Assembly (NCBI GenBank): GCA_014193315.1
Contig: BJHS01000001.1
Location: 124,001-188,000, forward strand
Direction: 5' to 3'
DNA from: Verrucomicrobiota bacterium
GTDB taxonomy: Bacteria > Verrucomicrobiota > Verrucomicrobiia > Opitutales > UBA953
DNA: 64,000 nucleotides
In this document: in pieces, positions 1 to 64,000 of the stretch
Layout: each line of letters opens with the position of its first letter
Position numbering within the stretch: the first letter of the stretch is position 1
Notes under the pieces: generated by a model
Told to the model about the DNA's origin: nothing
Database searches by the model: none
Seen by the model: only the letters and a program-made list of their open reading frames with translations
Program-made: the position numbers and the translations under genes

Positions 1-614
1 AGGTGAAGCGCGATGTCGGCATGACCTTCGCGGCCGCGCTGCGCGCGATGCTCCGCCAAGCGCCGAACATCGTGATGATCGGGGAAATCCGCGACTTGGA
101 GACCGCCGAAATCGCGATCAACGCGGCCCTCACCGGTCACATGGTGTTCTCGACCCTGCACACCAACGATTCCGTCAGCGCCGTCACCCGCCTCGTCGAT
201 ATCGGCGTCAAGCCCTTCCTCGTGTCCGCGGCGCTCCGGGGCGCGCTGGCCCAGCGCCTGGTCCGCCGCGTCTGCCAGTCCTGCGCGCAGCCCTACAAGC
301 CGACGGCCAAGGAACTCTACACCATTGGGATGACCGAGCAGGATGTCGCCGGGGCCAGCCCGATGAAGGGCGCGGGTTGCCCCAAATGCGGCGAACGCGG
401 CTACAAGGGCCGCCGCGGCGTCTTCGAACTCTTCGTCATCACCGAGGAGATCCAGGAAATGATTTATTCCGGCGCCCCCCTCGTCGACCTCCGCCGCAAG
501 GCCCGCGAGGCCGGCATGCGCACCATGCGCGAGGACGGCCAGCGCAAGGTCGCCTCCGGGATGACCACCATCGAGGAGGTCATGGGCGCCACCGTGACCG
601 ATGACGTCATCTGA
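1..614 (+). CDS. PilB/GspE-family secretion ATPase, C-terminal part (truncated by window edge)
   Basis: This is the C-terminal 203 residues of a type II secretion / type IV pilus assembly ATPase; the N-terminus lies outside the window. The frame is open to base 1, so the GTG at base 3 is an internal Val and not a start. Visible are the Walker B region ([10 protein letters not shown]), the His box (STLHTNDS), the conserved [12 protein letters not shown] segment and a CxxC...CxxC zinc-binding insert (CQSC and CPKC). These features fit PilB/GspE rather than PilT. It differs from the second copy at 1708 in having RQAPN where most relatives, including that copy, have RQDPD. The stop is one base upstream of the likely pilT start, so the genes are probably co-transcribed. 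Family assignment is firm. Whether it powers pilus extension or secretion cannot be told. Confidence 0.93.
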
Positions 615-615
615 C

Positions 616-1686
616 ATGGCCTACGACATCCACCAGCTCCTCGAGGCGATGATCGAGAACGGCGCCTCCGACCTGCACCTGCACGTCGGCCGCGCACCCA
701 GCCTGCGCGTCGGCGGCAGTGTCGTCTCCATCGAGGGCGTCGCGCTCACCCCCGAGGACACGGAGGCCCTCGTCCAGTCCATCACCCCGCCCGCGCAGTT
801 GGAACGGCTGAAGCGCGACGGCGGCTGCGATTTCGGTTTCTCCTTTCACAAGAAATCCCGCTTCCGCGTGAACGTCTACCGGGGCAAAGGCGTGCTGGGC
901 ATGGTCCTCCGTTTGATCCCGGCCAAGATGTACACGCTCGAGCAGCTCCGCCTGCCGCCGATGATCAAGGACCTGCTCCGGCGGCCGCGCGGCCTGATCC
1001 TCGTGACCGGCCCGACCGGTTCGGGTAAGTCGACCACGCTCGCCTCGATGGTCGATTGGATCAACCATAACGAGGACGGTCACATCGTCACCATCGAGGA
1101 CCCGATCGAGTACTACCACGCCCACAAGAACTGCGTCGTCACCCAGCGCGAGGTGCACAACGACGTCCCGAGCTTCGCCGAAGGCATCCGCTCGGCGCTC
1201 CGCCAGGACCCCGATGTCATCCTGATCGGGGAGATGCGCGACCTCGAGACGATCGAGGCCGCCGTCTCCGCCGCCGAGACCGGCCACCTGGTCTTCGGCA
1301 CCCTCCACACGACGGGCGCGGCCCGCACGGTCGATCGGATCCTGGACGCCTTCCCCGCCGGCGCCCGCGACCAGATCCGCGTGCAGCTCGCCTCCTCCGT
1401 CGTCGCCGTCATCTCCCAGTGCTTGCTGCGGACCACCGACGAGAAGCGCGTCGCCGCCTACGAGATCATGATCCGGACGGACGGCATCGCCGCCAAAATC
1501 CGCGAGAACAAGACCTTCCAGATCACCTCCGACATCGAGACCGGCGCGGCGCGCGGCATGCGCACCTTGGACGCCGACCTCCTGGCGCTGTTCAATCAGG
1601 GCGTGATCGCCGAGGACGAGGTCTTCAACTATTGCCAGGACTCCGAGATGATGCGCCAGCGTATCAAGGGCGGCGCCGCCCGTTAA
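616..1686 (+). CDS. pilT: Type IV pilus retraction ATPase PilT
   Basis: PilT-family hexameric ATPase, 356 residues, which would power pilus retraction at the inner membrane. Visible are the N-terminal ASDLHLHVG segment, Walker A GPTGSGKS at about residues 132-139, an Asp box (IEDPIEYYH), Walker B (LIGEMRDLE) and the His box (GTLHTTGAA). There is no CxxC zinc insert, which separates it from PilB/GspE. I chose ATG 616 because PilT proteins normally begin at this point ([10 protein letters not shown]); an in-frame ATG at 601 would overlap the upstream gene. It sits between two PilB/GspE-type ATPases and ahead of pilC. PilU is a close paralogue and cannot be excluded. Confidence 0.93.
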
Positions 1687-1707
1687 TCCCCACCCACTTG
1701 CTTTCCC

Positions 1708-3393
1708 ATGTTTGACGACCACAGCGACCTTATCCGCGAAATCGCCCTCGAGGCGGGGCTGGCGGACCAGACCCAGTCCGATGACATCTGGGAATCCCAC
1801 GCGACCACCGGTAAATCCTTCGCCGACAGCCTCATCGACGCCGGGCTCGCCGACCGTCCCGCGATCCTGCAGGCCATCGCCGATCACCTGCATGTGCAGT
1901 ACTACTCCGTCGTCCCCGCCGAGACCGACGCCGAGGTCGTGCGCCTGCTCAAGCCGGCCCAGGCCCACAAGTACATGGTCGTCCCCGTCTCCGATGAGGC
2001 CGGCAAACTGACCTTGCTGGCGAAAGACCCTTTCAACTACGGCGTCGTCAGCGAACTCACCTTCATCCTGCAGCGCGCGATCGAGCTCGCGGTCGCCGAC
2101 CCCGATCAGGTCGAGGCCGGGGTGATCCGCAGCTATGGCGAGGCCGCGGCCACCTCGATGGACGACCTCCTCGGGGAGTTTGAACAAGTCGACGGTACCG
2201 CCGCCGCGACCGACGAGGACGTCACCAAGCAGGCCAGCCAAGCCCCGATCATCCGCTTCGTCGACCTAGTGCTCCAGGAGGCCGTCAAGGCGAAGGCGTC
2301 CGACATCCACTTCGAGCCGTTCGAGGACCAGTTCCGCATCCGCTACCGCATCGACGGCTCGCTCTACGAGATGGCCCCGCCGCCCAAGAACCTGGCGTCC
2401 GCGGTCATCGCCCGCGTCAAGGTCCTCTCCTCGCTCAACATCGCCGAGCGCCGCGTCCCGCAGGACGGCCGTATCAAGACCACCATCGGCGGCCGGGCCA
2501 TCGACCTGCGCGTCTCCACTCTCCCGACCCAGTTCGGCGAATCCGTGGTGCTACGTATCTTGGACAAGACCGTCGTCAACCTGAGCCTCGACGCGCTCTC
2601 GATGCAGGACGACATCAAGGAAGGTATCCGCGCCATGGTGAGTCGCCCCAACGGCATCTTCATTGTCACCGGCCCCACTGGCTCCGGCAAGACGACCACC
2701 CTTTACTCCGCGCTCCGCGAGGTGAACACCGAGGACGTCAAGATCCTCACGGCTGAGGACCCCGTCGAGTACGAGGTCGAGGGGATCATGCAGGTCCCGA
2801 TCAATCACCAGGTTGGGCTGACCTTCGCCGCGGCTCTCCGCTCCTTCCTTCGTCAGGATCCCGACACCATCATGGTCGGGGAAATCCGCGACCTCGAGAC
2901 CGCCCAGATCGCCGTGCAGGCTTCGCTGACCGGTCACGTGGTGCTGTCGACGCTCCACACCAACGACGCCCCGGGCGCCGTGACCCGTCTCATCGACATG
3001 GGGTTGGAGCCCTTCCTGATCTCGGCCTCTCTGGAGGGCGTGCTCGCCCAGCGCCTCCTGCGCCGTATCTGCAAGGCCTGCCGCACCGCCTACGAGCCCG
3101 ACAAGGAGGTCATCGGCATGCTCGATGTCGAGGCCCTGGAGATCGCCAACCGCAAGTTCTACTACGGCAAGGGTTGCCCCGAGTGCAACCGCTCGGGTTA
3201 TCGCAGTCGCCAAGGCCTGTTTGAATTGATGACCATCAGCGACCCGATCCGTACGCTCATCACCCAGAAGGCGCCAACCCTCGTCCTCAAGCAAAAGGCC
3301 ATCGAGGTCGGGATGCGGCCGCTCCGGGAGGATGGCCTGCGTTGCATCTTCGACGGCCTGACCACGATTGAGGAAGTCCTTAAATACACCTAA
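1708..3393 (+). CDS. Type IV pilus / type II secretion assembly ATPase (PilB/GspE family)
   Basis: Full-length 561-residue PilB/GspE ATPase. It has an N-terminal GspE-N-type domain (roughly residues 30-140), a linker, then the ATPase core. The core shows Walker A GPTGSGKT at 322-329, an Asp box (AEDPVEYE), RQDPD, Walker B ([10 protein letters not shown]), the His box ([10 protein letters not shown]) and a four-Cys zinc motif (CKAC and CPEC). The enzyme would assemble pilin subunits together with the polytopic platform protein encoded next (pilC, 21 bases downstream). The leader before ATG 1708 is C-rich and shows no Shine-Dalgarno. It is clearly paralogous to the truncated ATPase at the window start. 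Sequence alone does not separate PilB from GspE; the adjacent pilT favours a pilus system. Confidence 0.93.
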
Positions 3394-3414
3394 CCTTTCC
3401 ACCACCCCCATCCC

Positions 3415-4656
3415 ATGCCCGACTATAAGTATAACGCCATCGACCGTAACGGCGCGCAGACCTCCGGAAAGATCGACGCGGCCAGCGAGGAGCAGGCCCG
3501 CTCGAAATTGATGGCCCGCGGCCTCATGGTGACGACCCTCGCGGGGGACGGTGCCGCGGCCAAGCCGCTCGACGGCGGTAACGCCGCGAAGAAGCCGGGC
3601 TTCAGCTTCGGCGCCAAGGTCACCCAGGATGACGTGACCATCATGACGCGGCAGCTGGCCACACTCATCGTCGCCGGTCTGCCTCTGCTTCGGGCGCTTG
3701 AGCTCATCCATAAGCAGGAGCGCAACCCGGCGTTCAAGAACATCCTCGCCAACATCGCCGAGAGCGTGTCGCAGGGCAATAACCTCTCCGAGGCCCTGCA
3801 GGCCCACCCGAAGGTCTTTGACCGCCTCTTCGTCAACATGATCCGCGCGGGTGAAGCCGGCGGCGTGCTCGACAAGGTCCTCGACCGTCTCGCTAAGTTC
3901 CGGGAAAAGGCTTCCCGTATCCAGAAGAAGGTGAAGTCGGCGATGGTCTACCCGGCGGTCGTCGTGAGCGTGGCCGTGGTCATCGTCTTCATCCTTATGG
4001 TGAAGGTCGTGCCTTCCTTCCAGAACCTGCTCAGCGGCCAGAAGACCCAGATGCCCGCGCTCACCGCGTTCGTCGTCGGCATCTCCAACGCCCTCGTGAC
4101 CTACTGGTACATCACCCCGGTCGTCATCATCGGCGGCTTCGTCGGCGTGAAGGCCTGGCTGGCCACGGCGAAGGGCAAGGAGCTGTTCGACCGCGTCATC
4201 TTCAAGCTGCCCAAGGTCGGCGGCTTCGTGCAGATCGTCTCGGTCTCGCGCTTCGCCCGCACCTTCGGCACGCTGATGGCGTCGGGCGTCCCGATCCTGC
4301 AGGCGATCACCATCACCCGCGACACCCTCGACAACGTCGTCATCGCGAATTCGCTCGAGCGCGTCCACGATCGGGTGCGTGATGGCGAGCCCCTGTCCGT
4401 GCCGCTGGAACAGACCGGCGTCTTCCCGCAGATGGTCACCTCCATGATCCAAGTCGGCGAGGAGACGGGCCAGCTGCCCGAGATGCTCAACCGCGTGGCG
4501 GACATCTACGACGAAGAAGTCGACAACGCGGTCGGGGCGCTGACTTCCATCATCGAGCCGGTGCTCATCGTGGGTCTGGCGGTGGTCGTCGGGACGATCG
4601 TGCTCGCGATGTTCCTGCCGCTCATCGCGCTGATTACGAAGATGTCCGGCGGCTGA
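3415..4656 (+). CDS. pilC: Inner-membrane platform protein PilC/GspF
   Basis: PilC/GspF polytopic platform protein of 413 residues, the normal family length. It begins with the typical MPDYKYNAIDRNG segment, followed by two GspF repeats. The first has TRQLATLIVAGLPLLRALE, and the second has RFARTFGTLMASGVPILQAI. Each repeat is followed by hydrophobic membrane segments; the last one (IIEPVLIVGLAVVVGTIVL) closes the protein. It anchors the assembly ATPase to the nascent pilus. It is the last gene of the motor operon and is followed by a strong hairpin and T-run. The leader (pyrimidine/C-rich, ending CCCATG) lacks a Shine-Dalgarno. Confidence 0.94.
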   Translation: MPDYKYNAIDRNGAQTSGKIDAASEEQARSKLMARGLMVTTLAGDGAAAKPLDGGNAAKKPGFSFGAKVTQDDVTIMTRQLATLIVAGLPLLRALELIHKQERNPAFKNILANIAESVSQGNNLSEALQAHPKVFDRLFVNMIRAGEAGGVLDKVLDRLAKFREKASRIQKKVKSAMVYPAVVVSVAVVIVFILMVKVVPSFQNLLSGQKTQMPALTAFVVGISNALVTYWYITPVVIIGGFVGVKAWLATAKGKELFDRVIFKLPKVGGFVQIVSVSRFARTFGTLMASGVPILQAITITRDTLDNVVIANSLERVHDRVRDGEPLSVPLEQTGVFPQMVTSMIQVGEETGQLPEMLNRVADIYDEEVDNAVGALTSIIEPVLIVGLAVVVGTIVLAMFLPLIALITKMSGG

Positions 4657-4683
4657 GGCCGTTCGCACGCTCCTGGCATGACT

Positions 4684-4713
4684 AAGCCCGGGCCGTCTGG
4701 TCCGGGCTTTTTT
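4684..4713 (+). terminator. Intrinsic terminator of the pil/gsp operon
   Basis: An inverted repeat pairs 4684-4692 with 4701-4709 (core AAGCCCGG), with two further possible inner pairs. It is followed by six T residues at 4708-4713. It lies 27 bases after the pilC stop and fits a classical Rho-independent terminator. Confidence 0.85.
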
Positions 4714-4735
4714 GTGGGGCAGGTGAGCGACCCCT

Positions 4736-4782
4736 TAAAAAGGAGGCGGCTTGCATACCCCTATGCAAGCCGCCTGTTTTTT
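4736..4782. terminator. Bidirectional intrinsic terminator between pilC and initiator tRNA
   Basis: A perfect 13-bp stem pairs 4744-4756 with 4763-4775, with a six-base loop. A T-run follows at 4777-4782, and on the other side an A-run at 4737-4741 reads as T5 on the minus strand. It could back up the pilC terminator and end the minus-strand tRNA transcript. The stretch 4783-4924 between it and the tRNA shows nothing I recognise. Confidence 0.8.
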
Positions 4783-4924
4783 ACTGCTTTATCTTACTTA
4801 CCCCATTGTCCCGTAGGACAAAGTTAACCGTAGTTATCGTTCATTTAAGTCTGCCGGTGACAAGCGGGAAATCCTAGGGTTTTCCTCCTAATCACTAACC
4901 GACTGAATAAGAACGATTTAAAGT

Positions 4925-5002
4925 TGGGTGCAGGGGTAGGATTTGAACCTACGACCTTCAGGTTATGAGCCTGACGAGCTAACCGGGCTGCTCCACCCTG
5001 CA
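4925..5002 (-). tRNA. Initiator tRNA-fMet (anticodon CAT), CCA encoded
   Basis: A 78-nt cloverleaf on the minus strand. Acceptor arms 4996-5002 and 4929-4935 pair fully. The D-stem is GAGC/GCTC, the anticodon loop CTCATAA, the T-stem GTAGG/CCTAC with loop TTCAAAT, and CCA is encoded at 4925-4927. The A11:U24 pair and the overall wording (GGAGCAGCC..., GGCTCATAACC) are those of bacterial initiator tRNA, not elongator Met or Ile2. Three positions are atypical: U1-A72 is a pair instead of the C1xA72 mismatch, position 29-41 of the anticodon stem is A-U, and the discriminator is C73. The call as initiator is firm from the D-arm and overall pattern. Confidence 0.93.
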
Positions 5003-5017
5003 ATCAGTGGAAGGGGG

Positions 5018-5046
5018 AATAGAGGGATGTCGTCCCCGCTTCGCAA
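5018..5046 (-). promoter_or_regulatory. Possible sigma70-type promoter of the initiator tRNA
   Basis: On the minus strand a -35-like TTGCGA (5041-5046) and a -10-like TCTATT (5018-5023) are separated by 17 bases. This places a start a few bases before the mature tRNA 5' end at 5002. Each hexamer matches consensus at four of six positions, so the call is tentative. Confidence 0.35.
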
Positions 5047-5144
5047 GCCCATTTTTAGCTTCTGCCCTGGGTAGGTACCAAGGGATTTCAGGGATGAAAT
5101 GGGGTTGAAGGGGGGATTGGTTCCGCAAGGATGTTTATCCCCAG

Positions 5145-6476
5145 ATGAGTGAAGATACCCCTCCACCCCCGCCGGCGGATGATTCCTTGCCGCCCGGCTC
5201 TGCCGAAGTCGGGGCCGAAGCCTCGGATGCCCCTGCGCCCGAACTTAAGACCGCGCGCGGGCAACGCTCTTTCTGGCAGAAGCTCGGCGGCGAGGGTCTG
5301 ACCATCTCCCTCTTTATCCACGGTATCCTGATCATCATCGCCGCGATCTGGGTCATCTCGACCGTCACCGATTCCGTCAAGAAGGACCCCGATAGTTTCT
5401 CGACGGGGGCCGGCGGTGGCAGTGCCGGCGACCGTGCCAAGAATCAGCCGCACAAGGTTGTGCCGAAGAACGCGAAGACCTTGGCCAAGAATGCGTCGCG
5501 AATCACCTCCAAGAACGCCAACGCGGCGATCTCGCTTCCCGACCTGCCGGTCTCGTCCAGCGCCGCGATGATGGCGGGCATGACCGCGGGCGGCAGCTCG
5601 AAGGGTTTCGGCGGCGGCTCTGGCGGCGGCATCGGCTCGGGTATGGGCGTCGGCGTCGGCAATGGGCGCAACTTCGTCGGCAAGTCCGTCATGGGCGCCA
5701 AGATCTTCGCCGCGAAAATCGCGGTTTTCATGGACGCCTCCGGCTCCATGTCCGGCTACATCGATCGCGTCGAGACCGAGATTCGCAAGCAGTTCCCCGA
5801 CGCCGACGTCTACTGCTACAACGGCTTGTTCATCACCGTCCAGGATGGCATAATCATCGGGGGGGAGCATTTTCGAGGCCAGCCCATCCGCTCGGCCGGC
5901 CTCGGCGTCCGCGAGACGGACCAGAAGAAGCTCACCGGGACCGGGAAGAACCTTTACAAGAAGTTTGATGATAATTTTAAGCTAGGCTCCGCCGGGGCCT
6001 GGCTCGACATCATGCGCCAGCAGCGTTCTTATGACGCGCTGGTGCTGTTCTCCGACTTCCAGGACGGCGTGACGCAGTACCGCATCAAGGGCGAGAAGAC
6101 CGACACGAATGTCCAGGGCGGGGGTTTCCCGATCATCTACTATGACGGGGTGCGCGCCGACGTGGCTCGCGGTAGCGATGCCCGCAAGCCGGTCGAACGG
6201 CGCTGGGAGGAGGAGTGGCTGAAGTCCTTCTCCGACGCGAAGGATGGCAAAGGTCCGCGCCTCTATTGCTTCTCCACCGAGCAGGAGCCGCAGCAGCTGC
6301 TTTCCAAGTGCGTGCTCGCGTCCGGTGGTCAGATCAAGATGGTGACCTGGCTCAAGACCGGGGGGGCTCCCCCGGAAGATCCGCCCGCTCCCCCGGCGGC
6401 CGCCAATGGCGCCGCGCCCGCCCCCGCCGCCGGCGTCCCGTTGCCTGCCCCGAAGGCTTACAAGCCGCCTCGCTAA
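5145..6476 (+). CDS. Membrane-anchored von Willebrand A domain protein, copy 1
   Basis: 443-residue protein with a Pro-rich cytoplasmic N-terminus and one membrane helix at about residues 51-72. A Gly/Ser-rich low-complexity linker (about 145-175) follows, then a vWA-type domain from about 178. A metal-ion-dependent adhesion site motif DASGS sits at 197-201, and a later acidic loop reads LFSDFQDG. The C-terminus is Pro/Ala-rich. It is closely related to the next gene: both share SLPDLP, VGK.V.GA.I, RV..EIRKQFPDADV and the SDFQDGV block, so they are tandem paralogues. vWA domains usually mediate protein contacts through a bound divalent metal; the partner here is unknown. The domain would face the periplasm if the N-terminus is cytoplasmic. 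Confidence 0.8.
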   Translation: MSEDTPPPPPADDSLPPGSAEVGAEASDAPAPELKTARGQRSFWQKLGGEGLTISLFIHGILIIIAAIWVISTVTDSVKKDPDSFSTGAGGGSAGDRAKNQPHKVVPKNAKTLAKNASRITSKNANAAISLPDLPVSSSAAMMAGMTAGGSSKGFGGGSGGGIGSGMGVGVGNGRNFVGKSVMGAKIFAAKIAVFMDASGSMSGYIDRVETEIRKQFPDADVYCYNGLFITVQDGIIIGGEHFRGQPIRSAGLGVRETDQKKLTGTGKNLYKKFDDNFKLGSAGAWLDIMRQQRSYDALVLFSDFQDGVTQYRIKGEKTDTNVQGGGFPIIYYDGVRADVARGSDARKPVERRWEEEWLKSFSDAKDGKGPRLYCFSTEQEPQQLLSKCVLASGGQIKMVTWLKTGGAPPEDPPAPPAAANGAAPAPAAGVPLPAPKAYKPPR

Positions 6477-6502
6477 GGGTAACCCTTCGGGTGATGGACT
6501 CC

Positions 6503-6528
6503 AAGGCCCGACGCTTGTAGGGCCTTTC
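6503..6528 (+). terminator. Weak hairpin between the two vWA genes
   Basis: A 7-bp stem (AAGGCCC at 6503-6509 with GGGCCTT at 6520-6526) has a 10-base loop, but only three T residues follow. It may attenuate transcription between the paralogues or be incidental. Confidence 0.3.
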
Positions 6529-6547
6529 GTTAGGCTAACCTGTCGGC

Positions 6548-7633
6548 ATGCCAGCCGAAGCACCTTTGATTGCCGCTCGCCGCTCCCCGCGCTCGTGGCG
6601 GGGCTTTCTGGCCTCATTACTCGTGCACATCGGCCTGATCGCCAGCGCCGCTTGGTTCGTCGTATCCCGGACGACCTCCTTGCCGCGAGGGCCTGACCCT
6701 TCGGTCCACACCGTCGCCGGCGGTCGAGAGGCGGGCAGCGAGACCCCTGTCCGTAAGGCGCCGCCTCCGGCTCACCCGGCGGTGGCGCTCCGACGCATCG
6801 CCGTCGCTAGCCCAAGCAGCGTCAGTCTACCCGACCTGCCGGCGGCGCAGGCTCTCGGCGGCTTGGCGGCTTCGTCCGCTGGTCAGGGGCCCGGAGGCCT
6901 GAGTGGCGGGCGCGGCTTCGGCGGTGGGGGTGGCCAGGGCCTCGGGCTCGGCCAAGGGCTCGCCGCTGGCTTCGTCGGTAAGCCCGTTCTGGGCGCGACC
7001 ATCCGGGCCCAGAAGGTCGCGGTCTACCTCGACTGCTCGGGCTCGATGAAGCCCTACCTCGAGCGCGTGGACGGTGAGATCCGGAAGCAATTCCCCGATG
7101 CCGATGTGTTCCGGTTCGATGGGGCCCGCGTGGTGGCACTCGGCGACGACATCGTCCACGGCCGGCGATTCCACGGCGACGCCCCGAAGTTGCACGAGGG
7201 TCCCACGGAGACGGTGGTGGCCAGTTTGACGGCTTCGGGGCAACGTTTGCAGGCGAAGATCCGGGAGGCTTGCGAGAAGGGTTCGCTGGGGGCCTGGGTC
7301 GATTGGCTTCTCGCCGAACCTTATGATGCGCTCGTCGTCTTTTCGGATTTTCAGGACGGGGTCCGCATCTACGAGGAAGGCCCCAAGGGCAACTCGCACC
7401 TGATTTATTCAGATAGCGCTTACCACCGGATGAATGACCGCAAGGCGCTTTCCTACCGGTGGGAGAAAGCCTGGCTCGAGGCGTTCGGCCAGGCCGAGCA
7501 ACGGCAGGGTCCCCGGCTCTACCTCTTCAGTATCCAGACCCCTCCGCAGGACTTTCTGCTGAAGTGCGTGCAGGCCTCGGGGGGCACGGCCGTGGACGTC
7601 GGTTGGCTCCGCTCCGGTCGACGAGGCCGTTGA
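6548..7633 (+). CDS. Membrane-anchored von Willebrand A domain protein, copy 2
   Basis: 361-residue paralogue of the preceding gene with the same architecture. A short basic N-terminus is followed by a membrane helix at about 19-40, a linker carrying SLPDLP, a Gly-rich stretch (about 115-140), and a vWA domain with DCSGS at 162-166 and VFSDFQDGV further on. It is shorter because the N-terminal Pro-rich segment and the C-terminal tail are missing. Shared blocks (EIRKQFPDADV, a GSLGAW/GSAGAW segment, GPRLY.FS, KCV.ASGG) indicate tandem duplication with substantial divergence. The leader has no Shine-Dalgarno. A thioesterase gene follows after 45 bases. The function is not known; a scaffold or binding role at the inner membrane is a guess from the domain. 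Confidence 0.78.
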   Translation: MPAEAPLIAARRSPRSWRGFLASLLVHIGLIASAAWFVVSRTTSLPRGPDPSVHTVAGGREAGSETPVRKAPPPAHPAVALRRIAVASPSSVSLPDLPAAQALGGLAASSAGQGPGGLSGGRGFGGGGGQGLGLGQGLAAGFVGKPVLGATIRAQKVAVYLDCSGSMKPYLERVDGEIRKQFPDADVFRFDGARVVALGDDIVHGRRFHGDAPKLHEGPTETVVASLTASGQRLQAKIREACEKGSLGAWVDWLLAEPYDALVVFSDFQDGVRIYEEGPKGNSHLIYSDSAYHRMNDRKALSYRWEKAWLEAFGQAEQRQGPRLYLFSIQTPPQDFLLKCVQASGGTAVDVGWLRSGRRGR

Positions 7634-7678
7634 CGCCTTGGCGGTTGCACCGGGCGGGCGGCTGGCTTGGATGGAGCC

Positions 7679-8098
7679 ATGGTCCCTTTCACCGCCGAGC
7701 ATCGCGCCCAATTCGCCGACACGGACGCCGCGGGCATCGTGCATTTCACGACGATCCTCTTCTGGGTCGAGGCCACGGAGGAGGCCCTCTTCCGCGCGCT
7801 CGGCCTGCCGTTCCTGAAGGCCGACGGCGCCCGGCTCAGCGGCTTCCCGCGCGTGCGCGTGGAGTGCGACTACCTTTCGCCGGTGCATCGCGGCGAGGTC
7901 GTGGCGCTGACGCTGACGCCGACCGAGATCGGCGACAAGAAACTGGTCTGGGCTTTCGCCGCGCAGGTCGGCGCCCGCCCGGTGGCGAAGGGTGCCCTGA
8001 CCACCGTCTACGCCTGGCGGGAAGGGCAGGGCCCGATGGCCGCGGCGTTGATCCCGCTGGACGTGAAGACCGCGCTGCAGCGGCACTTCGGCGCCTGA
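7679..8098 (+). CDS. Acyl-CoA thioesterase, YbgC/FadM hot-dog family
   Basis: 139-residue single hot-dog-fold protein of the 4-hydroxybenzoyl-CoA thioesterase / YbgC group. The family signature FADTDAAGIVHFTTIL carries the catalytic-type Asp near the N-terminus and is followed by the long hot-dog helix (WVEATEEALFRALG). Related enzymes hydrolyse short to medium acyl-CoA or acyl-ACP; the substrate here cannot be inferred. I chose ATG 7679, which has a GGAG five bases upstream, over a TTG at 7667. The gene is three bases from the next one, so the two are probably co-transcribed. YbgC is linked to tol-pal in many Gram-negatives, but no tol genes adjoin it here. Confidence 0.82.
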   Translation: MVPFTAEHRAQFADTDAAGIVHFTTILFWVEATEEALFRALGLPFLKADGARLSGFPRVRVECDYLSPVHRGEVVALTLTPTEIGDKKLVWAFAAQVGARPVAKGALTTVYAWREGQGPMAAALIPLDVKTALQRHFGA

Positions 8099-8101
8099 AC
8101 C

Positions 8102-9523
8102 ATGCCCGCCGCAGCTACCACGGCTCCGCCGTTCCGCTGGTCGGAATACTTGCCTTGGGTCGTGGCCGCCCTGCTGCTGGTCGCCCTTGATTTCTCGTCA
8201 GCGGGGAGGCGGGCCGTCCCCCAACCGCTGCATGCCGACGAAGCGGTCCAGTGGTCCCTCGCCAAGGAGATGTCCGAAGGCGTCGCCTACAGCCAGCACG
8301 ACGACCGCTTTCACGGCCCCGCCCTCGCGGTGATCACCAACGCCTGGTTCCGGCTCACGGGAATCTCCTTCACGAAGGCCCGGCCGGAGGACCTGCGTTT
8401 TATTCCGGGGGCGTTCTTCCTGTTGCTCGGCCTCGCCCCCTTGGCTTTGGCCACGGTATCGCGGCCGGTCCGCTGGTTCACGGCCTTACTGGTCCTGATG
8501 ACGGGCGCCGGGACCTACTTTGGCGACTATTTCATCCAGGAGACCTTGCTGGTCGGCGGGTTGGTCTGGGGCTGGCTACTTTGGGAAAGCGCGGAAGGCC
8601 CGTCGCGGCTCCCGCTCCTCGGTGCGGGGGCCTGTTTCGGTTTCGCCCTCGCCTGTAAGGTCACGGTCGTCGCCTACCTCGGTTGCTTTCTACTCGCTCA
8701 GCTCGCGCTGGGCAGGCACCGCCTCACGGGTTCGCGGCTGGGGTGGGTCGGCCTCGGGCTCCTACCCGTGTGGGCCTGCTTCCAGACGGCGGGCTTCACG
8801 GACCTCGCCGGCCTCGCCGCTTGGGCGGCGCAGTTCCAGCGGTCTTTCTCCGTCGCGGCAGGTGGCGCCGACACCTTGGTCGCGGATCGTTACGGTGCCT
8901 GGTGGACCGTCGGTGGTCTCCTCGTCGGCGCTTGGTTGCTTCGCAGCACCCTTGGCTGGCGCCGTGTTTCGGCCGACGTCGTGCTCGGCGCGGCGACCCT
9001 CTGCTTCCTATTTCATCTCGCCCTGCCGTACAAGACGCCGTGGCTGCTTTTCCTGCCGACCGCCCTGGTCCTGACGCTGGTCCTGCCCGTCCTGCTTTCA
9101 GCGGCCGGCTGGCGCGCCCTCGCTGCGGCCGCCTTGGCGGCGACCTTCATCGACGTCTCCTGGCGATGGGGGCTGGGCGTGCGCCATACCGCGACCCTTC
9201 CGTCGGTGGTTCGCTTCGCCGAAAAAGTGGGCCAGGCGCAGGTTGCTTGGGAGGCGAAACATGGTGCGGGGTCCTTTTACGTGGCGATCAAGGACGGGCA
9301 CTACTGGCCGCTGCCTTACTACCTCCGCCGCCAGAACGTCGGATTCGGCGAATTCGCCGGGGATGAGCGTGCCCCGGTCCGCCTCCTCATGCGGACCGAT
9401 GCGAGCCAGCCCAAGATCCTCGGGTACGAGACCTTCCCGCTATCCCTCCGCGCCGGCGAAAACTATTGGGTGCTTGTGGCCGCCGAATTGGCCTCGCAGT
9501 ATGGCACCGATCACGACCGCTGA
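8102..9523 (+). CDS. Polytopic membrane protein, GT-C glycosyltransferase-like (Agl23/TIGR03663 type)
   Basis: 473-residue membrane protein with about ten hydrophobic segments. Near the N-terminus an acidic motif HADEAVQW sits after the first helix, and FHGPALAV follows. The pattern of DE in the first loop then .HGP resembles the GT39/PMT-like families and the TIGR03663 (Agl23-like) group, whose members use lipid-linked sugars or help lipid-linked oligosaccharide handling. The product is therefore probably an envelope glycosyltransferase-like protein, but the substrate is unknown. It sits between a thioesterase (3 bases) and an ApbE-like gene (2 bases), which suggests one transcript without revealing a common pathway. 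Confidence 0.65.
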   Translation: MPAAATTAPPFRWSEYLPWVVAALLLVALDFSSAGRRAVPQPLHADEAVQWSLAKEMSEGVAYSQHDDRFHGPALAVITNAWFRLTGISFTKARPEDLRFIPGAFFLLLGLAPLALATVSRPVRWFTALLVLMTGAGTYFGDYFIQETLLVGGLVWGWLLWESAEGPSRLPLLGAGACFGFALACKVTVVAYLGCFLLAQLALGRHRLTGSRLGWVGLGLLPVWACFQTAGFTDLAGLAAWAAQFQRSFSVAAGGADTLVADRYGAWWTVGGLLVGAWLLRSTLGWRRVSADVVLGAATLCFLFHLALPYKTPWLLFLPTALVLTLVLPVLLSAAGWRALAAAALAATFIDVSWRWGLGVRHTATLPSVVRFAEKVGQAQVAWEAKHGAGSFYVAIKDGHYWPLPYYLRRQNVGFGEFAGDERAPVRLLMRTDASQPKILGYETFPLSLRAGENYWVLVAAELASQYGTDHDR

Positions 9524-9525
9524 AC

Positions 9526-10434
9526 ATGAGTAGCCAGCCGACCATCCATAACTTTTCCCACGACGCCATGCGCACCCGTTTCTGGCTGCGCGTCGCCGAC
9601 GAGGACGCGGGGTACGCCAAGAGCGCCTCCGAGGGGCTCTTCCATTTTCTCGACGACTTGGACTTCCAGATCGAGGCCGGGCACGACAGCGGCCCGATCA
9701 CGTCGATCAACGGCATGCCCGAGGGCGCCCTCGTCACGGCGTCCGACCATGTGCGGGCCCTCTGGGATTTCTCGCAAAACCTGCGCGAGGAGACGGGTAA
9801 GGCCTTTGACGTCTCCGCCGGCAAACTGTTCAAGTATTGGGCGGCCCGAGGTGATGCCGTCCCCAACCCGGACGACGCTGAATGGACCCGCCTTTGGTCG
9901 GAATACCAAGAGGGATGCTTCGTCCTCGACGGGGCCCAGTTCACCTGCGTGAAGTCCGGCGCGGGGATTGATTTCGGCGCTATCACCCGCGGGTACGCCT
10001 TGGACCGTATGGCCGAGTTGCTCGAGAATAACTGGGGTATTCACCGAGCCTTGCTGATGGCGGGTGGCAGCGCCGTGCTCGCGCTCGACCCACCCGGCGA
10101 TGCCAACGGCTGGCGCGTTGGCGTCGGTGATCGCTCGGAGATCAAGCTCTGCCGCTTCGCCCTCGCGAGCAAGTCCAACGCCAAGCGCGCGACCCACTTG
10201 CTCGACCTGCGCCAGGGGAACCCGGTCACCTTAGCCGCCCCCGTCCGTTCCCTCTGCACCAGTGCCATGGAGGCCGAAGGGGTCGCTCTGGCCGCCGCCA
10301 TCCTCTCGCCGGCGGAGACCGCCGAACTCGTGAACCATGGTTGCAGCCGAGGCGCTTGGTTGCCCGACGGCACGCGCCACGGGTCGGTCGCGTATTTCGA
10401 GGTGACCGAGCGCCCGGCGTCCGAGGTTACCTGA
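9526..10434 (+). CDS. ApbE-like protein (FAD:protein FMN transferase family)
   Basis: 302 residues. It matches the ApbE fold in order: AMRTRFWLRV near the start, TGKAFDVSAGKLFKYW at about 90-105, the signature GAITRGYALD at 151-160, then ALLMAGGSAVLAL. ApbE transfers FMN from FAD to Thr residues of flavoproteins using a divalent metal. The sequence is divergent: the usual AKGYAVD-type block is TRGYALD, and the late metal-binding DA.ATAL block appears as EAEGVALAAAIL, with Glu in place of Asp. No signal peptide or lipobox is seen, so it is probably cytoplasmic. No FMN-accepting partner gene (NqrB/C, RnfG, FMN-binding domain) is present in the window. The start at 9526 is two bases after the upstream stop. 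The gene overlaps the convergent TPR gene by eight bases. Confidence 0.75.
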   Translation: MSSQPTIHNFSHDAMRTRFWLRVADEDAGYAKSASEGLFHFLDDLDFQIEAGHDSGPITSINGMPEGALVTASDHVRALWDFSQNLREETGKAFDVSAGKLFKYWAARGDAVPNPDDAEWTRLWSEYQEGCFVLDGAQFTCVKSGAGIDFGAITRGYALDRMAELLENNWGIHRALLMAGGSAVLALDPPGDANGWRVGVGDRSEIKLCRFALASKSNAKRATHLLDLRQGNPVTLAAPVRSLCTSAMEAEGVALAAAILSPAETAELVNHGCSRGAWLPDGTRHGSVAYFEVTERPASEVT

Positions 10435-12202
10435 TCAGCCGGTCGATATCTTCCAGTAACTTACTCCGGTCGCCGGAGAAAAGGAAGGTGTCCGAACCTA
10501 GCCGCCGGGCGGCCGCTTCGAGGAGTTCCTTGGGCGGCCGCCGCGTGGCCATCAGGCGACGCAAGTAGAGTTCTAAATCGTCCGAGATCCGCTCATGCTC
10601 GAGTTTGAGGCGCACAATCTGCATCAGGATCGCTTGGTTTTGCTCGTTCAGGATGTGCGTCTGGATCAGCACCGTGTTGGCCTCGTCGTACCGTTGCGCG
10701 GCGATGAGCTTCCGGGCCGCGTTGAGCAGTAACTGTGGGGGGATATTCGGGTTTTGCATCAAGCGACTCAGGTTGATCGCGCCGATGTCCGGCTGGTCGT
10801 CGGCGAAATAAGCCAGCGTGCGGATCGCGTCGAAGGCCAGGGTCGTCTCGGGCGTCCAATGCACCCGGTCGGGCTGCCGGTAGAGCGCGTCCACCAGCGT
10901 GATGGCCTCGCGGGGGCGTCGGGCGTTGATCAGGCACTCCGCGTGCACGAGGACGAAGTTGAGCTGGTTCGAGAAGCGCCGTTCCGCCGCCAGCTGACGG
11001 AGCCGCTCGGTGAGGGCGGGGTCCGCCAGCGCCGCCCCGTAGCGGGCGAGTTCCATCATGGGTTGATCCAGGCTGCCGAACTCGGCGACGATCGCCTCGA
11101 CCAGTTGGCGCCGTTCCGCCTCCTTCGTCGCCCCGGGCATCATGTTGAGCGCCTGGATGCGGGCCGAGGCGAGGGCTGGCCGGTTGAGCGGGCGTTCCGC
11201 GATCAGGTTGTTCTGGATGAGGTCGACGCAGTCCCGCGCGGCATCGAGCCGCCCTACGTCCTTGAGCCACCCCGCCTTGATGCCGAGGAGGCGGTTGACC
11301 GTCGGGAACGCCCGGGTCGCCGAGGTGATGAGTTCCATGGCGGCCTGATGCTCGCCACTCTCCCAGAGCAGTTGGCAACGGAGGAGGAAGCCCTCCGGGG
11401 TCTTATCCAGCCCGAAGCGTTCGATGCTCGCCGCACAGTCGGCGAAGTTTCCCCGGGTCAGCTGGGTCTGCGCGAGCGCGATCTGGAGGTCGGCGCGCAC
11501 CTCGGGGGCGAGGTCAGGGCCGGCGAGGTATTTCGTGGCGGTCGCGATGATCCGCGAGTCTTGGTCAAGTTTGAAGCACTCCCGCAGGTAGAAGCGGAAA
11601 TGTTCCCGGGACTGCCGGGCGAAGGGCAAGGACTCCTCGAGGACTTGGTAGGCGTCGTCCGGGCGGCTGAAGGCGAAGAACAGGCCGGCGCACAGTTGTT
11701 GGGCCTCGAGGTTGGCCGGGGCGAGGCTGGCGCCGGTCCCGATGTACTTGGAGAACTCGGCGTAATCCTGGCGGTCGTAGGCGGCCTTTGCGATCGCGAC
11801 GAAGAACTCGCCCTTGCGTTGCAGGTGGGCGATGCGACCGTAGTTCTCCGTATGGGCCAGGATGCGGGCCCGGTCGCGGAGGCGGATCTCCTCGGGCGAC
11901 TTGAACCACCCGGTCGCCAAATTCGCAAGGCTGTCGGGCAGGTAGAGGTACATGTCGGCCCGGCGGGTCGTCGTGATCCCGTTCATGTACCGTTGGTTGA
12001 AATAATAGCCTTCCGCCAGCAGCACCCAGCCGAAGGCCAAGGCCAACGGTAAGACCAGGAGTAGGCGCGACCAGACTGGGCGATAGCGAGCCCGGCGATG
12101 GCCTTGCCCCTGGCTCTGGACTTCGATCAGCCCAAGGCAGATGCGCCGGGTGCAACCCAGGTCGGTTCCCTGTCCGTAGGCATAGCCAGGCTCTTCAGGC
12201 AT
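10427..12202 (-). CDS. Membrane-anchored TPR-like helical protein of unknown function
   Basis: 591 residues. A basic N-terminal stretch of about 44 residues is followed by a single membrane helix (LLLVLPLALAFGWVLL, about 46-62). A long all-helical region follows, with repeated A/L/Y spacing typical of tetratricopeptide repeats. No enzymatic motif is visible. Such proteins usually act as scaffolds, here most likely with the repeats in the periplasm. The gene is preceded by the DUF255 gene 51 bases upstream and converges on the apbE-like gene with an eight-base overlap. The N-terminal 40 residues are unusual and a later start is possible. Confidence 0.6.
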   Translation of the reverse strand: MPEEPGYAYGQGTDLGCTRRICLGLIEVQSQGQGHRRARYRPVWSRLLLVLPLALAFGWVLLAEGYYFNQRYMNGITTTRRADMYLYLPDSLANLATGWFKSPEEIRLRDRARILAHTENYGRIAHLQRKGEFFVAIAKAAYDRQDYAEFSKYIGTGASLAPANLEAQQLCAGLFFAFSRPDDAYQVLEESLPFARQSREHFRFYLRECFKLDQDSRIIATATKYLAGPDLAPEVRADLQIALAQTQLTRGNFADCAASIERFGLDKTPEGFLLRCQLLWESGEHQAAMELITSATRAFPTVNRLLGIKAGWLKDVGRLDAARDCVDLIQNNLIAERPLNRPALASARIQALNMMPGATKEAERRQLVEAIVAEFGSLDQPMMELARYGAALADPALTERLRQLAAERRFSNQLNFVLVHAECLINARRPREAITLVDALYRQPDRVHWTPETTLAFDAIRTLAYFADDQPDIGAINLSRLMQNPNIPPQLLLNAARKLIAAQRYDEANTVLIQTHILNEQNQAILMQIVRLKLEHERISDDLELYLRRLMATRRPPKELLEAAARRLGSDTFLFSGDRSKLLEDIDRLIR

Positions 12203-12253
12203 CGTGGTATCCTCCCCCCCCGGGCGGGTGCGGGCAAGTGCGGATTCCCCCGC

Positions 12254-14275
12254 TCAGAGGCGCTCGGCGACCGCGGCGGGCGTCGCCACCGCGGGCAAGC
12301 AAGTCGTCCCGACGCATAACTGGAAGCCATCCGTCGGGGTGTTCGGCTGAAGGAATACCGGTCGGAAGGGGCGGCGGTGCGGCGCGGTGCGGTCGTCGCC
12401 GCAGAGGGCGACCCGTAAAGCCTCGAGGTCCGCCTTGGGCGTGGTCTTGAGGGTGGCGACACCGGTCGCGTGCTGGACGAGCGCGGCGAGGGCATGGGCG
12501 GCGCCGTGGGGCACGTTGCGGCTCACGCCTCCATAGGCCTGGGCAAGGTCGCTGAGTTCGCGGGACCAGACGGCGTCGCCGGTCAGGGCGAGCAGTCCCG
12601 TGAAGCCGTGCAACAAGGATGAGTTGCCCGCGGGCACGGCGTTGTCGAACCAGTCCTTCTGACGGACCGCGAGGTCGGTGCGCGCGGCTTCGACGAGGAA
12701 GTGCCCGATTTCATGCGGGTCGCCAAAACGTTGGCGGGCGGCGGTCAGCAGGCCTTCGGCGCGGGCGGTATGCCGCTCGGGCGAGCCGCCGGCCCAGGCC
12801 GCGGTCGCGGCGAGCGCGAGTTCGGCCTCCGCCAGCCAGGCGTAGTCGGTCAAGGTCGCGGCGACGGCCGTCGTCTCGCCATGCACCACCGCGCGCAGTT
12901 CCCAGGCGCCCTCCGCCCCGCTCACGCAGCGCCGCCAAAGCGTCGCTTCCAACTTTGCCGCCAGCGCGTGCCAATCGCGGCGACCGAAGATCCAAGCCGC
13001 GCGGGCGAGGCCGCGGGTCGCCAGCGCGTTCCAGCCCAGCAAGGCCTTGTCGTCGCGTCCTGGTTGCGGCCGTAGGTTCCGCCGCGCCAGCAATTTCGCG
13101 CGCGCGCCGGCCAGTCGATCGCGGTCGGCGACCTTACCGCCCAGTTTGGGGATGTTGGCTCCCTCGAAATTACCACGATCCGAGAGGCCATAGACCTGGG
13201 CGAAGTCCAGCGCCTCGGGCCCCAGCACCTCCGCGACCTCCGGTGCCTTCCAGACGTAGGTCAGGCCCTCGTGATGATTGGTGTCCGCGTCCAGGGAAGC
13301 CGCGAGCAGACCGTCCGTCGTGACCATCTCGCGTTCGAGCCAGTCGACCGTTTCCGCGACCACGCGGGCGTAGAGCGGGTCGCGGTAGCGAGCCCAAGCC
13401 TCGGCGTAGGTCCCGAGCAACTGCGCGTTGTCATAGAGCATCTTTTCGAAGTGCGGCACGGTCCAGTCTCGGTCCACGCAGTAGCGATGGAACCCGCCAC
13501 CGACCTGATCGTAGAGCCCGCCGCGGGCCATCGCCCCCAGCGTCACCGTGAGTACCGCGTCGAGGCGGGTGGCGAAGGGGCGGTCGGCCTCGCTGGCGGC
13601 GGTCCCGCGCAGCGCGAGTAAGAGGTCGAGCGACGACGGGGAGGGGAATTTTGGGGCGCCGCCGAAGCCGCCGTGCTGGTCATCGTGCTGCTCGCAGAGC
13701 CGCCGGCCGGCGCCGAGGAGGTCCGCGGGCGTCGGGGCCGTCCCGTCCGCGTCCGGGGCGCGCGTGAGGTGCGTCAGATTCTGGGCGATGGCGTCGGCGT
13801 TCGCGGCCAACTCCGCTTTATTGCGGTGATAGAAGTCGGCCACGCGCATCACCAGTTGCGGCCACGGCACCTGGCCTTGCCCGCGGTCTTCCGGGGGGAA
13901 GTAGGTCCCGCCGAAGAAGGGCCGGCCGTCCGGTAGGCAGAAGCAGTTCAACGGCCAGCCGCCGTGGCCCTGGATCATCTGCACCGCATCCATCATCAGC
14001 TTGTCGACCTCGGGTCGCTCCTCGCGGTCCACCTTGATGCAGACGAAATGCTGGTTCATTAGGTCCGCGATCCAGGGCTGCTCGAACGATTCCCGGGCCA
14101 TCACGTGGCACCAGTGGCAGGACGAATAGCCGACCGAGACCAGCACCGGCTTGTCCGTCGCCTGGGCTTCGGCGAATGCTTCCGGACCCCACGGCCACCA
14201 GGCCACCGGGTTATCCCGATGCTGGCGGAGGTAGAGGGAGGGCTCGTGGGCGAGTCGATTGGGCACGTCAGGCAC
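12254..14275 (-). CDS. Thioredoxin-domain protein, DUF255/YyaL (SPATA20-like) family
   Basis: 673 residues, close to the family's usual length. The N-terminal thioredoxin-like domain has NPVAWWPWG, the CHWC motif at 53-56 (SSCHWCHVM) and [10 protein letters not shown]. It is followed by an alpha/alpha-barrel region resembling six-hairpin glycosidase folds (for example [20 protein letters not shown]). These proteins are common and conserved from bacteria to animals, but their biochemical role is unsettled; a redox or cellobiose-epimerase-like activity has been suggested from the fold. There is no signal peptide, so it is cytoplasmic. Family identity is very clear. Confidence 0.9.
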
Positions 14276-14364
14276 CTTTGGGCTTCCGCGGAAGGGTGCA
14301 ACCCTGCGCGTTTGTGAGCCCCTTCGACTTGCAGGGGTGGGGGGAATGGGCCCAGGCTAACCCC

Positions 14365-15012
14365 ATGAAGCCCCTCGTGCTCGCCGGCCTGCTTTGGACC
14401 GCCCTAGCCTCCGCGGCGCTGGAGGTGAAGGTCGTCCTGCCCGCACAAGGGGTCGACGACAAGTTGCAGGCCTTTGCGGCCAAGTCCGAGGCCTTGTTAA
14501 AGGAGTGGGAGCCCAAGGTGGCCGCCGCCCTCGGTTTCGGCGCCCAGAAGGGCGAAGTCCACCCGACCACCATCACGATCATCTTCCGCGAGATGAAGGG
14601 CGTCGCTTATTGGGACGGCAAGGCGATCAACGTAGCGACCCAGTGGGTGGCCTCGCACCCCGAGGACTCCGCCTTGGTCGTGCATGAGTTGGTGCATGTG
14701 CTCCAAGCCTACCGCAAAGTCCCGGGCTGGTTCACGGAAGGGGTGGCCGATTATATCCGCTTCCAGCTGCTGGAGCAGGGGAAGTTCGGAATCCGGATCG
14801 ACCTCGCGAAGATGAAGCCGCGCGATTCCTACCGCGTGACCGGCTGGTTTCTCGCCCAGGCGGAGGCCAAGCACCCGGGGCTGATCCCCGCGCTGCATAC
14901 CGCCGCCAAGACCGGCGTCGATATCGAGCAAGCCTTCACCCGGCATTGCCAAGGACGGGGCGTCGATGTTTTTTGGGCCGACCTCGCCGCCGCTACCCCC
15001 GTCAAGAAGTGA
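14365..15012 (+). CDS. Secreted basic-secretory-protein-type metallopeptidase
   Basis: 215 residues with a cleavable signal peptide (about 1-18, ending ALASAA). The body resembles the plant basic secretory protein family: HELVHVLQ with a HExxH zinc motif at residues 107-111, followed by PGWFTEGVADYIR, where an acidic residue would supply a third ligand. It is likely a periplasmic or exported zinc peptidase of unknown target. I chose ATG 14365 because it starts the signal peptide; the open frame extends upstream without a sensible start. It overlaps mutL by four bases (GTGA), an odd pairing of a secreted peptidase with a mismatch repair gene. Confidence 0.8.
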   Translation: MKPLVLAGLLWTALASAALEVKVVLPAQGVDDKLQAFAAKSEALLKEWEPKVAAALGFGAQKGEVHPTTITIIFREMKGVAYWDGKAINVATQWVASHPEDSALVVHELVHVLQAYRKVPGWFTEGVADYIRFQLLEQGKFGIRIDLAKMKPRDSYRVTGWFLAQAEAKHPGLIPALHTAAKTGVDIEQAFTRHCQGRGVDVFWADLAAATPVKK

Positions 15013-16748
15013 GCGATCAAGCCATCCGCGTCCTCGACCCCACGGTCGCCAACCAAATCGCCGCCGGCGAGGTGGTCGAACGGCCTGCGGCCGTCATCAA
15101 GGAACTGCTCGAGAACTCCCTCGACGCGGGGGCCACCCGCGTGACCGTCGACTTCTCCCGGGGTGGCAAGGCCTTGATGATCGTGGAGGACGACGGCAAG
15201 GGGATGGCGCCGGACGAGGCGTTGCTCAGCCTCGAGCGGCATGCCACCAGCAAGATCCGGCTGGCCGCCGACCTTGACCGCATCGCGACCTTCGGATTCC
15301 GCGGCGAAGCCCTCCCTTCCATCGCCAGCGTGGCCCGCTTCACCTTGCAGACGCGCCCGGCGGCCGCGGCCAACGGCGTCGAGATCCTCGTCAATGGCGG
15401 TAAGGTCATCCACCGGCGCGACCACGGGATGGCGCCCGGGACGCGGATTGAAGTGGCGAACCTCTTTCACCCGGTGCCGGCGCGTCTCAAGTTCCTGAAA
15501 TCCGATGAGACCGAGGCGGCCCACATCGTGCGGCTCGTGCGGCTTTACGCCGTCGCACATCCCGGCGTGGGCTTCCTGTTGCGGGAAGATGGAAGGGAGC
15601 TTTTCCGCTCCCCCGGGAAAGCGCCGTTGCTCGAACGGGTGCGCGAGATCTGGGGTAAGCAGGTGGCCGCCGAACTCACCTTGATGCCGGCCTTCGAACG
15701 TCCCGGCATGAAGGTTTCCGGTCTGCTCGGTCACCCCGGGGTCTCGCGCGCGACGCGGCAGGACTTGGTCACCGTCGTCAACGGTCGGCCCGTGGATAGC
15801 CGCACCATGGCCTTCGCCTTGACGGAGAGCTACCATACCCTGATCCCGAAGGGACGCTACCCGCTGGCGTTCATCTTCCTTGAGTTGGATCCGGCCTGGG
15901 TGGACGTCAATGTCCACCCCGCCAAACGTGAGGTGCGCTTCCGTGACGAGGCCAGGGTGCGCGGGTTTCTGATCGAATCAGTCCTCGCGGTGCTGCGTTC
16001 GCAGCTCGCGGCCGATCCCGAGCGAACCCCCTTGGCGATGCCCTCCTTCGCGCCGGCATTCGTTCCTCCCGTCCCCGCCCCGGGTGAATCGAGTGCGCCG
16101 ACCGTTCCTGGCTCGCCGGCGCCGTCGTCGCCGGAGACGCCCGCGTCGGCCTCGCCCGAGGCCCCGGCGCCGCTCCGCCTGGGTTGGCGCCTGCTGGCCC
16201 GTCTGCGCGAGGAACGTGCGGTCTTCGAGACCCCGACGGGCGTGGCGATACTTGACCTGGGTGCCGCGCACCAACGCGTGCTTTACGAGGCGATCCTCGC
16301 CCGGTTCACCGAAGGTCGTCCCGTCTCTCAGCCGTTGCTGGTTCCGCTCACCTTGGAGCTGGAGCCTTTGCCCGCCGCGGTGCTCAAGGAGCGCCACTCC
16401 TTGCTGACGGCGGCCGGCTTCGAGTTCGAGGAGTACGGGCGCAACTTCTGGCGCATCGCCGCGCTACCGGTCTGGCTCGATCCGGCCGACGCCTTGGTCT
16501 TTCTCCGTGACTTGCTCACGGAGATGGCCCGACGGGAGGGTGACTTCGGCCGGCCGGCGTTGGCTTATGACGCCTTGGCCAAACTCGCCGTGGCCCGGGC
16601 CCGCCGCAAGGGCGACGCCTTGGCCGACGGCGAACTGCTCGCCTTGGCGGAGGCTTTGTTTCGGACGGCGCAGCCCGCGACCTGCCCGAAGGGGCGCCGG
16701 ACGTTCGTCGAATGGTCGGACGCCGACCTCGGGCGCCGGTTCGGTTGA
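15009..16748 (+). CDS. mutL: DNA mismatch repair protein MutL
   Basis: 579 residues starting at GTG 15009, which overlaps the upstream stop. The N-terminal GHKL ATPase motifs are intact: ANQIAAGEVVERP, KELLENSLDAG, EDDGKGM, GFRGEALPSI and the DVNVHPAKREVRF segment of the transducer domain. A Pro/Ala-rich linker (about 345-390) leads to the C-terminal dimerisation domain. There the endonuclease motif DQHA(x)2E(x)4E appears as DLGAAHQRVLYE (416-427), losing the His and first Glu. The second metal motif usually written CPHGRP reads CPKGRR (559-564). So this looks like a nuclease-deficient MutL. It converges with uvrB: the two stops abut in the palindrome TGATCA. Confidence 0.95.
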   Translation: MSDQAIRVLDPTVANQIAAGEVVERPAAVIKELLENSLDAGATRVTVDFSRGGKALMIVEDDGKGMAPDEALLSLERHATSKIRLAADLDRIATFGFRGEALPSIASVARFTLQTRPAAAANGVEILVNGGKVIHRRDHGMAPGTRIEVANLFHPVPARLKFLKSDETEAAHIVRLVRLYAVAHPGVGFLLREDGRELFRSPGKAPLLERVREIWGKQVAAELTLMPAFERPGMKVSGLLGHPGVSRATRQDLVTVVNGRPVDSRTMAFALTESYHTLIPKGRYPLAFIFLELDPAWVDVNVHPAKREVRFRDEARVRGFLIESVLAVLRSQLAADPERTPLAMPSFAPAFVPPVPAPGESSAPTVPGSPAPSSPETPASASPEAPAPLRLGWRLLARLREERAVFETPTGVAILDLGAAHQRVLYEAILARFTEGRPVSQPLLVPLTLELEPLPAAVLKERHSLLTAAGFEFEEYGRNFWRIAALPVWLDPADALVFLRDLLTEMARREGDFGRPALAYDALAKLAVARARRKGDALADGELLALAEALFRTAQPATCPKGRRTFVEWSDADLGRRFG

Positions 16749-18731
16749 TCAGCGCCGGCGGCGTGGGCGGGCCGGGGCGGGCTTACCCGTGCGCAGCGCC
16801 TCGATTTGGTCGCGCAACGTGGCCGCCTTCTCGAACTGCAACTCATCGGCCGCCGCGAGCATCTCCGCCTCGAGGTCTGCCAGCACGCGCGCGATATCGC
16901 GGTCGCCGGTGCCTTCGGCCACCGCCAGGACGTCCTCGGCCTCCGCCTCGACCAGGCTTTCCTCGATCCGCCGCACCGTGGACTTCGGGGTGATGCCGTG
17001 CTTGAGGTTGTGCGCTTCCTGCCGCTTGCGTCGGTCGCCGCAGATTGTCAGGGCGCGGGTGAGCGACTTCGTCATCACATCCGCGTAGAGGAGGACTTTG
17101 CCCTCCACGTGTCGGGCGGCGCGGCCGGACGTCTGGATCAGGCTCGTCTCGCTGCGGAGAAAGCCCTCCTTGTCGGCGTCCAGGATGCCGACCAAGGCGA
17201 CCTCCGGGAGGTCGAGGCCCTCGCGCAGCAGGTTGACGCCCACCAGCACGTCGAATTGCCCCGCGCGCAAGCGGCGGAGAATCTCCACGCGCTCGATCGC
17301 GTCGATGTCCGAGTGCAGGTATTCGACCTTCAGGCCGCTTTCGCGCATGAAGTTCGCGAGGTCCTCGGACATCCGCTTCGTGAGCGTGGTGACCAGCGTG
17401 CGCGCCCCCTTGGCGACCGCGGCCTTGGCTTCGCCGATGATGTCCTCGACCTGACCGGCGATCGGCCGGACCTCCATCACCGGGTCGAGGAGGCCCGTCG
17501 GGCGGATCACCTGCTCGGCCACGACGCGGGAGACCTTGTATTCGTGGGGTGCCGGCGTGGCGGAGACGTAGACCACCTGGCCCACCACTCGGTCGAACTC
17601 GTCGGGCATCAACGGGCGGTTCTCGAGGGCGGAGGGGAGGCGGAAGCCAAAGTCGACGAGGCGTTCCTTGCGGGCCCGGTCGCCGTGGTACATCCCGCCG
17701 ATCTGCGAGACCGACACGTGGCTCTCGTCGATGAACACCAGTTTGTCGGCGGGAAAGAAGTCGAGTAGGCAGGTCGGGCGTTCGCCGGGCTGGCGGCCCG
17801 ACATGTGCATCGAGTAGTTTTCGATGCCAGGACAGAAGCCCGTCTCACGCAGCATCTCCAGGTCGTGCTCCACCCGGGTGCGGAGGCGCTGGGCCTCGAT
17901 CAGGCGATTCTGCCCTTCCAGCACATCGACGCGGGCCTCAAGTTCCGCCCGAATCGCCGTGAGGGCGCCCTTCATGCGGGTCGGGTCCATGACGTACTGG
18001 TTCGCCGGGTAGAGGTCGAACTTCTCCAAGGTCCGGCCCGGTTTCACGCTCACCGGGTCGAGCTCGCGGATTGCCTCCAACGTGTCGCCCCAGAACTCCA
18101 GCCGGAGCGCGGACTCAAGGTAGGCGGGCCAGATGTCGATCGTCTCGCCCCGGGCCCGGAAGGAGCATCGCTCCAAGAGCGCGTCGTTACGGACGTACTG
18201 ATTCTTGACCAGCTGAGCCAGGAGCGCGTCCCGGCGCATCGTCATGTTCGCCCGGAGCGGGATCATCATCGCGAGGAAGTCCTCGGGCGAGCCCAGCCCG
18301 TAGATGCAGGAAACCGACGCGATTACGATGACGTCGCGCCGGGAGAGCAGGGCGCTGCTCGCGCTGATGCGGAGGCGCTCGATGTCCTCGTTGATGGCCG
18401 AGTCCTTCTCGATGAAGGTGTCCGTGGCCGGCACGTAGGCCTCCGGTTGGTAGTAGTCGTAGTAGCTGACGAAGTACTCGACTGCGTTCTCGGGGAAGAA
18501 GTGCTTGAACTCGGAGTAGAGTTGGGCGGCAAGGGTCTTGTTGTGCGAGATGATGAGCGCGGGGCGCTGTTGCCGGGCGATCAGGTTCGCCATGGTGAAC
18601 GTCTTGCCCGAGCCCGTGACACCCAGGAGCGTCTGGCGGGCGTGGCCGGCGGTGAGCGACCGGTCGAGGGCCTCGATCGCCGTCGGTTGGTCGCCCATCG
18701 GGCGGTAGTCGGATTTTAGGCGGAACTCCAT
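16749..18731 (-). CDS. uvrB: Excinuclease ABC subunit B (UvrB)
   Basis: 660-residue UvrB, the damage-verification helicase-like subunit of nucleotide excision repair. Visible are Walker A GVTGSGKT (37-44), the beta-hairpin region YYDYYQPEAYVP (about 91-101), helicase motifs including FIDESH and the ATTLVTTLTKR-type region, RAGQFDVLVGVNLLREG, and a C-terminal UVR coiled coil that contacts UvrC. The C-terminus is Arg-rich. ATG 18731 gives the standard MEFRLKSDYRPMGDQP start and lies two bases after the HAD gene stop, so it is the last gene of a nadE-glcD-HAD-uvrB run. Confidence 0.97.
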   Translation of the reverse strand: MEFRLKSDYRPMGDQPTAIEALDRSLTAGHARQTLLGVTGSGKTFTMANLIARQQRPALIISHNKTLAAQLYSEFKHFFPENAVEYFVSYYDYYQPEAYVPATDTFIEKDSAINEDIERLRISASSALLSRRDVIVIASVSCIYGLGSPEDFLAMMIPLRANMTMRRDALLAQLVKNQYVRNDALLERCSFRARGETIDIWPAYLESALRLEFWGDTLEAIRELDPVSVKPGRTLEKFDLYPANQYVMDPTRMKGALTAIRAELEARVDVLEGQNRLIEAQRLRTRVEHDLEMLRETGFCPGIENYSMHMSGRQPGERPTCLLDFFPADKLVFIDESHVSVSQIGGMYHGDRARKERLVDFGFRLPSALENRPLMPDEFDRVVGQVVYVSATPAPHEYKVSRVVAEQVIRPTGLLDPVMEVRPIAGQVEDIIGEAKAAVAKGARTLVTTLTKRMSEDLANFMRESGLKVEYLHSDIDAIERVEILRRLRAGQFDVLVGVNLLREGLDLPEVALVGILDADKEGFLRSETSLIQTSGRAARHVEGKVLLYADVMTKSLTRALTICGDRRKRQEAHNLKHGITPKSTVRRIEESLVEAEAEDVLAVAEGTGDRDIARVLADLEAEMLAAADELQFEKAATLRDQIEALRTGKPAPARPRRRR

Positions 18732-18733
18732 GC

Positions 18734-19399
18734 TCAGTCCAGGCGGCCGCGGGCCAGCCAGCTTGGCTCCACCGCCGAAAGGTCGGCCACGATGCGGTGG
18801 GCACCGAGCGGGGCGAGCTGCTCGCGGGTGTTCGTGGTGGCCAAGGCGATGGTGATGAAGCCGCCGGCCAGCCCGGCCTGGATCCCGGAGAAAGAATCCT
18901 CGAAGACGAAGGAGCGCGCCGGGTCGCCGCCGCCGAGCACGCACGCCTTCAGGAAGACCTCGGGGTCGGGCTTGCCCTTCGTCACGTCCTCGCTGGCCAC
19001 GGCGCCGGCGAAGTAATGGCCGATGCCGAAGAGTTCGAAGGATAGGGTGAGGTTCTCCTGGTGCGTCGACGTGCCGATGACGCAGGGAATGCCGAGCGCC
19101 TTGAGCGCCGCCCCGAGCTCGCGGACGCCGGGCAACAGGCGGATGTGGCCGGTCCGGGCGATGTCGCGGTACAAGGCTTCCTTGCGGTGGGACAGGCGCT
19201 TGACCTCCGCGGGGTCGCGCGACCAGCCGAGGATGTCGGGGATAATCAGCTCGTTGCGCTTGCCGAAGCCCCGTTTGAAATGGTCGGCGGGCAACGGGAG
19301 ACGCTCCTCCTCGGCCAAGGCTTCCCAAGAACGTTCATGCGCCCCCGAGGAGTCGATGACTACCCCGTCCCAGTCGAACACGGCGACGGTACGGCCCAT
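18734..19399 (-). CDS. HAD-family phosphatase, beta-phosphoglucomutase-like
   Basis: 221-residue haloacid-dehalogenase hydrolase with a helical cap. Motif I FDWDGVVIDS has the nucleophile pair at Asp9/Asp11. Motif II is IGTSTHQEN, the catalytic Lys is in KGKPDPEVFL, and the acidic motif III/IV is FEDSFSGIQAG. This is the PGM-like/phosphoglycolate-phosphatase subgroup. Because it is one base from the glycolate-oxidase-type gene upstream, phosphoglycolate phosphatase is an attractive idea, since its product glycolate would be oxidised by the neighbour. The motifs alone do not fix the substrate. Confidence 0.85.
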   Translation of the reverse strand: MGRTVAVFDWDGVVIDSSGAHERSWEALAEEERLPLPADHFKRGFGKRNELIIPDILGWSRDPAEVKRLSHRKEALYRDIARTGHIRLLPGVRELGAALKALGIPCVIGTSTHQENLTLSFELFGIGHYFAGAVASEDVTKGKPDPEVFLKACVLGGGDPARSFVFEDSFSGIQAGLAGGFITIALATTNTREQLAPLGAHRIVADLSAVEPSWLARGRLD

Positions 19400-19400
19400 C

Positions 19401-20876
19401 TCAGTGCTTGTCCCAGGCGAGGGTGACCTTGACCGGGCGGTGTTCCCAGACGTTCAGCGGTTCGAAAATCTGGCCCGGCGCCAGGATGTTGTTCGGGTCC
19501 AGCGCCCGCTTCACCGCGACCATCGCGCCGATCTCGGCCGGCGTATGCTGCAGGGAGAGGAAGGGCGACTTGGCGATGCCGATGCCGTGTTCGCCCGTGA
19601 TCGCCCCGCCGAGTTCGACGACCTTGCGCATGACTTCATGGATCGCCTGCTCGGCCTTGCGGCGGTGCTCGGGGTTATCGCGGTCGTACATGATGTGCAC
19701 GTGGAAATTCCCGTCGGCGGCATGGCCAAAGGTCGGCGTGGCCAGCCCCACGCGGTCGCGGACCTCGCGCGTGTAACGGATCAGCTCCACGTAGCTGCGG
19801 AAGGGCACCACGATGTCTTCGTTGAGCTTGGCGTTGCCCAGGGAGTACATGGCCTGCGAACAAGTGCGGCGGATATCCCAGAGCGCCTCCGCCTCGGCCT
19901 CGACGTCGGTCTCGCGGAAGGCCGCCGCGTGGCGACCGATCCAGGCCCGCACCTTGACGGCGTCGTCGGCCAGGGCCGCCGGGTGGCCGTCCAGTTCGAC
20001 GAGCAAGAGGGCGTGCGTCGCCTCGACGCCGTGGAGTTCGGCCGTCGAGAAGACGCGTGCGCCGCGACGTTTCTCGGCCGCCTCGACCGTCTGCGTGTCG
20101 AGGAACTCGAAGACCGCCGGGTTCACCCGCGACCCCATCAGTTCGGCGGCCGCCTCGAGCGCGCCTTCGTCGGTGCGGCAGGCGAGGAGGAAGGTGCGGC
20201 GAGCCGCGGGCTTATTGACCAGTTTCAGTGTGGCCTTGGTGATGACGCCCAGCGTGCCCTCGGAGCCGATCCAAAGGTCGCGCAGGTTGAGGCCGCTCAC
20301 GAATTTGCGCAAAGGGGCGCCCCAGCGGACTTTCTCGCCGGTGGGCAGGAAGCCTTCGAGGGCGTAGACATGATCGCGAACCACGCCGTACTTGGCGGCG
20401 CGCAGGCCGCCGGCGTTGGTGGCGATATTGCCGCCGATGCTGCAGTGCTTGAGCGAGGAGGGGTCGGGCGGGAAGAAGAGGCCGTGGGGTGCGGCGAGTT
20501 CGTTGATGCGGGCGGTGATCGCGCCGGGCTGCACCGTCGCCATTGCGGAAACCGGGTCGATCTCGATCCGATCCCAGTGGTCGAGGTGGAGGACCCAGCC
20601 GCCGCGAATGGGTGAGCTCGCGCCGGTGTTGCCGGTGCCGCGACCCCGGACCGTCACCGGCACCCGGTGTTCGTTGGCTAACTTCAGGAGCACGCCGATA
20701 TCATCCTCCGTCGACGGGCGGATGACCGCTTCGGGCATGAACGACAAACGCATGTTGTCGAAGGAGGCGGCGAAGCAGGTCGCCTCGTCCGTCTTGACGC
20801 GGTCGGGGCCGAGGCGGGCCAGCAGGGACTGGGTGGCCGCGGGATGGGTCTGCACGGGAGAGGTCACGCCCCCCAT
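19401..20876 (-). CDS. FAD-linked oxidase, glycolate oxidase subunit GlcD-like
   Basis: 491-residue FAD-binding PCMH-type oxidoreductase of the GlcD / D-lactate dehydrogenase group. The N-terminal FAD-binding segment has PVTVRGRGTGNTGAS, SIGGNIATNAGG, and GLNLRDLWIGSEGTLGVIT. The C-terminal FAD-linked oxidase domain ends with GEHGIGIAKSPFL and LDPNNILAPGQIF. Substrates in the family are 2-hydroxy acids such as glycolate or D-lactate, with electrons passed to a partner Fe-S protein or quinone. No glcE/glcF gene is next to it. I chose ATG 20876; a TTG codon precedes it in frame. It is co-directional with nadE (nine bases) and the HAD gene (one base). Confidence 0.88.
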   Translation of the reverse strand: MGGVTSPVQTHPAATQSLLARLGPDRVKTDEATCFAASFDNMRLSFMPEAVIRPSTEDDIGVLLKLANEHRVPVTVRGRGTGNTGASSPIRGGWVLHLDHWDRIEIDPVSAMATVQPGAITARINELAAPHGLFFPPDPSSLKHCSIGGNIATNAGGLRAAKYGVVRDHVYALEGFLPTGEKVRWGAPLRKFVSGLNLRDLWIGSEGTLGVITKATLKLVNKPAARRTFLLACRTDEGALEAAAELMGSRVNPAVFEFLDTQTVEAAEKRRGARVFSTAELHGVEATHALLLVELDGHPAALADDAVKVRAWIGRHAAAFRETDVEAEAEALWDIRRTCSQAMYSLGNAKLNEDIVVPFRSYVELIRYTREVRDRVGLATPTFGHAADGNFHVHIMYDRDNPEHRRKAEQAIHEVMRKVVELGGAITGEHGIGIAKSPFLSLQHTPAEIGAMVAVKRALDPNNILAPGQIFEPLNVWEHRPVKVTLAWDKH

Positions 20877-20885
20877 CAAGCACGG

Positions 20886-22829
20886 TTAGCCCAATTCGGC
20901 AAGCCACGCCGTCGCCTCGGCGTCGGACGGCATGCGCCAATCCCCGCGGGGTGAGAGGGCGACCGAACCGACCTTCGGCCCATCGGGCATGACCGAACGC
21001 TTGTATTGCTGGCTGAAGAAACGGGTCAGGAAGTTGCGGAGCCAGTGGCGGATCTCCGTCTGGTCGTACTTGCCGGTGAAGGCATGCTCGGCCAGCCACA
21101 GGACTTTCGCGGGGCGGAAGCCGTTGCGCACCACGTGGTAGAGGAAGAAGTCGTGGAGCTCGTAGGGCCCCACGATCATCTCGGTCTGCTGGGCGATCTG
21201 GCCATCCTCGCCCGGCGGGAGGAGTTCGGGGCTGACCGGCGTGGCGACGATATCCTCCAGCAGCGCGCGTTCGGCGCCGACGTGGCGGACGTGCGCCGCC
21301 CAGCCAACCAAGTGCTTTACCAGCGTCTTGGGGACGCCGATGTTCACGTGGTACATCGACATGTGGTCGGCGTTGAAGGTGCACCAGCCCAAGGCGGCCT
21401 CGGAAAGGTCGCCGGTCCCGACGACGAAGCCGTGGGCCTGGTTGGCGACATCCATGAGAATCTGCGTACGCTCGCGGGCCTGGGCGTTCTCGAAGGTGAC
21501 GTCATGCCGCCCGGCCGGGTGGTGGATGTCGCGCAGGTGGAGGTCGACGGCGGCGGTGATGGGGATTTCCCGGGCGGTGATGCCGAGGGCTTCCATCAGT
21601 TTCATGGCGTTGATCCGCGTGCGGGCGGTCGTGCCCGGCCCGGGCATCGTGACCCCGATGATGCCCTTGCGGTCCAGCCCCAGACGGCCGAAGGCCTCGA
21701 GGAGCACCAGCAGGGCCAAGGTCGAGTCGAGCCCGCCGGAAACGCCGAGCACGACGTGCTTGGAGCCGGTGTGGCGGAGGCGCCGGGCAAGGCCGGTCGA
21801 CTGGATGGCGAAAATCTCGTGGCAGTTCTCGTCGCGGCGCTGCGGGTCCGCGGGGACGAACGGGTGCTGGCTGAAGCGGCGGCGAAGCTTGGGCGTCACG
21901 CCGGTCGGGTGCCCCAGGTCGAAGCCGATGACCCGCGTCGCGAGGGTCGTCGGGGCGCCGAAGAACGTGCTGTTCCGGCGGCGTTCGGCGACCAGTTTGT
22001 CCACGTCAATCTGCGAGACGACGAGGGAGAGGTCGAAACGGAAGCGCTCCGATTCACCGAGTATGACGCCGTTCTCGGCGATCAGGCCGTGGCCGCTGTA
22101 GACGATGTCGGTGCTGGATTCCCCGGCGCCAGCCGCGGCATAGACATAGGCGGCGAGGCAGCGGGCCGACTGGCCCTTCACCAGCTCACGGCGGTAGGCG
22201 GCCTTGGTCAGCAGCTCATCGCTGGCGGAAAGGTTGCAGAGGAGGGTGGCTCCAGCGAGGGCGAGCGCGCCGCTCGGGGGCTCGACCGCCCAGAGGTCCT
22301 CGCAGAGCTCGACCCCGACGACGCAGTCAGGCAGGTCGTTGGCGCGGAAGAGCAGGTCGACGCCGAAGGGCACTTTCTGGCCGAGTAACTCGATCTCCTT
22401 GACCGGGGCGACCCGGGCGGAGGCAAACCAGCGTTGTTCGTAGAACTCGCCCGTGTTGGGCAGGTGGGTCTTCGGGACGACGCCCAGGACCTTGCCGCGG
22501 GAGAGGAAGACGCCGACGTTGAAGAGGCGACCGGAGACCTCGAGCGGCAGGCCGACCAAGGCGGAGAGGCCGAGTCGGCCAGTGGTCTCGGCGACCTGCC
22601 CCAGGGCCTTTAGGGCACCAGACAACAGGGTGCGCTGTCCGAAGAGGTCGCCGCAACTGTAGCCCGTTAGGCAGAGCTCCGGCAGGACCACGAGTTCGAC
22701 CCCCTCATGGGCGGCCTTTTCCAGGGCCTGGCTGACCAGCTGCGCGTTCGCCGCGGGGTCGCCGAGGCGAAGGGCGGGGGAGGCGGCCGCAACGGCCACA
22801 AACCCGTTCTGGTGAATGCGGTTGGGCAT
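20886..22829 (-). CDS. nadE: Glutamine-dependent NAD+ synthetase
   Basis: 647 residues, the two-domain form. The N-terminal nitrilase-type glutaminase has the triad Glu51 ([10 protein letters not shown]), Lys120 (PKTHLPN) and Cys176 (GVELCEDLW). The C-terminal ammonia-dependent synthetase has the ATP pyrophosphatase P-loop SGGLDS at 364-369 and the [12 protein letters not shown] segment. It makes NAD+ from deamido-NAD+, glutamine and ATP in the cytoplasm. It is divergent from thrB with an 84-base spacer, and first in a run with glcD-like, HAD and uvrB genes. Confidence 0.96.
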
Positions 22830-22842
22830 TTAAAGGCTCGGT

Positions 22843-22910
22843 AACGGTCATGTTCACCGTTGACCAGAGGGGTGGCAACCCGAAAGGTCACCCACCCCTG
22901 GATTCGGGGT
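22843..22910 (+). promoter_or_regulatory. nadE-thrB intergenic region with nested inverted repeats
   Basis: A 6-7-6 inverted repeat (AACGGT at 22843-22848 with ACCGTT at 22856-22861) could be an operator between the divergent genes. Just downstream, two mutually exclusive hairpins share one arm. The first pairs 22868-22875 with 22892-22899, and the second pairs 22894-22898 with 22906-22910. The second would mask the GGGG that is the only Shine-Dalgarno-like element before thrB. Regulatory function is inferred only from pairing. Confidence 0.35.
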
Positions 22911-22913
22911 CCT

Positions 22914-23867
22914 ATGTCCACCCAAATGCTCAAGGAAGTCAGGGCTTTCTCGCCCGCCACGGTCGCCAACGTCGCTTGTGGTTTCGACGTGCTGGGTTTT
23001 TGCATCGATGCCCCCGGGGACGAGATTGTGGCCCGATTCTCGACCCAGCCTGGCCTGCGGATCACTAAAATCACCGGCGACGGTGGCCGCCTCCCCCTCG
23101 ACGCCAAACTGAACACGGCGGGCGTCTCCGCCCAAGCCCTCTTGCGCCACCTCGGCAAGGTCGACCTCGGTATCGAGATGGAAATCCATAAGAAGATGCC
23201 TTTTGGCAGCGGGCTGGGCTCCAGCGCCGCCAGCGCCGTCGGCGGGGCCTTCGTGGTCAATGAGCTCCTCGGCGCCCCCCTGAGTCGCCGCCAACTCCTG
23301 CCCTTCGTGGTCGCCGGCGAGGCCGCCGCGGACGGCGCCTGGCACGCCGACAACGTGGCGCCTTGCCTGCTGGGGGGCATCACTTTGATCCGCTCCAACG
23401 CCGAACTCGACGTGATGAACGTGCCGATCCCGGAGAATCTTTGGGCGGCGGTCGTCCACCCCGATATCGTCGTCCTGACCAAGGTGGCCCGCGAGATCAT
23501 GCCGCGCCATATCCAGCTTGAGACCTCGACCCAGCAGAGCGGTAACCTCGGCGGTCTGCTCTGTGGATTCTTCCAGTCCGACTACGCGCTCATCGGCCGT
23601 TCCTTACACGACCTCATCGCCGAGCCCCACCGCCAGCGCCTGATCCCCGAGTTTTACCGGGCGAAGCGTGCGGCCCTCGCCGCGGGAGCCTTGGGTTTCT
23701 CCATCTCTGGGGCCGGCCCTAGCGTCTTCGCCCTCTGCGAGGGTGAGGCGGCCGCCCGCCGCGCCGCCGCCGCCGTGGCCGAGGTCTTTACCTCTGTGCC
23801 CATCCTAGCGACGCCTTACGTCTCCCGCATCAACCCGAAGGGCGTCCATGTCATCGCGCGGTCCTAA
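22914..23867 (+). CDS. thrB: Homoserine kinase
   Basis: 317-residue GHMP-family kinase that phosphorylates homoserine in threonine synthesis. Motif 1 is FSPATVANVACGFDVLG, the ATP-binding motif PFGSGLGSSAAS is at about 96-107, and motif 3 is SISGAGPSVFAL. I chose ATG 22914; ATG 22926 is possible. It overlaps thrC by 20 bases, so the two enzymes for the last steps of threonine synthesis are translationally coupled. The homoserine branch is also used by metX at 58173. Confidence 0.95.
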   Translation: MSTQMLKEVRAFSPATVANVACGFDVLGFCIDAPGDEIVARFSTQPGLRITKITGDGGRLPLDAKLNTAGVSAQALLRHLGKVDLGIEMEIHKKMPFGSGLGSSAASAVGGAFVVNELLGAPLSRRQLLPFVVAGEAAADGAWHADNVAPCLLGGITLIRSNAELDVMNVPIPENLWAAVVHPDIVVLTKVAREIMPRHIQLETSTQQSGNLGGLLCGFFQSDYALIGRSLHDLIAEPHRQRLIPEFYRAKRAALAAGALGFSISGAGPSVFALCEGEAAARRAAAAVAEVFTSVPILATPYVSRINPKGVHVIARS

Positions 23868-25164
23868 GCTCGAGTTCGTCTCCACCGCCGACGCTTCCTG
23901 CCGGGGCGGCTTACGCGAGGTGCTTCTGTCCCCGATGCCGGCCAAGGGTGGACTCTGGGTTCCCGCGGCCATCCCTTCGCTGCCGGATGACTTGCTGGCG
24001 ACGCGGCGCGATGCCACCTACGCCGAACTGGCCGAGGCCGCCATGGCGCCTTATTTTGCGGATGAGCTAGGCGCCGAGGTCCTGCGGACGGTCTGCCGCG
24101 AGGCGTTCGACTTTCCCGTGCCGCTGACGTACGTGGGCGATCCCGTGGGTCGGCTCGGCGTGCTGGAGCTCTTTCATGGGCCGTCCGCGGCCTTCAAGGA
24201 TTTCGCAGTCCGCACCTTGGTTCGCGTCACCGCCCGCGTGCTCGCCGATGATTTTCCGCAGCTGACCGTGCTCGCCGCGACCTCGGGCGATACCGGCGCC
24301 GCGGTGACCGAGGCCTGCGCCGGGGTGCCTGGCGTGCGCGCCGTGGTCCTCTACCCACGGGTCGGCGTCAGCGGGGTCCAGGAGTCCCAGATCGCACGGG
24401 CGCGTCCCGGGGTGGTGGCCCTCTCGGTTGACGGTACCTTTGATGACTGTCAGGCGCTGGTGAAGCGCGCCTTGGCTGACGCCGCGCTGCAAGGCCGCCG
24501 GCCGTTGCTCACCGCGAACTCGATCAACCCCGTGCGCCTCATCGCGCAGGTGCCCTTCGCCTACCACGTTCGCCGGCTCGTCGCCGCGGGTGCCAAGCTC
24601 GGCATCGTCGTCCCTTCGGGTAATCTCGGGAACGTTGGTGCGGTCCAGCTGGCCCGCCGCATGGGCCTGCCGATCGAGGCGCTGGTCGCCGCGACCAACG
24701 TCAACTCGCCCCTGCCCGAGCTCTTCGCCACCGGCGCCTACCGCCCGCGGCGCTCCCAGCCCACCGCGTCCAACGCGATGGATATCGGCACGCCGAACAA
24801 CCTCGACCGCCTGCTGGCCTGGCGCGAAGGCGGGCCGGCCGTCGAGGCCGTCACGGTCGACGACGCCACCACGCTCGACACCATGCGCCGCGTCCGCGCC
24901 GCCACCGGTTACATCCTTTGCCCCCACACCGCGGTCGGCTGGAAAGCCGCCGAGGAGCTTCGCCAGCGCCGCCCCGACCTCGATCAGGTCATCGTTTTCG
25001 GCACGGCCCACCCGGCCAAGTTCCCAGATGTGCTGGAGCAGGCCTTCGGCGATGCCCACGCGTCGACCTTCCCGTTCGCCCTGCCGCCGCCCGGGCCGCG
25101 CAAAATCGGCAACGATTACGAGGCCGTGCGCCAGGTCTTGGAATCCGAGGCGGGTTTCCGCTGA
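23848..25164 (+). CDS. thrC: Threonine synthase
   Basis: 438-residue PLP enzyme converting O-phosphohomoserine to threonine. The N-terminal FVSTADASCRGGLREVLL block, the PLP-Lys motif GPSAAFKDFA (Lys117), ATSGDTGAAV and PSGNLGNVGA (cofactor phosphate loop) are all present. It matches the group with a thrC N-terminal subdomain. It directly follows thrB with overlapping reading frames. The stop lies six bases from the stop of the convergent small lipoprotein gene. Confidence 0.95.
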   Translation: MSSRGPKLEFVSTADASCRGGLREVLLSPMPAKGGLWVPAAIPSLPDDLLATRRDATYAELAEAAMAPYFADELGAEVLRTVCREAFDFPVPLTYVGDPVGRLGVLELFHGPSAAFKDFAVRTLVRVTARVLADDFPQLTVLAATSGDTGAAVTEACAGVPGVRAVVLYPRVGVSGVQESQIARARPGVVALSVDGTFDDCQALVKRALADAALQGRRPLLTANSINPVRLIAQVPFAYHVRRLVAAGAKLGIVVPSGNLGNVGAVQLARRMGLPIEALVAATNVNSPLPELFATGAYRPRRSQPTASNAMDIGTPNNLDRLLAWREGGPAVEAVTVDDATTLDTMRRVRAATGYILCPHTAVGWKAAEELRQRRPDLDQVIVFGTAHPAKFPDVLEQAFGDAHASTFPFALPPPGPRKIGNDYEAVRQVLESEAGFR

Positions 25165-25170
25165 GCCGAC

Positions 25171-25284
25171 TTACTTCTTCTCCGTCGCGGCCGCCGCCGG
25201 CTTGGCGTCGCGCGGCTGTTCGACGACGATGATGCAGCCGGAGAGCAGTAGGCAGGCGAGGGTCAGCAGCAGCACGGTCTTCAT
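25171..25284 (-). CDS. Very small lipoprotein (37 aa)
   Basis: A 37-codon frame begins MKTVLLLTLACLLLSGC, a complete lipoprotein signal peptide with lipobox LSGC and the acylated Cys at residue 17. It leaves only about 20 mature residues, Val/Ile then Ala/Lys-rich, ending EKK. Lipobox position, charge and hydrophobic core are textbook. It sits downstream of the exbD terminator and may have its own promoter. The function is unknown; it may be a small envelope tether or entericidin-like peptide. Confidence 0.65.
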   Translation of the reverse strand: MKTVLLLTLACLLLSGCIIVVEQPRDAKPAAAATEKK

Positions 25285-25291
25285 GGGCTCA

Positions 25292-25319
25292 ATTTGACCG
25301 GCTGCGGTCCGCTTGGCAA
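25292..25319 (-). promoter_or_regulatory. Possible promoter of the 37-aa lipoprotein gene
   Basis: On the minus strand TTGCCA (25314-25319, five of six matches to the -35 consensus) and TCAAAT (25292-25297, four of six) are 16 bases apart. The implied start is about at the ATG (25284), so the mRNA might be leaderless. Tentative. Confidence 0.3.
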
Positions 25320-25324
25320 ATCCG

Positions 25325-25354
25325 CAAAAAAGAAAGGCCGCCTGACGGCGGCCT
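25325..25354 (-). terminator. Intrinsic terminator after the ExbB/ExbD operon
   Basis: An 8-bp stem pairs AGGCCGCC (25335-25342) with GGCGGCCT (25347-25354), with loop TGAC. On the minus strand it is followed by a T-rich tract (the A-rich bases 25326-25334 on the plus strand). It lies 21 bases after the exbD stop. Confidence 0.85.
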
Positions 25355-25375
25355 CGGCGAGGGCGGCGGGGCCGC

Positions 25376-25819
25376 TTATTCCGGCTCCGCGACCGCGAAG
25401 GTCACGTTATTGATGTCCGCGCGGGCGAGGACATCCAACACGTTAATCACGCGCTCATAGCGGGCGGCTTCCTCGGCCTGCACGGTGATGAGCAGCTTGG
25501 AACCGGACTGGATGGCCGCCTGCTTGAGCTTGGTCATCTCGTTGAAGAGGCCGTCAAGGGTCTTGTCTTGGGGGGTGCCGACCGGGTCTTCGTTGATGGT
25601 GATCTGGCCGTTCTCCGAGACGCCGATGGTGATCTCGTCGGGGATTTCGGTCGCGGTGGAGGTCTCGGCGTTGCCGGGGAGGGTGGTCTTGAGCTCGTGT
25701 TCGACCTTCACGGCGCCAGCCATGACCATGAAGAATAGCATGATCACGAAGACCACGTCGATCATCGGGGCGATCTGGAAACCGGCGTCCGAAGGCACTT
25801 CATGAGGGGGGCGCTTCAT
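25376..25819 (-). CDS. ExbD/TolR-family protein, copy 2
   Basis: 147 residues, standard ExbD/TolR length. A short N-terminal tail is followed by IAPMIDVVFVIMLFFMV, where Asp21 is the conserved proton-conducting residue in the single membrane helix, and then a periplasmic domain. It works with an ExbB/TolQ homologue to turn proton motive force into mechanical work on an envelope partner. It is four bases from the upstream exbD copy and last before the terminator. The periplasmic part is only weakly like copy 1, so the two are probably distinct subunits and not redundant. Confidence 0.9.
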   Translation of the reverse strand: MKRPPHEVPSDAGFQIAPMIDVVFVIMLFFMVMAGAVKVEHELKTTLPGNAETSTATEIPDEITIGVSENGQITINEDPVGTPQDKTLDGLFNEMTKLKQAAIQSGSKLLITVQAEEAARYERVINVLDVLARADINNVTFAVAEPE

Positions 25820-25822
25820 GGT

Positions 25823-26263
25823 TTATTCTTCGCGGTTGAGCCCGGAGAAGGCGATGTTGTCGATGCCGGCTTCGCCAGCCCATTCGAGGGCCTTGGAGAT
25901 GTACTTGGCATGGCAGTCCTTATCGGCGCGGATCAGCAGGCGGTATTTCTCGTTGGTGCCTTTGCGGGCCTGCAGTTCCTTGGAGATGCCGTCCTTGTCG
26001 TTCGGGTCGAGCTCGCGGTCGTCGAGTTTGTACTTTGCCTGACCGGTGGTCTTGTCCCACGAGATGTTGATCAAGCCGGCCGCGGCCTTGTCGTCGCGCT
26101 TCACGCCGTGGGCGGCGACCGGGAGCGAGATATTCTTGTCGACCTTGAGCACTTGGGAGGAGGTGATCGACATGAAGAAGATCAGGAGGACCAGGAGCAC
26201 GTCGATCATCGGCGCGACCTGGAATTCCGGTTCGCCTTCTCCGCCTCCGCCTCCGCCTGCCAT
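25823..26263 (-). CDS. ExbD/TolR-family protein, copy 1
   Basis: 146 residues. It begins with an unusual Gly-rich tail (MAGGGGGGEGE), then VAPMIDVLLVLLIFFMS with the key Asp21 in the membrane helix. A longer periplasmic domain ends in a KALEWAGEAGIDNIAF segment typical of ExbD/TolR. It lies between exbB (28 bases) and the second exbD (three bases). The leader before the ATG is A/C-rich (CCTAACCCAACCCC) without Shine-Dalgarno. Confidence 0.9.
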   Translation of the reverse strand: MAGGGGGGEGEPEFQVAPMIDVLLVLLIFFMSITSSQVLKVDKNISLPVAAHGVKRDDKAAAGLINISWDKTTGQAKYKLDDRELDPNDKDGISKELQARKGTNEKYRLLIRADKDCHAKYISKALEWAGEAGIDNIAFSGLNREE

Positions 26264-26291
26264 GGTTGTGCTGGGGTTGGGTTAGGGGTGA

Positions 26292-27086
26292 TCAGGCCTG
26301 CGGCTCGGAGTTCGCCGGGACAGTGTTCCACACGGGCTTGGCCGCGTAGAGCTCGTCGCCGCCGACGTTCCGGCCTTGGATCTCGGCGTAGGGGAAGCCG
26401 CGGAAGAGGCCGCCGACGATCTCAGTGATATCATGGATGCCCTTCTGGATGCGATTGCGGAGCAGGTAGTAGGCGATGAACGCCGGGATTGCGATGAAGA
26501 GGCCGGAGGCGGTCGCCACGAGCACTTCGCCGATCGCTTCGGCGAGTTTGGAGGGGTCGCCCACGCCGGAGGAACCGAGCTTTTCGAAGGCCTTCATCAT
26601 GCCGGTCACCGTGCCGGTCAGGCCGATCATCGGGGTACAGACCCCGATCACGGAGAGGTAGGAGGCCCGGCCCATGAGGTCGGCTTGGATGCGGGCGATC
26701 TCGGAGATGATGGCCTCCTCGGTCATGGTCTTGCCATCGGGGCTGAGCGCCACGCCGGCGCGCACGATCTCGCAGATCGGGGAGCCGGCTTGCTTGGCGA
26801 ACTCATGGGCGGCGACATAGTCACCGGAGCGGAAGAGGTCGCGGAGCTGGATGACATGCTCGGCCGGGTAGAGTTTCTTGGCACTGGTCTTCAGCACGCC
26901 GTCGACGATGAACCAGATCATGGCGACGGAGCAGATGGTGATGGGGTACATGACCCAACCGCCCTCATGGAATAGGGTGAGCAGGGTCTTCTCCTTAACG
27001 CCTGGGGCGTCCTGTGCGGAGGCGGCCAAGGTAGACAACCCGAGGAAGAGGGAGGTCAGGAGGGGGGTGCGGAGTTTCATCTTCAT
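26292..27086 (-). CDS. MotA/TolQ/ExbB-family proton channel protein
   Basis: 264 residues. The N-terminus is a signal-peptide-like helix (MKMKLRTPLLTSLFLGL... ending ASAQ), as in the longer ExbB proteins. Three membrane segments follow (about 42-62, about 140-165 and about 190-215). The conserved MotA/ExbB core reads LSVIGVCTPMIGLTGTVTGMMKAFE and IGEVLVATASGLFIAIPAFIAYY. It would form the proton channel with the two ExbD proteins encoded downstream. No tonB, tolA, tolB or pal gene is adjacent; the upstream partners are two secreted helical-repeat proteins. Confidence 0.9.
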   Translation of the reverse strand: MKMKLRTPLLTSLFLGLSTLAASAQDAPGVKEKTLLTLFHEGGWVMYPITICSVAMIWFIVDGVLKTSAKKLYPAEHVIQLRDLFRSGDYVAAHEFAKQAGSPICEIVRAGVALSPDGKTMTEEAIISEIARIQADLMGRASYLSVIGVCTPMIGLTGTVTGMMKAFEKLGSSGVGDPSKLAEAIGEVLVATASGLFIAIPAFIAYYLLRNRIQKGIHDITEIVGGLFRGFPYAEIQGRNVGGDELYAAKPVWNTVPANSEPQA

Positions 27087-27142
27087 AGGGATGATTGGGT
27101 GGGTTTGGGTATTTAGCTAGGATTTAGGGAAGGGGCAAGGAC

Positions 27143-28165
27143 TCACTTGTTGCCCTCGTCGGAGGGGGCCGTCGGCGCGGCGGGTTTGGCGGCGCCTTCG
27201 GGGATGACGGCGGCATCCTGGATTTTGCGCTGGCCTTCCTCGGCTTGGAGGCGGTCCTCCTTGGGGAGGAGCTTCTTGGCTTCTTCGGCCTCCTTGGAGG
27301 TCGGGTAGGTGGTGACGATGTCACGCAGGTAGCGGTTGGAGACATCTTCGAGCTTTTGCTCGCGAGTGGCCGGGGTGTCCATCCCGCGGAAAGAGCGGGC
27401 GGCACCGAGCAACGCCTTGGGGACGTGCTCCTGCTGGGATCCGAAAAAGACCGGCACGCGCAGGAAGGTGTTCATGGCGGCCTCGTATTTCTTCGTGGCG
27501 AGCAGGGAGGACCCCTTGACGAGATGAAGGCGGGCCAGCAGGTCGGGGTCGTCCATCTGCGGGATCAAGGCGGTGGACTCGGCGATGACGGCCTCGTGTT
27601 CACCGCGGCGAGCGCGCTGCATCAGGCGGGCCAGCTTGATCTTGGTGGCGAGTTCGGGGATGGAGCCGTCGTCGGCCTTTTCCAGGTTATCGAGGAAAGA
27701 GCTGAGGACGGCATCGTTGGCGAGTCGATCGAGGGCGTCGAGCTTGACGATGGAGGCCTTGAGCCACCAGCTGCCGGGTACCTTCTTGATTGGCTCGAAG
27801 AATTTGATGATGGGCTCGATGTTATCGAGGGCCTTGCCGGGTTCGCCGCGGTTGACGTTGTTCTGGGCGTCCGTCAGGCGTTCGGGGAGGGGCCAGACGA
27901 TGCGTTCGACCTCGGCCAGCTTGCGGGTCATGACGAGTTCGGTGCCATCCTGGACGGTCGTGCGTTCCACGGTGCCCTTGAGGCTGCTGATGGTCCCCTT
28001 TTTGTTGTCGATGACGGGCTTCGGGGGAATGACGGAAGTATCGACCTTGAAGGGGTCGTTGACTTCCCAGCGTTCGCCGCCCTTGAAGATCAGGGCTTGA
28101 CCGAAGGCGGGCACGGCGACGCCGAGCGCGGCGGCGGCGAGGAGGAGGCGGGGGAAGGGGCGCAT
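27143..28165 (-). CDS. Secreted helical-repeat protein of the ExbB/ExbD locus
   Basis: 340 residues with a signal peptide (MRPFPRLLLAAAALGVAVPAFGQ). A short beta-like segment (about 25-85) is followed by a TPR-like helical region and an Ala/Pro-rich, charged C-terminus. No catalytic motif is visible. It lies three bases after the giant TPR gene and 56 bases before exbB, all on one strand. It is therefore likely a periplasmic partner of the ExbB/ExbD motor. The function is unknown. Confidence 0.7.
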   Translation of the reverse strand: MRPFPRLLLAAAALGVAVPAFGQALIFKGGERWEVNDPFKVDTSVIPPKPVIDNKKGTISSLKGTVERTTVQDGTELVMTRKLAEVERIVWPLPERLTDAQNNVNRGEPGKALDNIEPIIKFFEPIKKVPGSWWLKASIVKLDALDRLANDAVLSSFLDNLEKADDGSIPELATKIKLARLMQRARRGEHEAVIAESTALIPQMDDPDLLARLHLVKGSSLLATKKYEAAMNTFLRVPVFFGSQQEHVPKALLGAARSFRGMDTPATREQKLEDVSNRYLRDIVTTYPTSKEAEEAKKLLPKEDRLQAEEGQRKIQDAAVIPEGAAKPAAPTAPSDEGNK

Positions 28166-28168
28166 GGC

Positions 28169-31100
28169 TTAGAGGCGGGTGTTGAGCGACTTGGCTTCGG
28201 CGGCTTCCGGGGTGTCCTTGATGCGGTCCTTGGACAGCATCTCGGCGAGGACCAGCTTGGCCTCGGGCTTCTGGCCGAGTTTATCGGAGAGCATGCGGGC
28301 GGTGCCGAGGTAGGCTTTGGCCGACCAGGACTCGTACTTTTTCCAGGTTTGGTAGCAGCGGCGATAGTAAGCGACGGACTTCTTGAAACCATCCGTGGCG
28401 TCGGCTGGCTCATGGTTGACGAGGGCATTGATGGTCACGGTCGTCTTGCTCTCTTCCTTGTTGTCGACCTTGACGGTGAGGGTGGCCGTAAACTCTCCGG
28501 CCGTGGCATAAGTGTGGGTCGGCTTGGCCTCGTGCGAGGTCGGCAGTTTATCCCCGAAGTCCCAGTGGTAAGTCACTTCGCCCTTCGGTTTCTCTTCCGG
28601 TCTCGGGGCCATGAACTTGACGGTCAACGGGGCCGCGCCGGAGGTGGGAGAGGTGCCCGCCATCGCGGCCGTCACCCCCGTCGGGCCAACTTCGTCCTTG
28701 GGTTTCTTGATTAGGCTGGGTTTGCCTTGGGCCATCTGGTTGGCGTTGCGTTCATGGATCTGGCCAAGCCAGAAGAGGGCGGCGGCCGTCATCTCGCCGC
28801 GCCACTCCTTGGTGCGCATGATATCCTCGAATTCCTTGATGGCCTCGTCCAGCCGGGAGAGCTCGGCGAGGGCGCGGGCACGGGCGAACTTGATCTCCTT
28901 CTCCTTCGACATCGTGATGTTGTTGTCGACGGCCTCGTTGCAGAGCTCGAGCACCTCCTTGAATTTCTTCTGCTGGAGCAGGATCTCGGCCAGGCCCGCG
29001 AAGCCGAAGTCCGCGTACTCGGACGACCGGTTGTGCTCTTTGATGTACTCGAAGTAAGCGGCGGCCTTCGGGGCCTCGCCCTTGGAGAGCAGGTGGTCGC
29101 CGACGACGGCGAGGATGGTCGGGCTCAGCTCCTCGGCCTTGTAGTTGGCGGAGACCTTCTTGAAGAAGGTGTCGGCGCGCTCGGGGTTACGCAGGAAGAC
29201 ATTCAACTGGCCCATGGCGAAGAAGCCGCGGGCTTGGGCGATGAGGGAGTCCTTGTTCTCCGTGAGGCGGAGCAGCTGGGTCAGCTCGGCTTCCGCGTTG
29301 GCGGGGGAATAGGCGGCGGGGTCGACCGGGGTGCCGGGCTTCACGCGCTTCACCTTGCGGGCGAGCTTCTCGCAGAGGAAGATGACGAGCTTCTCGTTGC
29401 CTTCCTGTTTGCGATCGTTGATGGACTCGGCGACGGCGGAGGACAGCAGGGCGAGCGCCTCGGTCTTGGCGTCGCGGATGCTGGCCTGGCGGTCCTTGTC
29501 GACGACGGCGAGCTCGTCGGCGAGCTTCGCGGAGAGCTTGGTGACCTCGGCCTTGGCGGCGGCGATGGCCTCCTTGGTGCTGCCATCCTGGCGCTCGAGA
29601 GCGTCGACCTTCTTGCGTTCGGCGGCGAGCTGGCCGCTGAAGCGCTTCTGGACCTCCTCGCTGCGCTGGGCGAACTCCGGCTTATCGCCCAGTCGTTCGG
29701 TGGCCTTGATGACCTCGTAGAGGTAGGTGAGCGCCTTCGGGTCGTTATGGTCCCAATCGTAGACCTCCTTGTAAAGGTCGCGCATGCGGGCGTGCTCGCC
29801 GCGGCCGGGGAGGAGCTTGCCCAGCTCGCGGAGGACGAACTCCAGCGCGTTGGTATTGGTGCGGCCGGAGCGGGCGGCGGCGACGTAGGCGTCTATCGCC
29901 TTGGCGGTATGGCCGTCCTTCTCCTTTTCGAAGGCGGCCTTCTTCGCCAGGAACTTCTTCTTCGTCTCGGGGGCAGGGTTGGTGCGGGCGGACTCGTCGG
30001 CCTGGCGGATGGACTTATCGAGCTCGGTCGCCAGGCGCATCTCGGCGTCGCCGATTAGCGTGTGGACCTCGGGCACTTGGTTGACCACATTCTCGTCCTT
30101 GTTGACGGCGTAATCCCTGAGCCACTCGTTGCAAAGGCGGAGCGTCTCGACGGTCTCGGGCGGCTGGAGGCCGAACTTCACGATGGCCTGGCGGTAGCGA
30201 ACGTCGGCCAGGAACTTCCCCTTTCCGGCGAAGTCGACTAGGTACTGGTCGAAGCCGGCCTTGGTCTCCTTGTACTTGCCCTGGTAGAACCAGCAGAGCG
30301 CACGCATGTACGCGGACTGCTCGCGGGCGAGGGAACGCGGGTACTTTTGGTTGAAGGTGTCGAGGGCGGCGCCTGCTTGGTCCCAGTCGACGTTGGCGAA
30401 GAGGCAGCAGATGATGCGGAAGTCGATCTCCTCGACCGTGGACGGGTCGATCTTCTTCACGTTGGCCTTGGCCCAATTGTAATGCTCGATGGCTTCCTTG
30501 TACTCCTCGCGGTCCTGGGAGATCTCGCCCAGGATGACGGCGACCGCCGAGACCTCGTCGGCGTCGGGGTACTTCTGGAGGAACTCCTTGCACTTGGCCT
30601 GGGCCTCGGTGTTGCGGCCGATCTGGCGGAGGGCGAGGATGTAGTAGTAGTAGGCCCCGGAGACCTTGGTGAAGCCGGGGTTGTTATCGAAGATATCCCG
30701 GAAGGCCACGAAAGCCTCCCAGTGCTTGTTCAGCTCGAGCAAGCAGAGGCCGATGCGGTAGGAGATGAACGCGTCGTAGTCCTTGTTCGCGGCGAAATCG
30801 GCCTCGATCTTCTTGAATTGCTCCACGCCGGCGCGGGCTTCCTCGATCTTGATTTTGGCGTTGTCGTCCGGCTTCGGGTAGAGCTTCACCAGGTTGTCCA
30901 CTTCGGCCTGTTTCGCCTCGACGGCCCGCGTGACGGAGCGGGCGACGGTCGCGCGGCGGAGGGTGCCTTGGTAACTCGCGAGGGCTTGGCGGTAGAGCTC
31001 GAACTTCTCCTTTTCCTCGGGGGCGTTTTCAGCGGCCTCGAAGCGGGAGTCGCCGATCTCGATGCGCTGGAAATTGGAACGGACGATGTCCGCCGGGGAA

Positions 31101-31849
31101 CCCGTGCCGCGGGCGTCGACCTCGGCCTTGAGCTGTTCGGCTTCCTTCGTGAGCCCGAGTTTGGTGTAGACTTCGACGAGTTTGGCGGCGGCTTCGCGGC
31201 GCTCGGGCGTACCGAGGCCCTCCGCGATGGCGGACTTCAGCAGCTGCATGGCCTGACCGAGGGCTTTCTTCTTGTCCTCGGCACCGGCGGACTTGGCTTT
31301 CTCCTCGATGATGCGGGCCGAAAGGGTGTAGGCGCTGATGCGGTCCTCGGCGCGGATGGAGACGTTGGGGGCGCGGAGTTTCTCGAGCAGGGCCAAGGCG
31401 GGATCCCACTTGGACTGGCTGGCGTAGGCTTCGACCAGCGTGAGTTGGGCGATGCCGCGCTTATTGTCCGTGCCGTAGAAGTCGTTGGTGCCTTTCGGGT
31501 GCTTGGCCAGGAAGGCGGTCAGTTCGGTCTCGGTCTTCGCCCAGTCCTTGAGCGAGTAGGCGGCCACGGCCTTGTTGAAATCCAGGACGGCCTTCAGCAT
31601 CTCGCTGCCTTCCGCGCCGAGTAGCTTCTCGAGCTCGGTCAGGGTGTCGTAGGCGGCCTGGTATTTCTTGGCCTCCATCTCCTTGCCGGCACGTTTGAAC
31701 AGCTGATCGAGCTTATTCTCCGCGGCGGGCGCGGCAGTGGCGGGCTTGGTCTGGCCGTGCAACGTGCCCGCAAGCGGGGTGCAGGCCAAAAGGACGGCCA
31801 AGATGGCGGCTTTGGCCATTTGGTAGGTGCGGGACTCGGGAGTGGCCAT
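28169..31849 (-). CDS. Giant periplasmic TPR protein with a PKD domain
   Basis: About 1226 residues. The signal peptide (MAKAAILAVLLACTPLAGTLHGQ) starts at residue 11 of the chosen start. ATG 31819 would begin exactly at that peptide and may be the true start; an open frame reaches 31957. Most of the protein is tandem TPR-type helices with Lys/Glu/Ala-rich stretches and a coiled-coil-like part around the middle. Near the C-terminus one PKD-type beta-sandwich is visible at about 1065-1142 (APLTVKF, YHWDFGD, HTYATAGEFTATL). A final helical segment follows. It heads the locus with the 340-aa protein, ExbB and two ExbD. The architecture suggests a long periplasmic scaffold driven or clamped by the motor; this is inference. 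Confidence 0.75.
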   Translation of the reverse strand: MATPESRTYQMAKAAILAVLLACTPLAGTLHGQTKPATAAPAAENKLDQLFKRAGKEMEAKKYQAAYDTLTELEKLLGAEGSEMLKAVLDFNKAVAAYSLKDWAKTETELTAFLAKHPKGTNDFYGTDNKRGIAQLTLVEAYASQSKWDPALALLEKLRAPNVSIRAEDRISAYTLSARIIEEKAKSAGAEDKKKALGQAMQLLKSAIAEGLGTPERREAAAKLVEVYTKLGLTKEAEQLKAEVDARGTGSPADIVRSNFQRIEIGDSRFEAAENAPEEKEKFELYRQALASYQGTLRRATVARSVTRAVEAKQAEVDNLVKLYPKPDDNAKIKIEEARAGVEQFKKIEADFAANKDYDAFISYRIGLCLLELNKHWEAFVAFRDIFDNNPGFTKVSGAYYYYILALRQIGRNTEAQAKCKEFLQKYPDADEVSAVAVILGEISQDREEYKEAIEHYNWAKANVKKIDPSTVEEIDFRIICCLFANVDWDQAGAALDTFNQKYPRSLAREQSAYMRALCWFYQGKYKETKAGFDQYLVDFAGKGKFLADVRYRQAIVKFGLQPPETVETLRLCNEWLRDYAVNKDENVVNQVPEVHTLIGDAEMRLATELDKSIRQADESARTNPAPETKKKFLAKKAAFEKEKDGHTAKAIDAYVAAARSGRTNTNALEFVLRELGKLLPGRGEHARMRDLYKEVYDWDHNDPKALTYLYEVIKATERLGDKPEFAQRSEEVQKRFSGQLAAERKKVDALERQDGSTKEAIAAAKAEVTKLSAKLADELAVVDKDRQASIRDAKTEALALLSSAVAESINDRKQEGNEKLVIFLCEKLARKVKRVKPGTPVDPAAYSPANAEAELTQLLRLTENKDSLIAQARGFFAMGQLNVFLRNPERADTFFKKVSANYKAEELSPTILAVVGDHLLSKGEAPKAAAYFEYIKEHNRSSEYADFGFAGLAEILLQQKKFKEVLELCNEAVDNNITMSKEKEIKFARARALAELSRLDEAIKEFEDIMRTKEWRGEMTAAALFWLGQIHERNANQMAQGKPSLIKKPKDEVGPTGVTAAMAGTSPTSGAAPLTVKFMAPRPEEKPKGEVTYHWDFGDKLPTSHEAKPTHTYATAGEFTATLTVKVDNKEESKTTVTINALVNHEPADATDGFKKSVAYYRRCYQTWKKYESWSAKAYLGTARMLSDKLGQKPEAKLVLAEMLSKDRIKDTPEAAEAKSLNTRL

Positions 31850-31991
31850 CGGGTATTGGGAGCTTGGGATCGCCTCTTGGGGTGAGTAGGAAAGTAGCCG
31901 TCCACCGGGGAGTCTGCCAAGCAATAATCCTTCACAGTTAGCCGGGTTTCGCCCCACGACGGAGACCCCTAGGGAAGACCTTTAGCCGGAT

Positions 31992-32930
31992 TCATCGCCC
32001 CGACTTCCGCCCCGTGGCAAGGAGGGTCTCAAAGCCTGGCTCGCGCGGTTCCTTGGCGACCACCCTGACTTCGGAGGCCCGGAAGCCCGCTTCCTCCATC
32101 CAATCGTGCAGGTCGTTCTCCTTGAAGCCTAGCCAGCGGTCAGCGTAGAGCTCGCGCGCCTTCTCGAAGCGGTGGGCTCGTAGATCGAGGATGAGGACTT
32201 GCCCCCCGGGTTTAAGGATTCGATGGGCTTCGGTCAGGGCTTTCCGAGGGTTTTCGGCATGGTGCAGGGCCTGACTGAGCAGAACCAAGTCCACACACCG
32301 GTCAGGCAGGGGGGTGTCCTCGATATCACCAAGGACGTAGTCCACGTTCTGGAGCTGCTCTTTTTTGGCCAAGGCACGCCCGAGCTCGACCATCCGCGGG
32401 GAGTTGTCGACGCAATGCACATACTCCGCCTGGCGGGCCAGCAGGCGGGACAAAGTGCCGTCGCCCGCCCCGAGGTCGGCGATGCGCACCTTCGGGACGA
32501 GGAGCAGGAGCAACTGGCCGATGGCCTCCCACGAACGGCCTGGGCAGTAGTTTTTACCGAGCCGGTCGGCCACGAGGTTGAAGTGTTGCTCTGCTTTCCG
32601 GCGACGCTTCTCCACGATCCGTTGCAAGGCCCGTTGGTCGGCTCGGGCGGCCGGTTCGGCCTCGGTGGCGCTCGCGGCGGCCTTCAGGATGCTCTGTACG
32701 CCCGCGCCCAGCCCGCGGGCCAGAGCGTAGTAAGAGTGCTTACCGTCGCGGCGATCCTCCGCCAAGCCAGCCTTGCGGAGCAAGGCGAGGTGGGTCGAGA
32801 TGCGCGACTGGCGCATGCCAAGGATTTCCTGGAGTTCGCCGACCGAAAGTTCGCCCTTCGCCAGTAGGAACAGCAGGCGGGCCCGGGTGGGGTCGGACAG
32901 GAGGCGGAGGGATTCCCAGGGGTCGGCCAT
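31992..32930 (-). CDS. ArsR-family regulator fused to a SAM-dependent methyltransferase
   Basis: 312 residues. The N-terminal winged helix-turn-helix of ArsR type is at about 1-85 (LLSDPTRARLLFLLAKGELSVGEL; recognition region RQSRISTHLALLRKAGL). A class I methyltransferase domain follows at about 120-290, with motif I ADLGAGDGTLSR (151-162) and DLVLLSQALHHAENP. No Cys metal site is seen in the HTH. Proteins of this build are often near methionine-cycle genes and may sense SAM or SAH, but no such gene is adjacent here. It seems monocistronic between the greA terminator and the TPR-PKD gene. Confidence 0.85.
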   Translation of the reverse strand: MADPWESLRLLSDPTRARLLFLLAKGELSVGELQEILGMRQSRISTHLALLRKAGLAEDRRDGKHSYYALARGLGAGVQSILKAAASATEAEPAARADQRALQRIVEKRRRKAEQHFNLVADRLGKNYCPGRSWEAIGQLLLLLVPKVRIADLGAGDGTLSRLLARQAEYVHCVDNSPRMVELGRALAKKEQLQNVDYVLGDIEDTPLPDRCVDLVLLSQALHHAENPRKALTEAHRILKPGGQVLILDLRAHRFEKARELYADRWLGFKENDLHDWMEEAGFRASEVRVVAKEPREPGFETLLATGRKSGR

Positions 32931-32963
32931 GGAGGGGAGGATGGGGTCGTTCGCGTCGCTGTC

Positions 32964-32996
32964 AAAAGAGGAAGCCCCGCAAGGCGGGGCTTCCTC
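32964..32996 (-). terminator. Intrinsic terminator of greA
   Basis: A perfect 13-bp stem pairs 32968-32980 with 32984-32996, with a three-base loop. On the minus strand it is followed by TTTT. It lies 18 bases after the greA stop. Confidence 0.85.
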
Positions 32997-33014
32997 AGGC
33001 GCGACCAGGGCGGC

Positions 33015-34985
33015 TTACTTCCGCTTCTCGACCCAGCGGCTGATGGCCTTGACCTTCCAGGTCTCGGTCTTGCCGTTGATGTTGGTCGTGAAGGTCTCGC
33101 CCAGTTTCTGGTTGAGGAACTGCTTGGCGAGGGGGGAGATGTAGGAGAGGATATTCTCCTCGGGCTTGCCGTCCCAGACTCCGAGGATGTCGTAGATAAT
33201 CTCGGCCTGCTCGGCGCCGCGCAGCAGCGTGACGGTGGAGCCGACGCTGATCGCGTCCGTGCGGGCTTCGGTGAAATCGGTGATGCGGGCCTTCTTGAGC
33301 AGGCTCTCGAGTTCGGCGCGGCGGGCCGAGAGCGTGTCGTGCTCCTGACGAGCCATCTTGTACTCGGAATTCTCGCGCAAGTCGCCGTGTTCCTTGGCGA
33401 CCTGGATGGCCTCCTTGATGGCGGGCAGGCGGTTCTGGATGATGTCGGTCAGCTCGCGGTCCTTCGCTTCCTTGCTGTGCTTGGAGACGAGCAGCTCCTT
33501 TTCTTCGGCCTCATTGTCGGTCGGCTTGGACTGGGCCAGGCGTTGGACATTCGGGTCGATCTTGGCCAGGCGGGCGATCAGCGACTTCTTGGTCATCTGG
33601 TCGAAGCCCTGGCTGCTGAGCATGGTGCGGGTCAGGTCGTAGATGGTCTCACTGTCGACCTTCGGGCCATTGACCGGGGCCAAGATGTCAGCAATCAGCT
33701 CCTTGTCCTTCACCAACTCGTTGGCGAGCGGGATGCGGGCGGTGGAATTGGATTCGAGGGCTTCGGTGTCGACCGAGCCGAGGATGGCGGCGAGCAACGT
33801 CGGGTTGATCAGGCGCGCCACGATGTCGGCATACTTCTTGGACGAGCGGTTCTTGATGACCCAGATGATGACTGGGGCGCGGAGCTCGCGGCTCTCGAGC
33901 CACTGGGCGAAACGGCGGCCAACTTCGGCGGCCAGTTCCTGGTCGCAGAGGTAGGAGATGGATTCGGAGACCAGCTTGGCGGAGCCACTCTTCGTGGAGC
34001 CGATGTCGCGGTTTCTCAGGAGGTCGAAGGCGCGATCGGCCCAGTTGTCTCCATGGTGGGCGCGCACGAGGTCGAGCAGGCTGCGGATTTTCTCGGTGGT
34101 GTGGGGGATGTTCAGCGCGACAAAGGCGAGGTCGCCTTCGTTGCAGAGCGCGATGACCTCGGAGGCGGTCGGGCTGACGGTATCGACGGTCTCGACGGCG
34201 GAGCGGAAGAACTTGTCGCGGTTCCAGATGGCGCCCAGGAGGACCGGGATCAGGTCGCGGCGACGGCTCGGGCTGACGGAAGCGAGGGCTTTGGCGAGGT
34301 CGGCGGAGACCTTGGCGAGGTTGGCGTCGGTGGCGGCGGAGCGGGTCTCGGCGGCGGAGCTATCGGCCATCTCCTCCAGTAGGGCCAGCTTGCGTTCGAA
34401 GTTGGGAGCCGACTCGTACTGGGCGAAAAGGTCCTCGCCGAGATCGACCGGGGCTTCGAGGAGGATGTAGAGGCCGCCCTTCTTCTCGGGCACCTGAATC
34501 GCCCGGTCCTTGCGGACGGCGGCGCGCGCCTTGGTCCACCAAGCCTTGAAGGCGGCGGCCCGGTCCTTGCCAGCGCCAAGCGAGGCAAAGTGGATACGCT
34601 CCAAGTTGGCTTCGAGGGCGTAGGACGTGCATTCCCCTTCGGGGTACTCGGCGAGCAGGCCCTTGACGATGGCGGACGGGTCGTTGGCGACCTGCTGGGC
34701 CACCTTCTCCTTGGATTCGTCGGCGTAGGCGGAAGCCACGAGGCTGGCCGGGTTCAGAATTTCGATTTTACCGAGGAAGAAGGCGGCATCCATGACGTGG
34801 CCCTTCTTGCCCTGCTCGGGGAAGTCCACGGTGAAGCGCTTGGCCGCCTCATCGTAGCCCCGGATGACGCCGATGCCCCAGGCTTGGTGGAGGCAGAAGG
34901 CGGGATGACCCGAGCCGACCCGGTTGATAGCGTCCTGCAGAGAGTTGTTTTTAACGCCTTGTGGGTTGGGGGCCTTGTTGCTCAT
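33015..34985 (-). CDS. greA: Long-form transcription elongation factor GreA
   Basis: 656 residues, about four times a normal GreA. The C-terminal ~150 residues are GreA/GreB. The antiparallel coiled coil carries the tip motif GDLRENSEY (534-542), with the two acidic residues Asp535 and Glu538 needed for transcript cleavage. An FKBP-like end (SYISPLAKQFLNQKLGE) follows. The N-terminal ~500 residues are helical, beginning with a small SH3/Tudor-like patch (QAWGIGVIRGYD, about 35-46). Chlamydial GreA has a similar long N-terminal extension (about 715 residues), so the form is probably shared across the PVC group. ATG 34985 gives a sensible start; the open frame continues upstream. It has its own terminator and is divergent from rlmN. 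Confidence 0.88.
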   Translation of the reverse strand: MSNKAPNPQGVKNNSLQDAINRVGSGHPAFCLHQAWGIGVIRGYDEAAKRFTVDFPEQGKKGHVMDAAFFLGKIEILNPASLVASAYADESKEKVAQQVANDPSAIVKGLLAEYPEGECTSYALEANLERIHFASLGAGKDRAAAFKAWWTKARAAVRKDRAIQVPEKKGGLYILLEAPVDLGEDLFAQYESAPNFERKLALLEEMADSSAAETRSAATDANLAKVSADLAKALASVSPSRRRDLIPVLLGAIWNRDKFFRSAVETVDTVSPTASEVIALCNEGDLAFVALNIPHTTEKIRSLLDLVRAHHGDNWADRAFDLLRNRDIGSTKSGSAKLVSESISYLCDQELAAEVGRRFAQWLESRELRAPVIIWVIKNRSSKKYADIVARLINPTLLAAILGSVDTEALESNSTARIPLANELVKDKELIADILAPVNGPKVDSETIYDLTRTMLSSQGFDQMTKKSLIARLAKIDPNVQRLAQSKPTDNEAEEKELLVSKHSKEAKDRELTDIIQNRLPAIKEAIQVAKEHGDLRENSEYKMARQEHDTLSARRAELESLLKKARITDFTEARTDAISVGSTVTLLRGAEQAEIIYDILGVWDGKPEENILSYISPLAKQFLNQKLGETFTTNINGKTETWKVKAISRWVEKRK

Positions 34986-35085
34986 TGCAAAAAGGGGTTT
35001 TGGGCATAACAAAACGCACTTGCAAGCAGGAAGGCGGAGTGCTTTGCGGTCTTCGGTCCCGATTGCCTTGCCTTGACCAATCCCG

Positions 35086-36216
35086 ATGGCCTTTAAGCCC
35101 GAAAAACCCTCCATCCACGGCGAAACGCCGGACACCCTCGGGGCTCGCCTCGTCGAGGCTGGGCACCCACGTTACCGTGTGGCTCAGGTTTTCGAGTGGC
35201 TTTATCCCCGCCGGGTGGGAGCTTCGGAGGCCATGACCAACCTGCCGGCCAACCTCCGGGCCTGGCTGGTCGAAAACTACGACTTCACGGCTACCGACGT
35301 TATGGGCAAGAAAACGGCCTCCGATGTCACCCAAAAGGTCCTCCAGCGCCTCCGGGACGGCTCCTTGATCGAAACCGTCATAATCCGGGCGCCGATGGAG
35401 GGGGTCGGGCAGGAGCAATCCCGCCGGACCATTTGTATTTCGACTCAGGTGGGGTGCGCTTACGGCTGTAAATTCTGCGCTTCGGGCCTTGAAGGCTGGA
35501 AAAGGGACCTTTCCGTGGGGGAAATCGTCTCCCAGCTGGTCCAAGTCTGCCGGATTGAGGACCAGGCCGACCCCATCCGGGCGGCACAGGGGTTGGCCTC
35601 CTTTGACAACATCGTGGTCATGGGGATGGGCGAGCCCCTGGCCAACTATGACAACCTCCTGGCCGCCTTGCGCATCGTCAACGCCCCTTGGGGGTTTGGC
35701 TTCGGGGCGCGCCGCATCACCATCTCGACCTCCGGGGTCGTCCCCAAGATCCTTAAGTTGGCGGAGGAGGACATGGGTTTCCGCCTGGCCATCAGCCTGC
35801 ACGGGGCGACCAACGAGGTCCGCAACCAGATCATGCCCGTCAACCGCAAGTTCCCTTTAGAGGAACTGGTGCCGGCCGCCAAGGCCTTCGCCCGTAAGCA
35901 TGGCCGCATGCTCACGCTCGAGTTCATCCTCATAGAGGACATCAACGACTCGCTCGAGCAGGCGCGGAAGCTGGCGGCGATCGCGCGCGAACTGCACGCC
36001 CACGTGAACCTCATCCCTTACAACAAGGTCGAGGGCCTGCCCTGGGTGCGGCCTTCGCTCACGCGGCAAGACCGGTTCGTCAAGGAGCTCCGGGGGCTCG
36101 GCGTCACCGCCACCTTGCGGCGCGAGAAGGGGCACGACATCGACGCCGCCTGCGGCCAGCTCCGGTTGCAGAAGGAGAAGGAACTACGCGTCGACCCGCC
36201 ACCCGCGGCGGCCTAG
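35086..36216 (+). CDS. rlmN: 23S rRNA / tRNA adenine C2-methyltransferase RlmN
   Basis: 376-residue radical SAM methyltransferase that methylates A2503 of 23S rRNA and A37 of some tRNAs. The Fe-S cluster motif CxxxCxxC is Cys124, Cys128 and Cys131 (GCAYGCKFC). The catalytic Cys pair is present: Cys117 (RTICIST) and Cys356 in the C-terminal DIDAACGQL. It also has MGMGEPLANYDN and SLHGATNEVRNQIMPVN. Length is normal. The leader is CCAATCCCG without Shine-Dalgarno. Its end overlaps the convergent rpe by four bases (CTAG). Confidence 0.96.
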   Translation: MAFKPEKPSIHGETPDTLGARLVEAGHPRYRVAQVFEWLYPRRVGASEAMTNLPANLRAWLVENYDFTATDVMGKKTASDVTQKVLQRLRDGSLIETVIIRAPMEGVGQEQSRRTICISTQVGCAYGCKFCASGLEGWKRDLSVGEIVSQLVQVCRIEDQADPIRAAQGLASFDNIVVMGMGEPLANYDNLLAALRIVNAPWGFGFGARRITISTSGVVPKILKLAEEDMGFRLAISLHGATNEVRNQIMPVNRKFPLEELVPAAKAFARKHGRMLTLEFILIEDINDSLEQARKLAAIARELHAHVNLIPYNKVEGLPWVRPSLTRQDRFVKELRGLGVTATLRREKGHDIDAACGQLRLQKEKELRVDPPPAAA

Positions 36217-36863
36217 GCCGTCAGGGACTGCGCGAACGCCCGCCGGTCCGGAGCCTTGAAGAACGCCGTCCCGGCCACGAACGTGTCCGCCCCTGCTTGC
36301 CGGCAGAGGCACCCGGTCTCGGTGTTGATGCCCCCGTCGACTTCGAGGCGAAAGCCCGCCCCCCGGCGGGTGCGTTCGGCCGTAAGGAAACGGATGCTCT
36401 CCAGCACGGCAGGCATGAAGGCTTGGCCGCCGAACCCAGGGAAGACCGTCATGCAGAGGGCGAGGTCGACGTCGTCAAGGTAGGGGAGCAGGCGCCGGGG
36501 GTCCGTGTCGGGATTCATCGCGATTCCCGCCTGCAGGCCGGCAGCTTTGATCGCCGCGAGGGTCGTCGCCACATCGTGGTCGGCCTCCACGTGCACCGTC
36601 AGTCGCTCCGCGCCCGCTTGGGCGAACGCCGCCACGAACCGGTCGGGGTGGGTGAGCATCAGGTGCACATCGAAGTGCAACTTCGTCCGCGGCCGGAGGG
36701 CGGCGATGACTTGCGGGCCGAAGCTGATGTTGGGCACGAAGTGGCCGTCCATGATGTCGAGGTGGACCCAGCCTAGGCCGGCCTCCTCGATCGTGCGGAT
36801 GCCGCCCGCGAAGTCGCCGTGATCGGCGGCGAGAAGGGAGGGGGCGACGACGGCGGATGGCAT
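36213..36863 (-). CDS. rpe: Ribulose-phosphate 3-epimerase
   Basis: 216-residue TIM-barrel enzyme interconverting ribulose-5-P and xylulose-5-P in the pentose phosphate pathway. It shows APSLLAADHGDF, HLDIMDGHFVPNISFGP (metal His and catalytic Asp), HFDVHLM, VFPGFGGQAF and EVDGGIN (second catalytic Asp). I chose ATG 36863 (MPSAVVAPSLL), which lies four bases after the LptE-like gene stop. The stop overlaps that of rlmN. Confidence 0.95.
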   Translation of the reverse strand: MPSAVVAPSLLAADHGDFAGGIRTIEEAGLGWVHLDIMDGHFVPNISFGPQVIAALRPRTKLHFDVHLMLTHPDRFVAAFAQAGAERLTVHVEADHDVATTLAAIKAAGLQAGIAMNPDTDPRRLLPYLDDVDLALCMTVFPGFGGQAFMPAVLESIRFLTAERTRRGAGFRLEVDGGINTETGCLCRQAGADTFVAGTAFFKAPDRRAFAQSLTA

Positions 36864-36867
36864 GGCG

Positions 36868-37350
36868 TTACCAGGCGGTGGTGGCGGCTTCGCGCACCTG
36901 CGCGGCGATGTCGGCGAAGAGCGGACCATCGAGGCTGCGCTCTTCCGCCGTGGCGTCGCCGATGGGCTGGAGCGTGGCCGTGGCGCTGAACTCGCGGTCC
37001 TTGAAGAGGGTCTGACCGTCGCGATTCGTCAGCGTGCAGCGCACCACGTAGGTGGCCCGGAACGTGGCGAAGACATAGGAGTCCCCCGGTTTCGTCGTCA
37101 GGCCTTCACGATTGTAGCGCGCGACCTCGACGGTCAGTTTGGCACCGCCGGGGCCGACCTGGATCCGGGGGTCGCCGGCGAAGCTTTCAGCGAGTTTCTG
37201 TTGGAGGACGGCGTGCGTCCCGACCCGGGAGGTCGCGTTGCGGACCGTGTCGATCTCGAGGCGGGTGAAGGCGGGGCGGGGACCGCCCAGCCGGTAGGAC
37301 GAGCACCCGACGAGCACTCCGAGAGCGAGCGCGGCCAAGAACTTGCTCAT
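36868..37350 (-). CDS. LptE-like outer-membrane lipoprotein
   Basis: 160 residues. The lipoprotein signal has lipobox LVGC (Cys16), followed by SSYRLGGPRP, reminiscent of the CGYHLRG start of LptE. The body includes an alternating beta pattern and LTVEVARYNREG. LptE plugs LptD in the outer membrane for LPS insertion. Length fits (LptE about 170-190). The family resemblance is moderate and DUF4136-type lipoproteins are an alternative. It overlaps the BamD-like gene by four bases (ATGA). Confidence 0.6.
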   Translation of the reverse strand: MSKFLAALALGVLVGCSSYRLGGPRPAFTRLEIDTVRNATSRVGTHAVLQQKLAESFAGDPRIQVGPGGAKLTVEVARYNREGLTTKPGDSYVFATFRATYVVRCTLTNRDGQTLFKDREFSATATLQPIGDATAEERSLDGPLFADIAAQVREAATTAW

Positions 37351-38441
37351 CGTCGTTCGGTCTCGGTGGCTGATTTGGCCGCTTCCTTCTTGAAGCCGAG
37401 CGTGTCCAGGTCCCCGTCGACGGCCGTCGGGGCGGTGCCGTTGTCGAGGCGCGGGCGCGGGTGCTTGCCGAGAACCCGATCGGCGAGGGTGATGGGCGGG
37501 TTCGGGTTTTTCTGGATCAAGGCCAGCAACGCTTCGGCCTCTTTGGCGGCGGGTGATTCCGGGGCGATGGTTCGGCAGGCGTTGGCCATGAGCTTCGCCG
37601 CCTCGGGGTTATTGCGGCGGGCCCAATAGAAAGTCGCGAGGTTCAGGCGGGCGCGGGCCGCCCGGTCGCGCAGGCGGGCGATCTCCGCGCCAGCCTTGGC
37701 GGCGTGCGGGTCGCGCGGGAATTGGTCGGCCAAGGTGCGCCAATGGTCGGCGGCTTCCAGGGCGGCAGCCTGATCCCAATCGGCGCCGAGCGATTCTTTC
37801 GCCCGCAGGTCGGCGAGTCGCTCCAAGGCCTCCGGCAGGTGCTTGCTCGCCGGGTAATCGCTGATCAGTCGTTCCAAGATCCCGGCGGCGCGTCCTTCGA
37901 TGGCCAGTTCGAGGGCCAGCCGTGCGGCCCGGATCAGGCTTTCGTCGGCGAGGGGGCCGTTGGGCGCGAGCGCGAGGGTCTTCTCGTAAAGGACGAGGGC
38001 GTGAGGGCGGTCGCGGAACCACGGGAACCAACCCGCGAGCAACCGTCGGCGGCCCTCCGCCAACTCGTTCGCGATGCGAAACTGCAATTCGACGACCGAG
38101 GTGAAGCCGGAGAACGCGGAATGACGAAGGTAGAGGTCGTCGAGGATATCGACGGCCGGGTCGTACTGTTGGCGGTCGACGAGCAACTTGGCCTTGGCCA
38201 ACTGAGCCTGGGCCTCGGCCTCGGTGCCGACTTCGCCCGCGATGATGAGGTCGAGGGTCTTGAGCGCCGCACCGGGTTCCCCGGCGGCCGCTTGGCGCTC
38301 GGCTTGGCGGGCGACCGCCTCGACGATCGCGACGCGTCCCGGCTTCGTCGCGTATTCCGCGGCGGGTGGTGTGCCGAGGTCTTGGGACGAGCAGGCTACC
38401 AAGGCCAGCGTGGCTGGGAGGATTCTAACGAATAGGTTCAT
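37347..38441 (-). CDS. TPR lipoprotein, BamD-like
   Basis: 364 residues with a lipoprotein signal (lipobox LVAC, Cys17) and about five to six TPR-like helical pairs, such as EAQAQLAKAKLLVDRQQYD and AAGILERLISDYPASKHLPEALERLADL. The spacing of Y/P residues recalls BamD, the lipoprotein scaffold of the beta-barrel assembly machine. It is about 120 residues longer than typical BamD and ends in a disordered charged tail. It is coupled to the LptE-like gene and overlaps the fabH end by 17 bases. BamD identity is plausible but unproven. Confidence 0.55.
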   Translation of the reverse strand: MNLFVRILPATLALVACSSQDLGTPPAAEYATKPGRVAIVEAVARQAERQAAAGEPGAALKTLDLIIAGEVGTEAEAQAQLAKAKLLVDRQQYDPAVDILDDLYLRHSAFSGFTSVVELQFRIANELAEGRRRLLAGWFPWFRDRPHALVLYEKTLALAPNGPLADESLIRAARLALELAIEGRAAGILERLISDYPASKHLPEALERLADLRAKESLGADWDQAAALEAADHWRTLADQFPRDPHAAKAGAEIARLRDRAARARLNLATFYWARRNNPEAAKLMANACRTIAPESPAAKEAEALLALIQKNPNPPITLADRVLGKHPRPRLDNGTAPTAVDGDLDTLGFKKEAAKSATETERR

Positions 38442-39438
38442 GCCAGCGAAGGAGGGTTGCGCCCCAGGTGAGGCCGGCGCCGAAGGCGACGATCAGGATC
38501 AGGTCGCCGTGCTTGATGCGGCCATCCGTCCATGCTTCCTCGAGCGCGAGCGGGATGGAGGCGGCGGAGGTGTTGCCGTAGCGGTCGAGATTGATGGGGA
38601 AGCGGTCTAGGCCGACCTGTAACTGGTCGGAGACGGCCTCGACGATGCGGATGTTCGCTTGGTGGGGGATGAACCACGCCACGTCGTCGGAATGCTTGCC
38701 GCAGTCGGCGAGGACTCGCTCGCAGGAGTCGGCCATGACGCGGACGGCCAACTTGAAGACTTCCTTGCCGTTCATGCGCAGGAATTGTTGGCGGTCGCGC
38801 AGCGTCTGCTCGCTCGCGGGGAGGGCCGAGCCCCCGGCGACGCAATGCAGCAGCTCGGCGTTGTTGCCATCGGCGCCGAGGAGGTTGCCCAACACGCCGA
38901 CGTCTGGCGTGGTCGTGGTCTCGAGGATCGCGGCGCCGGCGCCATCGCCGAAAAGCACGCAGGTCGTGCGGTCCTGCCAGTCCACCACGCTGGAGAGTTT
39001 TTCCGCACCGACGACCAAGGCGTGCCGGTATTTGCCCGCGCGCAGCATGTCGGTGCCCACCTGCAGCGCGTAGACGAACCCCGAGCAGGCCGCGGAGACG
39101 TCGAAGCAGGGGATGTCGCGGCGGAGGCCGAGCTTGGCCTGCAGGAGGCAGGCGGTCGAAGGGAAGGGGACGTCCGGCGTCATCGTCGCAACGATGACCA
39201 GGTCGATGTCCTCGGGCTTTAGCCCGGCGCGGGCGAGCGCCTTGGCCGCGGCTTTGGCGCCCATGTCCGAGGGATTCTCCCCGGTGCCGGCGATGCGCCG
39301 TTCGGAAATCCCGGAGCGGGTCTTGATCCATTCATCGGAGGTGTCGACCATCGCGGAGAGCTCCGCATTGGTGAGCTTACGGTCGGGCGCATGGACCCCG
39401 AGGGACCGGATGAAGACTGAAAGCTCGGCACGGCTCAT
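38425..39438 (-). CDS. fabH: 3-oxoacyl-ACP synthase III
   Basis: 337-residue KAS III that condenses acetyl-CoA with malonyl-ACP to start fatty acid synthesis. The Cys-His-Asn triad is Cys118 (SAACSGF), His in FIPHQANIRI and Asn in YGNTSAAS. It has DEWIKTRSGISERRIA near the N-terminus. It follows plsX by 48 bases and belongs to the classical rpmF-plsX-fabH arrangement. Confidence 0.97.
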   Translation of the reverse strand: MSRAELSVFIRSLGVHAPDRKLTNAELSAMVDTSDEWIKTRSGISERRIAGTGENPSDMGAKAAAKALARAGLKPEDIDLVIVATMTPDVPFPSTACLLQAKLGLRRDIPCFDVSAACSGFVYALQVGTDMLRAGKYRHALVVGAEKLSSVVDWQDRTTCVLFGDGAGAAILETTTTPDVGVLGNLLGADGNNAELLHCVAGGSALPASEQTLRDRQQFLRMNGKEVFKLAVRVMADSCERVLADCGKHSDDVAWFIPHQANIRIVEAVSDQLQVGLDRFPINLDRYGNTSAASIPLALEEAWTDGRIKHGDLILIVAFGAGLTWGATLLRWHEPIR

Positions 39439-39486
39439 CGATGCCTTGAGGTAAGACCCGACGGGCGGAAAGGGAACACTAAAACC

Positions 39487-40560
39487 TCAGACTTCCTCAG
39501 GGGTCGCCGCCACCACCTGGTTGGCCACGGCCAAGGCCTCCTGAATCCGTCGACCGGCGTCGTGCCCGAGGGCCTCCAAGCCGAGCCGGATGGCGCTGCA
39601 GATTCCCTGACGGTTGCTGGAGCCATGGGCCTTCATGACTAGCCCAGATAGGCCGAGCAAGGGGGCTCCGCCGTAACGTTCTGGCTTCAGCTTGCCCTTA
39701 AGGTCGCGGAGCAGCGGGAACATGGCCACACCGCTGGCGATGTAGACCGGGTTGCGCTTCACCTTGCTGCCGACGAGGTCGCGGACCATGTAGACGAGTC
39801 CCTCGATGGTCTTCACCAGTACGTTGCCGGTGAAGCCGTCGGTGATAACGACGTCGCAGGAGTCGCCGAAGACATCGTAGCCTTCGATGGGGCCGATGTA
39901 ATTGAGCCGGTCGCCCATGGCGCGGAGAAGTTGGTGGGTGCGGTTGATGCGGGCCCCGCCTTTGCCTTCCTCCGTCCCGACGGTGAGCAGCCCGATGCGC
40001 GGGTTGGCAATCCCCAGCGAGCATTGCGCATAGATCGCGCCCATGACCGCGTTGTGGAGCAGGTGCTCGGGCTTGGCTTCCGGGTTGGCCCCGACGTCGA
40101 GCATGATGAAGTGGCCTTCCCGCCGCGGCATGATGGCCGCGAGGGCGGGGCGTTCGGCGCCCTCCATCGGGCGTACTTTGATGGTGCCAGCGGCCACGAG
40201 GGCCTTGGTATTGCCGGTCGAGACCACGACATCGACTTCGCCGGCCTTGAGCATCTCCAGCGCCTTCACCATCGAGGAGTCGCGCTTGGATTTAAGTACC
40301 GTCATCGCGGCGTCATCCATCGCGACCACGCTATTGGCGTGCTGGTAAAAGACCCGGTCGGGCTTGTTGAGGATCCGGTGCTCGCGGGCGAGCATCCGGA
40401 GGTTATCCTCGTGGCCGATGAGGGTGAGCGTGTCGGCCGTGCCGATGACGCCATCCTTCAAGGCCAAGGCAGCGGCGGCGACAGCTTCGGAGGGTCCGAG
40501 GTCACCGCCCATGCAATCTAGGGCAATCCGGTGACCTTTCTTGACCGTGGCGTAGCTCAT
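39487..40560 (-). CDS. plsX: Phosphate acyltransferase PlsX
   Basis: 357-residue PlsX, which makes acyl-phosphate from acyl-ACP for phospholipid synthesis. It shows ALDCMGGDLGPSEAVAAA, the KRDSSMVKALEMLK segment, STGNTKALVAAG and DGFTGNVLVKT. Length is normal. It lies between rpmF (25 bases) and fabH, the common bacterial order coupling ribosome and membrane lipid synthesis. Confidence 0.97.
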   Translation of the reverse strand: MSYATVKKGHRIALDCMGGDLGPSEAVAAAALALKDGVIGTADTLTLIGHEDNLRMLAREHRILNKPDRVFYQHANSVVAMDDAAMTVLKSKRDSSMVKALEMLKAGEVDVVVSTGNTKALVAAGTIKVRPMEGAERPALAAIMPRREGHFIMLDVGANPEAKPEHLLHNAVMGAIYAQCSLGIANPRIGLLTVGTEEGKGGARINRTHQLLRAMGDRLNYIGPIEGYDVFGDSCDVVITDGFTGNVLVKTIEGLVYMVRDLVGSKVKRNPVYIASGVAMFPLLRDLKGKLKPERYGGAPLLGLSGLVMKAHGSSNRQGICSAIRLGLEALGHDAGRRIQEALAVANQVVAATPEEV

Positions 40561-40585
40561 GAGGTCGGGCTAGGCCCGGGGGAGC

Positions 40586-40765
40586 TTAGGCTCCGGCGTC
40601 GAGGACTTGACGGCCGCGGTACTTGCCCGTGGTCGGGTCAACGCGGTGGGAGCGGCGGAGGGCGCCGGATTCGGCGTCCTTGACGAGCTTGGGAGCGCGG
40701 AACTGGTTGGCGCCGCGACGTAGACGGCTGCGACGCTTGGACTGTTTACGTTTCGGGTTGGCCAT
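40586..40765 (-). CDS. rpmF: 50S ribosomal protein L32
   Basis: 59 residues, beginning MANPKRKQSKRRSRLRRG, the L32 signature, with APKLV and the HRVDPTTGKYRGRQVL end. It contains no cysteine, so it is the zinc-free form lacking the paired CxxC ribbon. The leader is A/C-rich (CCAACCCTCAACC) with no Shine-Dalgarno. It is the first gene of rpmF-plsX-fabH. Confidence 0.95.
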   Translation of the reverse strand: MANPKRKQSKRRSRLRRGANQFRAPKLVKDAESGALRRSHRVDPTTGKYRGRQVLDAGA

Positions 40766-40869
40766 GGTTCTGCGCTAGGTTGAGGGTTGGTTCTACCCCT
40801 CTCGGGGTCTCGGTCAAGCCCCCTTTCCGTCGGCTTGCACAACCTCGCCCACGCTGTTTGGGTGCCTTC

Positions 40870-41415
40870 ATGCCCGGTTTCCCAGCCCTTTTCCTCGATC
40901 GCGATGGCAATCTCATCGAAGACCACCATCACACCTGCCAGCCGGAGCAAATCCAGCCCATCGCCGGGGTTCGCGAAGCGCTGATCGCCTGCCTGGGTGC
41001 GGGGTATCATCTCTTCATACTGACCAACCAGAGCGGGATCGGCCGCGGCATCTTTACCTGGGAACATTACCACGCCTGCAATGCCCGGATGCTGGAGCTG
41101 CTGGCTTTGCCGTCCCCGGGCATAAGGGAGATCAAGGCCGCGCCGGAAAGACCCGATCAACCAAGCGAGTACCGGAAGCCGAGCCCGAAGTTCATCCAAG
41201 AGATGATCGAGCGCCATGGACTTGATCCGGCCCGGAGTTGGATGATCGGCGATCGGGTTACGGATTGGGACGCCGGGCTGAATGCGGGTATTCGTTCCTG
41301 CGCGGTGCGAAGCGGGGCTCCGTTTACACCCGAACTGGAGGTGAATGCGCGGGCCCGCGGGGTTTGCTTCCATCAGGACTTCCCGTCCTTCGTCCGGCTC
41401 GAATTGGGGCTTTAA
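40870..41415 (+). CDS. HAD-IIIA phosphatase, GmhB-like
   Basis: 181 residues. HAD motif I FLDRDGNLIED (Asp10, Asp12), motif II LTNQSGIGRG, Lys in YRKPSPKF and motif IV MIGDRVTDWDAG resemble D,D-heptose 1,7-bisphosphate 7-phosphatase (GmhB) and the histidinol-phosphatase half of HisB. GmhB normally binds zinc through a Cys/His loop just before the RKP motif. Here that loop reads APERPDQPSEYRKP with no Cys, so the zinc site is missing. A role in LPS core heptose synthesis is possible. It is followed by a bidirectional terminator. Confidence 0.75.
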   Translation: MPGFPALFLDRDGNLIEDHHHTCQPEQIQPIAGVREALIACLGAGYHLFILTNQSGIGRGIFTWEHYHACNARMLELLALPSPGIREIKAAPERPDQPSEYRKPSPKFIQEMIERHGLDPARSWMIGDRVTDWDAGLNAGIRSCAVRSGAPFTPELEVNARARGVCFHQDFPSFVRLELGL

Positions 41416-41418
41416 GCC

Positions 41419-41458
41419 AACAAAAAGGGACGAACCTCTGGGTTCGTCCCTTTGTTCA
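41419..41458. terminator. Bidirectional terminator between GmhB-like and Cys-repeat genes
   Basis: A perfect 13-bp stem pairs AAAGGGACGAACC (41424-41436) with GGTTCGTCCCTTT (41441-41453), with loop TCTG. The A-rich left flank and T-rich right flank allow use in both directions. It serves the convergent genes ending at 41415 and 41475. Confidence 0.8.
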
Positions 41459-41474
41459 GATCAGCGTGAGCTGA

Positions 41475-41816
41475 TTAGGCCTTCGGCTTTTCGTCGGGGC
41501 AGCTGGGGCACTTCTTGTCGCCGTCCTTCTTGGCCGGGGCGGCAGGCGCGTCTTCGGCCTTCGGCTTTTCGTCAGGGCAATTCGGGCACTTCTTGTCGCC
41601 CTCTTTCTTCGCCGGAGCCGCCGGGGCGTCCTCGAGGTTGATGGAGAATTGAATCAGAGCCTTCGGCTTTTCGTCGGGGCAGTTGGGGCACTTCTTGTCG
41701 CCATCCTTTTTGGCCGGGGCGGCGGGGGCATCATCCTGCCTGGAGGGTTCGCTGGCGAAAACCGCCGTGCAGGCGAGGGCGCTGGTGAGGGAGAGGAGTT
41801 TAAGGAGCTTTTTCAT
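41475..41816 (-). CDS. Secreted protein of 25-residue CPxCP repeats
   Basis: 113 residues. The signal peptide is MKKLLKLLSLTSALACTAVFA. The mature part is almost entirely three copies of a 25-residue unit (residues 29-53, 63-87, 89-113). The core is APAAPAKK, an acidic residue, GDKKCP, N or S, CPDEKPKA. Units 1 and 2 are split by a ten-residue spacer (LIQFSINLE...). Each unit has one CPxCP pair, six Cys in all after the signal (43/46, 77/80, 103/106). Possible roles are metal binding or disulphide redox in the periplasm. I know no named family. The leader is A/C-rich without Shine-Dalgarno. Confidence 0.75.
   Translation of the reverse strand: MKKLLKLLSLTSALACTAVFASEPSRQDDAPAAPAKKDGDKKCPNCPDEKPKALIQFSINLEDAPAAPAKKEGDKKCPNCPDEKPKAEDAPAAPAKKDGDKKCPSCPDEKPKA
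41478..41732 (-). repeat. Three 75-bp coding repeats
   Basis: Units lie at 41478-41552, 41556-41630 and 41658-41732. The DNA copies are near-identical over the CPDEKPKA end and more diverged at wobble positions elsewhere, so the duplication is not very recent. Copy number could vary between strains by slippage or recombination. Confidence 0.9.
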
Positions 41817-41886
41817 AGGAAGGACTTATAAACTGGATGAATGGGTTGGGGAGTCAATCGGGATGGGGGTTTCGAGGTCGAGGGAT

Positions 41887-42690
41887 TTACCTAAGTTTGT
41901 CCCTCAATTCGCGCAGTTTCGGGACGATCTCGATCAGCCCCGTGCCCGGTAGCCATTGGCTCCCGCTGGAAGTCTCGAGGACGAGCCCAGCCTTTATGCA
42001 CTTAAGTTCTTTAATCAAAGTCACTTGCGACATTTCAGCGCTTCTTTTTTCGGAAAACACCAAGGGGCGGTCGGTCGGTTGGGACTCCACCCAGAGGACC
42101 ACGTCGGGATTGGCTTGGGTCAGCGTCTCCCAGTCGAGTTTGACCCAGCTGCCTTTTGCTAGGGCGGACTTGAAACCTGCGGCGCGTATCGGCAACGCGA
42201 GGTAGGCGTCGGGCCCAGCCATCATGCCGTCCCAGAGGATGAGCAGTTTGCGGGGAAGCTGGGCGGGGATGCCTTCGAGCGGACGGGTCAGGCGGTGGAT
42301 CTCCTCGGGCGAGCGGCCGAGGGCTTCGCCGATGAGTTGAATGTCCAGCAGCACCGAGGCCCCTGCTTCCGGTGCCAGCACGAGGACCTTGAGTCCGGCG
42401 CCGCGGCAGCGCTCGGCCCAGAGCGGGTTCGACGTGCGCGGCATGATGACCAGGTCGGGTTTCGTGCGCAGCAGCCGTTCGAGGTCCGGGTTGAAGACAT
42501 CGCAGTCGCGCGCGGCCGGATGGCCGACGGGGAGTGGGCACCAGCGTGTGGCGGCGACGATTTTATCGGTGGCGCCGAAGTCGACCAAGGTGCGCGTGGC
42601 CCCTGGGCTGAAGCAGGCCACCCGCTCCGGGGCGGCCGCGCGGGCCAGGGCACCGAGGGCGAGCAAGGTCAGGCCGAGCAGGCGCCACAT
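41887..42690 (-). CDS. Periplasmic substrate-binding protein, BtuF/FepB-like
   Basis: 267 residues with a signal peptide (MWRLLGLTLLALGALARAAA). The fold is of the cluster with one long connecting helix (vitamin B12 / siderophore binding). It begins PERVACFSPGATRTLVDFGATDKIVAATRWC, followed by the DVFNPDLERLLRTKPDLVIM block characteristic of BtuF. No ABC permease or ATPase is adjacent, so it is either an orphan receptor or its partner genes are elsewhere. Its start overlaps the pdxA stop by one base (TGATG). Confidence 0.8.
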   Translation of the reverse strand: MWRLLGLTLLALGALARAAAPERVACFSPGATRTLVDFGATDKIVAATRWCPLPVGHPAARDCDVFNPDLERLLRTKPDLVIMPRTSNPLWAERCRGAGLKVLVLAPEAGASVLLDIQLIGEALGRSPEEIHRLTRPLEGIPAQLPRKLLILWDGMMAGPDAYLALPIRAAGFKSALAKGSWVKLDWETLTQANPDVVLWVESQPTDRPLVFSEKRSAEMSQVTLIKELKCIKAGLVLETSSGSQWLPGTGLIEIVPKLRELRDKLR

Positions 42691-43595
42691 CAGGCCGAAA
42701 GCGCGAGGGCTAAGCGCACGGCCGAGGCAAAACTACCGCCGTCGGCGGTGCCGCGACCAGCGAGGTCATAAGCGGTCCCGTGGTCCGGACTGGTGCGCAC
42801 GAACGGCAGGCCGAGGGTAAGGTTGGCGGCGGCCGAAAAGTCCACGGACTTTAAAGGCGCGAGCCCTTGGTCGTGGTAGATCGCGGCCACGGCGTCGAAC
42901 TCGCCTTGGAGGTGGCGGTGGAAAACCGTATCGCCGGGCAGCGGGCCGGTGACGGCGTGTCCCTCCGCTTGGAGGCGCTCGACGGCGGGGCGGATGATGT
43001 GGACGTCTTCGCCCCCGAGCAGCCCGCCTTCGCCCGCATGGGGGTTCAATCCACAGACCGCGACACGGGGGCGTGCGTCGCCGAGTTTTTGGCGTAGCTC
43101 GATCAAGGCGAGGACGGTCCGGGTGATCGCCTCGGGCGTGACCTGCCGGGCGACTTCCTGCAACGGGATGTGCCAAGTCGCCAACCCCACGGTCATGCGC
43201 CCGCCGGCAAAGGCCATCACGGGTTCGCCGGTCCAGCGGGCGGCAAAGAACTCGGTCTGGCCAGGGAAGCGGTAGCCGATCTCGGCGAGGCCTGACTTAT
43301 TGATTGGCTGGGTGACGACGGCGCGAAAGCGTCCATTGCGCACGCCCTCCGCCGCGACCTCCATCGCTTCGAGGGCGAGGCGTTGCCCCGTGGCGTCCGG
43401 CCGCCCCGGGGTGGCTTCGTAGTCATCAGGCCCCAGTGGTTTGCCGGGGAGGCCGTGGCGAGCCAGCCAGCGGGTCGGGCCGATCACTTGGACTTGCCCG
43501 GCCATCTCGGGATGGGCTCGGAGCCACGCGACGATGAGCTCCGGCCCGATGCCTGCAGGGTCGCCGCAGGTGATGGCAAGCGGGGTGGGACTCAT
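42690..43595 (-). CDS. pdxA: 4-hydroxythreonine-4-phosphate dehydrogenase
   Basis: 301-residue PdxA of pyridoxal-5-phosphate synthesis (the DXP-dependent route). It shows ITCGDPAGIGPEL, VTQPINK, FPGQTEFFA, LNPHAGEGG, YHDQGLAPLK and FVRTSPDHGTAYDLAG, including the metal-binding His residues. Length is a little short for the family (about 330) but the motifs are complete. It overlaps lpxA by four bases (ATGA) and the BtuF-like gene by one base. Confidence 0.95.
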   Translation of the reverse strand: MSPTPLAITCGDPAGIGPELIVAWLRAHPEMAGQVQVIGPTRWLARHGLPGKPLGPDDYEATPGRPDATGQRLALEAMEVAAEGVRNGRFRAVVTQPINKSGLAEIGYRFPGQTEFFAARWTGEPVMAFAGGRMTVGLATWHIPLQEVARQVTPEAITRTVLALIELRQKLGDARPRVAVCGLNPHAGEGGLLGGEDVHIIRPAVERLQAEGHAVTGPLPGDTVFHRHLQGEFDAVAAIYHDQGLAPLKSVDFSAAANLTLGLPFVRTSPDHGTAYDLAGRGTADGGSFASAVRLALALSA

Positions 43596-44371
43596 GCAGG
43601 CTGGATGAAGCGTCCTCGTTTGCCGCCCAGGAAGAATTCGAGGAAATGCCGGGCTTCCGGCGTGTGGTAATTACCGGCGGCCAACTCGCCTTGGGCTTGC
43701 GCCACGCAAGCCTTGGTGGGCGCATAGACCGCGTGGAAGGCCCGTTTGAGTTCAGCCATGGCCTCGGCGGAGACGCCACGTCGGCGGAGGCCGATGAGGT
43801 TGAGTCCGGCTAAGAGGTTGCGACCGTGCGCCAAGGCTTCGGGCGGGACATCCTCGGTGATCACGGCGTTGCCCGACGTCAGCGAGCCGCCGCCGATCCG
43901 GCAGAATTGATGGACGGCCACGCCGCCGCTGATGAAGGCGCGGTCCCCGACCTGCACATGGCCGCCGAGCATGCAGCCGTTGGCCAGGATGACGGCGTCG
44001 CCCAGCGTGCAGTCGTGGGCGACATGACTACCGGCCATGAGTAGGTTGTCCGCGCCGATGGTCGTGAAAGCATCCGCGCGGGTGGCGCGATGGACGGTCA
44101 CATGCTCGCGCAGGACGGAGCGGTCGCCGATCTGGACGCCGGAGGGAAGGGAGCGGTCGAAGGAGAGGTCCTGCGGGTCGCCCCCGATGACGGCGAAGTG
44201 GTCCACCCGGACGCCGGCGCCGAGGCGCGTACCCCGCTTGATGATGGAGTGGGCCACGAGGTGGCAACCGGGGCCGATGACGGTATCTGCTTCGATGATC
44301 GCCAACGCGCCGATCTCCGCCGAGGCGTCGACTTGGGCGGACGGGTGGACTTGGGCGGAGGGGTGGATCAC
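43592..44371 (-). CDS. lpxA: UDP-N-acetylglucosamine acyltransferase LpxA
   Basis: 259 residues of left-handed beta-helix hexapeptide repeats, catalysing the first step of lipid A synthesis. It begins with IHPSAQVHPSAQVDASAEIG. The catalytic His lies in GSHVAHDCTLGDAVILANG, and HQFCRIGGGSLTSGNAVI follows, with the C-terminal helical domain (RRGVSAEAMAELKRAF). GTG 44371 is the start and overlaps the preceding stop by four bases. Its presence shows that the organism makes lipid A. Confidence 0.95.
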   Translation of the reverse strand: MIHPSAQVHPSAQVDASAEIGALAIIEADTVIGPGCHLVAHSIIKRGTRLGAGVRVDHFAVIGGDPQDLSFDRSLPSGVQIGDRSVLREHVTVHRATRADAFTTIGADNLLMAGSHVAHDCTLGDAVILANGCMLGGHVQVGDRAFISGGVAVHQFCRIGGGSLTSGNAVITEDVPPEALAHGRNLLAGLNLIGLRRRGVSAEAMAELKRAFHAVYAPTKACVAQAQGELAAGNYHTPEARHFLEFFLGGKRGRFIQPA

Positions 44372-44976
44372 TTGAAAGGGGGCTGGCCAAAGAGTTCCAG
44401 CTGCGCGGCGTTGACCATATCGTAGGCTCGGAGGAGGCGAAGCAACTGCAAGGTGTCGGAGCGCGGCGAGGCCGCCCCGGCCTCGGCCGCTTGGATGAGG
44501 TTCTCCAGGATTGTCCGGAAGGTCAGGACATGGTCGACGCCACGGTCGCGGAGCAGGGCGATGCTCTCCGAGCGCGGCGGCTCCTGGGCGGGAAGCCCTG
44601 GCAGGACCAGCACGCGGGCCGGCCGCGCCTCGGCCGGCTCCGGGATTTCCGCGAAGGCTTCCTTCGCGGCCACCGTGGCCTCCTTGCGGATGAACTCGAG
44701 GAAGTCGCCCCGGCGCAGCATCGCCGGCGTCAAAGCCTTGGAGGCGGTCAGACCCTTGATCGCGATGACGGCGGACCCCAGCCCGGCGAGATCCGCCCCG
44801 AAGAGCTGGAAGCCGGGTGTCAGGCCAGCCCGCGGACTCGGGTTGAGCACCAGCAGGTCGCCCGGTTCCTCGGCTCGACGGGTCCGCGCGCTGCCGGCCG
44901 GCTTGGCCGATGTGCGGGTGAAGAAGCCGTTGAGTTCGAAATACTCGCGGACCAGGTTGTCGTCGAAACCCGCCAT
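44368..44976 (-). CDS. Conserved-looking protein of unknown function upstream of lpxA
   Basis: 202 residues, no signal peptide. The start DNLVREYFELNGFFTRTS and the later DLLVLNP and VIAIKGL give a faint resemblance to restriction-endonuclease-like (PD-D/ExK) folds, but the expected acidic residue two before the Lys is absent. The rest is Ala/Leu-rich and helical, ending AAQLELFGQPPFK. It is coupled to lpxA by a four-base overlap. I do not recognise a family. Confidence 0.6.
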   Translation of the reverse strand: MAGFDDNLVREYFELNGFFTRTSAKPAGSARTRRAEEPGDLLVLNPSPRAGLTPGFQLFGADLAGLGSAVIAIKGLTASKALTPAMLRRGDFLEFIRKEATVAAKEAFAEIPEPAEARPARVLVLPGLPAQEPPRSESIALLRDRGVDHVLTFRTILENLIQAAEAGAASPRSDTLQLLRLLRAYDMVNAAQLELFGQPPFK

Positions 44977-45023
44977 GGCGGCAAGGATGCGGGCAAGGGC
45001 CGCCGGGGGTCAACCGCGATGCG

Positions 45024-45743
45024 TCAAAGCGCGAAGTCGGCGGGGGCGATCGCCACGGTGAACTCGCCTTTGAGCGAGCCGGCCAGCAGCGCCGGGACCA
45101 GTTCCTTGAGCGCGCTGGTCCGGATCGTCTCGTGCAGCTTGGTCAGTTCGCGACCGACGCAGACGACCCGGTCCGGCCCCAGTAACTCCAGCATCTCGGC
45201 GAGGAAGTCGGCGATCCGATGGCACGACTCGTGCAGGACGATGGTTTCGTCGGCCGACTTGGCCTCTTCGAGGAAACGGCGGCGGGCGGCGGACTTCGGC
45301 GGCAGGAAACCTACGAATCGAAAGGCGTTGGTCGGCAGGCCGGAGGTGGAGAGCAGGGCCACGATCGCACACGGCCCGGGTAGGGGCGTGACCGTGAGCC
45401 CGCGCTTGCGGCACTCGCGCGTGACGCGGAAGCCGGGGTCGCTGATGCCCGGCGTGCCTGCGTCGGTGATGAGGGCGATGACCGCGCCACCCGCGATGCG
45501 GTCCGCGATGACGATGGCGACGTCCTTCTCATTGTGCTCGTGGTACGCCAGCATCGGCTTTGAAACGTCGAAGTGGCGCAGGAGCCCGCCGGTCACGCGC
45601 GTGTCCTCGCAGGCCACGGCATCGCAGCCGGCGATGGCCTGACGGGCCCGTTCGGTCAGGTCGCCGAGGTTGCCCAAAGGGGTGGCCACCACGAGCAGCC
45701 GGCCGGCCGTCCCGCGGGGTGCACTTCCGTGCTCGGGGGGCAT
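45024..45743 (-). CDS. rsmI: 16S rRNA (cytidine-2'-O-)-methyltransferase RsmI
   Basis: 239-residue tetrapyrrole-methylase-fold enzyme that 2'-O-methylates C1402 of 16S rRNA. It shows LLVVATPLGNLGDLTERA, CEDTRVTGGLLRHF, ALITDAGTPGISDPGF, PGPCAIVALLSTSGLP and FVGFLPPK. The ATG overlaps the stop of the small lipoprotein gene by one base (TGATG). Confidence 0.96.
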   Translation of the reverse strand: MPPEHGSAPRGTAGRLLVVATPLGNLGDLTERARQAIAGCDAVACEDTRVTGGLLRHFDVSKPMLAYHEHNEKDVAIVIADRIAGGAVIALITDAGTPGISDPGFRVTRECRKRGLTVTPLPGPCAIVALLSTSGLPTNAFRFVGFLPPKSAARRRFLEEAKSADETIVLHESCHRIADFLAEMLELLGPDRVVCVGRELTKLHETIRTSALKELVPALLAGSLKGEFTVAIAPADFAL

Positions 45744-45904
45744 CAGCGGAAGCCGGAACCCGGCGTCTGCATGCCGTTCAGTCCGCCCTGCCAGCTGGCC
45801 GGCTGCGCCTGCGGGAGCATGGAGTCGGCGGACTTCTCCACCGTCTCGCAGCCGGTCAGCCCGAGAAGGGCACCGAGGGTGGCGAGGACGGCGAGGAGGC
45901 GCAT
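45743..45904 (-). CDS. Small lipoprotein (53 aa)
   Basis: A 53-codon frame begins MRLLAVLATLGALLGLTGC, a lipoprotein signal with lipobox LTGC (Cys19). The mature part is short, with KSADSMLPQAQPASW and a Gly-rich end. It is tightly placed: seven bases after the coiled-coil gene and overlapping rsmI by one base. Function unknown. Short length explains why gene callers may miss it, but lipobox and spacing support it. Confidence 0.65.
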   Translation of the reverse strand: MRLLAVLATLGALLGLTGCETVEKSADSMLPQAQPASWQGGLNGMQTPGSGFR

Positions 45905-45911
45905 GGGTGGC

Positions 45912-46862
45912 TTAGCGGGCGGCGAGCTTGCCGCTGAAGGGCGAAAGGGTCACTTCGCCACCGCGGGTGAAGCCAGCGGTGCCGGACTTACCTTCTTTCT
46001 CTTCCTTTTCGGAGACGGGGAGGATTTCAGCGACGCAGGAGCTGGACTTGGTCGAGGCGATCGAGACGGCGCCGATCTTGACGCCATTCTGGAGGACTTC
46101 GAACTTCTCGCCCTTCTTCAGGCCTTCGTTCTCGCCGGCGGTGAAGCAGACGATGCCCTTGGACGGGTCGATGACGAGGATGCGGGTCTTGATGGTGTCG
46201 GCACCGAAGGAACTGGCGATGCCCTCGGCGGCGGCTTCGACGGTCGGGTCTTCGGGGAACTTGAAGGGGTCGGGCTGGGCGCCGATGGTGCCGCGGTATT
46301 CGTTGCGCAGCGAAGCGTACTTGTTCTTCACCTTGTCGAGGCTTTCCTGGGCCTTGTTCGCCTTGGCGATTTCGGCGTCGAGCTGCTCCTTGGAGAAGAG
46401 GGCGGCGACCTTTTCCTTTTCCTTCACGAGTTCTTCCTTGGTGGTGTTGAGCTCGGCGGCGACGGCGTCCTTCTTGCCGTTGGCCTCGGCCAGTTGGCCG
46501 GTGAGTTCGTCGCGCTTGCGGGTCAGTTCGGCGCGCTCGCCTTCGAGGGTGGTGACGTTGGCGGTGAGGCCTTCGATCTTGGTCTTCTTGTCGGCGACCT
46601 CGCTCTCGAGGTCCTTCTTGTTGCCTTCGAGTTTGGTGATGGTCTCCCGCTTCGCGGTCAGGAGGGCGGTGGTCTTGGCGGAAATCTCCTTCATGCGGGG
46701 GTCAAACTCCTTGGCGGCGCCGATTTCGGTGTCGGTCACGGCGAAGTTCGTGGCGGTCATCGCGGTATCGATCTTGCCCTTCAGCTGGTAGGCGAAGATA
46801 CCGGCGGCGATGGCGGCCAGCACGCCGAGGGTGCGGATGACGATATTGAGCTTCTTGTTCAT
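45912..46862 (-). CDS. Membrane-anchored coiled-coil protein
   Basis: 316 residues. A membrane helix near the N-terminus (about 8-25) is followed by a long charged coiled coil (about 55-190, rich in K, E and A heptads). A small mixed alpha/beta domain (about 215-300; TRILVIDPSKGIVCFTAG, KKGEKFEVLQNGVKIG) may be an SH3-like barrel. It resembles periplasmic cell-division or envelope spacer proteins in layout, but no family is recognised. The leader is CCTAACCCCTTCCCC with no Shine-Dalgarno. Confidence 0.7.
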   Translation of the reverse strand: MNKKLNIVIRTLGVLAAIAAGIFAYQLKGKIDTAMTATNFAVTDTEIGAAKEFDPRMKEISAKTTALLTAKRETITKLEGNKKDLESEVADKKTKIEGLTANVTTLEGERAELTRKRDELTGQLAEANGKKDAVAAELNTTKEELVKEKEKVAALFSKEQLDAEIAKANKAQESLDKVKNKYASLRNEYRGTIGAQPDPFKFPEDPTVEAAAEGIASSFGADTIKTRILVIDPSKGIVCFTAGENEGLKKGEKFEVLQNGVKIGAVSIASTKSSSCVAEILPVSEKEEKEGKSGTAGFTRGGEVTLSPFSGKLAAR

Positions 46863-46877
46863 GGGGTGGGGAAGGGG

Positions 46878-48455
46878 TTAGGAGTGACGGAAAAGGGTTT
46901 GGCCCGGATCTGAGTGGTCCTGCCTTTCGACAGGCCCAAGGTTGGCCGAGACATGTAGGAGAACTTTGAACACCAGTTCCTCCGACCCGACAAGCCCATT
47001 TTCCTCACAAACTTGGGGGGCGGAGAGCCATTTTCCGGGGGACTTGGCCAGGGCGGCGAGCACCTTGGCGCGGAGTAGCAGGGTCTCGGCGGCGGCCTTC
47101 TTGCCGGCTTCGACCCCGGGTTGGTGGTAGGCGTTGATGCCGAGCAGGCTGGCGTAGAGCCCGACCGCCCGCTCGAAAAGGGCGATCAGCACTCCCACCG
47201 TAGGGGCGTCGACCTGCTTGATGGTCAACGTGATGCTGGCTCGGTCATTGCCGCTCAATGCCTCGCGCGTGCCCAGGAAGAAGGCTTGGAGGTAGGCCCC
47301 GGAAGTGACCCCGGGCTCGACCTCCACGGAGGGGCCTTGCCGGTCGGTCAGGACCTCGATGAAAACCGCGAAGAAATTATTGAGCCCATCCCGTAGCTGT
47401 TGGACGTAGGCATGTTGGTCGGTGGAACCTTTGTTGCCGTAGACCGTGAGGCCTTGGTTTACCTTGTGGCCGCGGAGGTCGAGTTCCTTCCCGAGCGACT
47501 CCATGACCAGTTGCTGGAGGTAGCGAGAGAACAGCAGCAGGCGATCCTTGTAGGGCAGGACGACCATGGCCTTGGTGCCTTTGCCTTCGGTGAGGTGGTG
47601 CCAGGTGAGCGCCAACTGGGCCGCGGGGTTGGCGGCAGGGTCGGCCACCCGGGTCAGGGCATCCATTTCCCGCGCGCCGGCCAGAAGTCCCCGGATGTCG
47701 AGGCCTTGCAAGGCGGCGGGGAGCAAGCCCACGGGCCCGAGCTCGCTGGTGCGACCGCCGACCCAATCCCACATCGGGAAGCGGGCCAGCCAGCGCTCCT
47801 TGACCGCGACTTGGTCGAGTTGGCTACCTTCGCCGGTCACCGCGACCGCGTGGGCGGCGAAGGCGAGGCCGGCGCGCTGCCAGCGTTGCGCCGCTTCGAT
47901 CAGGCCGTTGCGAGGTTCGGGCGTGCTGCCGGATTTGGAGGTCACGATCGCGAGCGTCGCGCCGAGCCGGCCTTCCAAGGTGTCGAACACGCGGTCGATG
48001 CCGTCGGGGTCCGTGTTGTCGATGAAGTGGACGCGGAGCTTGTCGGTCTTGCCGCCGAGGGCGTCGGCGACGAATTGCGGGCCGAGCGCGGAGCCGCCGA
48101 TGCCGATGCACAGCAGGTCGGTGAAAGCCCCCGCCGAGCCCTTGACCTGCCCGGTGTGCACTTGCTGCGCAAAGGTGGCGATCGCCTCGACCGAGGCCCG
48201 GATCGCGGCCGTGGTGGCGGCGTCTGGCGCCAGCTCCGGGGTGCGCAGCCAGTAGTGCCCGACCCGGCGTTTCTCGTCGGGGTTGGCGACGGCGCCTTTT
48301 TCGAGCGCCGCCATGTCGGCGCAGGCTTGGGCGAGGGCCGGGGCGAGGCGCTCGGCAAAGCCCGCCGGAGCCACGGCTCGGCTCAGGTCGAGGGAGAAAC
48401 CGAGGGCCGGAAAAGCCAGTTGGTGCCGTCGGAACGCTTCGAAGGAGGAGGCCAT
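46878..48455 (-). CDS. pgi: Glucose-6-phosphate isomerase
   Basis: 525 residues, SIS-domain sugar isomerase interconverting glucose-6-P and fructose-6-P. It has [49 protein letters not shown] and the C-terminal [20 protein letters not shown] (with the catalytic His). The length and order fit the shorter, cyanobacterial/chlamydial-type PGI. ATG 48455 is chosen; an upstream frame is open but Pro/Arg-rich and unlikely to be translated. Confidence 0.95.
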
Positions 48456-48504
48456 CGACTTGCTTATGCCGCGGGGGGGGCGCGGAGGCAATCCCGTTCC
48501 CTGC

Positions 48505-49710
48505 TCAGCGCGCCCTCGTCAGCACGTGTAGGCCCTTTTTGTTGGCGATGACGATCTCCGCAGCCCCGTCGCCATCGAGGTCGGCGACCACGAACTGCGT
48601 GCCGATCCCGGCCTCCTCGCTGGCGACGTGCGGCGTGAAGACGACCTGGCCATCGGCGCCCTTCGCCCAGGTTAGCCAAAGGACGAGCGGCGCGGCGAGC
48701 GGGTTGACGTCGCCTTTCGGGCCGTGGGCCCAGAAGCGCTTGCCCGTGACGAGGACCGGCTGCCCTGGGACGACCTGCTGACTGAGGACCAAGGCGTGCA
48801 TCTGGCCTAGGCCGAAACCGCCGGCGGAATTCTCGGGTTTGTCGTCCAAGATGCGGTGCTCCACGAAGGTGATTCCTTCCGGGGTGCGTTTCTGCTGGAA
48901 CCACGACAAGCCGAAGCGGTGGGCGTCGAGCGAGGTCAGGACATCCGGCAAGCCGTCGCCATCCACGTCCGTGACGATCATCTGCGCACCGCCATTGCGG
49001 CCGGCGGAGAACGCCATCGGGTGGAACTTCCCCCGCGTGTCGAGTGGCGCGGAGGCGGCGGGGTGTTCCCACCAGCCGGAGCGCTCGAGGATGTCGGGCA
49101 GGCCGTCGCCATTGAGGTCGCCGACGCCGAGGCCGTGCGTGAAGCGTTGATACTTCTTGGGGTCGGCCGGCGAGAGGGGGATGAATTTCGCTGGTTGGGT
49201 CGGGTCGCGCGGGTCGAGTTTCGCATACCCGACGGCCCCGCCGGACATGCAGACCAAGGAAGGTCGGCCGTCCCCGTCGAGGTCGACCAGGTGCGGTGAT
49301 TCATTGTCGGTGCTCGCGAGGAAGAGGTGCCGCTTCCATGGCGCCGATCCTGGTGCGCCCGGATTCTCGTACCAGTAGGTTTCCTTGCCGGGGAAGCCCA
49401 CCGTGATCACGTCCGGCTTCCCGTCGCCGTTGAGGTCGGCGACGAGCTGCACGAACGATTCGGAGTAGCCCAGGGCATCGTACGGCCGGCCGGGGTTGGC
49501 GGCGAAGGTATGCCGGAGGCGGAATTCCGGGCCGGCGTACCAGTGCGGCCCGGCGACGAGGTCGGGGATGCCGTCGCCGTTGAGGTCGCCGACGGCGCAG
49601 CCTTCGCTGAAGAAATCAGTCGTGATCGTCCGCCGCGTGAACGTCGGTTCGGTCGCGGCAGGCAGAGCGCCGGCGAGCAGGCAGGCGGCAAGCAGGAGAG
49701 GGCGAGGCAT
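48505..49710 (-). CDS. Secreted FG-GAP/VCBS beta-propeller protein
   Basis: 401 residues with a signal peptide ([21 protein letters not shown]). Six calcium-loop repeats of the type D.(N/D)GDG..(D/E) are visible: [50 protein letters not shown] and [10 protein letters not shown]. This predicts an integrin-like beta-propeller with bound calcium. Such proteins are frequent in Verrucomicrobia and Planctomycetes; the ligand is unknown. It is not obviously in an operon with ilvD or pgi. Confidence 0.85.
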
Positions 49711-49740
49711 GGGTCGACGGTGACGCCTCCTGCGTCGCTG

Positions 49741-49778
49741 GCAAAACAAAGCAGGCGAAGCCGGGTGGCTTCGCCTGC
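49741..49778 (-). terminator. Intrinsic terminator of ilvD
   Basis: A 12-bp stem pairs GCAGGCGAAGCC (49751-49762) with GGCTTCGCCTGC (49767-49778), with loop GGGT. On the minus strand it is followed by a T-rich tract (TTTGTTTT). It is 21 bases after the ilvD stop. Confidence 0.85.
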
Positions 49779-49799
49779 GGTGGGGGCGCGGGGCCAGCG

Positions 49800-51488
49800 T
49801 CAGTCGCCGTCGGTGATTGCGCCTTCGGAGGCCGACGACACGAGCTTGGCGTACTTGGCCAGGGTGCCCCGCTTTTCCTTGCAGGGTTGGGCCTTCCAAG
49901 ACTTCAGGCGCGTGGCGATCTCCTCGGCCGGCACGACCAAGTTGATCTCGTTCTTCTGCGAATCGATGGTGATGGTGTCGCCGTTCTGCACGACCGCGAG
50001 CACGCCCCCGACGGCGGCTTCCGGGGTGATGTGGCCGACCACGAAGCCGTGGGAGCCGCCCGAGAAACGCCCGTCGGTGATGAGCGCGACGGTTTTGCCC
50101 AGACCCTTGCCCATGACGGCGCTGGTCGGCCCGAGCATCTCGCGCATGCCCGGTCCGCCCTTGGGGCCTTCATTGCGGATGACGATGACGTGGCCGTCCT
50201 TGACCTCGCCGTCGAGAATGCCGCGCAGCGACGCTTCCTCGGATTCGAAGACGATGGCCTGGCCCGTGAAGGTGTTGCCCTCCTTGCCGGAAATCTTGGC
50301 GACGGAGCCTTCCGGGGCGAGGTTGCCGCGGAGGATGCGCAGGTGGCTGTCGGCTTTGATCGGGTTGGAGAAGGGGCGGACGACATCCTGGTCGGCGGCG
50401 TAGCTGCCGACGTTCGCGAGGTTCTCGGCGACGGTCTTGCCGGTGACGGTCAGGCAGTGGCCGTGCAGGAGGCCTTGGTCGAGGAGCATCTTGAGCAAGG
50501 GTTGGAGGCCGCCGATGCGGACGAAGTGGGCCATGTTGTACTTGCCGCTCGGCTTGAGGTCGGCGAGCACGGGGACGCGGCGACCGACGCGTTCGAAGTC
50601 CTCCAGGGTGAGTTTGATGCCCGCGGAATGGGCCATCGCGATGAGGTGCAGCACGGCGTTCGTCGAACCGCCGAGGGCGATGACGACGGTGATGGCGTTC
50701 TCGAAGGCATCCTTGGAGAGGATGTCGGAAGGGCGGATGTTGTACTTGATCAATTCAAGCACCGCTTTGCCGGCGCGCTCGCAGTCGGCGAGCTTGGCCT
50801 GCGAGTTGGCGAGCTGGGCGGAGCTGTCCGGCAGGCTGAGGCCGAGCGCTTCGATCGCGGAGGCCATGGTGTTGGCGGTGTACATGCCGCCGCACGAGCC
50901 TTCGCCGGGGATCGAGCAGACTTCGATCTCCTTGAGTTCGCTCTCGCCGATTTGCTTGCCGGCGTGCTTGCCGACCGCTTCGAAGACGGTGACGATATCG
51001 GCCGACTGGCCGCGGTGGAGTCCCGGGACGATGGTGCCGCCGTAGACGAAGACCGAGGGGCGGTTGAGGCGCGCCATGGCGATGGCGCACCCGGGCATGT
51101 TTTTGTCGCAGCCGCCGATCGTGACGAGGCCATCGAAGCCTTCGGCCCCGGTCACGGCTTCGATGGAGTCGGCGATGATCTCGCGCGAGACGAGGGAGTA
51201 GCGCATACCCGGAGTGCCCATCGAGATGCCGTCGGAGACGGTGATGGTGCAGAAGACGACCGCCTTGCCGCCGGCCGCGTCGGCCCCTTTGACCGCCTCG
51301 TCCGCCAGCCGATTGATATGCATGTTGCAGGGGGTGACCATCGACCAGGTCGAGGCCACGCCGACCACCGGCTTCTTGAAGTCGGCGTCGGTGAAGCCGA
51401 CCGCCCGGAGCATGGCCCGGCTCGGGGCGCGGTCGGGGCCGTCGACGACAAGGGCGGAGTGTTGGCGGGTGTGGTCAGGGGAGCTCAT
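49800..51488 (-). CDS. ilvD: Dihydroxy-acid dehydratase
   Basis: 562-residue Fe-S dehydratase of branched-chain amino acid synthesis. The cluster ligands are Cys54 ([11 protein letters not shown]), Cys127 ([10 protein letters not shown]) and the Cys of [14 protein letters not shown]. The short form (about 560 residues) is typical of the [2Fe-2S] group rather than the 616-residue E. coli [4Fe-4S] enzyme. ATG 51488 is chosen, with a C-rich leader. It is divergent from scpB (118-base spacer, in which I see no clear regulatory element). No other ilv genes are nearby. Confidence 0.96.
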
Positions 51489-51606
51489 GAAGGGTGTGAA
51501 AAGTCTGCGGTTGTCAGGGGGAAGCCCCCCCGTAATAAGAGGGCAGGGTGCGGACACTGAGCCGCCCCCCATCGGCCGACAATCCCCTTTTAAGCAACTT
51601 CCTACC

Positions 51607-52398
51607 GTGGAATTCAACCTCAAGAAAATCATCAAGGCGCTCCTGTTCTCGACCTCCGAGGCGGTGTCCATCAAGGATATCCAGAAGGTCGTGCAGCGCT
51701 ACCATGCGCAGGCGGATGCCGCCCGCCAAAAGGAGCGCCCGGAGGGCGCCCCCGCCGACGTCGCCCCCGCGGGCCCGTCCCCGGTGCAGGAAGTGATTCA
51801 GGATATCATCGACCAGGTGCCGACCTTGCTCACCGCCACGCAGATCCGCGAGGCCGTCGATGCGCTCGAGGCCGAGATGCGCGACGCCAACGACGCCTGC
51901 CGGATTCTCCAGGGGCCGGAAGGTTTTCGTCTGGTCATCTCGCCGGCTTACGCCGATTGGGTCCGCTTGCTCCGCGGTGAGCCCCGCCCGCAACGCCTCA
52001 GCCCGGCCTCGCTCGAGACGCTCTCCATCGTCGCTTATCGCCAACCCGTGACCCGCTCCGAGATGGAGGCGATCCGCGGCGTGTCGATCGACAGCGCTTT
52101 GACCCGTTTGCTCGAGCTCGAATTGGTCGCCGTGACCGGGCGCGCCGAGCTGCCGGGTCGGCCGATCCAATACGGGACCACCGACAAGTTCCTTGATTTC
52201 ACGGGGCTCCGCTCGCTCGGCGAGTTGCCGGCCTCCGATGTCCTCTCGCCCGTCCAGCTCTCCGAGTGGATCGCCCGGGCCACGACCCCGGTCAGCGTGG
52301 GCGACGCCGAGGTCGGCCTGCCGCTCGAGGACCAGTCCGCCGCCGCCGTCGCCACCGAGGAGCCGCCGGCCGGGTCCGCCCAGCCCGCCGCCGAATGA
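51607..52398 (+). CDS. scpB: Segregation and condensation protein B
   Basis: 263 residues. The ScpB tandem winged-helix protein partners ScpA and SMC in chromosome condensation. Hallmarks are [54 protein letters not shown] and a [16 protein letters not shown] end. An insertion of about 45 Ala/Pro-rich residues interrupts the first half, and the tail is Ala/Pro-rich. GTG 51607 gives the normal N-terminus. It overlaps pheA by ATGA. scpA is not adjacent. Confidence 0.93.
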
Positions 52399-53462
52399 GC
52401 CTCGACCAGCATCGCCGTGAGGTCGACCGCATCGACCGCGCGATCCTGGGGCTGCTCGCCGAGCGCCTGCAGGTCGCCCGCGCGATCGGCGAGGCCAAGC
52501 TGAAGTCCGGCGCCCCGGTCTATGCGCCCCAACGCGAGGAGCAGGTGCTGCGCGCCATCACCGACGCCGCCCCGGACATCCCGGCTTCCGGGGTCCGGGC
52601 GATCTTCCGCGAGATCATCTCCCTTTCCATCGGGGCGCAGATGGCCAAGCCGGTCGCCTACCTCGGGCCCGAGGGCTCGTTCACGCAGCAGGCCCAGCTC
52701 CGCGCCTTCGGCCTTAGCGTGCCGGCCTTGCCGTTGCGTGCCATCGGCGATGTCTTCGCCGCGGTCGAATCCGGGGAGGCCTCCTATGGCGTGGTGCCGG
52801 TCGAGAATTCCACCGAAGGCGTGGTCAGTCATTCGCTTGACCTGCTGGCGGAGTCCGACCTCAAGGTCGTGGCCCAGGTCACGCTTTCCGTCGAGCAATG
52901 CCTGGTCGGCTTCGGGGCCTTGGCCGACGTGACCCGCGTCCTCTCCAAGGATATCGCCTTGGCCCAGTGCCGCGGCTGGTTGTCGCGGCATGCGCCCGGC
53001 GCCGCCCTGGTCGAGACCGAGAGCACCGCCGCCGCCGTCGAACTCCTCGTCAAGCATCCGCAAGGGCAGGCCGCCATCGCCTCGTCCGCCGCCGCCGAAT
53101 CGCGCGGCGTGCCCATCTTGGCGCGCGGAATCCAGGACCGCCGCGACAACGCCACCCGCTTCTTTGTCATCGGGGCCGGGGCCAACCCGCCCGGCGCGAA
53201 GGAAGAACTCACCAGCGTGGTGCTGGCCCTCAAGCACGAGCCCGGCTCCTTGCAGGCCGCCTTGAGCGCGTTCTCCGCCCGCGGGATCAATTTGATCCGC
53301 ATCGAGTCGCGCCCCAGCCGTCGGCGGGCTTGGGAGTACCTTTTCTTCATCGATTTTCCTGGTCACTGGGACACGCCTGAGGTGCAGGCGGCGGTGGCCG
53401 AGCTCAAGCAGCGCTGCGAGGTCGTCAAATGGTTGGGCAGTTACCCGCAGACCATCGGATGA
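52395..53462 (+). CDS. pheA: Bifunctional chorismate mutase / prephenate dehydratase
   Basis: 355 residues in three parts. The AroQ chorismate mutase helices are at about 1-85 (RREVDRIDRAILGLLAERL, IFREIISL). The prephenate dehydratase domain is at about 92-270 (YLGPEGSFTQQA, GVVPVENSTEGVVSHSLD, DNATRFFVIG). The ACT regulatory domain is at about 280-350 (GSLQAALSAFSARGINLIRI, ESRPS), for feedback by phenylalanine. Chorismate is turned into phenylpyruvate. It overlaps scpB and the MCE gene by ATGA on both sides. Confidence 0.96.
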   Translation: MSLDQHRREVDRIDRAILGLLAERLQVARAIGEAKLKSGAPVYAPQREEQVLRAITDAAPDIPASGVRAIFREIISLSIGAQMAKPVAYLGPEGSFTQQAQLRAFGLSVPALPLRAIGDVFAAVESGEASYGVVPVENSTEGVVSHSLDLLAESDLKVVAQVTLSVEQCLVGFGALADVTRVLSKDIALAQCRGWLSRHAPGAALVETESTAAAVELLVKHPQGQAAIASSAAAESRGVPILARGIQDRRDNATRFFVIGAGANPPGAKEELTSVVLALKHEPGSLQAALSAFSARGINLIRIESRPSRRRAWEYLFFIDFPGHWDTPEVQAAVAELKQRCEVVKWLGSYPQTIG

Positions 53463-54400
53463 GCCGGCGCGCCTTGGGCGCGGGCTTGTTCGCGGCGTTG
53501 TTCGCCGTGACGGTCGGTGGTGCCTGGGCTTGGTGGCGGGCCTGGTCCGAGCCGCGCGTGAGCGTGGTCTTCCGGCCGACGTTCTCCGTGGAAGGCATCT
53601 CGACCGGTACGCCCGTGCGCGTGAACGGCGTGGTGGTCGGGCAGGTCGAATCGATCGGGCTCAAACCCGACCTCGAAGGTCGCCTCCGCCCGGAGGTCAA
53701 CCTGACGTTGGATCCTTCCGACCTCGCGGACCGGGGTTTCGCCGACCGCCTGCGCAACGATCGCTTGCGCGAGGAGGTGGCCCGCGGCCTGCGCGCCCGG
53801 CTGATCGCGGTTAGTCCGGCCTCCGGCATGCTGCAGGTCGAATTGCTTTGGGATGAGTCCGGCGCGGCGCCCGCAGGTTTGGCGAGCAACGAGATTCCCA
53901 CGGTCGGTGGCTCGAAGCAACGGGCGATGGAGCGCGTCGCCGCGGAACTCGCGCGCGTCGCTTCCCGCGACCTCGCCAGGGTCGCCGCCGAACTCGAGGC
54001 CGACTTGGACGACTACCTTCCGGCGTCGGATCCCGCCCGCGCCGAGCGGGCCTCGGCGGCCTGGGTGAGTCGGAGCGCCCGGTTGGCGGAGGCGACCGAC
54101 GAGGCTCATCTCGGCGCCCAGGCGACTCGCCTGATCGCCAGCGTCTCCCGTTTGCGGGAGGTCGCGGCGAAAGCGGAAGGCGCCGTCGACGCCGAGACTA
54201 TCGCCCTCCTGCAGGTGCGGCTGGCCGACGCCCGGGAGGCGCTCCACGCTTGGGGCGTCTCGCTCGAAGGTTCCGGCCGTTCCCTGGCGGCGGCGCAGTC
54301 CGATGCCTCGGCTTTGCTGCGCGGGATTTCCCAAGCCGCCCAAGCCTGGACGCAGAAGGCCCGGGGGCTGACCACCGAGCCCCTGCCCCCGCCTAGGTAA
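53459..54400 (+). CDS. MCE-domain (MlaD-like) lipid-transport protein
   Basis: 313 residues. An N-terminal membrane helix (about 8-28) is followed by one MCE domain (about 35-110; VSVVFRPTFSVEG, GTPVRVNGVVVGQVESIG). A long Ala-rich helical / coiled-coil tail ends LPPPR. MlaD proteins bind phospholipid at the periplasmic face of an ABC transporter. No MlaE-type permease or MlaF-type ATPase is adjacent, so the partner is unknown. It is linked to pheA by a four-base overlap. Confidence 0.82.
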   Translation: MSRRALGAGLFAALFAVTVGGAWAWWRAWSEPRVSVVFRPTFSVEGISTGTPVRVNGVVVGQVESIGLKPDLEGRLRPEVNLTLDPSDLADRGFADRLRNDRLREEVARGLRARLIAVSPASGMLQVELLWDESGAAPAGLASNEIPTVGGSKQRAMERVAAELARVASRDLARVAAELEADLDDYLPASDPARAERASAAWVSRSARLAEATDEAHLGAQATRLIASVSRLREVAAKAEGAVDAETIALLQVRLADAREALHAWGVSLEGSGRSLAAAQSDASALLRGISQAAQAWTQKARGLTTEPLPPPR

Positions 54401-54453
54401 AGAGGCTTGCGGGTGTCCGCCCGAACGGGGATAGGTGAGGTCCTTTCTCCGCC

Positions 54454-55959
54454 ATGGCCGACCCGACCGACAAGATGGAATCCATCATCAACCTGTGCAA
54501 GCGTCGCGGGTTCGTCTTCCCCTCCTCCGACATCTACGGCGGCTTCAACGGTTTCTTTGATTACGGCCCCCTCGGCGTCGAGTTGAAGAACAACATCAAG
54601 CAGGCGTGGTGGCAGGACTTCGTCCACCGCCGCGACGACATCGTCGGCCTGGATTCCTCGATCATCCACCACCCGACCACCTGGAAGGCTTCCGGCCACA
54701 TCGACAACTTCACCGACCCGCTGGTCGATTGCAAGGAGTCGAAGATGCGCTACCGCGCCGACCAGCTGTTCTTCGCCCCGGTCCGCGTGGGCGGCGAGAT
54801 GATCGGCTACGTCTCCGTACTCGAGGATGAGACCATGCAGGCCCGCGCCGAGGAGATGGCCGGCGACCTGAAGCGCAAACTCGCCAAGCAGGGTGCGCTG
54901 GAGCCGCTCGCCCTCAAGGACTACACCGAGGCCCAGCCCGAGGAACATGCCCTGATCCCGTCGCCCGCGACCGGCAAGCCCGGTTCGCTCACGCCGCCCC
55001 GCTCGTTCAACATGATGTTCCAGACGTACGTCGGGGCCATGCAGGACGCTTCGGCGACCGCTTACCTCCGGCCGGAGACCGCCCAGGGCATCTTCATCAA
55101 CTTCAAGAACGTCGTCGACACTGGCCGCGTGAAGCTACCCTTCGGCATCGCGCAGGTCGGCAAGGCCTTCCGTAACGAGATCAACCCCCGCAATTTCATC
55201 TTCCGCTCCCGCGAGTTCGAGCAGATGGAAATCGAGTATTTCATCGCCCCGTCGGCCGACTGGCAGTCCGCGCACCAGGGTTGGATCGACGGCTGCCTCG
55301 CGTGGTTCGAGTCGATTGGCATCCCGCGCGCCAAGCTTTCGCTCTACCCGCACCCGACCGAGAAGCTCGCCCATTATTCCAAGGGCACCACGGACATCAT
55401 GTTCGAGTTTCCCTTCGGGGTGCAGGAGCTGCAGGGCGTCGCCGCGCGCGGCGACTTCGACCTCACGCAGCACAGCGACGTCTCGGGCACCAAGCTCGAC
55501 TGGTTCGACGAAGCCGCCAAGGCCCGTTTCATCCCGCACGTCATCGAGCCGTCGGTCGGCGTCGACCGCGTCTTCCTTGCGCTCCTCACCACCGCCTACC
55601 ATGAGGACGAGGTCGAGGGCGAGAAGCGCGTCGTGCTCCGCCTGCCGGCCCGCGTGGCTCCCTTCAAGGCCGCGATCTTCCCGTTGCTGAAGAACAAGCC
55701 CGCGCTCGTCGAGCGGGCGGAGGCCCTCTACCGCCGCCTGAAGAAGCGCTTCAACGTCTTCTACGACGAGTCCGGCAATATCGGCCGCCGCTACCGTCGC
55801 CAGGACGAGATCGGCACGCCGTTCGGCATCACCATCGACTTCGACACGATCGAGAAAGACGCCGGCGTCACCGTGCGCAACCGCGACACCCTTGAGCAGG
55901 TCCGCATGACCGACGACGAGGTGGTCCGCTTCCTCGACGAGCAGGTCAACGGGAACTGA
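54454..55959 (+). CDS. glyS: Glycyl-tRNA synthetase (homodimeric type)
   Basis: 501 residues, class II aminoacyl-tRNA synthetase of the alpha2 form. The start [53 protein letters not shown], the motif 2 [11 protein letters not shown] and SRVFL-type motif 3 ([14 protein letters not shown]) are visible, with a C-terminal anticodon-binding domain. It charges tRNA-Gly. It overlaps the convergent MurU-AmgK gene by 14 bases. Confidence 0.96.
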
Positions 55960-57628
55960 CCGGAGCCCGGCCTAGTTCCTCGGCGAGGGCCGCCAGTTTG
56001 CGCCGACCCGTCAGCGAGGCGGCGATGGCCAGGTTGCGCAGGCCTTGGGGTAGGTGGGCCAGGAAGTCCGGGCGGCCCTGCTTTTTCCCCAGGAAGGCGT
56101 AGGCCCCGCACGCCTGGAGCAGGCGTTGCGTCGCGGCGACATGGAAGAGGTGCGTGAACTCGTCGGACGAGCCTTTCCACTCCGAGACTTCCCGGGCGTG
56201 CTCCTCGATCTCGATGCGCCAGAGGTCCATGTCGGGGCGCTTCAGGTAAGGGTCGAAGGCCAGCGACGCGTAATCGTAGAAGGCGCAGCCTTGGCGCAGG
56301 CCCTGGAAGTCGATCAACCAGGCCTCGCCGTCGCGGACCAGGATATTCTGCGATTGGAAGTCGCGGTGGATGGTCACGACCGGGCGACCGGAAAGTTCCT
56401 TCGCGAGTGACTCCATCTCGTTGATGGCGCCGCGATCGAAGCGGCGGCCCTCGATGACGTTGTCGCGGAAATAATCCCGCTCCCATTGGTAGAGTTTGGG
56501 GCCAAAGGCCTCCATGAGCGGCAGCCCCTCGACGGCGGCCGGGCCGTCGCGATGCAGGCGGGCCGCCTGCTCGACCGCCGAGGCGAAGGCGGGCCAAGGG
56601 AAGGCCGGGGCCTGGGCGAGCGACCATAGGTCGTCGTCGCCGAGGTCCTCGAGCAACAGCAACCCGTGGGGGTCGTCCTCGGCCAGCACGAGCGGCACAT
56701 TGAGCTCGGCCTTGTCACGGAGGACGCGAGCCAGCGGGCCGTACAGCCGGTTCTCCGGGCGGCTGTCGTCGTAGACGCAGAGGACGGCGGTATGGCCGGA
56801 AAGGTTGGCCACGCGTTGGAACCGTCGGCCGGAGCCGCCCTTGAGGACCGCGGCCTCCGGAAGGGGAAGGTACCCGACGAGGCCGGCCGCCTCCTCGACG
56901 GAAAGGCGTCCGCGGACGGGTCGCTCGAACGCCGCACGCACTTGCTCGAATTCCTCCAACGTCCCGAGGTCGTGCCAGACCTTACTGGCGTCGAGGTAGC
57001 CTTGGATGCTGCCCTTGCGCTCGGTGACGCGGCGCAGGAAGTGTTCGACCAGCGAGGCAATCTCTTTCGGCACGCTGAGCGCGAACCCGCGGGTGACGAG
57101 GCAGATGCCCGTGTATTGGTAGGCCGGCTCGGTCGCGCCGAGGCGGTCGCGAAGGTCGGTGACGTCGCCCTCGTCGGTGATCCGCACGTTTTTGAGCGGG
57201 CCTTGCTCGCGGACCACGAGGGTCGCCTCGGCCCCGTTGGTCCGGTGGTGCTCGACGGCGGCGGTGAGGTCGACGCCGGAGAGGATATCGCCGTTCCAGA
57301 CGATGAGGTCGCGATCCGCGTCGGTCAGGAGCTCGGCCACGTTGGCCAGGCCGCCGCCCGTGTCGAGGAGGACGGCTTCGTGGACCAGCTGCACTTCTGC
57401 GTCGAGAAACTTGCCGGTCGGGAAGGCCTGCGTCCAGGCGTCGGGGCAGTGGTGGGTGTTGATCAGGAAGCGGCGGGTGCCGGCTTGGTGGAGGGCGCGC
57501 ATCGCGCGCAACACGAGGGGTTCGCCATCGAGGCGTAGGAGGGGCTTGGGGCAGTGTTCCGTCAGCGGGAGCAGCCGGGTGCCGAGGCCGGCGCCGAGGA
57601 GGAAGGCGGTACGAGGAAAATCAGTCAT
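55946..57628 (-). CDS. Fused MurU-type nucleotidyltransferase and AmgK-type sugar kinase
   Basis: 560 residues in two parts. Residues about 1-235 are a sugar-phosphate nucleotidyltransferase: [22 protein letters not shown] with the Gly-rich loop at 12-19 and Lys28, then [11 protein letters not shown]. Residues about 245-560 are an aminoglycoside-phosphotransferase-like kinase with the Brenner motif HRDFQSQN (421-428) and IDFQG. In Pseudomonas the separate enzymes AmgK (MurNAc 1-kinase) and MurU (MurNAc-1-P uridylyltransferase) recycle cell-wall MurNAc to UDP-MurNAc without MurA. A fused form would do both steps. Substrate is inferred by similarity; a different amino sugar is possible. It overlaps the Fur-family gene by eight bases and glyS by 14. 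Confidence 0.8.
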
Positions 57629-58097
57629 GGGAAGGGGTGGTGCAGGCGGGGCAGATGCCGTAGACCTCGAGCACGTGGGTCAGTTCGGCGTAACCTTGGC
57701 TACGGGCGGCGGCCTCGACGGCGGTCGTGTCGCAGCCTGGCAGGCGATCGATCCGGCCGCATCGGCGGCAAATCACGTGGTGGTGGTGGTGGCCGGCGGC
57801 GGGTAGGGCGTAGAGGGAACGGCCGCGTTCGAGCGGGTGGCGCTGGACGATGGCGGCTTCCTCGAGCGCACCGAGGCTGCGGTACACGGTGACGAGGTCG
57901 AGCGTGCCATCACCCGCCCGCGTGTGGATCTCCTCGGCGCTCAGCGGCTGTTGCGCCTCGCTGAGCACGCGCAGCATGGCCTGGCGGGGGCCGGTGACGC
58001 GCAGCGACTTATCCTTCATCCGCCGGAGGGCGACGTCCACGCGGTCCGGGGCCCCCTGGCCGCAGCAGCCGTCTTCGTGGCGGTGTTGATGAGGCAT
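57621..58097 (-). CDS. Fur-family metal-dependent regulator
   Basis: 158 residues. The N-terminus is His/Cys-rich (MPHQHRHEDGCCG). The winged helix is at about 30-85 (GPRQAMLRVLSEAQQPLSAEEI, LVTVYRSLGALE). The dimerisation domain has five consecutive His (103-107), then CRRC (110-113) and CPAC (149-152), the structural zinc pair. The family covers Fur, Zur, PerR and others; the extra N-terminal His/Cys residues hint at zinc or nickel but do not decide. It overlaps the start of the MurU-AmgK gene by eight bases, so the two are co-expressed. Confidence 0.88.
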   Translation of the reverse strand: MPHQHRHEDGCCGQGAPDRVDVALRRMKDKSLRVTGPRQAMLRVLSEAQQPLSAEEIHTRAGDGTLDLVTVYRSLGALEEAAIVQRHPLERGRSLYALPAAGHHHHHVICRRCGRIDRLPGCDTTAVEAAARSQGYAELTHVLEVYGICPACTTPSHD

Positions 58098-58172
58098 GGC
58101 CCGTAGGTTTGGCCGCCTTTATGACGTGGCAATCCCGAATGGCCACTTGCCACCGCCCCCGCACTCCTTTCG

Positions 58173-59312
58173 ATGGCTGGGTCCATGCCCGTCGCCCCGG
58201 CCCAGCCCGCCACCCCTCCGCCCGAGCTCTGCCCGGTCTCGTTTCAGGATTTCCACTCGACCGAGGCTTTCCCTCTCGAACTGGGGGGCGCCTTGCCGGG
58301 CCTGACCTTGCGCTATGAGACCTACGGTACCCTGCTACCCGACAAGTCCAATGCGGTCCTCGTCCCCCACGCGTTGAGCGGCGATCACCATGTGGCCGGT
58401 AAATACCAGCCGGACGACGTGAAGGCCGGCTGGTGGGATGTCTTCGTGGGGCCGGGCAAGGCCATCGACACCAACCGCTTCTTCGTCATCGGGGTCAACT
58501 GCATCGGCGGCTGTAAAGGGTCGACCGGTCCGAGCTCGCTCGACCCGCGCACGGGCCATCGGTTCGGCGGCTACTTCCCTGAGATCACTTTGGGCGACAT
58601 CGTCCGGGGCCAGCGGATGGTCATCCGCCACCTTGGCATCACGAAGTTGCACGCGGTCGTCGGCGGTTCGATGGGCGGCATGCAGGCGCTGCTCTGGTGC
58701 GCCGACTACCCGCAGGAGGTCGGCCGCATCGCGGTGCTGGCCGCCGGCCTGAGCCAATCCCCGATGGCCATCGCCCTCAACGCCGTGTCCCGGGCTTGCG
58801 TGGAGAAGGACCCGAACTTCCGCGGCGGTCATTACGCGCCCGGCGAGGGGCCGGACACGGGTCTATCGATTGGCCGCATGCTGGCCCATATCAGCTACCT
58901 TTCCTCCTCCGCCTTCGACCAGAAGTTCGGCCGCGCGAAGGTGCCCGGGGCCAAGGTCGGCGACCCCGTCCACTGGCAGGTGGAGAGCTACCTCGATCAC
59001 CAGGGCGCGGCTTTCGTCAAACGCTTCGACGCCAACAGCTGGTTGCGGATTACCCGGGCGGTGGACCGGTTTGACCTGACGGCGCGCGCCGCCGCCGGCA
59101 CGCTCTTCCAGGGGGATGGGCCGGACATCCTCGCCATCGGCTTCTCGAGCGACTGGCTCTACCCGACCAGCGAACTGCGCATGCTGCTCGCCGCGGCCAC
59201 GGCCGTGGGCGTCAACGCGGCCTACCATGAGGTCATCACCGACGCGGGGCACGATGGCTTCTTGCTGCCCGACACGGGGCTGAGCGTCCGCCTCCACGCC
59301 TTCCTAGGCTGA
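58173..59312 (+). CDS. metX: Homoserine O-acetyltransferase
   Basis: 379-residue alpha/beta-hydrolase-fold enzyme starting methionine synthesis from homoserine. The nucleophile elbow is GGSMGGMQAL (Ser166). Other blocks are NAVLVPHALSGDHHVAG, NCIGGCKGSTGPSS, IGFSSDWLYPTSELR (catalytic Asp) and DAGHDGFLL (catalytic His). Length fits MetX. ATG 58185 is a possible alternative start. The 75-base upstream region is too short for a SAM riboswitch. The stop abuts the convergent cls stop in TGATCA. Confidence 0.94.
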   Translation: MAGSMPVAPAQPATPPPELCPVSFQDFHSTEAFPLELGGALPGLTLRYETYGTLLPDKSNAVLVPHALSGDHHVAGKYQPDDVKAGWWDVFVGPGKAIDTNRFFVIGVNCIGGCKGSTGPSSLDPRTGHRFGGYFPEITLGDIVRGQRMVIRHLGITKLHAVVGGSMGGMQALLWCADYPQEVGRIAVLAAGLSQSPMAIALNAVSRACVEKDPNFRGGHYAPGEGPDTGLSIGRMLAHISYLSSSAFDQKFGRAKVPGAKVGDPVHWQVESYLDHQGAAFVKRFDANSWLRITRAVDRFDLTARAAAGTLFQGDGPDILAIGFSSDWLYPTSELRMLLAAATAVGVNAAYHEVITDAGHDGFLLPDTGLSVRLHAFLG

Positions 59313-60758
59313 TCAAAGCAAGGGCGCGAGGATGCGGGAGAGACGTTCGCCCAGCCGGCCCTGCCAGGTCCGGCTCGCCCGGTAGAGGTCTTCCGCATAC
59401 CGCGTGCAATCCGGCGTAAGCGCCGAGATGTAGCCTTCGATCGCCCGCACCGTCGCGGGCTCGCGCACGATCGCGGTGATCTCGTAGTTGAGGAACAGCG
59501 AACGCATGTCGAGATTGGCTGAGCCGATGACCGCCGCTTCGCCGTCGATGACGACAAGTTTGGCGTGCAGGACATCGGGCTTGAAGAAGAGGATATCGGC
59601 GCCGTCCTCATGCAAGGTGCGCAGGTACCACCGGCGGGCGAAGTCCAGCAGGCGGTGGTCGGACCGGCGCGGCAGGATCAGTTGGACCTTGCGACCCTGG
59701 CGGGCGGCGGCGCCGAGCAGCTGGTAGAGTCGGCGGTCCGGCACGAAGTAAGGCGTCACGATCGTGAGGGAGGTCCGGGCCGACTCGAAGAGCCGGGTGT
59801 AGGCTTCCCACAGCGGGTCGCCGACCGCGTCCGGGCCGGCGGCGATGACCTCGATGGCGGCCGGGCCGACGGCCGGGTGGCGTTCGCGCAGGAGGTTGAC
59901 GAAGCGCCGGGCGGGTTCGTCTGTGGCTTGGCACCAGTCGGCGATGAAGACCTGTTCCAGCGCGCCTGCGACCGGCCCCTCGAGCCGGAACGAGCAGTCG
60001 CGGAAGCGGCGGTTGGAGGGGCGTTCCCCCATGTAGGCCAGGCCAAGGTTCTGGCCGCCGATGATGGCGACGCGGCCGTCGAACACCGCGATCTTGCGGT
60101 GGTTGCGCCAGTTGGCCGAGCCCTTACCTTGCAGGGGGAGGGCGGGGTTGAAGCGCGCGACATGGCCGCCCGCGCGGAGCAAGGGGCGGCAGAGGATCAG
60201 CGGGGTGCCCCAGCTGCCGACCGCATCGACCAGCAGGCGCACCTCCACGCCCTCGCGGGCCCGGCGGGCGAGGAGGCTGACGAGTTCGCGGCCGACCTCG
60301 TCCGGCGCGAGGATGTAAGTGGCGATATGGATTCGGCGGCGGGCGGCGAGGATCTCGGCGCGCAAGGACTCGAGCGTGTCGCGGCCATGCCGGTCGCCCA
60401 GCAGGCGGACGGCGTTGCCGGTCGTGACCGGGCCTTCGCTGAGGCTCCAGGCGAGCTGGAGGACCTCGCGCTTGGCGGCGCTTAAGGCGCTGTGCTTGCG
60501 CCCGCCGAAGAGGAACAGCGCCAAGGCGGTGCACTTGGGCAGCAGGCCGGCGAGTGGCACCCACAGGAGCATGTAGAGCGGCGACACCCGGGCTGAACCG
60601 ATCCGGAAGATGACGTAGAGGCCGCAGGTCCAGTCGATGGCGAGGGCGGCGGATCCCGTCAGCCAGCCGCCGGCCTGCCCGAGGAGCACGGCGGCCGTGG
60701 CGCCGAGCGCGCAGGCCGCGCGGAGCACGAGGCGACCATATCCAGGGAAAGCCGGCAT
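59313..60758 (-). CDS. cls: Cardiolipin synthase (phospholipase D family)
   Basis: 481 residues. Two or three N-terminal membrane segments (about 8-85) are followed by two PLD domains. The HKD motifs are NHRKIAVFDGRVAIIGGQN and LHAKLVVIDGEAAVIGSAN, each HxK(x)4D. The enzyme makes cardiolipin from two phosphatidylglycerol (or related) molecules at the inner membrane. It lies downstream of the rpsA terminator, so it probably has its own promoter or depends on read-through. It ends in the shared TGATCA with metX. Confidence 0.92.
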   Translation of the reverse strand: MPAFPGYGRLVLRAACALGATAAVLLGQAGGWLTGSAALAIDWTCGLYVIFRIGSARVSPLYMLLWVPLAGLLPKCTALALFLFGGRKHSALSAAKREVLQLAWSLSEGPVTTGNAVRLLGDRHGRDTLESLRAEILAARRRIHIATYILAPDEVGRELVSLLARRAREGVEVRLLVDAVGSWGTPLILCRPLLRAGGHVARFNPALPLQGKGSANWRNHRKIAVFDGRVAIIGGQNLGLAYMGERPSNRRFRDCSFRLEGPVAGALEQVFIADWCQATDEPARRFVNLLRERHPAVGPAAIEVIAAGPDAVGDPLWEAYTRLFESARTSLTIVTPYFVPDRRLYQLLGAAARQGRKVQLILPRRSDHRLLDFARRWYLRTLHEDGADILFFKPDVLHAKLVVIDGEAAVIGSANLDMRSLFLNYEITAIVREPATVRAIEGYISALTPDCTRYAEDLYRASRTWQGRLGERLSRILAPLL

Positions 60759-60794
60759 GAGTCCGAGTTTAAGCCGTCCGCGGCTGCTTGGGCA

Positions 60795-60822
60795 CAAAAA
60801 AAGACCCCGGTTGCCCGGGGTC
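60795..60822 (-). terminator. Intrinsic terminator of rpsA
   Basis: An 8-bp stem pairs GACCCCGG (60803-60810) with CCGGGGTC (60815-60822), with a TTGC loop. A run of seven T on the minus strand follows (A7 at 60796-60802 on the plus strand). It lies 24 bases after the rpsA stop. Confidence 0.9.
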
Positions 60823-60846
60823 CGTTTGGTGCCGCTGGAGGACGGC

Positions 60847-62568
60847 TTAGTTGCCGGCCTTGTCGAGGAGATCGCCGAGGCTGTTGAAGTCGCCGCTGCC
60901 GGACGAGCCGGAGGAGGTCGAACCGCCCGCCGAGGGCGCCGGGGCGCCGCCGGTGGACGGGCCCTTGATCCGCTCGTAGCTGGAGATTTCCGTCGCCAGG
61001 CGTTCGGCGTCGTAGCTCGCGGCCTTGATTGAGAGGCCGATGCGACGGTCCTCCTTGTCGATCTTGATGACGCGGGCGGTGACATCCTGGCCGACTTTGA
61101 CGACGTCCTTGACGTTCTCGACGCGCTGTTCGGCGAGCTGGGAGACGTGCACGAGGCCGTCGATTTCATCGGAGAGCTCGATGAAGGCGCCGAAGTTCGC
61201 GATCTTGGAGACCTTGCCGTTGACGAGGTCGCCGATGCGGAACTTGCGGTCGATCTCGCTCCACGGGTCGGTCTGGGTCTGCTTGACGCCCAGGGAGATG
61301 CGCTGCTGGTCGACGTCGACGTCGAGCACGATGGCCTCCACGTCGTCGCCCTTCTTCATGACTTCGGCCGGGTTGTTGATGCGGCGCGTCCAGCTCATGT
61401 CGGACACGTGCACCATGCCGTCGATTCCATCTTCCAGCTCCACGAAGGCGCCGTAGTTGGTGAGGTTGCGCACCTTGCCGCGGACGCGGGCGCCCACCGG
61501 GTAGTTGTGGCGGACCTTTTCCCACGGGTTGGTCTCGAGCTGGCGGATGCCCAAGGAGATCTTCTGCTCCTCCTTGTTGACGTTGAGGATGACCGCATCG
61601 ACTTCCTGGCCGACCTTGAGCATGTCGGACGGCTTCTGAACGCGCTTGGTCCAGGAGAGCTCGGAGACGTGGACGAGGCCTTCGACGCCGCCTTCGATCT
61701 CGATGAACGCGCCGTACGCCACGAGGTTGACGACCTTGCCGTGGACCTTCTGGCCGACGGGGTAGCGCTTCTCGATGCCTTCCCAGGGGTTGGACTGGGT
61801 CTGCTTGAGGCCGAGGGAGACGCGCTCGCGCTCGCGGTCGACTTCGACGACCATGACGGTGATTTCTTCGCCGACCTTGACGACTTCGCTCGGGTGGCCG
61901 ATGCGGCCCCAGGACATGTCGGTGACGTGCAGCAGGCCGTCGAGACCGTCGAGGTCCACGAACGCGCCGTAGTCGGTGATGTTCTTGACGACGCCGCGGC
62001 GGATGACGCCCGGCTTGACCTCTTCGAGGAGCTTGCGACGGCTTTCGCCGCGCTGTTCTTCGATGAGTTCGCGACGCGAGACGACGAGGTTCTTCTTCTC
62101 CTTGTTGATCTTGATGATCTTGAAGTCGAAGGTCTGACCCACGAAGCCTTCAAGGTCCTTCGGCGGGTTGACGTCGATCTGCGAGGAGGGCATGAAGGCG
62201 TCGACGCCGACGGAGACGATCAGGCCGCCCTTGACGACGGACTTGACGCGACCCTGGACGATGGAGCCTTCCTGGCAATTGGCCTCGATGCTTTCCCACT
62301 TGCGGATCTGCTGGGCGCGGTCGAAGGAGACGGTCGGGGTGCCGTCCTTGTTTTCAAGCTTCTCGAGGTAGACCTCGAGCTGCATACCGACCTGGACTTC
62401 GGCCATGTCGGGAAATTCAGCCTGAGGGATGAAGCCCTCGGACTTGCCGTTGATGTCGACGACGACGAACTTGTCGTCGCGGATCTCGGTGACGGTCGCG
62501 GGGATAACGCTGTGGGCCTTGAGCGCGCCGAAATTGGATTCGGCGAGCAGTTTTTCCATGATGCTCAT
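60847..62568 (-). CDS. rpsA: 30S ribosomal protein S1
   Basis: 573 residues with six S1 RNA-binding domains at about 20-88, 103-170, 186-256, 271-343, 358-430 and 445-516. Typical blocks are GFIPQAEF in the first, and GLLHVTDMSWGRIGHPSE, GLVHVSELSWTKR and GMVHVSDMSWTRR in later ones. The tail (about 540-573) is Gly/Ser-rich. S1 helps mRNA bind the ribosome, and many genes here lack Shine-Dalgarno sequences. ATG 62568 (MSIMEKLLAES) is chosen. The leader is A/C-rich. Confidence 0.96.
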   Translation of the reverse strand: MSIMEKLLAESNFGALKAHSVIPATVTEIRDDKFVVVDINGKSEGFIPQAEFPDMAEVQVGMQLEVYLEKLENKDGTPTVSFDRAQQIRKWESIEANCQEGSIVQGRVKSVVKGGLIVSVGVDAFMPSSQIDVNPPKDLEGFVGQTFDFKIIKINKEKKNLVVSRRELIEEQRGESRRKLLEEVKPGVIRRGVVKNITDYGAFVDLDGLDGLLHVTDMSWGRIGHPSEVVKVGEEITVMVVEVDRERERVSLGLKQTQSNPWEGIEKRYPVGQKVHGKVVNLVAYGAFIEIEGGVEGLVHVSELSWTKRVQKPSDMLKVGQEVDAVILNVNKEEQKISLGIRQLETNPWEKVRHNYPVGARVRGKVRNLTNYGAFVELEDGIDGMVHVSDMSWTRRINNPAEVMKKGDDVEAIVLDVDVDQQRISLGVKQTQTDPWSEIDRKFRIGDLVNGKVSKIANFGAFIELSDEIDGLVHVSQLAEQRVENVKDVVKVGQDVTARVIKIDKEDRRIGLSIKAASYDAERLATEISSYERIKGPSTGGAPAPSAGGSTSSGSSGSGDFNSLGDLLDKAGN

Positions 62569-62610
62569 TGTGTTTTGACTGGGGTCCTGGGCGTCGCGAA
62601 GGACGTTTCC

Positions 62611-62636
62611 AGGGTTTTGGTTGTTGGTTGGGTTTT
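62611..62636 (-). promoter_or_regulatory. A/C-rich, unstructured leader of rpsA
   Basis: On the minus strand this reads as an almost pure A/C tract with AACCC and CCAACAACC steps, about 45-70 bases before the rpsA start. The same character precedes other genes here. It is a candidate S1-binding, translation-promoting leader. No Shine-Dalgarno is seen before the rpsA ATG. Confidence 0.45.
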
Positions 62637-62683
62637 CCGGCGGAGATTCCACTGGCAGGTGCCGGTGGGCCGTCGAGAGGTCG

Positions 62684-62709
62684 AAAACAAACCAGCCGAA
62701 GGGGACTGG
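62684..62709 (-). terminator. Probable terminator of the TIGR03790-type gene
   Basis: On the minus strand CCAGTC pairs with GGCTGG (plus positions 62704-62709 and 62692-62697, one G-T pair) around a six-base loop. It is followed by TTTGTTTT. It lies 10 bases after the upstream gene's stop. Confidence 0.55.
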
Positions 62710-62719
62710 CAAGCCGAGA

Positions 62720-64000
62720 TTATCTCCCCGGGGGCTTTTCTGGGGGGTTGGGCGGGGCTGGCGCCCATTCGGGCCGCTTTTCCAGCTCCGTTCGCAGTTT
62801 CAGGGCGGTCGCAACCCCGAAGCGGGCCTCCACGAACCGGGCGGCCTCCTCGATCAAGCCCCCGTCCTCCGCGGTCAACCCTTGGGGGTCCTTCCAGGCG
62901 CGGGTGATGCCGGCGGCTTGCTCGGCTTGGGCACAGGCGAGGGCCAAGGCGAGCCGCCCGGACCGATCGGCGGCCACCCGTAGCTGGCGCAAGGCCTCGG
63001 CCCCGAGCGGCTGGGGGCGGAGATTGGTTTGGCGCAGCACGGCGTAATCGGTCCAGCGATCGGCCGGGTCAACCGAGCGGGTCTGCGTTTCCAGCGGCAC
63101 GGCGAAGGGTTGGTAGAAAGGGTCGCCGAGGATGATGCCCTGCCAACTGACCGCCGGGGTCGCATACCACGCGGCCTCCCCGGCGCTCATCCCCGCCCGG
63201 AGCCCCTTGAGCAAAAGCTCAGGGCGCACGGTCAGGGAAAGGTACGGCTCGTAGACGTTGCCGAAAGTCAGGGCGGCGCCTTGTTCGACCAGCCAAGGCG
63301 TCCAACTCGCTTCCGGACTCTGCAACGAGCCGGCGGAAAAGCTATGCAGGTGCAACGCGATCGCGCCCGGGGCGAGTCGGGTCGACTTCAGGCCGAACTT
63401 GCCGGTGGGTTTCTGGCTGTACCAGCCCAGGTACCACGCCGGGGCGTCCCCGCGCGCCCGCGGTGAAAACTGTTCGCGTGTCGCTTCGATGTCGGTCGGG
63501 AAGCCTAGTTCCTTGAGGGGTGCGACGCAGGCCTGGAACCACTCGTCGCCTTCCTTATAGGGGCCGCCCACGTCCACGTAGGCGCGACCGCGCAGGCCCT
63601 TGGCTTCCGCCTCCCAGGCACCGTGCAGGGCTCGGCGCGCGGCTTCGGCGGACCCGCCGTCGAGCCGGGCGATGCGGGTGATGCCTTCCGCCCCGGCCTC
63701 CGTCCGGTTGAACCAAGGATTCGGACGGGCCCCTTCGGGGTCCAGGTTGGGCAAGGCGAGGGTCGCCAGTTCGCTGTCGAGGCTCGCGTGGTCGCCCTTG
63801 ACCGGATTCGCCGCGTTCAGCCCCTTGATGCCGGATGGGCTGATTTTCAGGGGCACGCCGTGCACCAGCACGAGCCATTGGAGGCGGGGCTCGGCGGTCG
63901 GGATGAAGCCAAGCCGACTGCGGGCGTCCGCGGCCTCGTCCTGGGCACCTTCGAGGAGGTGCGCGTCGCGGAGTTTCGCCCGGAGCGGCCCAAGCACCTT
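62720..64000 (-). CDS. TIGR03790-type protein, N-terminus outside window
   Basis: 425 residues are visible; the frame is open to the window end, so the N-terminus is missing. Blocks WLVLVHGVPLKI, YVDVGGPYKEGDEWF and LTFGNVYEPYLSL match the sparse TIGR03790 family, which is of unknown function and known from Acidobacteria, Verrucomicrobia and some others. The C-terminus is helical, then Pro-rich. Whether it is exported cannot be judged without the start. It is upstream of rpsA with a likely terminator between. Confidence 0.75.
   Translation of the reverse strand, partial: KVLGPLRAKLRDAHLLEGAQDEAADARSRLGFIPTAEPRLQWLVLVHGVPLKISPSGIKGLNAANPVKGDHASLDSELATLALPNLDPEGARPNPWFNRTEAGAEGITRIARLDGGSAEAARRALHGAWEAEAKGLRGRAYVDVGGPYKEGDEWFQACVAPLKELGFPTDIEATREQFSPRARGDAPAWYLGWYSQKPTGKFGLKSTRLAPGAIALHLHSFSAGSLQSPEASWTPWLVEQGAALTFGNVYEPYLSLTVRPELLLKGLRAGMSAGEAAWYATPAVSWQGIILGDPFYQPFAVPLETQTRSVDPADRWTDYAVLRQTNLRPQPLGAEALRQLRVAADRSGRLALALACAQAEQAAGITRAWKDPQGLTAEDGGLIEEAARFVEARFGVATALKLRTELEKRPEWAPAPPNPPEKPPGR

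What the first reader, a model, noticed from the sequence alone, without database searches (positions are those of the whole stretch)
25376..31849. ExbB-ExbD-ExbD motor encoded with a giant periplasmic TPR/PKD protein
Five same-strand genes: a ~1226-aa secreted TPR protein with one PKD domain, a 340-aa secreted helical protein, an ExbB with signal peptide and two different ExbD proteins, closed by a terminator. There is no TonB, TolA, TolB, Pal or receptor. This suggests a proton-driven envelope machine whose load-bearing partners are TPR scaffolds. Seen directly: gene order, signal peptides, the Asp21 in both ExbD helices, PKD block. Inferred: that they form one complex.
Basis: partly seen in the sequence, partly recalled or inferred. 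Interest (0 to 1): 0.6.

Follow-up and report, generated by a model that had tools for sequence, protein, structure and literature searches.

The report
Proton-motor gene set with periplasmic scaffolds
A freshwater Verrucomicrobiota genome carries a five-gene, proton-driven envelope machine that is found across its phylum and is a distant relative of the mucin-uptake locus of the gut bacterium Akkermansia, so it is probably a general engine for taking up large molecules rather than a gut speciality.

Summary
On the minus strand, 31849 to 25376, lie a secreted TPR protein (1226 aa), a 340-aa secreted beta-plus-TPR protein, an ExbB with a signal peptide and two different ExbDs (Asp21 in both), then a terminator. 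The block is kept in the genus and far beyond: of 80 Verrucomicrobiota loci fetched by ExbB alone, 48 of the 52 with enough flank have the same five genes in the same order. The PKD domain is a cassette in a few genus members, not a core part. "No TonB" holds only inside the block: the same window (5145-7633) encodes two TonB-like SxxxH-anchored proteins with vWA-like heads, and the genome has four more, apparently PA14-headed. Sister taxa carry such transducers as a sixth gene with vWA, PA14 or alpha/alpha-toroid heads. Williams-Jones 2025 already described PVC TPR-TolQ-TolR-TolR-vWA operons, function unknown. New here: the ExbBs of these operons and of Akkermansia MUL1 form one clade (98/93), and the TPR partners are profile relatives. 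Best reading: a proton-driven importer of macromolecules with transducers supplied in trans. The homology is strong; the import function is inferred from MUL1.

The parts
28169..31849 (-). 1226-aa secreted TPR protein (Mul1A-like scaffold); ORF extends to GTG 31957 (1262 aa)
   Evidence: TPR_6, YfiO, PKD hits; N-terminal signal peptide-like segment; found in all genus members searched
28382..28738 (-). PKD cassette inserted in the C-terminal TPR region (residues about 1074-1192 of the 1262-aa ORF)
   Evidence: PKD_4 48.7 bits; absent at the same place in most genus members
27143..28165 (-). 340-aa secreted protein, N-terminal beta domain plus TPR helices; distant Mul1B relative
   Evidence: NCBIfam NF052542 26.5 bits, under cut-off 75; profile-profile E 1.3e-16 with Akkermansiaceae Mul1B; AlphaFold2 pLDDT 85
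26292..27086 (-). ExbB/TolQ-type proton channel with N-terminal signal peptide
   Evidence: PF01618 90.4 bits; tree placement
25823..26263 (-). ExbD1, Asp21 in the TM helix
   Evidence: PF02472 62.6 bits; sequence
25376..25819 (-). ExbD2, Asp21 in the TM helix
   Evidence: PF02472 73.8 bits; sequence
25334..25355 (-). intrinsic terminator-like hairpin closing the block
   Evidence: 9-bp stem, 7 GC pairs, T-run; the region has about as many such matches as shuffles, but this is the strongest and lies 20 bp after the last stop
5145..6476 (+). SxxxH-anchored TonB-like transducer 1 with vWA-like head (DASGSM motif)
   Evidence: hit to transducer N-module A7, E 2.0e-23; TM motif SLFIH; head not recognised by Pfam
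6548..7633 (+). SxxxH-anchored TonB-like transducer 2 with vWA-like head (DCSGSM motif)
   Evidence: hit to A7, E 1.1e-12; TM motif SLLVH
3..4656 (+). type IV pilus/type II secretion-type genes (T2SSE x3, the first cut by the window edge, then T2SSF) upstream of the transducer pair; association with the motor not shown
   Evidence: Pfam T2SSE, T2SSF; same neighbourhood in 7 genus genomes

Best explanation
The five genes encode one proton-driven trans-envelope machine of a phylum-wide Verrucomicrobiota family to which Akkermansia MUL1 also belongs. ExbB (pentamer) and the ExbD1-ExbD2 pair form the inner-membrane motor. The large TPR protein and the beta-TPR protein form a periplasmic scaffold. 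Force reaches the outer membrane through SxxxH-anchored TonB-like proteins with exchangeable heads (vWA-like, PA14, alpha/alpha toroid), which in this lineage are encoded elsewhere, two of them in the same window. The load is most likely the import of large glycans or glycoproteins, as reported genetically for MUL genes in Akkermansia. Shown here: gene set, conservation, ExbB clade, shared transducer module, co-occurrence. Inferred: the physical complex, use of transducers in trans, and the import function.
For: Same five genes, same order in 48 of 52 loci. ExbB tree: window operon, phylum-wide operons and MUL1 in one clade, 98/93, with TolQ and other ExbBs outside. MUL1 ExbBs score 102-128 bits against the operon ExbB model, other ExbB/TolQ of this genome 29-43; the two MUL1 ExbDs match ExbD1 and ExbD2 in the same order; Mul1A scores up to 113 bits against the operon TPR model, an unrelated 940-aa TPR protein 33. 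Mul1B versus the 340-aa family: profile E 1.3e-16, crossed-TPR background 1.8e-8 and 7e-6. Transducer module in 22 of 22 genomes with a close ExbB, 56 of 75 with an intermediate one, 14 of 191 others. PA14 heads pass the Pfam cut-off in two members, vWA in two. Three of seven unlinked transducer sites examined have glycoside hydrolases nearby: GH5, GH92 and, in A. muciniphila, GH95. MUL genes are needed for mucin products to accumulate inside Akkermansia (review PMC12418764).
Against: The 340-aa protein is well under the NCBIfam Mul1B cut-off. The MUL1 gene order is permuted (exbB-exbD-exbD-mul1A-mul1B), and at least one Akkermansiaceae genome (G289) has both Mul1A/B and the canonical operon, so MUL1 may be a diverged paralogue with a different load. 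No CAZyme, receptor or porin is encoded in the window block. Co-occurrence counts are not corrected for shared ancestry. The head fold of the window transducers is not confirmed (model pLDDT 42). The original MUL1 paper could not be read here.
Confidence: 0.5

Rival explanations
1. It is an outer-membrane maintenance machine, a Tol-Pal-like system: the motor pulls TPR scaffolds to tether or constrict the outer membrane, and the likeness to MUL1 reflects a shared motor only.
For: ExbB and ExbDs score best to tolQ/tolR among NCBIfam models; the closest solved folds to the 340-aa protein are BamD and CpoB-type TPRs; the operon is kept in organisms of different habitats.
Against: All NCBIfam Tol cut-offs are missed by a wide margin. 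No TolB or Pal in the block. The genome has a separate TolQ-TolR-TolA-like set on C7, and the ExbB tree puts that TolQ outside the operon clade. PA14 and toroid heads are not expected for an outer-membrane tether.
Confidence: 0.2
2. It powers surface motility or pilus-coupled attachment (gliding-like), with vWA transducers touching surface structures, as suggested for vWA transducers by Williams-Jones 2025.
For: The window's transducer pair sits near type IV pilus-type genes, kept in 7 genus members; pili and a periplasmic complex are both needed for mucin accumulation in Akkermansia.
Against: Pilus adjacency was checked only inside one genus where the whole region is syntenic, and a tRNA gene lies between. 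The other transducer sites read show no such neighbours that I recognised. No gliding gene was seen in the block.
Confidence: 0.12
3. It is an ordinary TonB-ExbB-ExbD energiser for TonB-dependent receptors, and the TPR proteins are accessory.
For: One TonB-dependent receptor is found in this genome, 3-4 in several genus members.
Against: NCBIfam ExbB/ExbD cut-offs missed; transducer heads are not TonB C-terminal domains; the genome carries a separate exbB-exbD pair (C24); genus member G001 has only a 19.6-bit receptor hit yet keeps the operon.
Confidence: 0.08

Closest known systems
PVC TPR-TolQ-TolR-TolR-vWA force-transducer operon (Williams-Jones et al. 2025, PMC12204202)
   Same: TPR gene, one ExbB/TolQ, a pair of different ExbD/TolR in the same order; SxxxH-anchored vWA transducers
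   Different: In the window's family the transducers are not in the operon; the section read names one TPR gene and only vWA heads, whereas here there are two TPR genes, and PA14 and alpha/alpha-toroid heads also fill the sixth slot; it makes no link to MUL1
Akkermansia muciniphila MUL1 (Mul1A, Mul1B and the adjacent ExbB-ExbD-ExbD)
   Same: ExbB in one clade; ExbD1/ExbD2 order; ~1100-aa TPR followed by ~300-350-aa TPR partner; candidate transducers in trans (two toroid-headed proteins at G148:C1 about 1.346-1.348 Mb)
   Different: Motor block and TPR block are swapped in order; Mul1B far diverged (window protein under the family cut-off); substrate unknown here
TonB-ExbB-ExbD and Tol-Pal
   Same: PF01618 and PF02472 motor proteins, SxxxH transducer helix
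   Different: No TonB/TolA C-terminal domain, receptor, TolB or Pal in the block; two different ExbDs; TPR scaffolds; signal peptide on ExbB

Membership tests
[quoted passage not shown]
PVC TPR-TolQ-TolR-TolR-vWA operon (Williams-Jones 2025) | Downstream transducer with SxxxH helix in the same operon | tested here: not met
   Convergent thrC follows the terminator; transducers are unlinked, at window 5145-7633, C2 and C30
PVC TPR-TolQ-TolR-TolR-vWA operon (Williams-Jones 2025) | vWA fold of the transducer head | tested here: inconclusive
   DxSGSM motif in both window proteins; weak profile match to a Pfam-VWA head (E 1e-4, probability 56%); no Pfam hit; model pLDDT 42
Akkermansia MUL1 | ExbB of the same clade | tested here: met
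   support 98/93 for operon plus MUL1; TolQ and other ExbBs outside
Akkermansia MUL1 | Mul1B family membership (NCBIfam NF052542 cut-off 75 bits) | tested here: not met
   26.5 bits; profile-profile E 1.3e-16 shows distant kinship only
Akkermansia MUL1 | Gene order exbB-exbD-exbD-mul1A-mul1B | tested here: not met
   Order here is TPR-mulB-exbB-exbD-exbD
Akkermansia MUL1 | Import of mucin or another macromolecule | not testable with these tools
   needs genetics and labelled-substrate uptake
TonB-ExbB-ExbD | ExbB and ExbD equivalog scores | tested here: not met
   ExbB 50.9 vs cut-off 206; ExbD 31.6-34.5 vs 153
TonB-ExbB-ExbD | TonB and a TonB-dependent receptor beside the motor | tested here: not met
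   none in the block; one receptor in the genome, unlinked
Tol-Pal | TolQ/TolR equivalog scores, TolB and Pal in the block | tested here: not met
   TolQ 68.9 vs 221, TolR 66.5 vs 127; no TolB or Pal gene in the block

The most novel reading that the evidence does not exclude
One ExbB-ExbD1-ExbD2 motor with a two-protein TPR scaffold is the general macromolecule importer of Verrucomicrobiota. It serves a set of interchangeable SxxxH transducers whose heads (vWA, PA14, alpha/alpha toroid) act on different loads, encoded in the operon or in trans. Akkermansia MUL1 is one specialised branch of it, not a gut invention.
Probability: 0.35. Interest if true: 0.85.

Novelty: new variant of a known kind. 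Interest (0 to 1): 0.6.

Why it matters
How Verrucomicrobiota take in whole polysaccharides and glycoproteins is largely unstudied. The orphan PVC motor operon had no function assigned (PMC12204202), while MUL1 has a phenotype but was recently called a mucin-specific adaptation of gut lineages, absent from aquatic Akkermansiaceae (PMC13174399). Placing both in one family makes the question testable in cultivable free-living relatives and narrows the 'gut-only' claim to the MUL1 subtype. A shared motor-binding module carrying at least three unrelated heads would also be a new design among proton-driven force transducers.

Tried and rejected
PKD as a core part: rejected, it is a lineage-specific cassette. 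'No TonB' as evidence for TPR transducers: rejected after a profile of the transducer N-module found six copies in the genome. Filing as TonB or Tol system: rejected on cut-offs and context. Structure of the window vWA transducer: only 5 sequences were used, pLDDT 42, so no fold search was made. Foldseek of the 340-aa protein gave only BamD and general TPR matches. No solved structure covers Mul1A, the toroid or the PA14 transducers beyond TPR or weak cyclase hits. The primary MUL1 paper is not in the library. My first comparison of transducer heads used wrong offsets and was redone.
Full report
The observation. The block at 25376-31849 is as described. On the minus strand, in order, lie a secreted TPR protein (28169-31849, 1226 aa; the ORF runs on to a GTG at 31957), a 340-aa secreted protein (27143-28165), ExbB (26292-27086), ExbD1 (25823-26263) and ExbD2 (25376-25819). 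Pfam supports ExbB (90.4 bits), both ExbDs (62.6 and 73.8), PKD_4 (48.7) and TPRs. Both ExbDs carry Asp21 in the helix (FQVAPMIDVLLV, FQIAPMIDVVFV), ExbB begins with a signal peptide, and a terminator-like hairpin follows the last gene. Upstream are an ArsR-methyltransferase fusion and a GreA fusion; downstream, convergent, thrB-thrC.

Conservation. The window is from a 2.36-Mb, 97% complete Verrucomicrobiota genome. All 24 same-genus genomes searched keep the large TPR protein, and the flanking loci show the 340-aa gene and exbB next to it in nearly all cases where the locus reaches. To avoid bias I then fetched loci by ExbB only: 80 named loci, many from lake metagenomes, covering Opitutae, Verrucomicrobiaceae, Akkermansiaceae, Chthoniobacterales, Puniceicoccales and one labelled Lentisphaerae. 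In 48 of the 52 with enough flank the order is TPR, 340-aa type, ExbB, ExbD1, ExbD2, in tandem.

The PKD domain. It is a ~115-aa cassette between two helices near the C-terminus of the TPR protein. It is present in the window genome and in L098, L009 and L105/L010, and absent at the same place in the other genus members, including G014, whose protein is otherwise 88% identical. It is not part of the core design.

The sixth gene and the missing TonB. In many relatives the operon continues into a protein with one N-terminal helix carrying the TonB/TolA-type SxxxH motif, a conserved stretch, a glycine-rich linker and a large head. Three head types occur: vWA (Pfam VWA_3 above cut-off in L130 and L212), PA14 (above cut-off in L126 and L213) and an alpha/alpha toroid like squalene-hopene cyclase. 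The N-terminal modules align across the head types. A search with that module found six copies in the window's genome: two in this window (5145-6476, 6548-7633; motifs SLFIH and SLLVH; heads with DASGSM and DCSGSM), three in tandem on C2 and one on C30, the last four with PA14-type sequence. Of these four, the best Pfam PA14 score is 19.8 bits, under the cut-off of 24; their assignment rests on likeness to the confirmed PA14 heads. The heads of the window pair match a Pfam-confirmed vWA head only weakly, so 'vWA-like' is the fair word.

Co-occurrence. Among 288 genomes of the phylum, all 22 with an ExbB above 300 bits to the operon profile have at least one transducer module hit, against 56 of 75 in an intermediate band read off the printed list and 14 of 191 others. 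In 17 of the 22, a transducer lies within about 6 kb of exbB. The four genomes of the window's family (two genera) are among the five without a linked one. These counts are not corrected for shared ancestry (six families).

Link to MUL1. The 340-aa protein hits the NCBIfam model of Akkermansia Mul1B at 26.5 bits, under its cut-off of 75. G148, whose contig is 2,664,102 bases (the size of the A. muciniphila type-strain chromosome, from memory), has Mul1B at 291.9 bits, a 1101-aa TPR gene before it, and exbB-exbD-exbD before that. Three lines join that locus to the window's operon. First, a maximum-likelihood tree puts MUL1 ExbBs and operon ExbBs in one clade (98/93), with this genome's TolQ, its other ExbBs and several more outside; MUL1 sits with diverged Opitutales operons inside the family (99/95). 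Some end branches are long, which the tool flags. Second, against models built without Akkermansia, MUL1 ExbBs score 102-128 bits while other ExbB/TolQ of this genome score 29-43; the ExbD pair matches ExbD1 and ExbD2 in the same order; Mul1A scores up to 113 bits against the TPR model, while an unrelated 940-aa TPR protein scores 33. Third, profile-profile comparison of Mul1B with the 340-aa family gives E 1.3e-16, against 1.8e-8 and 7e-6 for crossed TPR pairs. The same exbB-exbD-exbD-mul1A-mul1B block is present in other genera of that family (G312, G275, G272), whose names and habitats the tools do not show. A. muciniphila has two tandem toroid-headed proteins at 1.346-1.348 Mb with a weak match to the transducer module (4e-6), near a GH95 gene.

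What is known. Williams-Jones et al. [quoted passage not shown] The review PMC12418764 states that mucin products accumulate in internal compartments in a process needing MUL genes. Wilkie et al. 2026 (PMC13174399) state that MUL1 synteny is absent from aquatic Akkermansiaceae and take it as gut-specific. My data fit that only for the MUL1 subtype: Akkermansiaceae MAGs whose names point to lakes carry the canonical five-gene operon plus a toroid transducer (for example L143, L152, L153, L165).

Mechanism proposed. Proton flow through ExbB with the ExbD1-ExbD2 pair moves a bound SxxxH transducer; its head, with the TPR scaffold, acts on an outer-membrane or captured load; the load is most likely a large glycan or glycoprotein. 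Shown: genes, residues, conservation, clade, shared module, co-occurrence. Inferred: complex formation, use of transducers in trans, and import. Weak extra support: unlinked transducers have GH5 and GH92 genes nearby in G080 and a GH95 gene nearby in A. muciniphila, three of seven sites looked at. The pilus genes near the window's transducers are kept in the genus, but the whole region is syntenic there and a tRNA gene intervenes, so this is only a hint.

Verdict.

Noticed in passing
G000 contig C15, locus L069: 9787-12609, 9136-9777, 8669-9133, minus strand: A second TPR-ExbB-ExbD set: 940-aa secreted TPR protein, 213-aa ExbB-like and 154-aa ExbD-like protein whose TM helix lacks the proton-binding Asp (FTPLAAAGLACALVWLLV).
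   Followed up: partly
L143, L153, L156, L160, L169 (downstream of the operon): In several Akkermansiaceae-type loci the canonical operon and toroid transducer are followed by a second exbB-exbD and an ~800-aa TPR gene.
   Followed up: partly
G000 contig C2, locus L207: 5565-9647: Three tandem SxxxH transducers with nearly identical N-terminal modules and diverging PA14-type heads, as if heads diversify on a fixed anchor.
   Followed up: partly
window 28382-28738: PKD cassette shared with relatives only ~60% identical over the rest of the protein while an 88% identical one lacks it: recombination or repeated loss.
   Followed up: partly
G000 contig C19, locus L070: 7185-9281: 698-aa protein with a PKD domain related to the cassette in the TPR protein; other PKD proteins of about 570-780 aa occur across the genus.
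   Followed up: partly
window 33015-35135: GreA fused to a ~540-aa N-terminal region, matching the NCBIfam model PRK14720 only below its cut-off.
   Followed up: no
window 31992-32930: ArsR-type regulator fused to a SAM methyltransferase, kept next to the operon throughout the genus.
   Followed up: partly
L209: 6713-9888 (A. muciniphila, G148): Two tandem toroid-headed membrane-anchored proteins with identical N-termini, candidate transducers for the MUL1 motor.
   Followed up: partly
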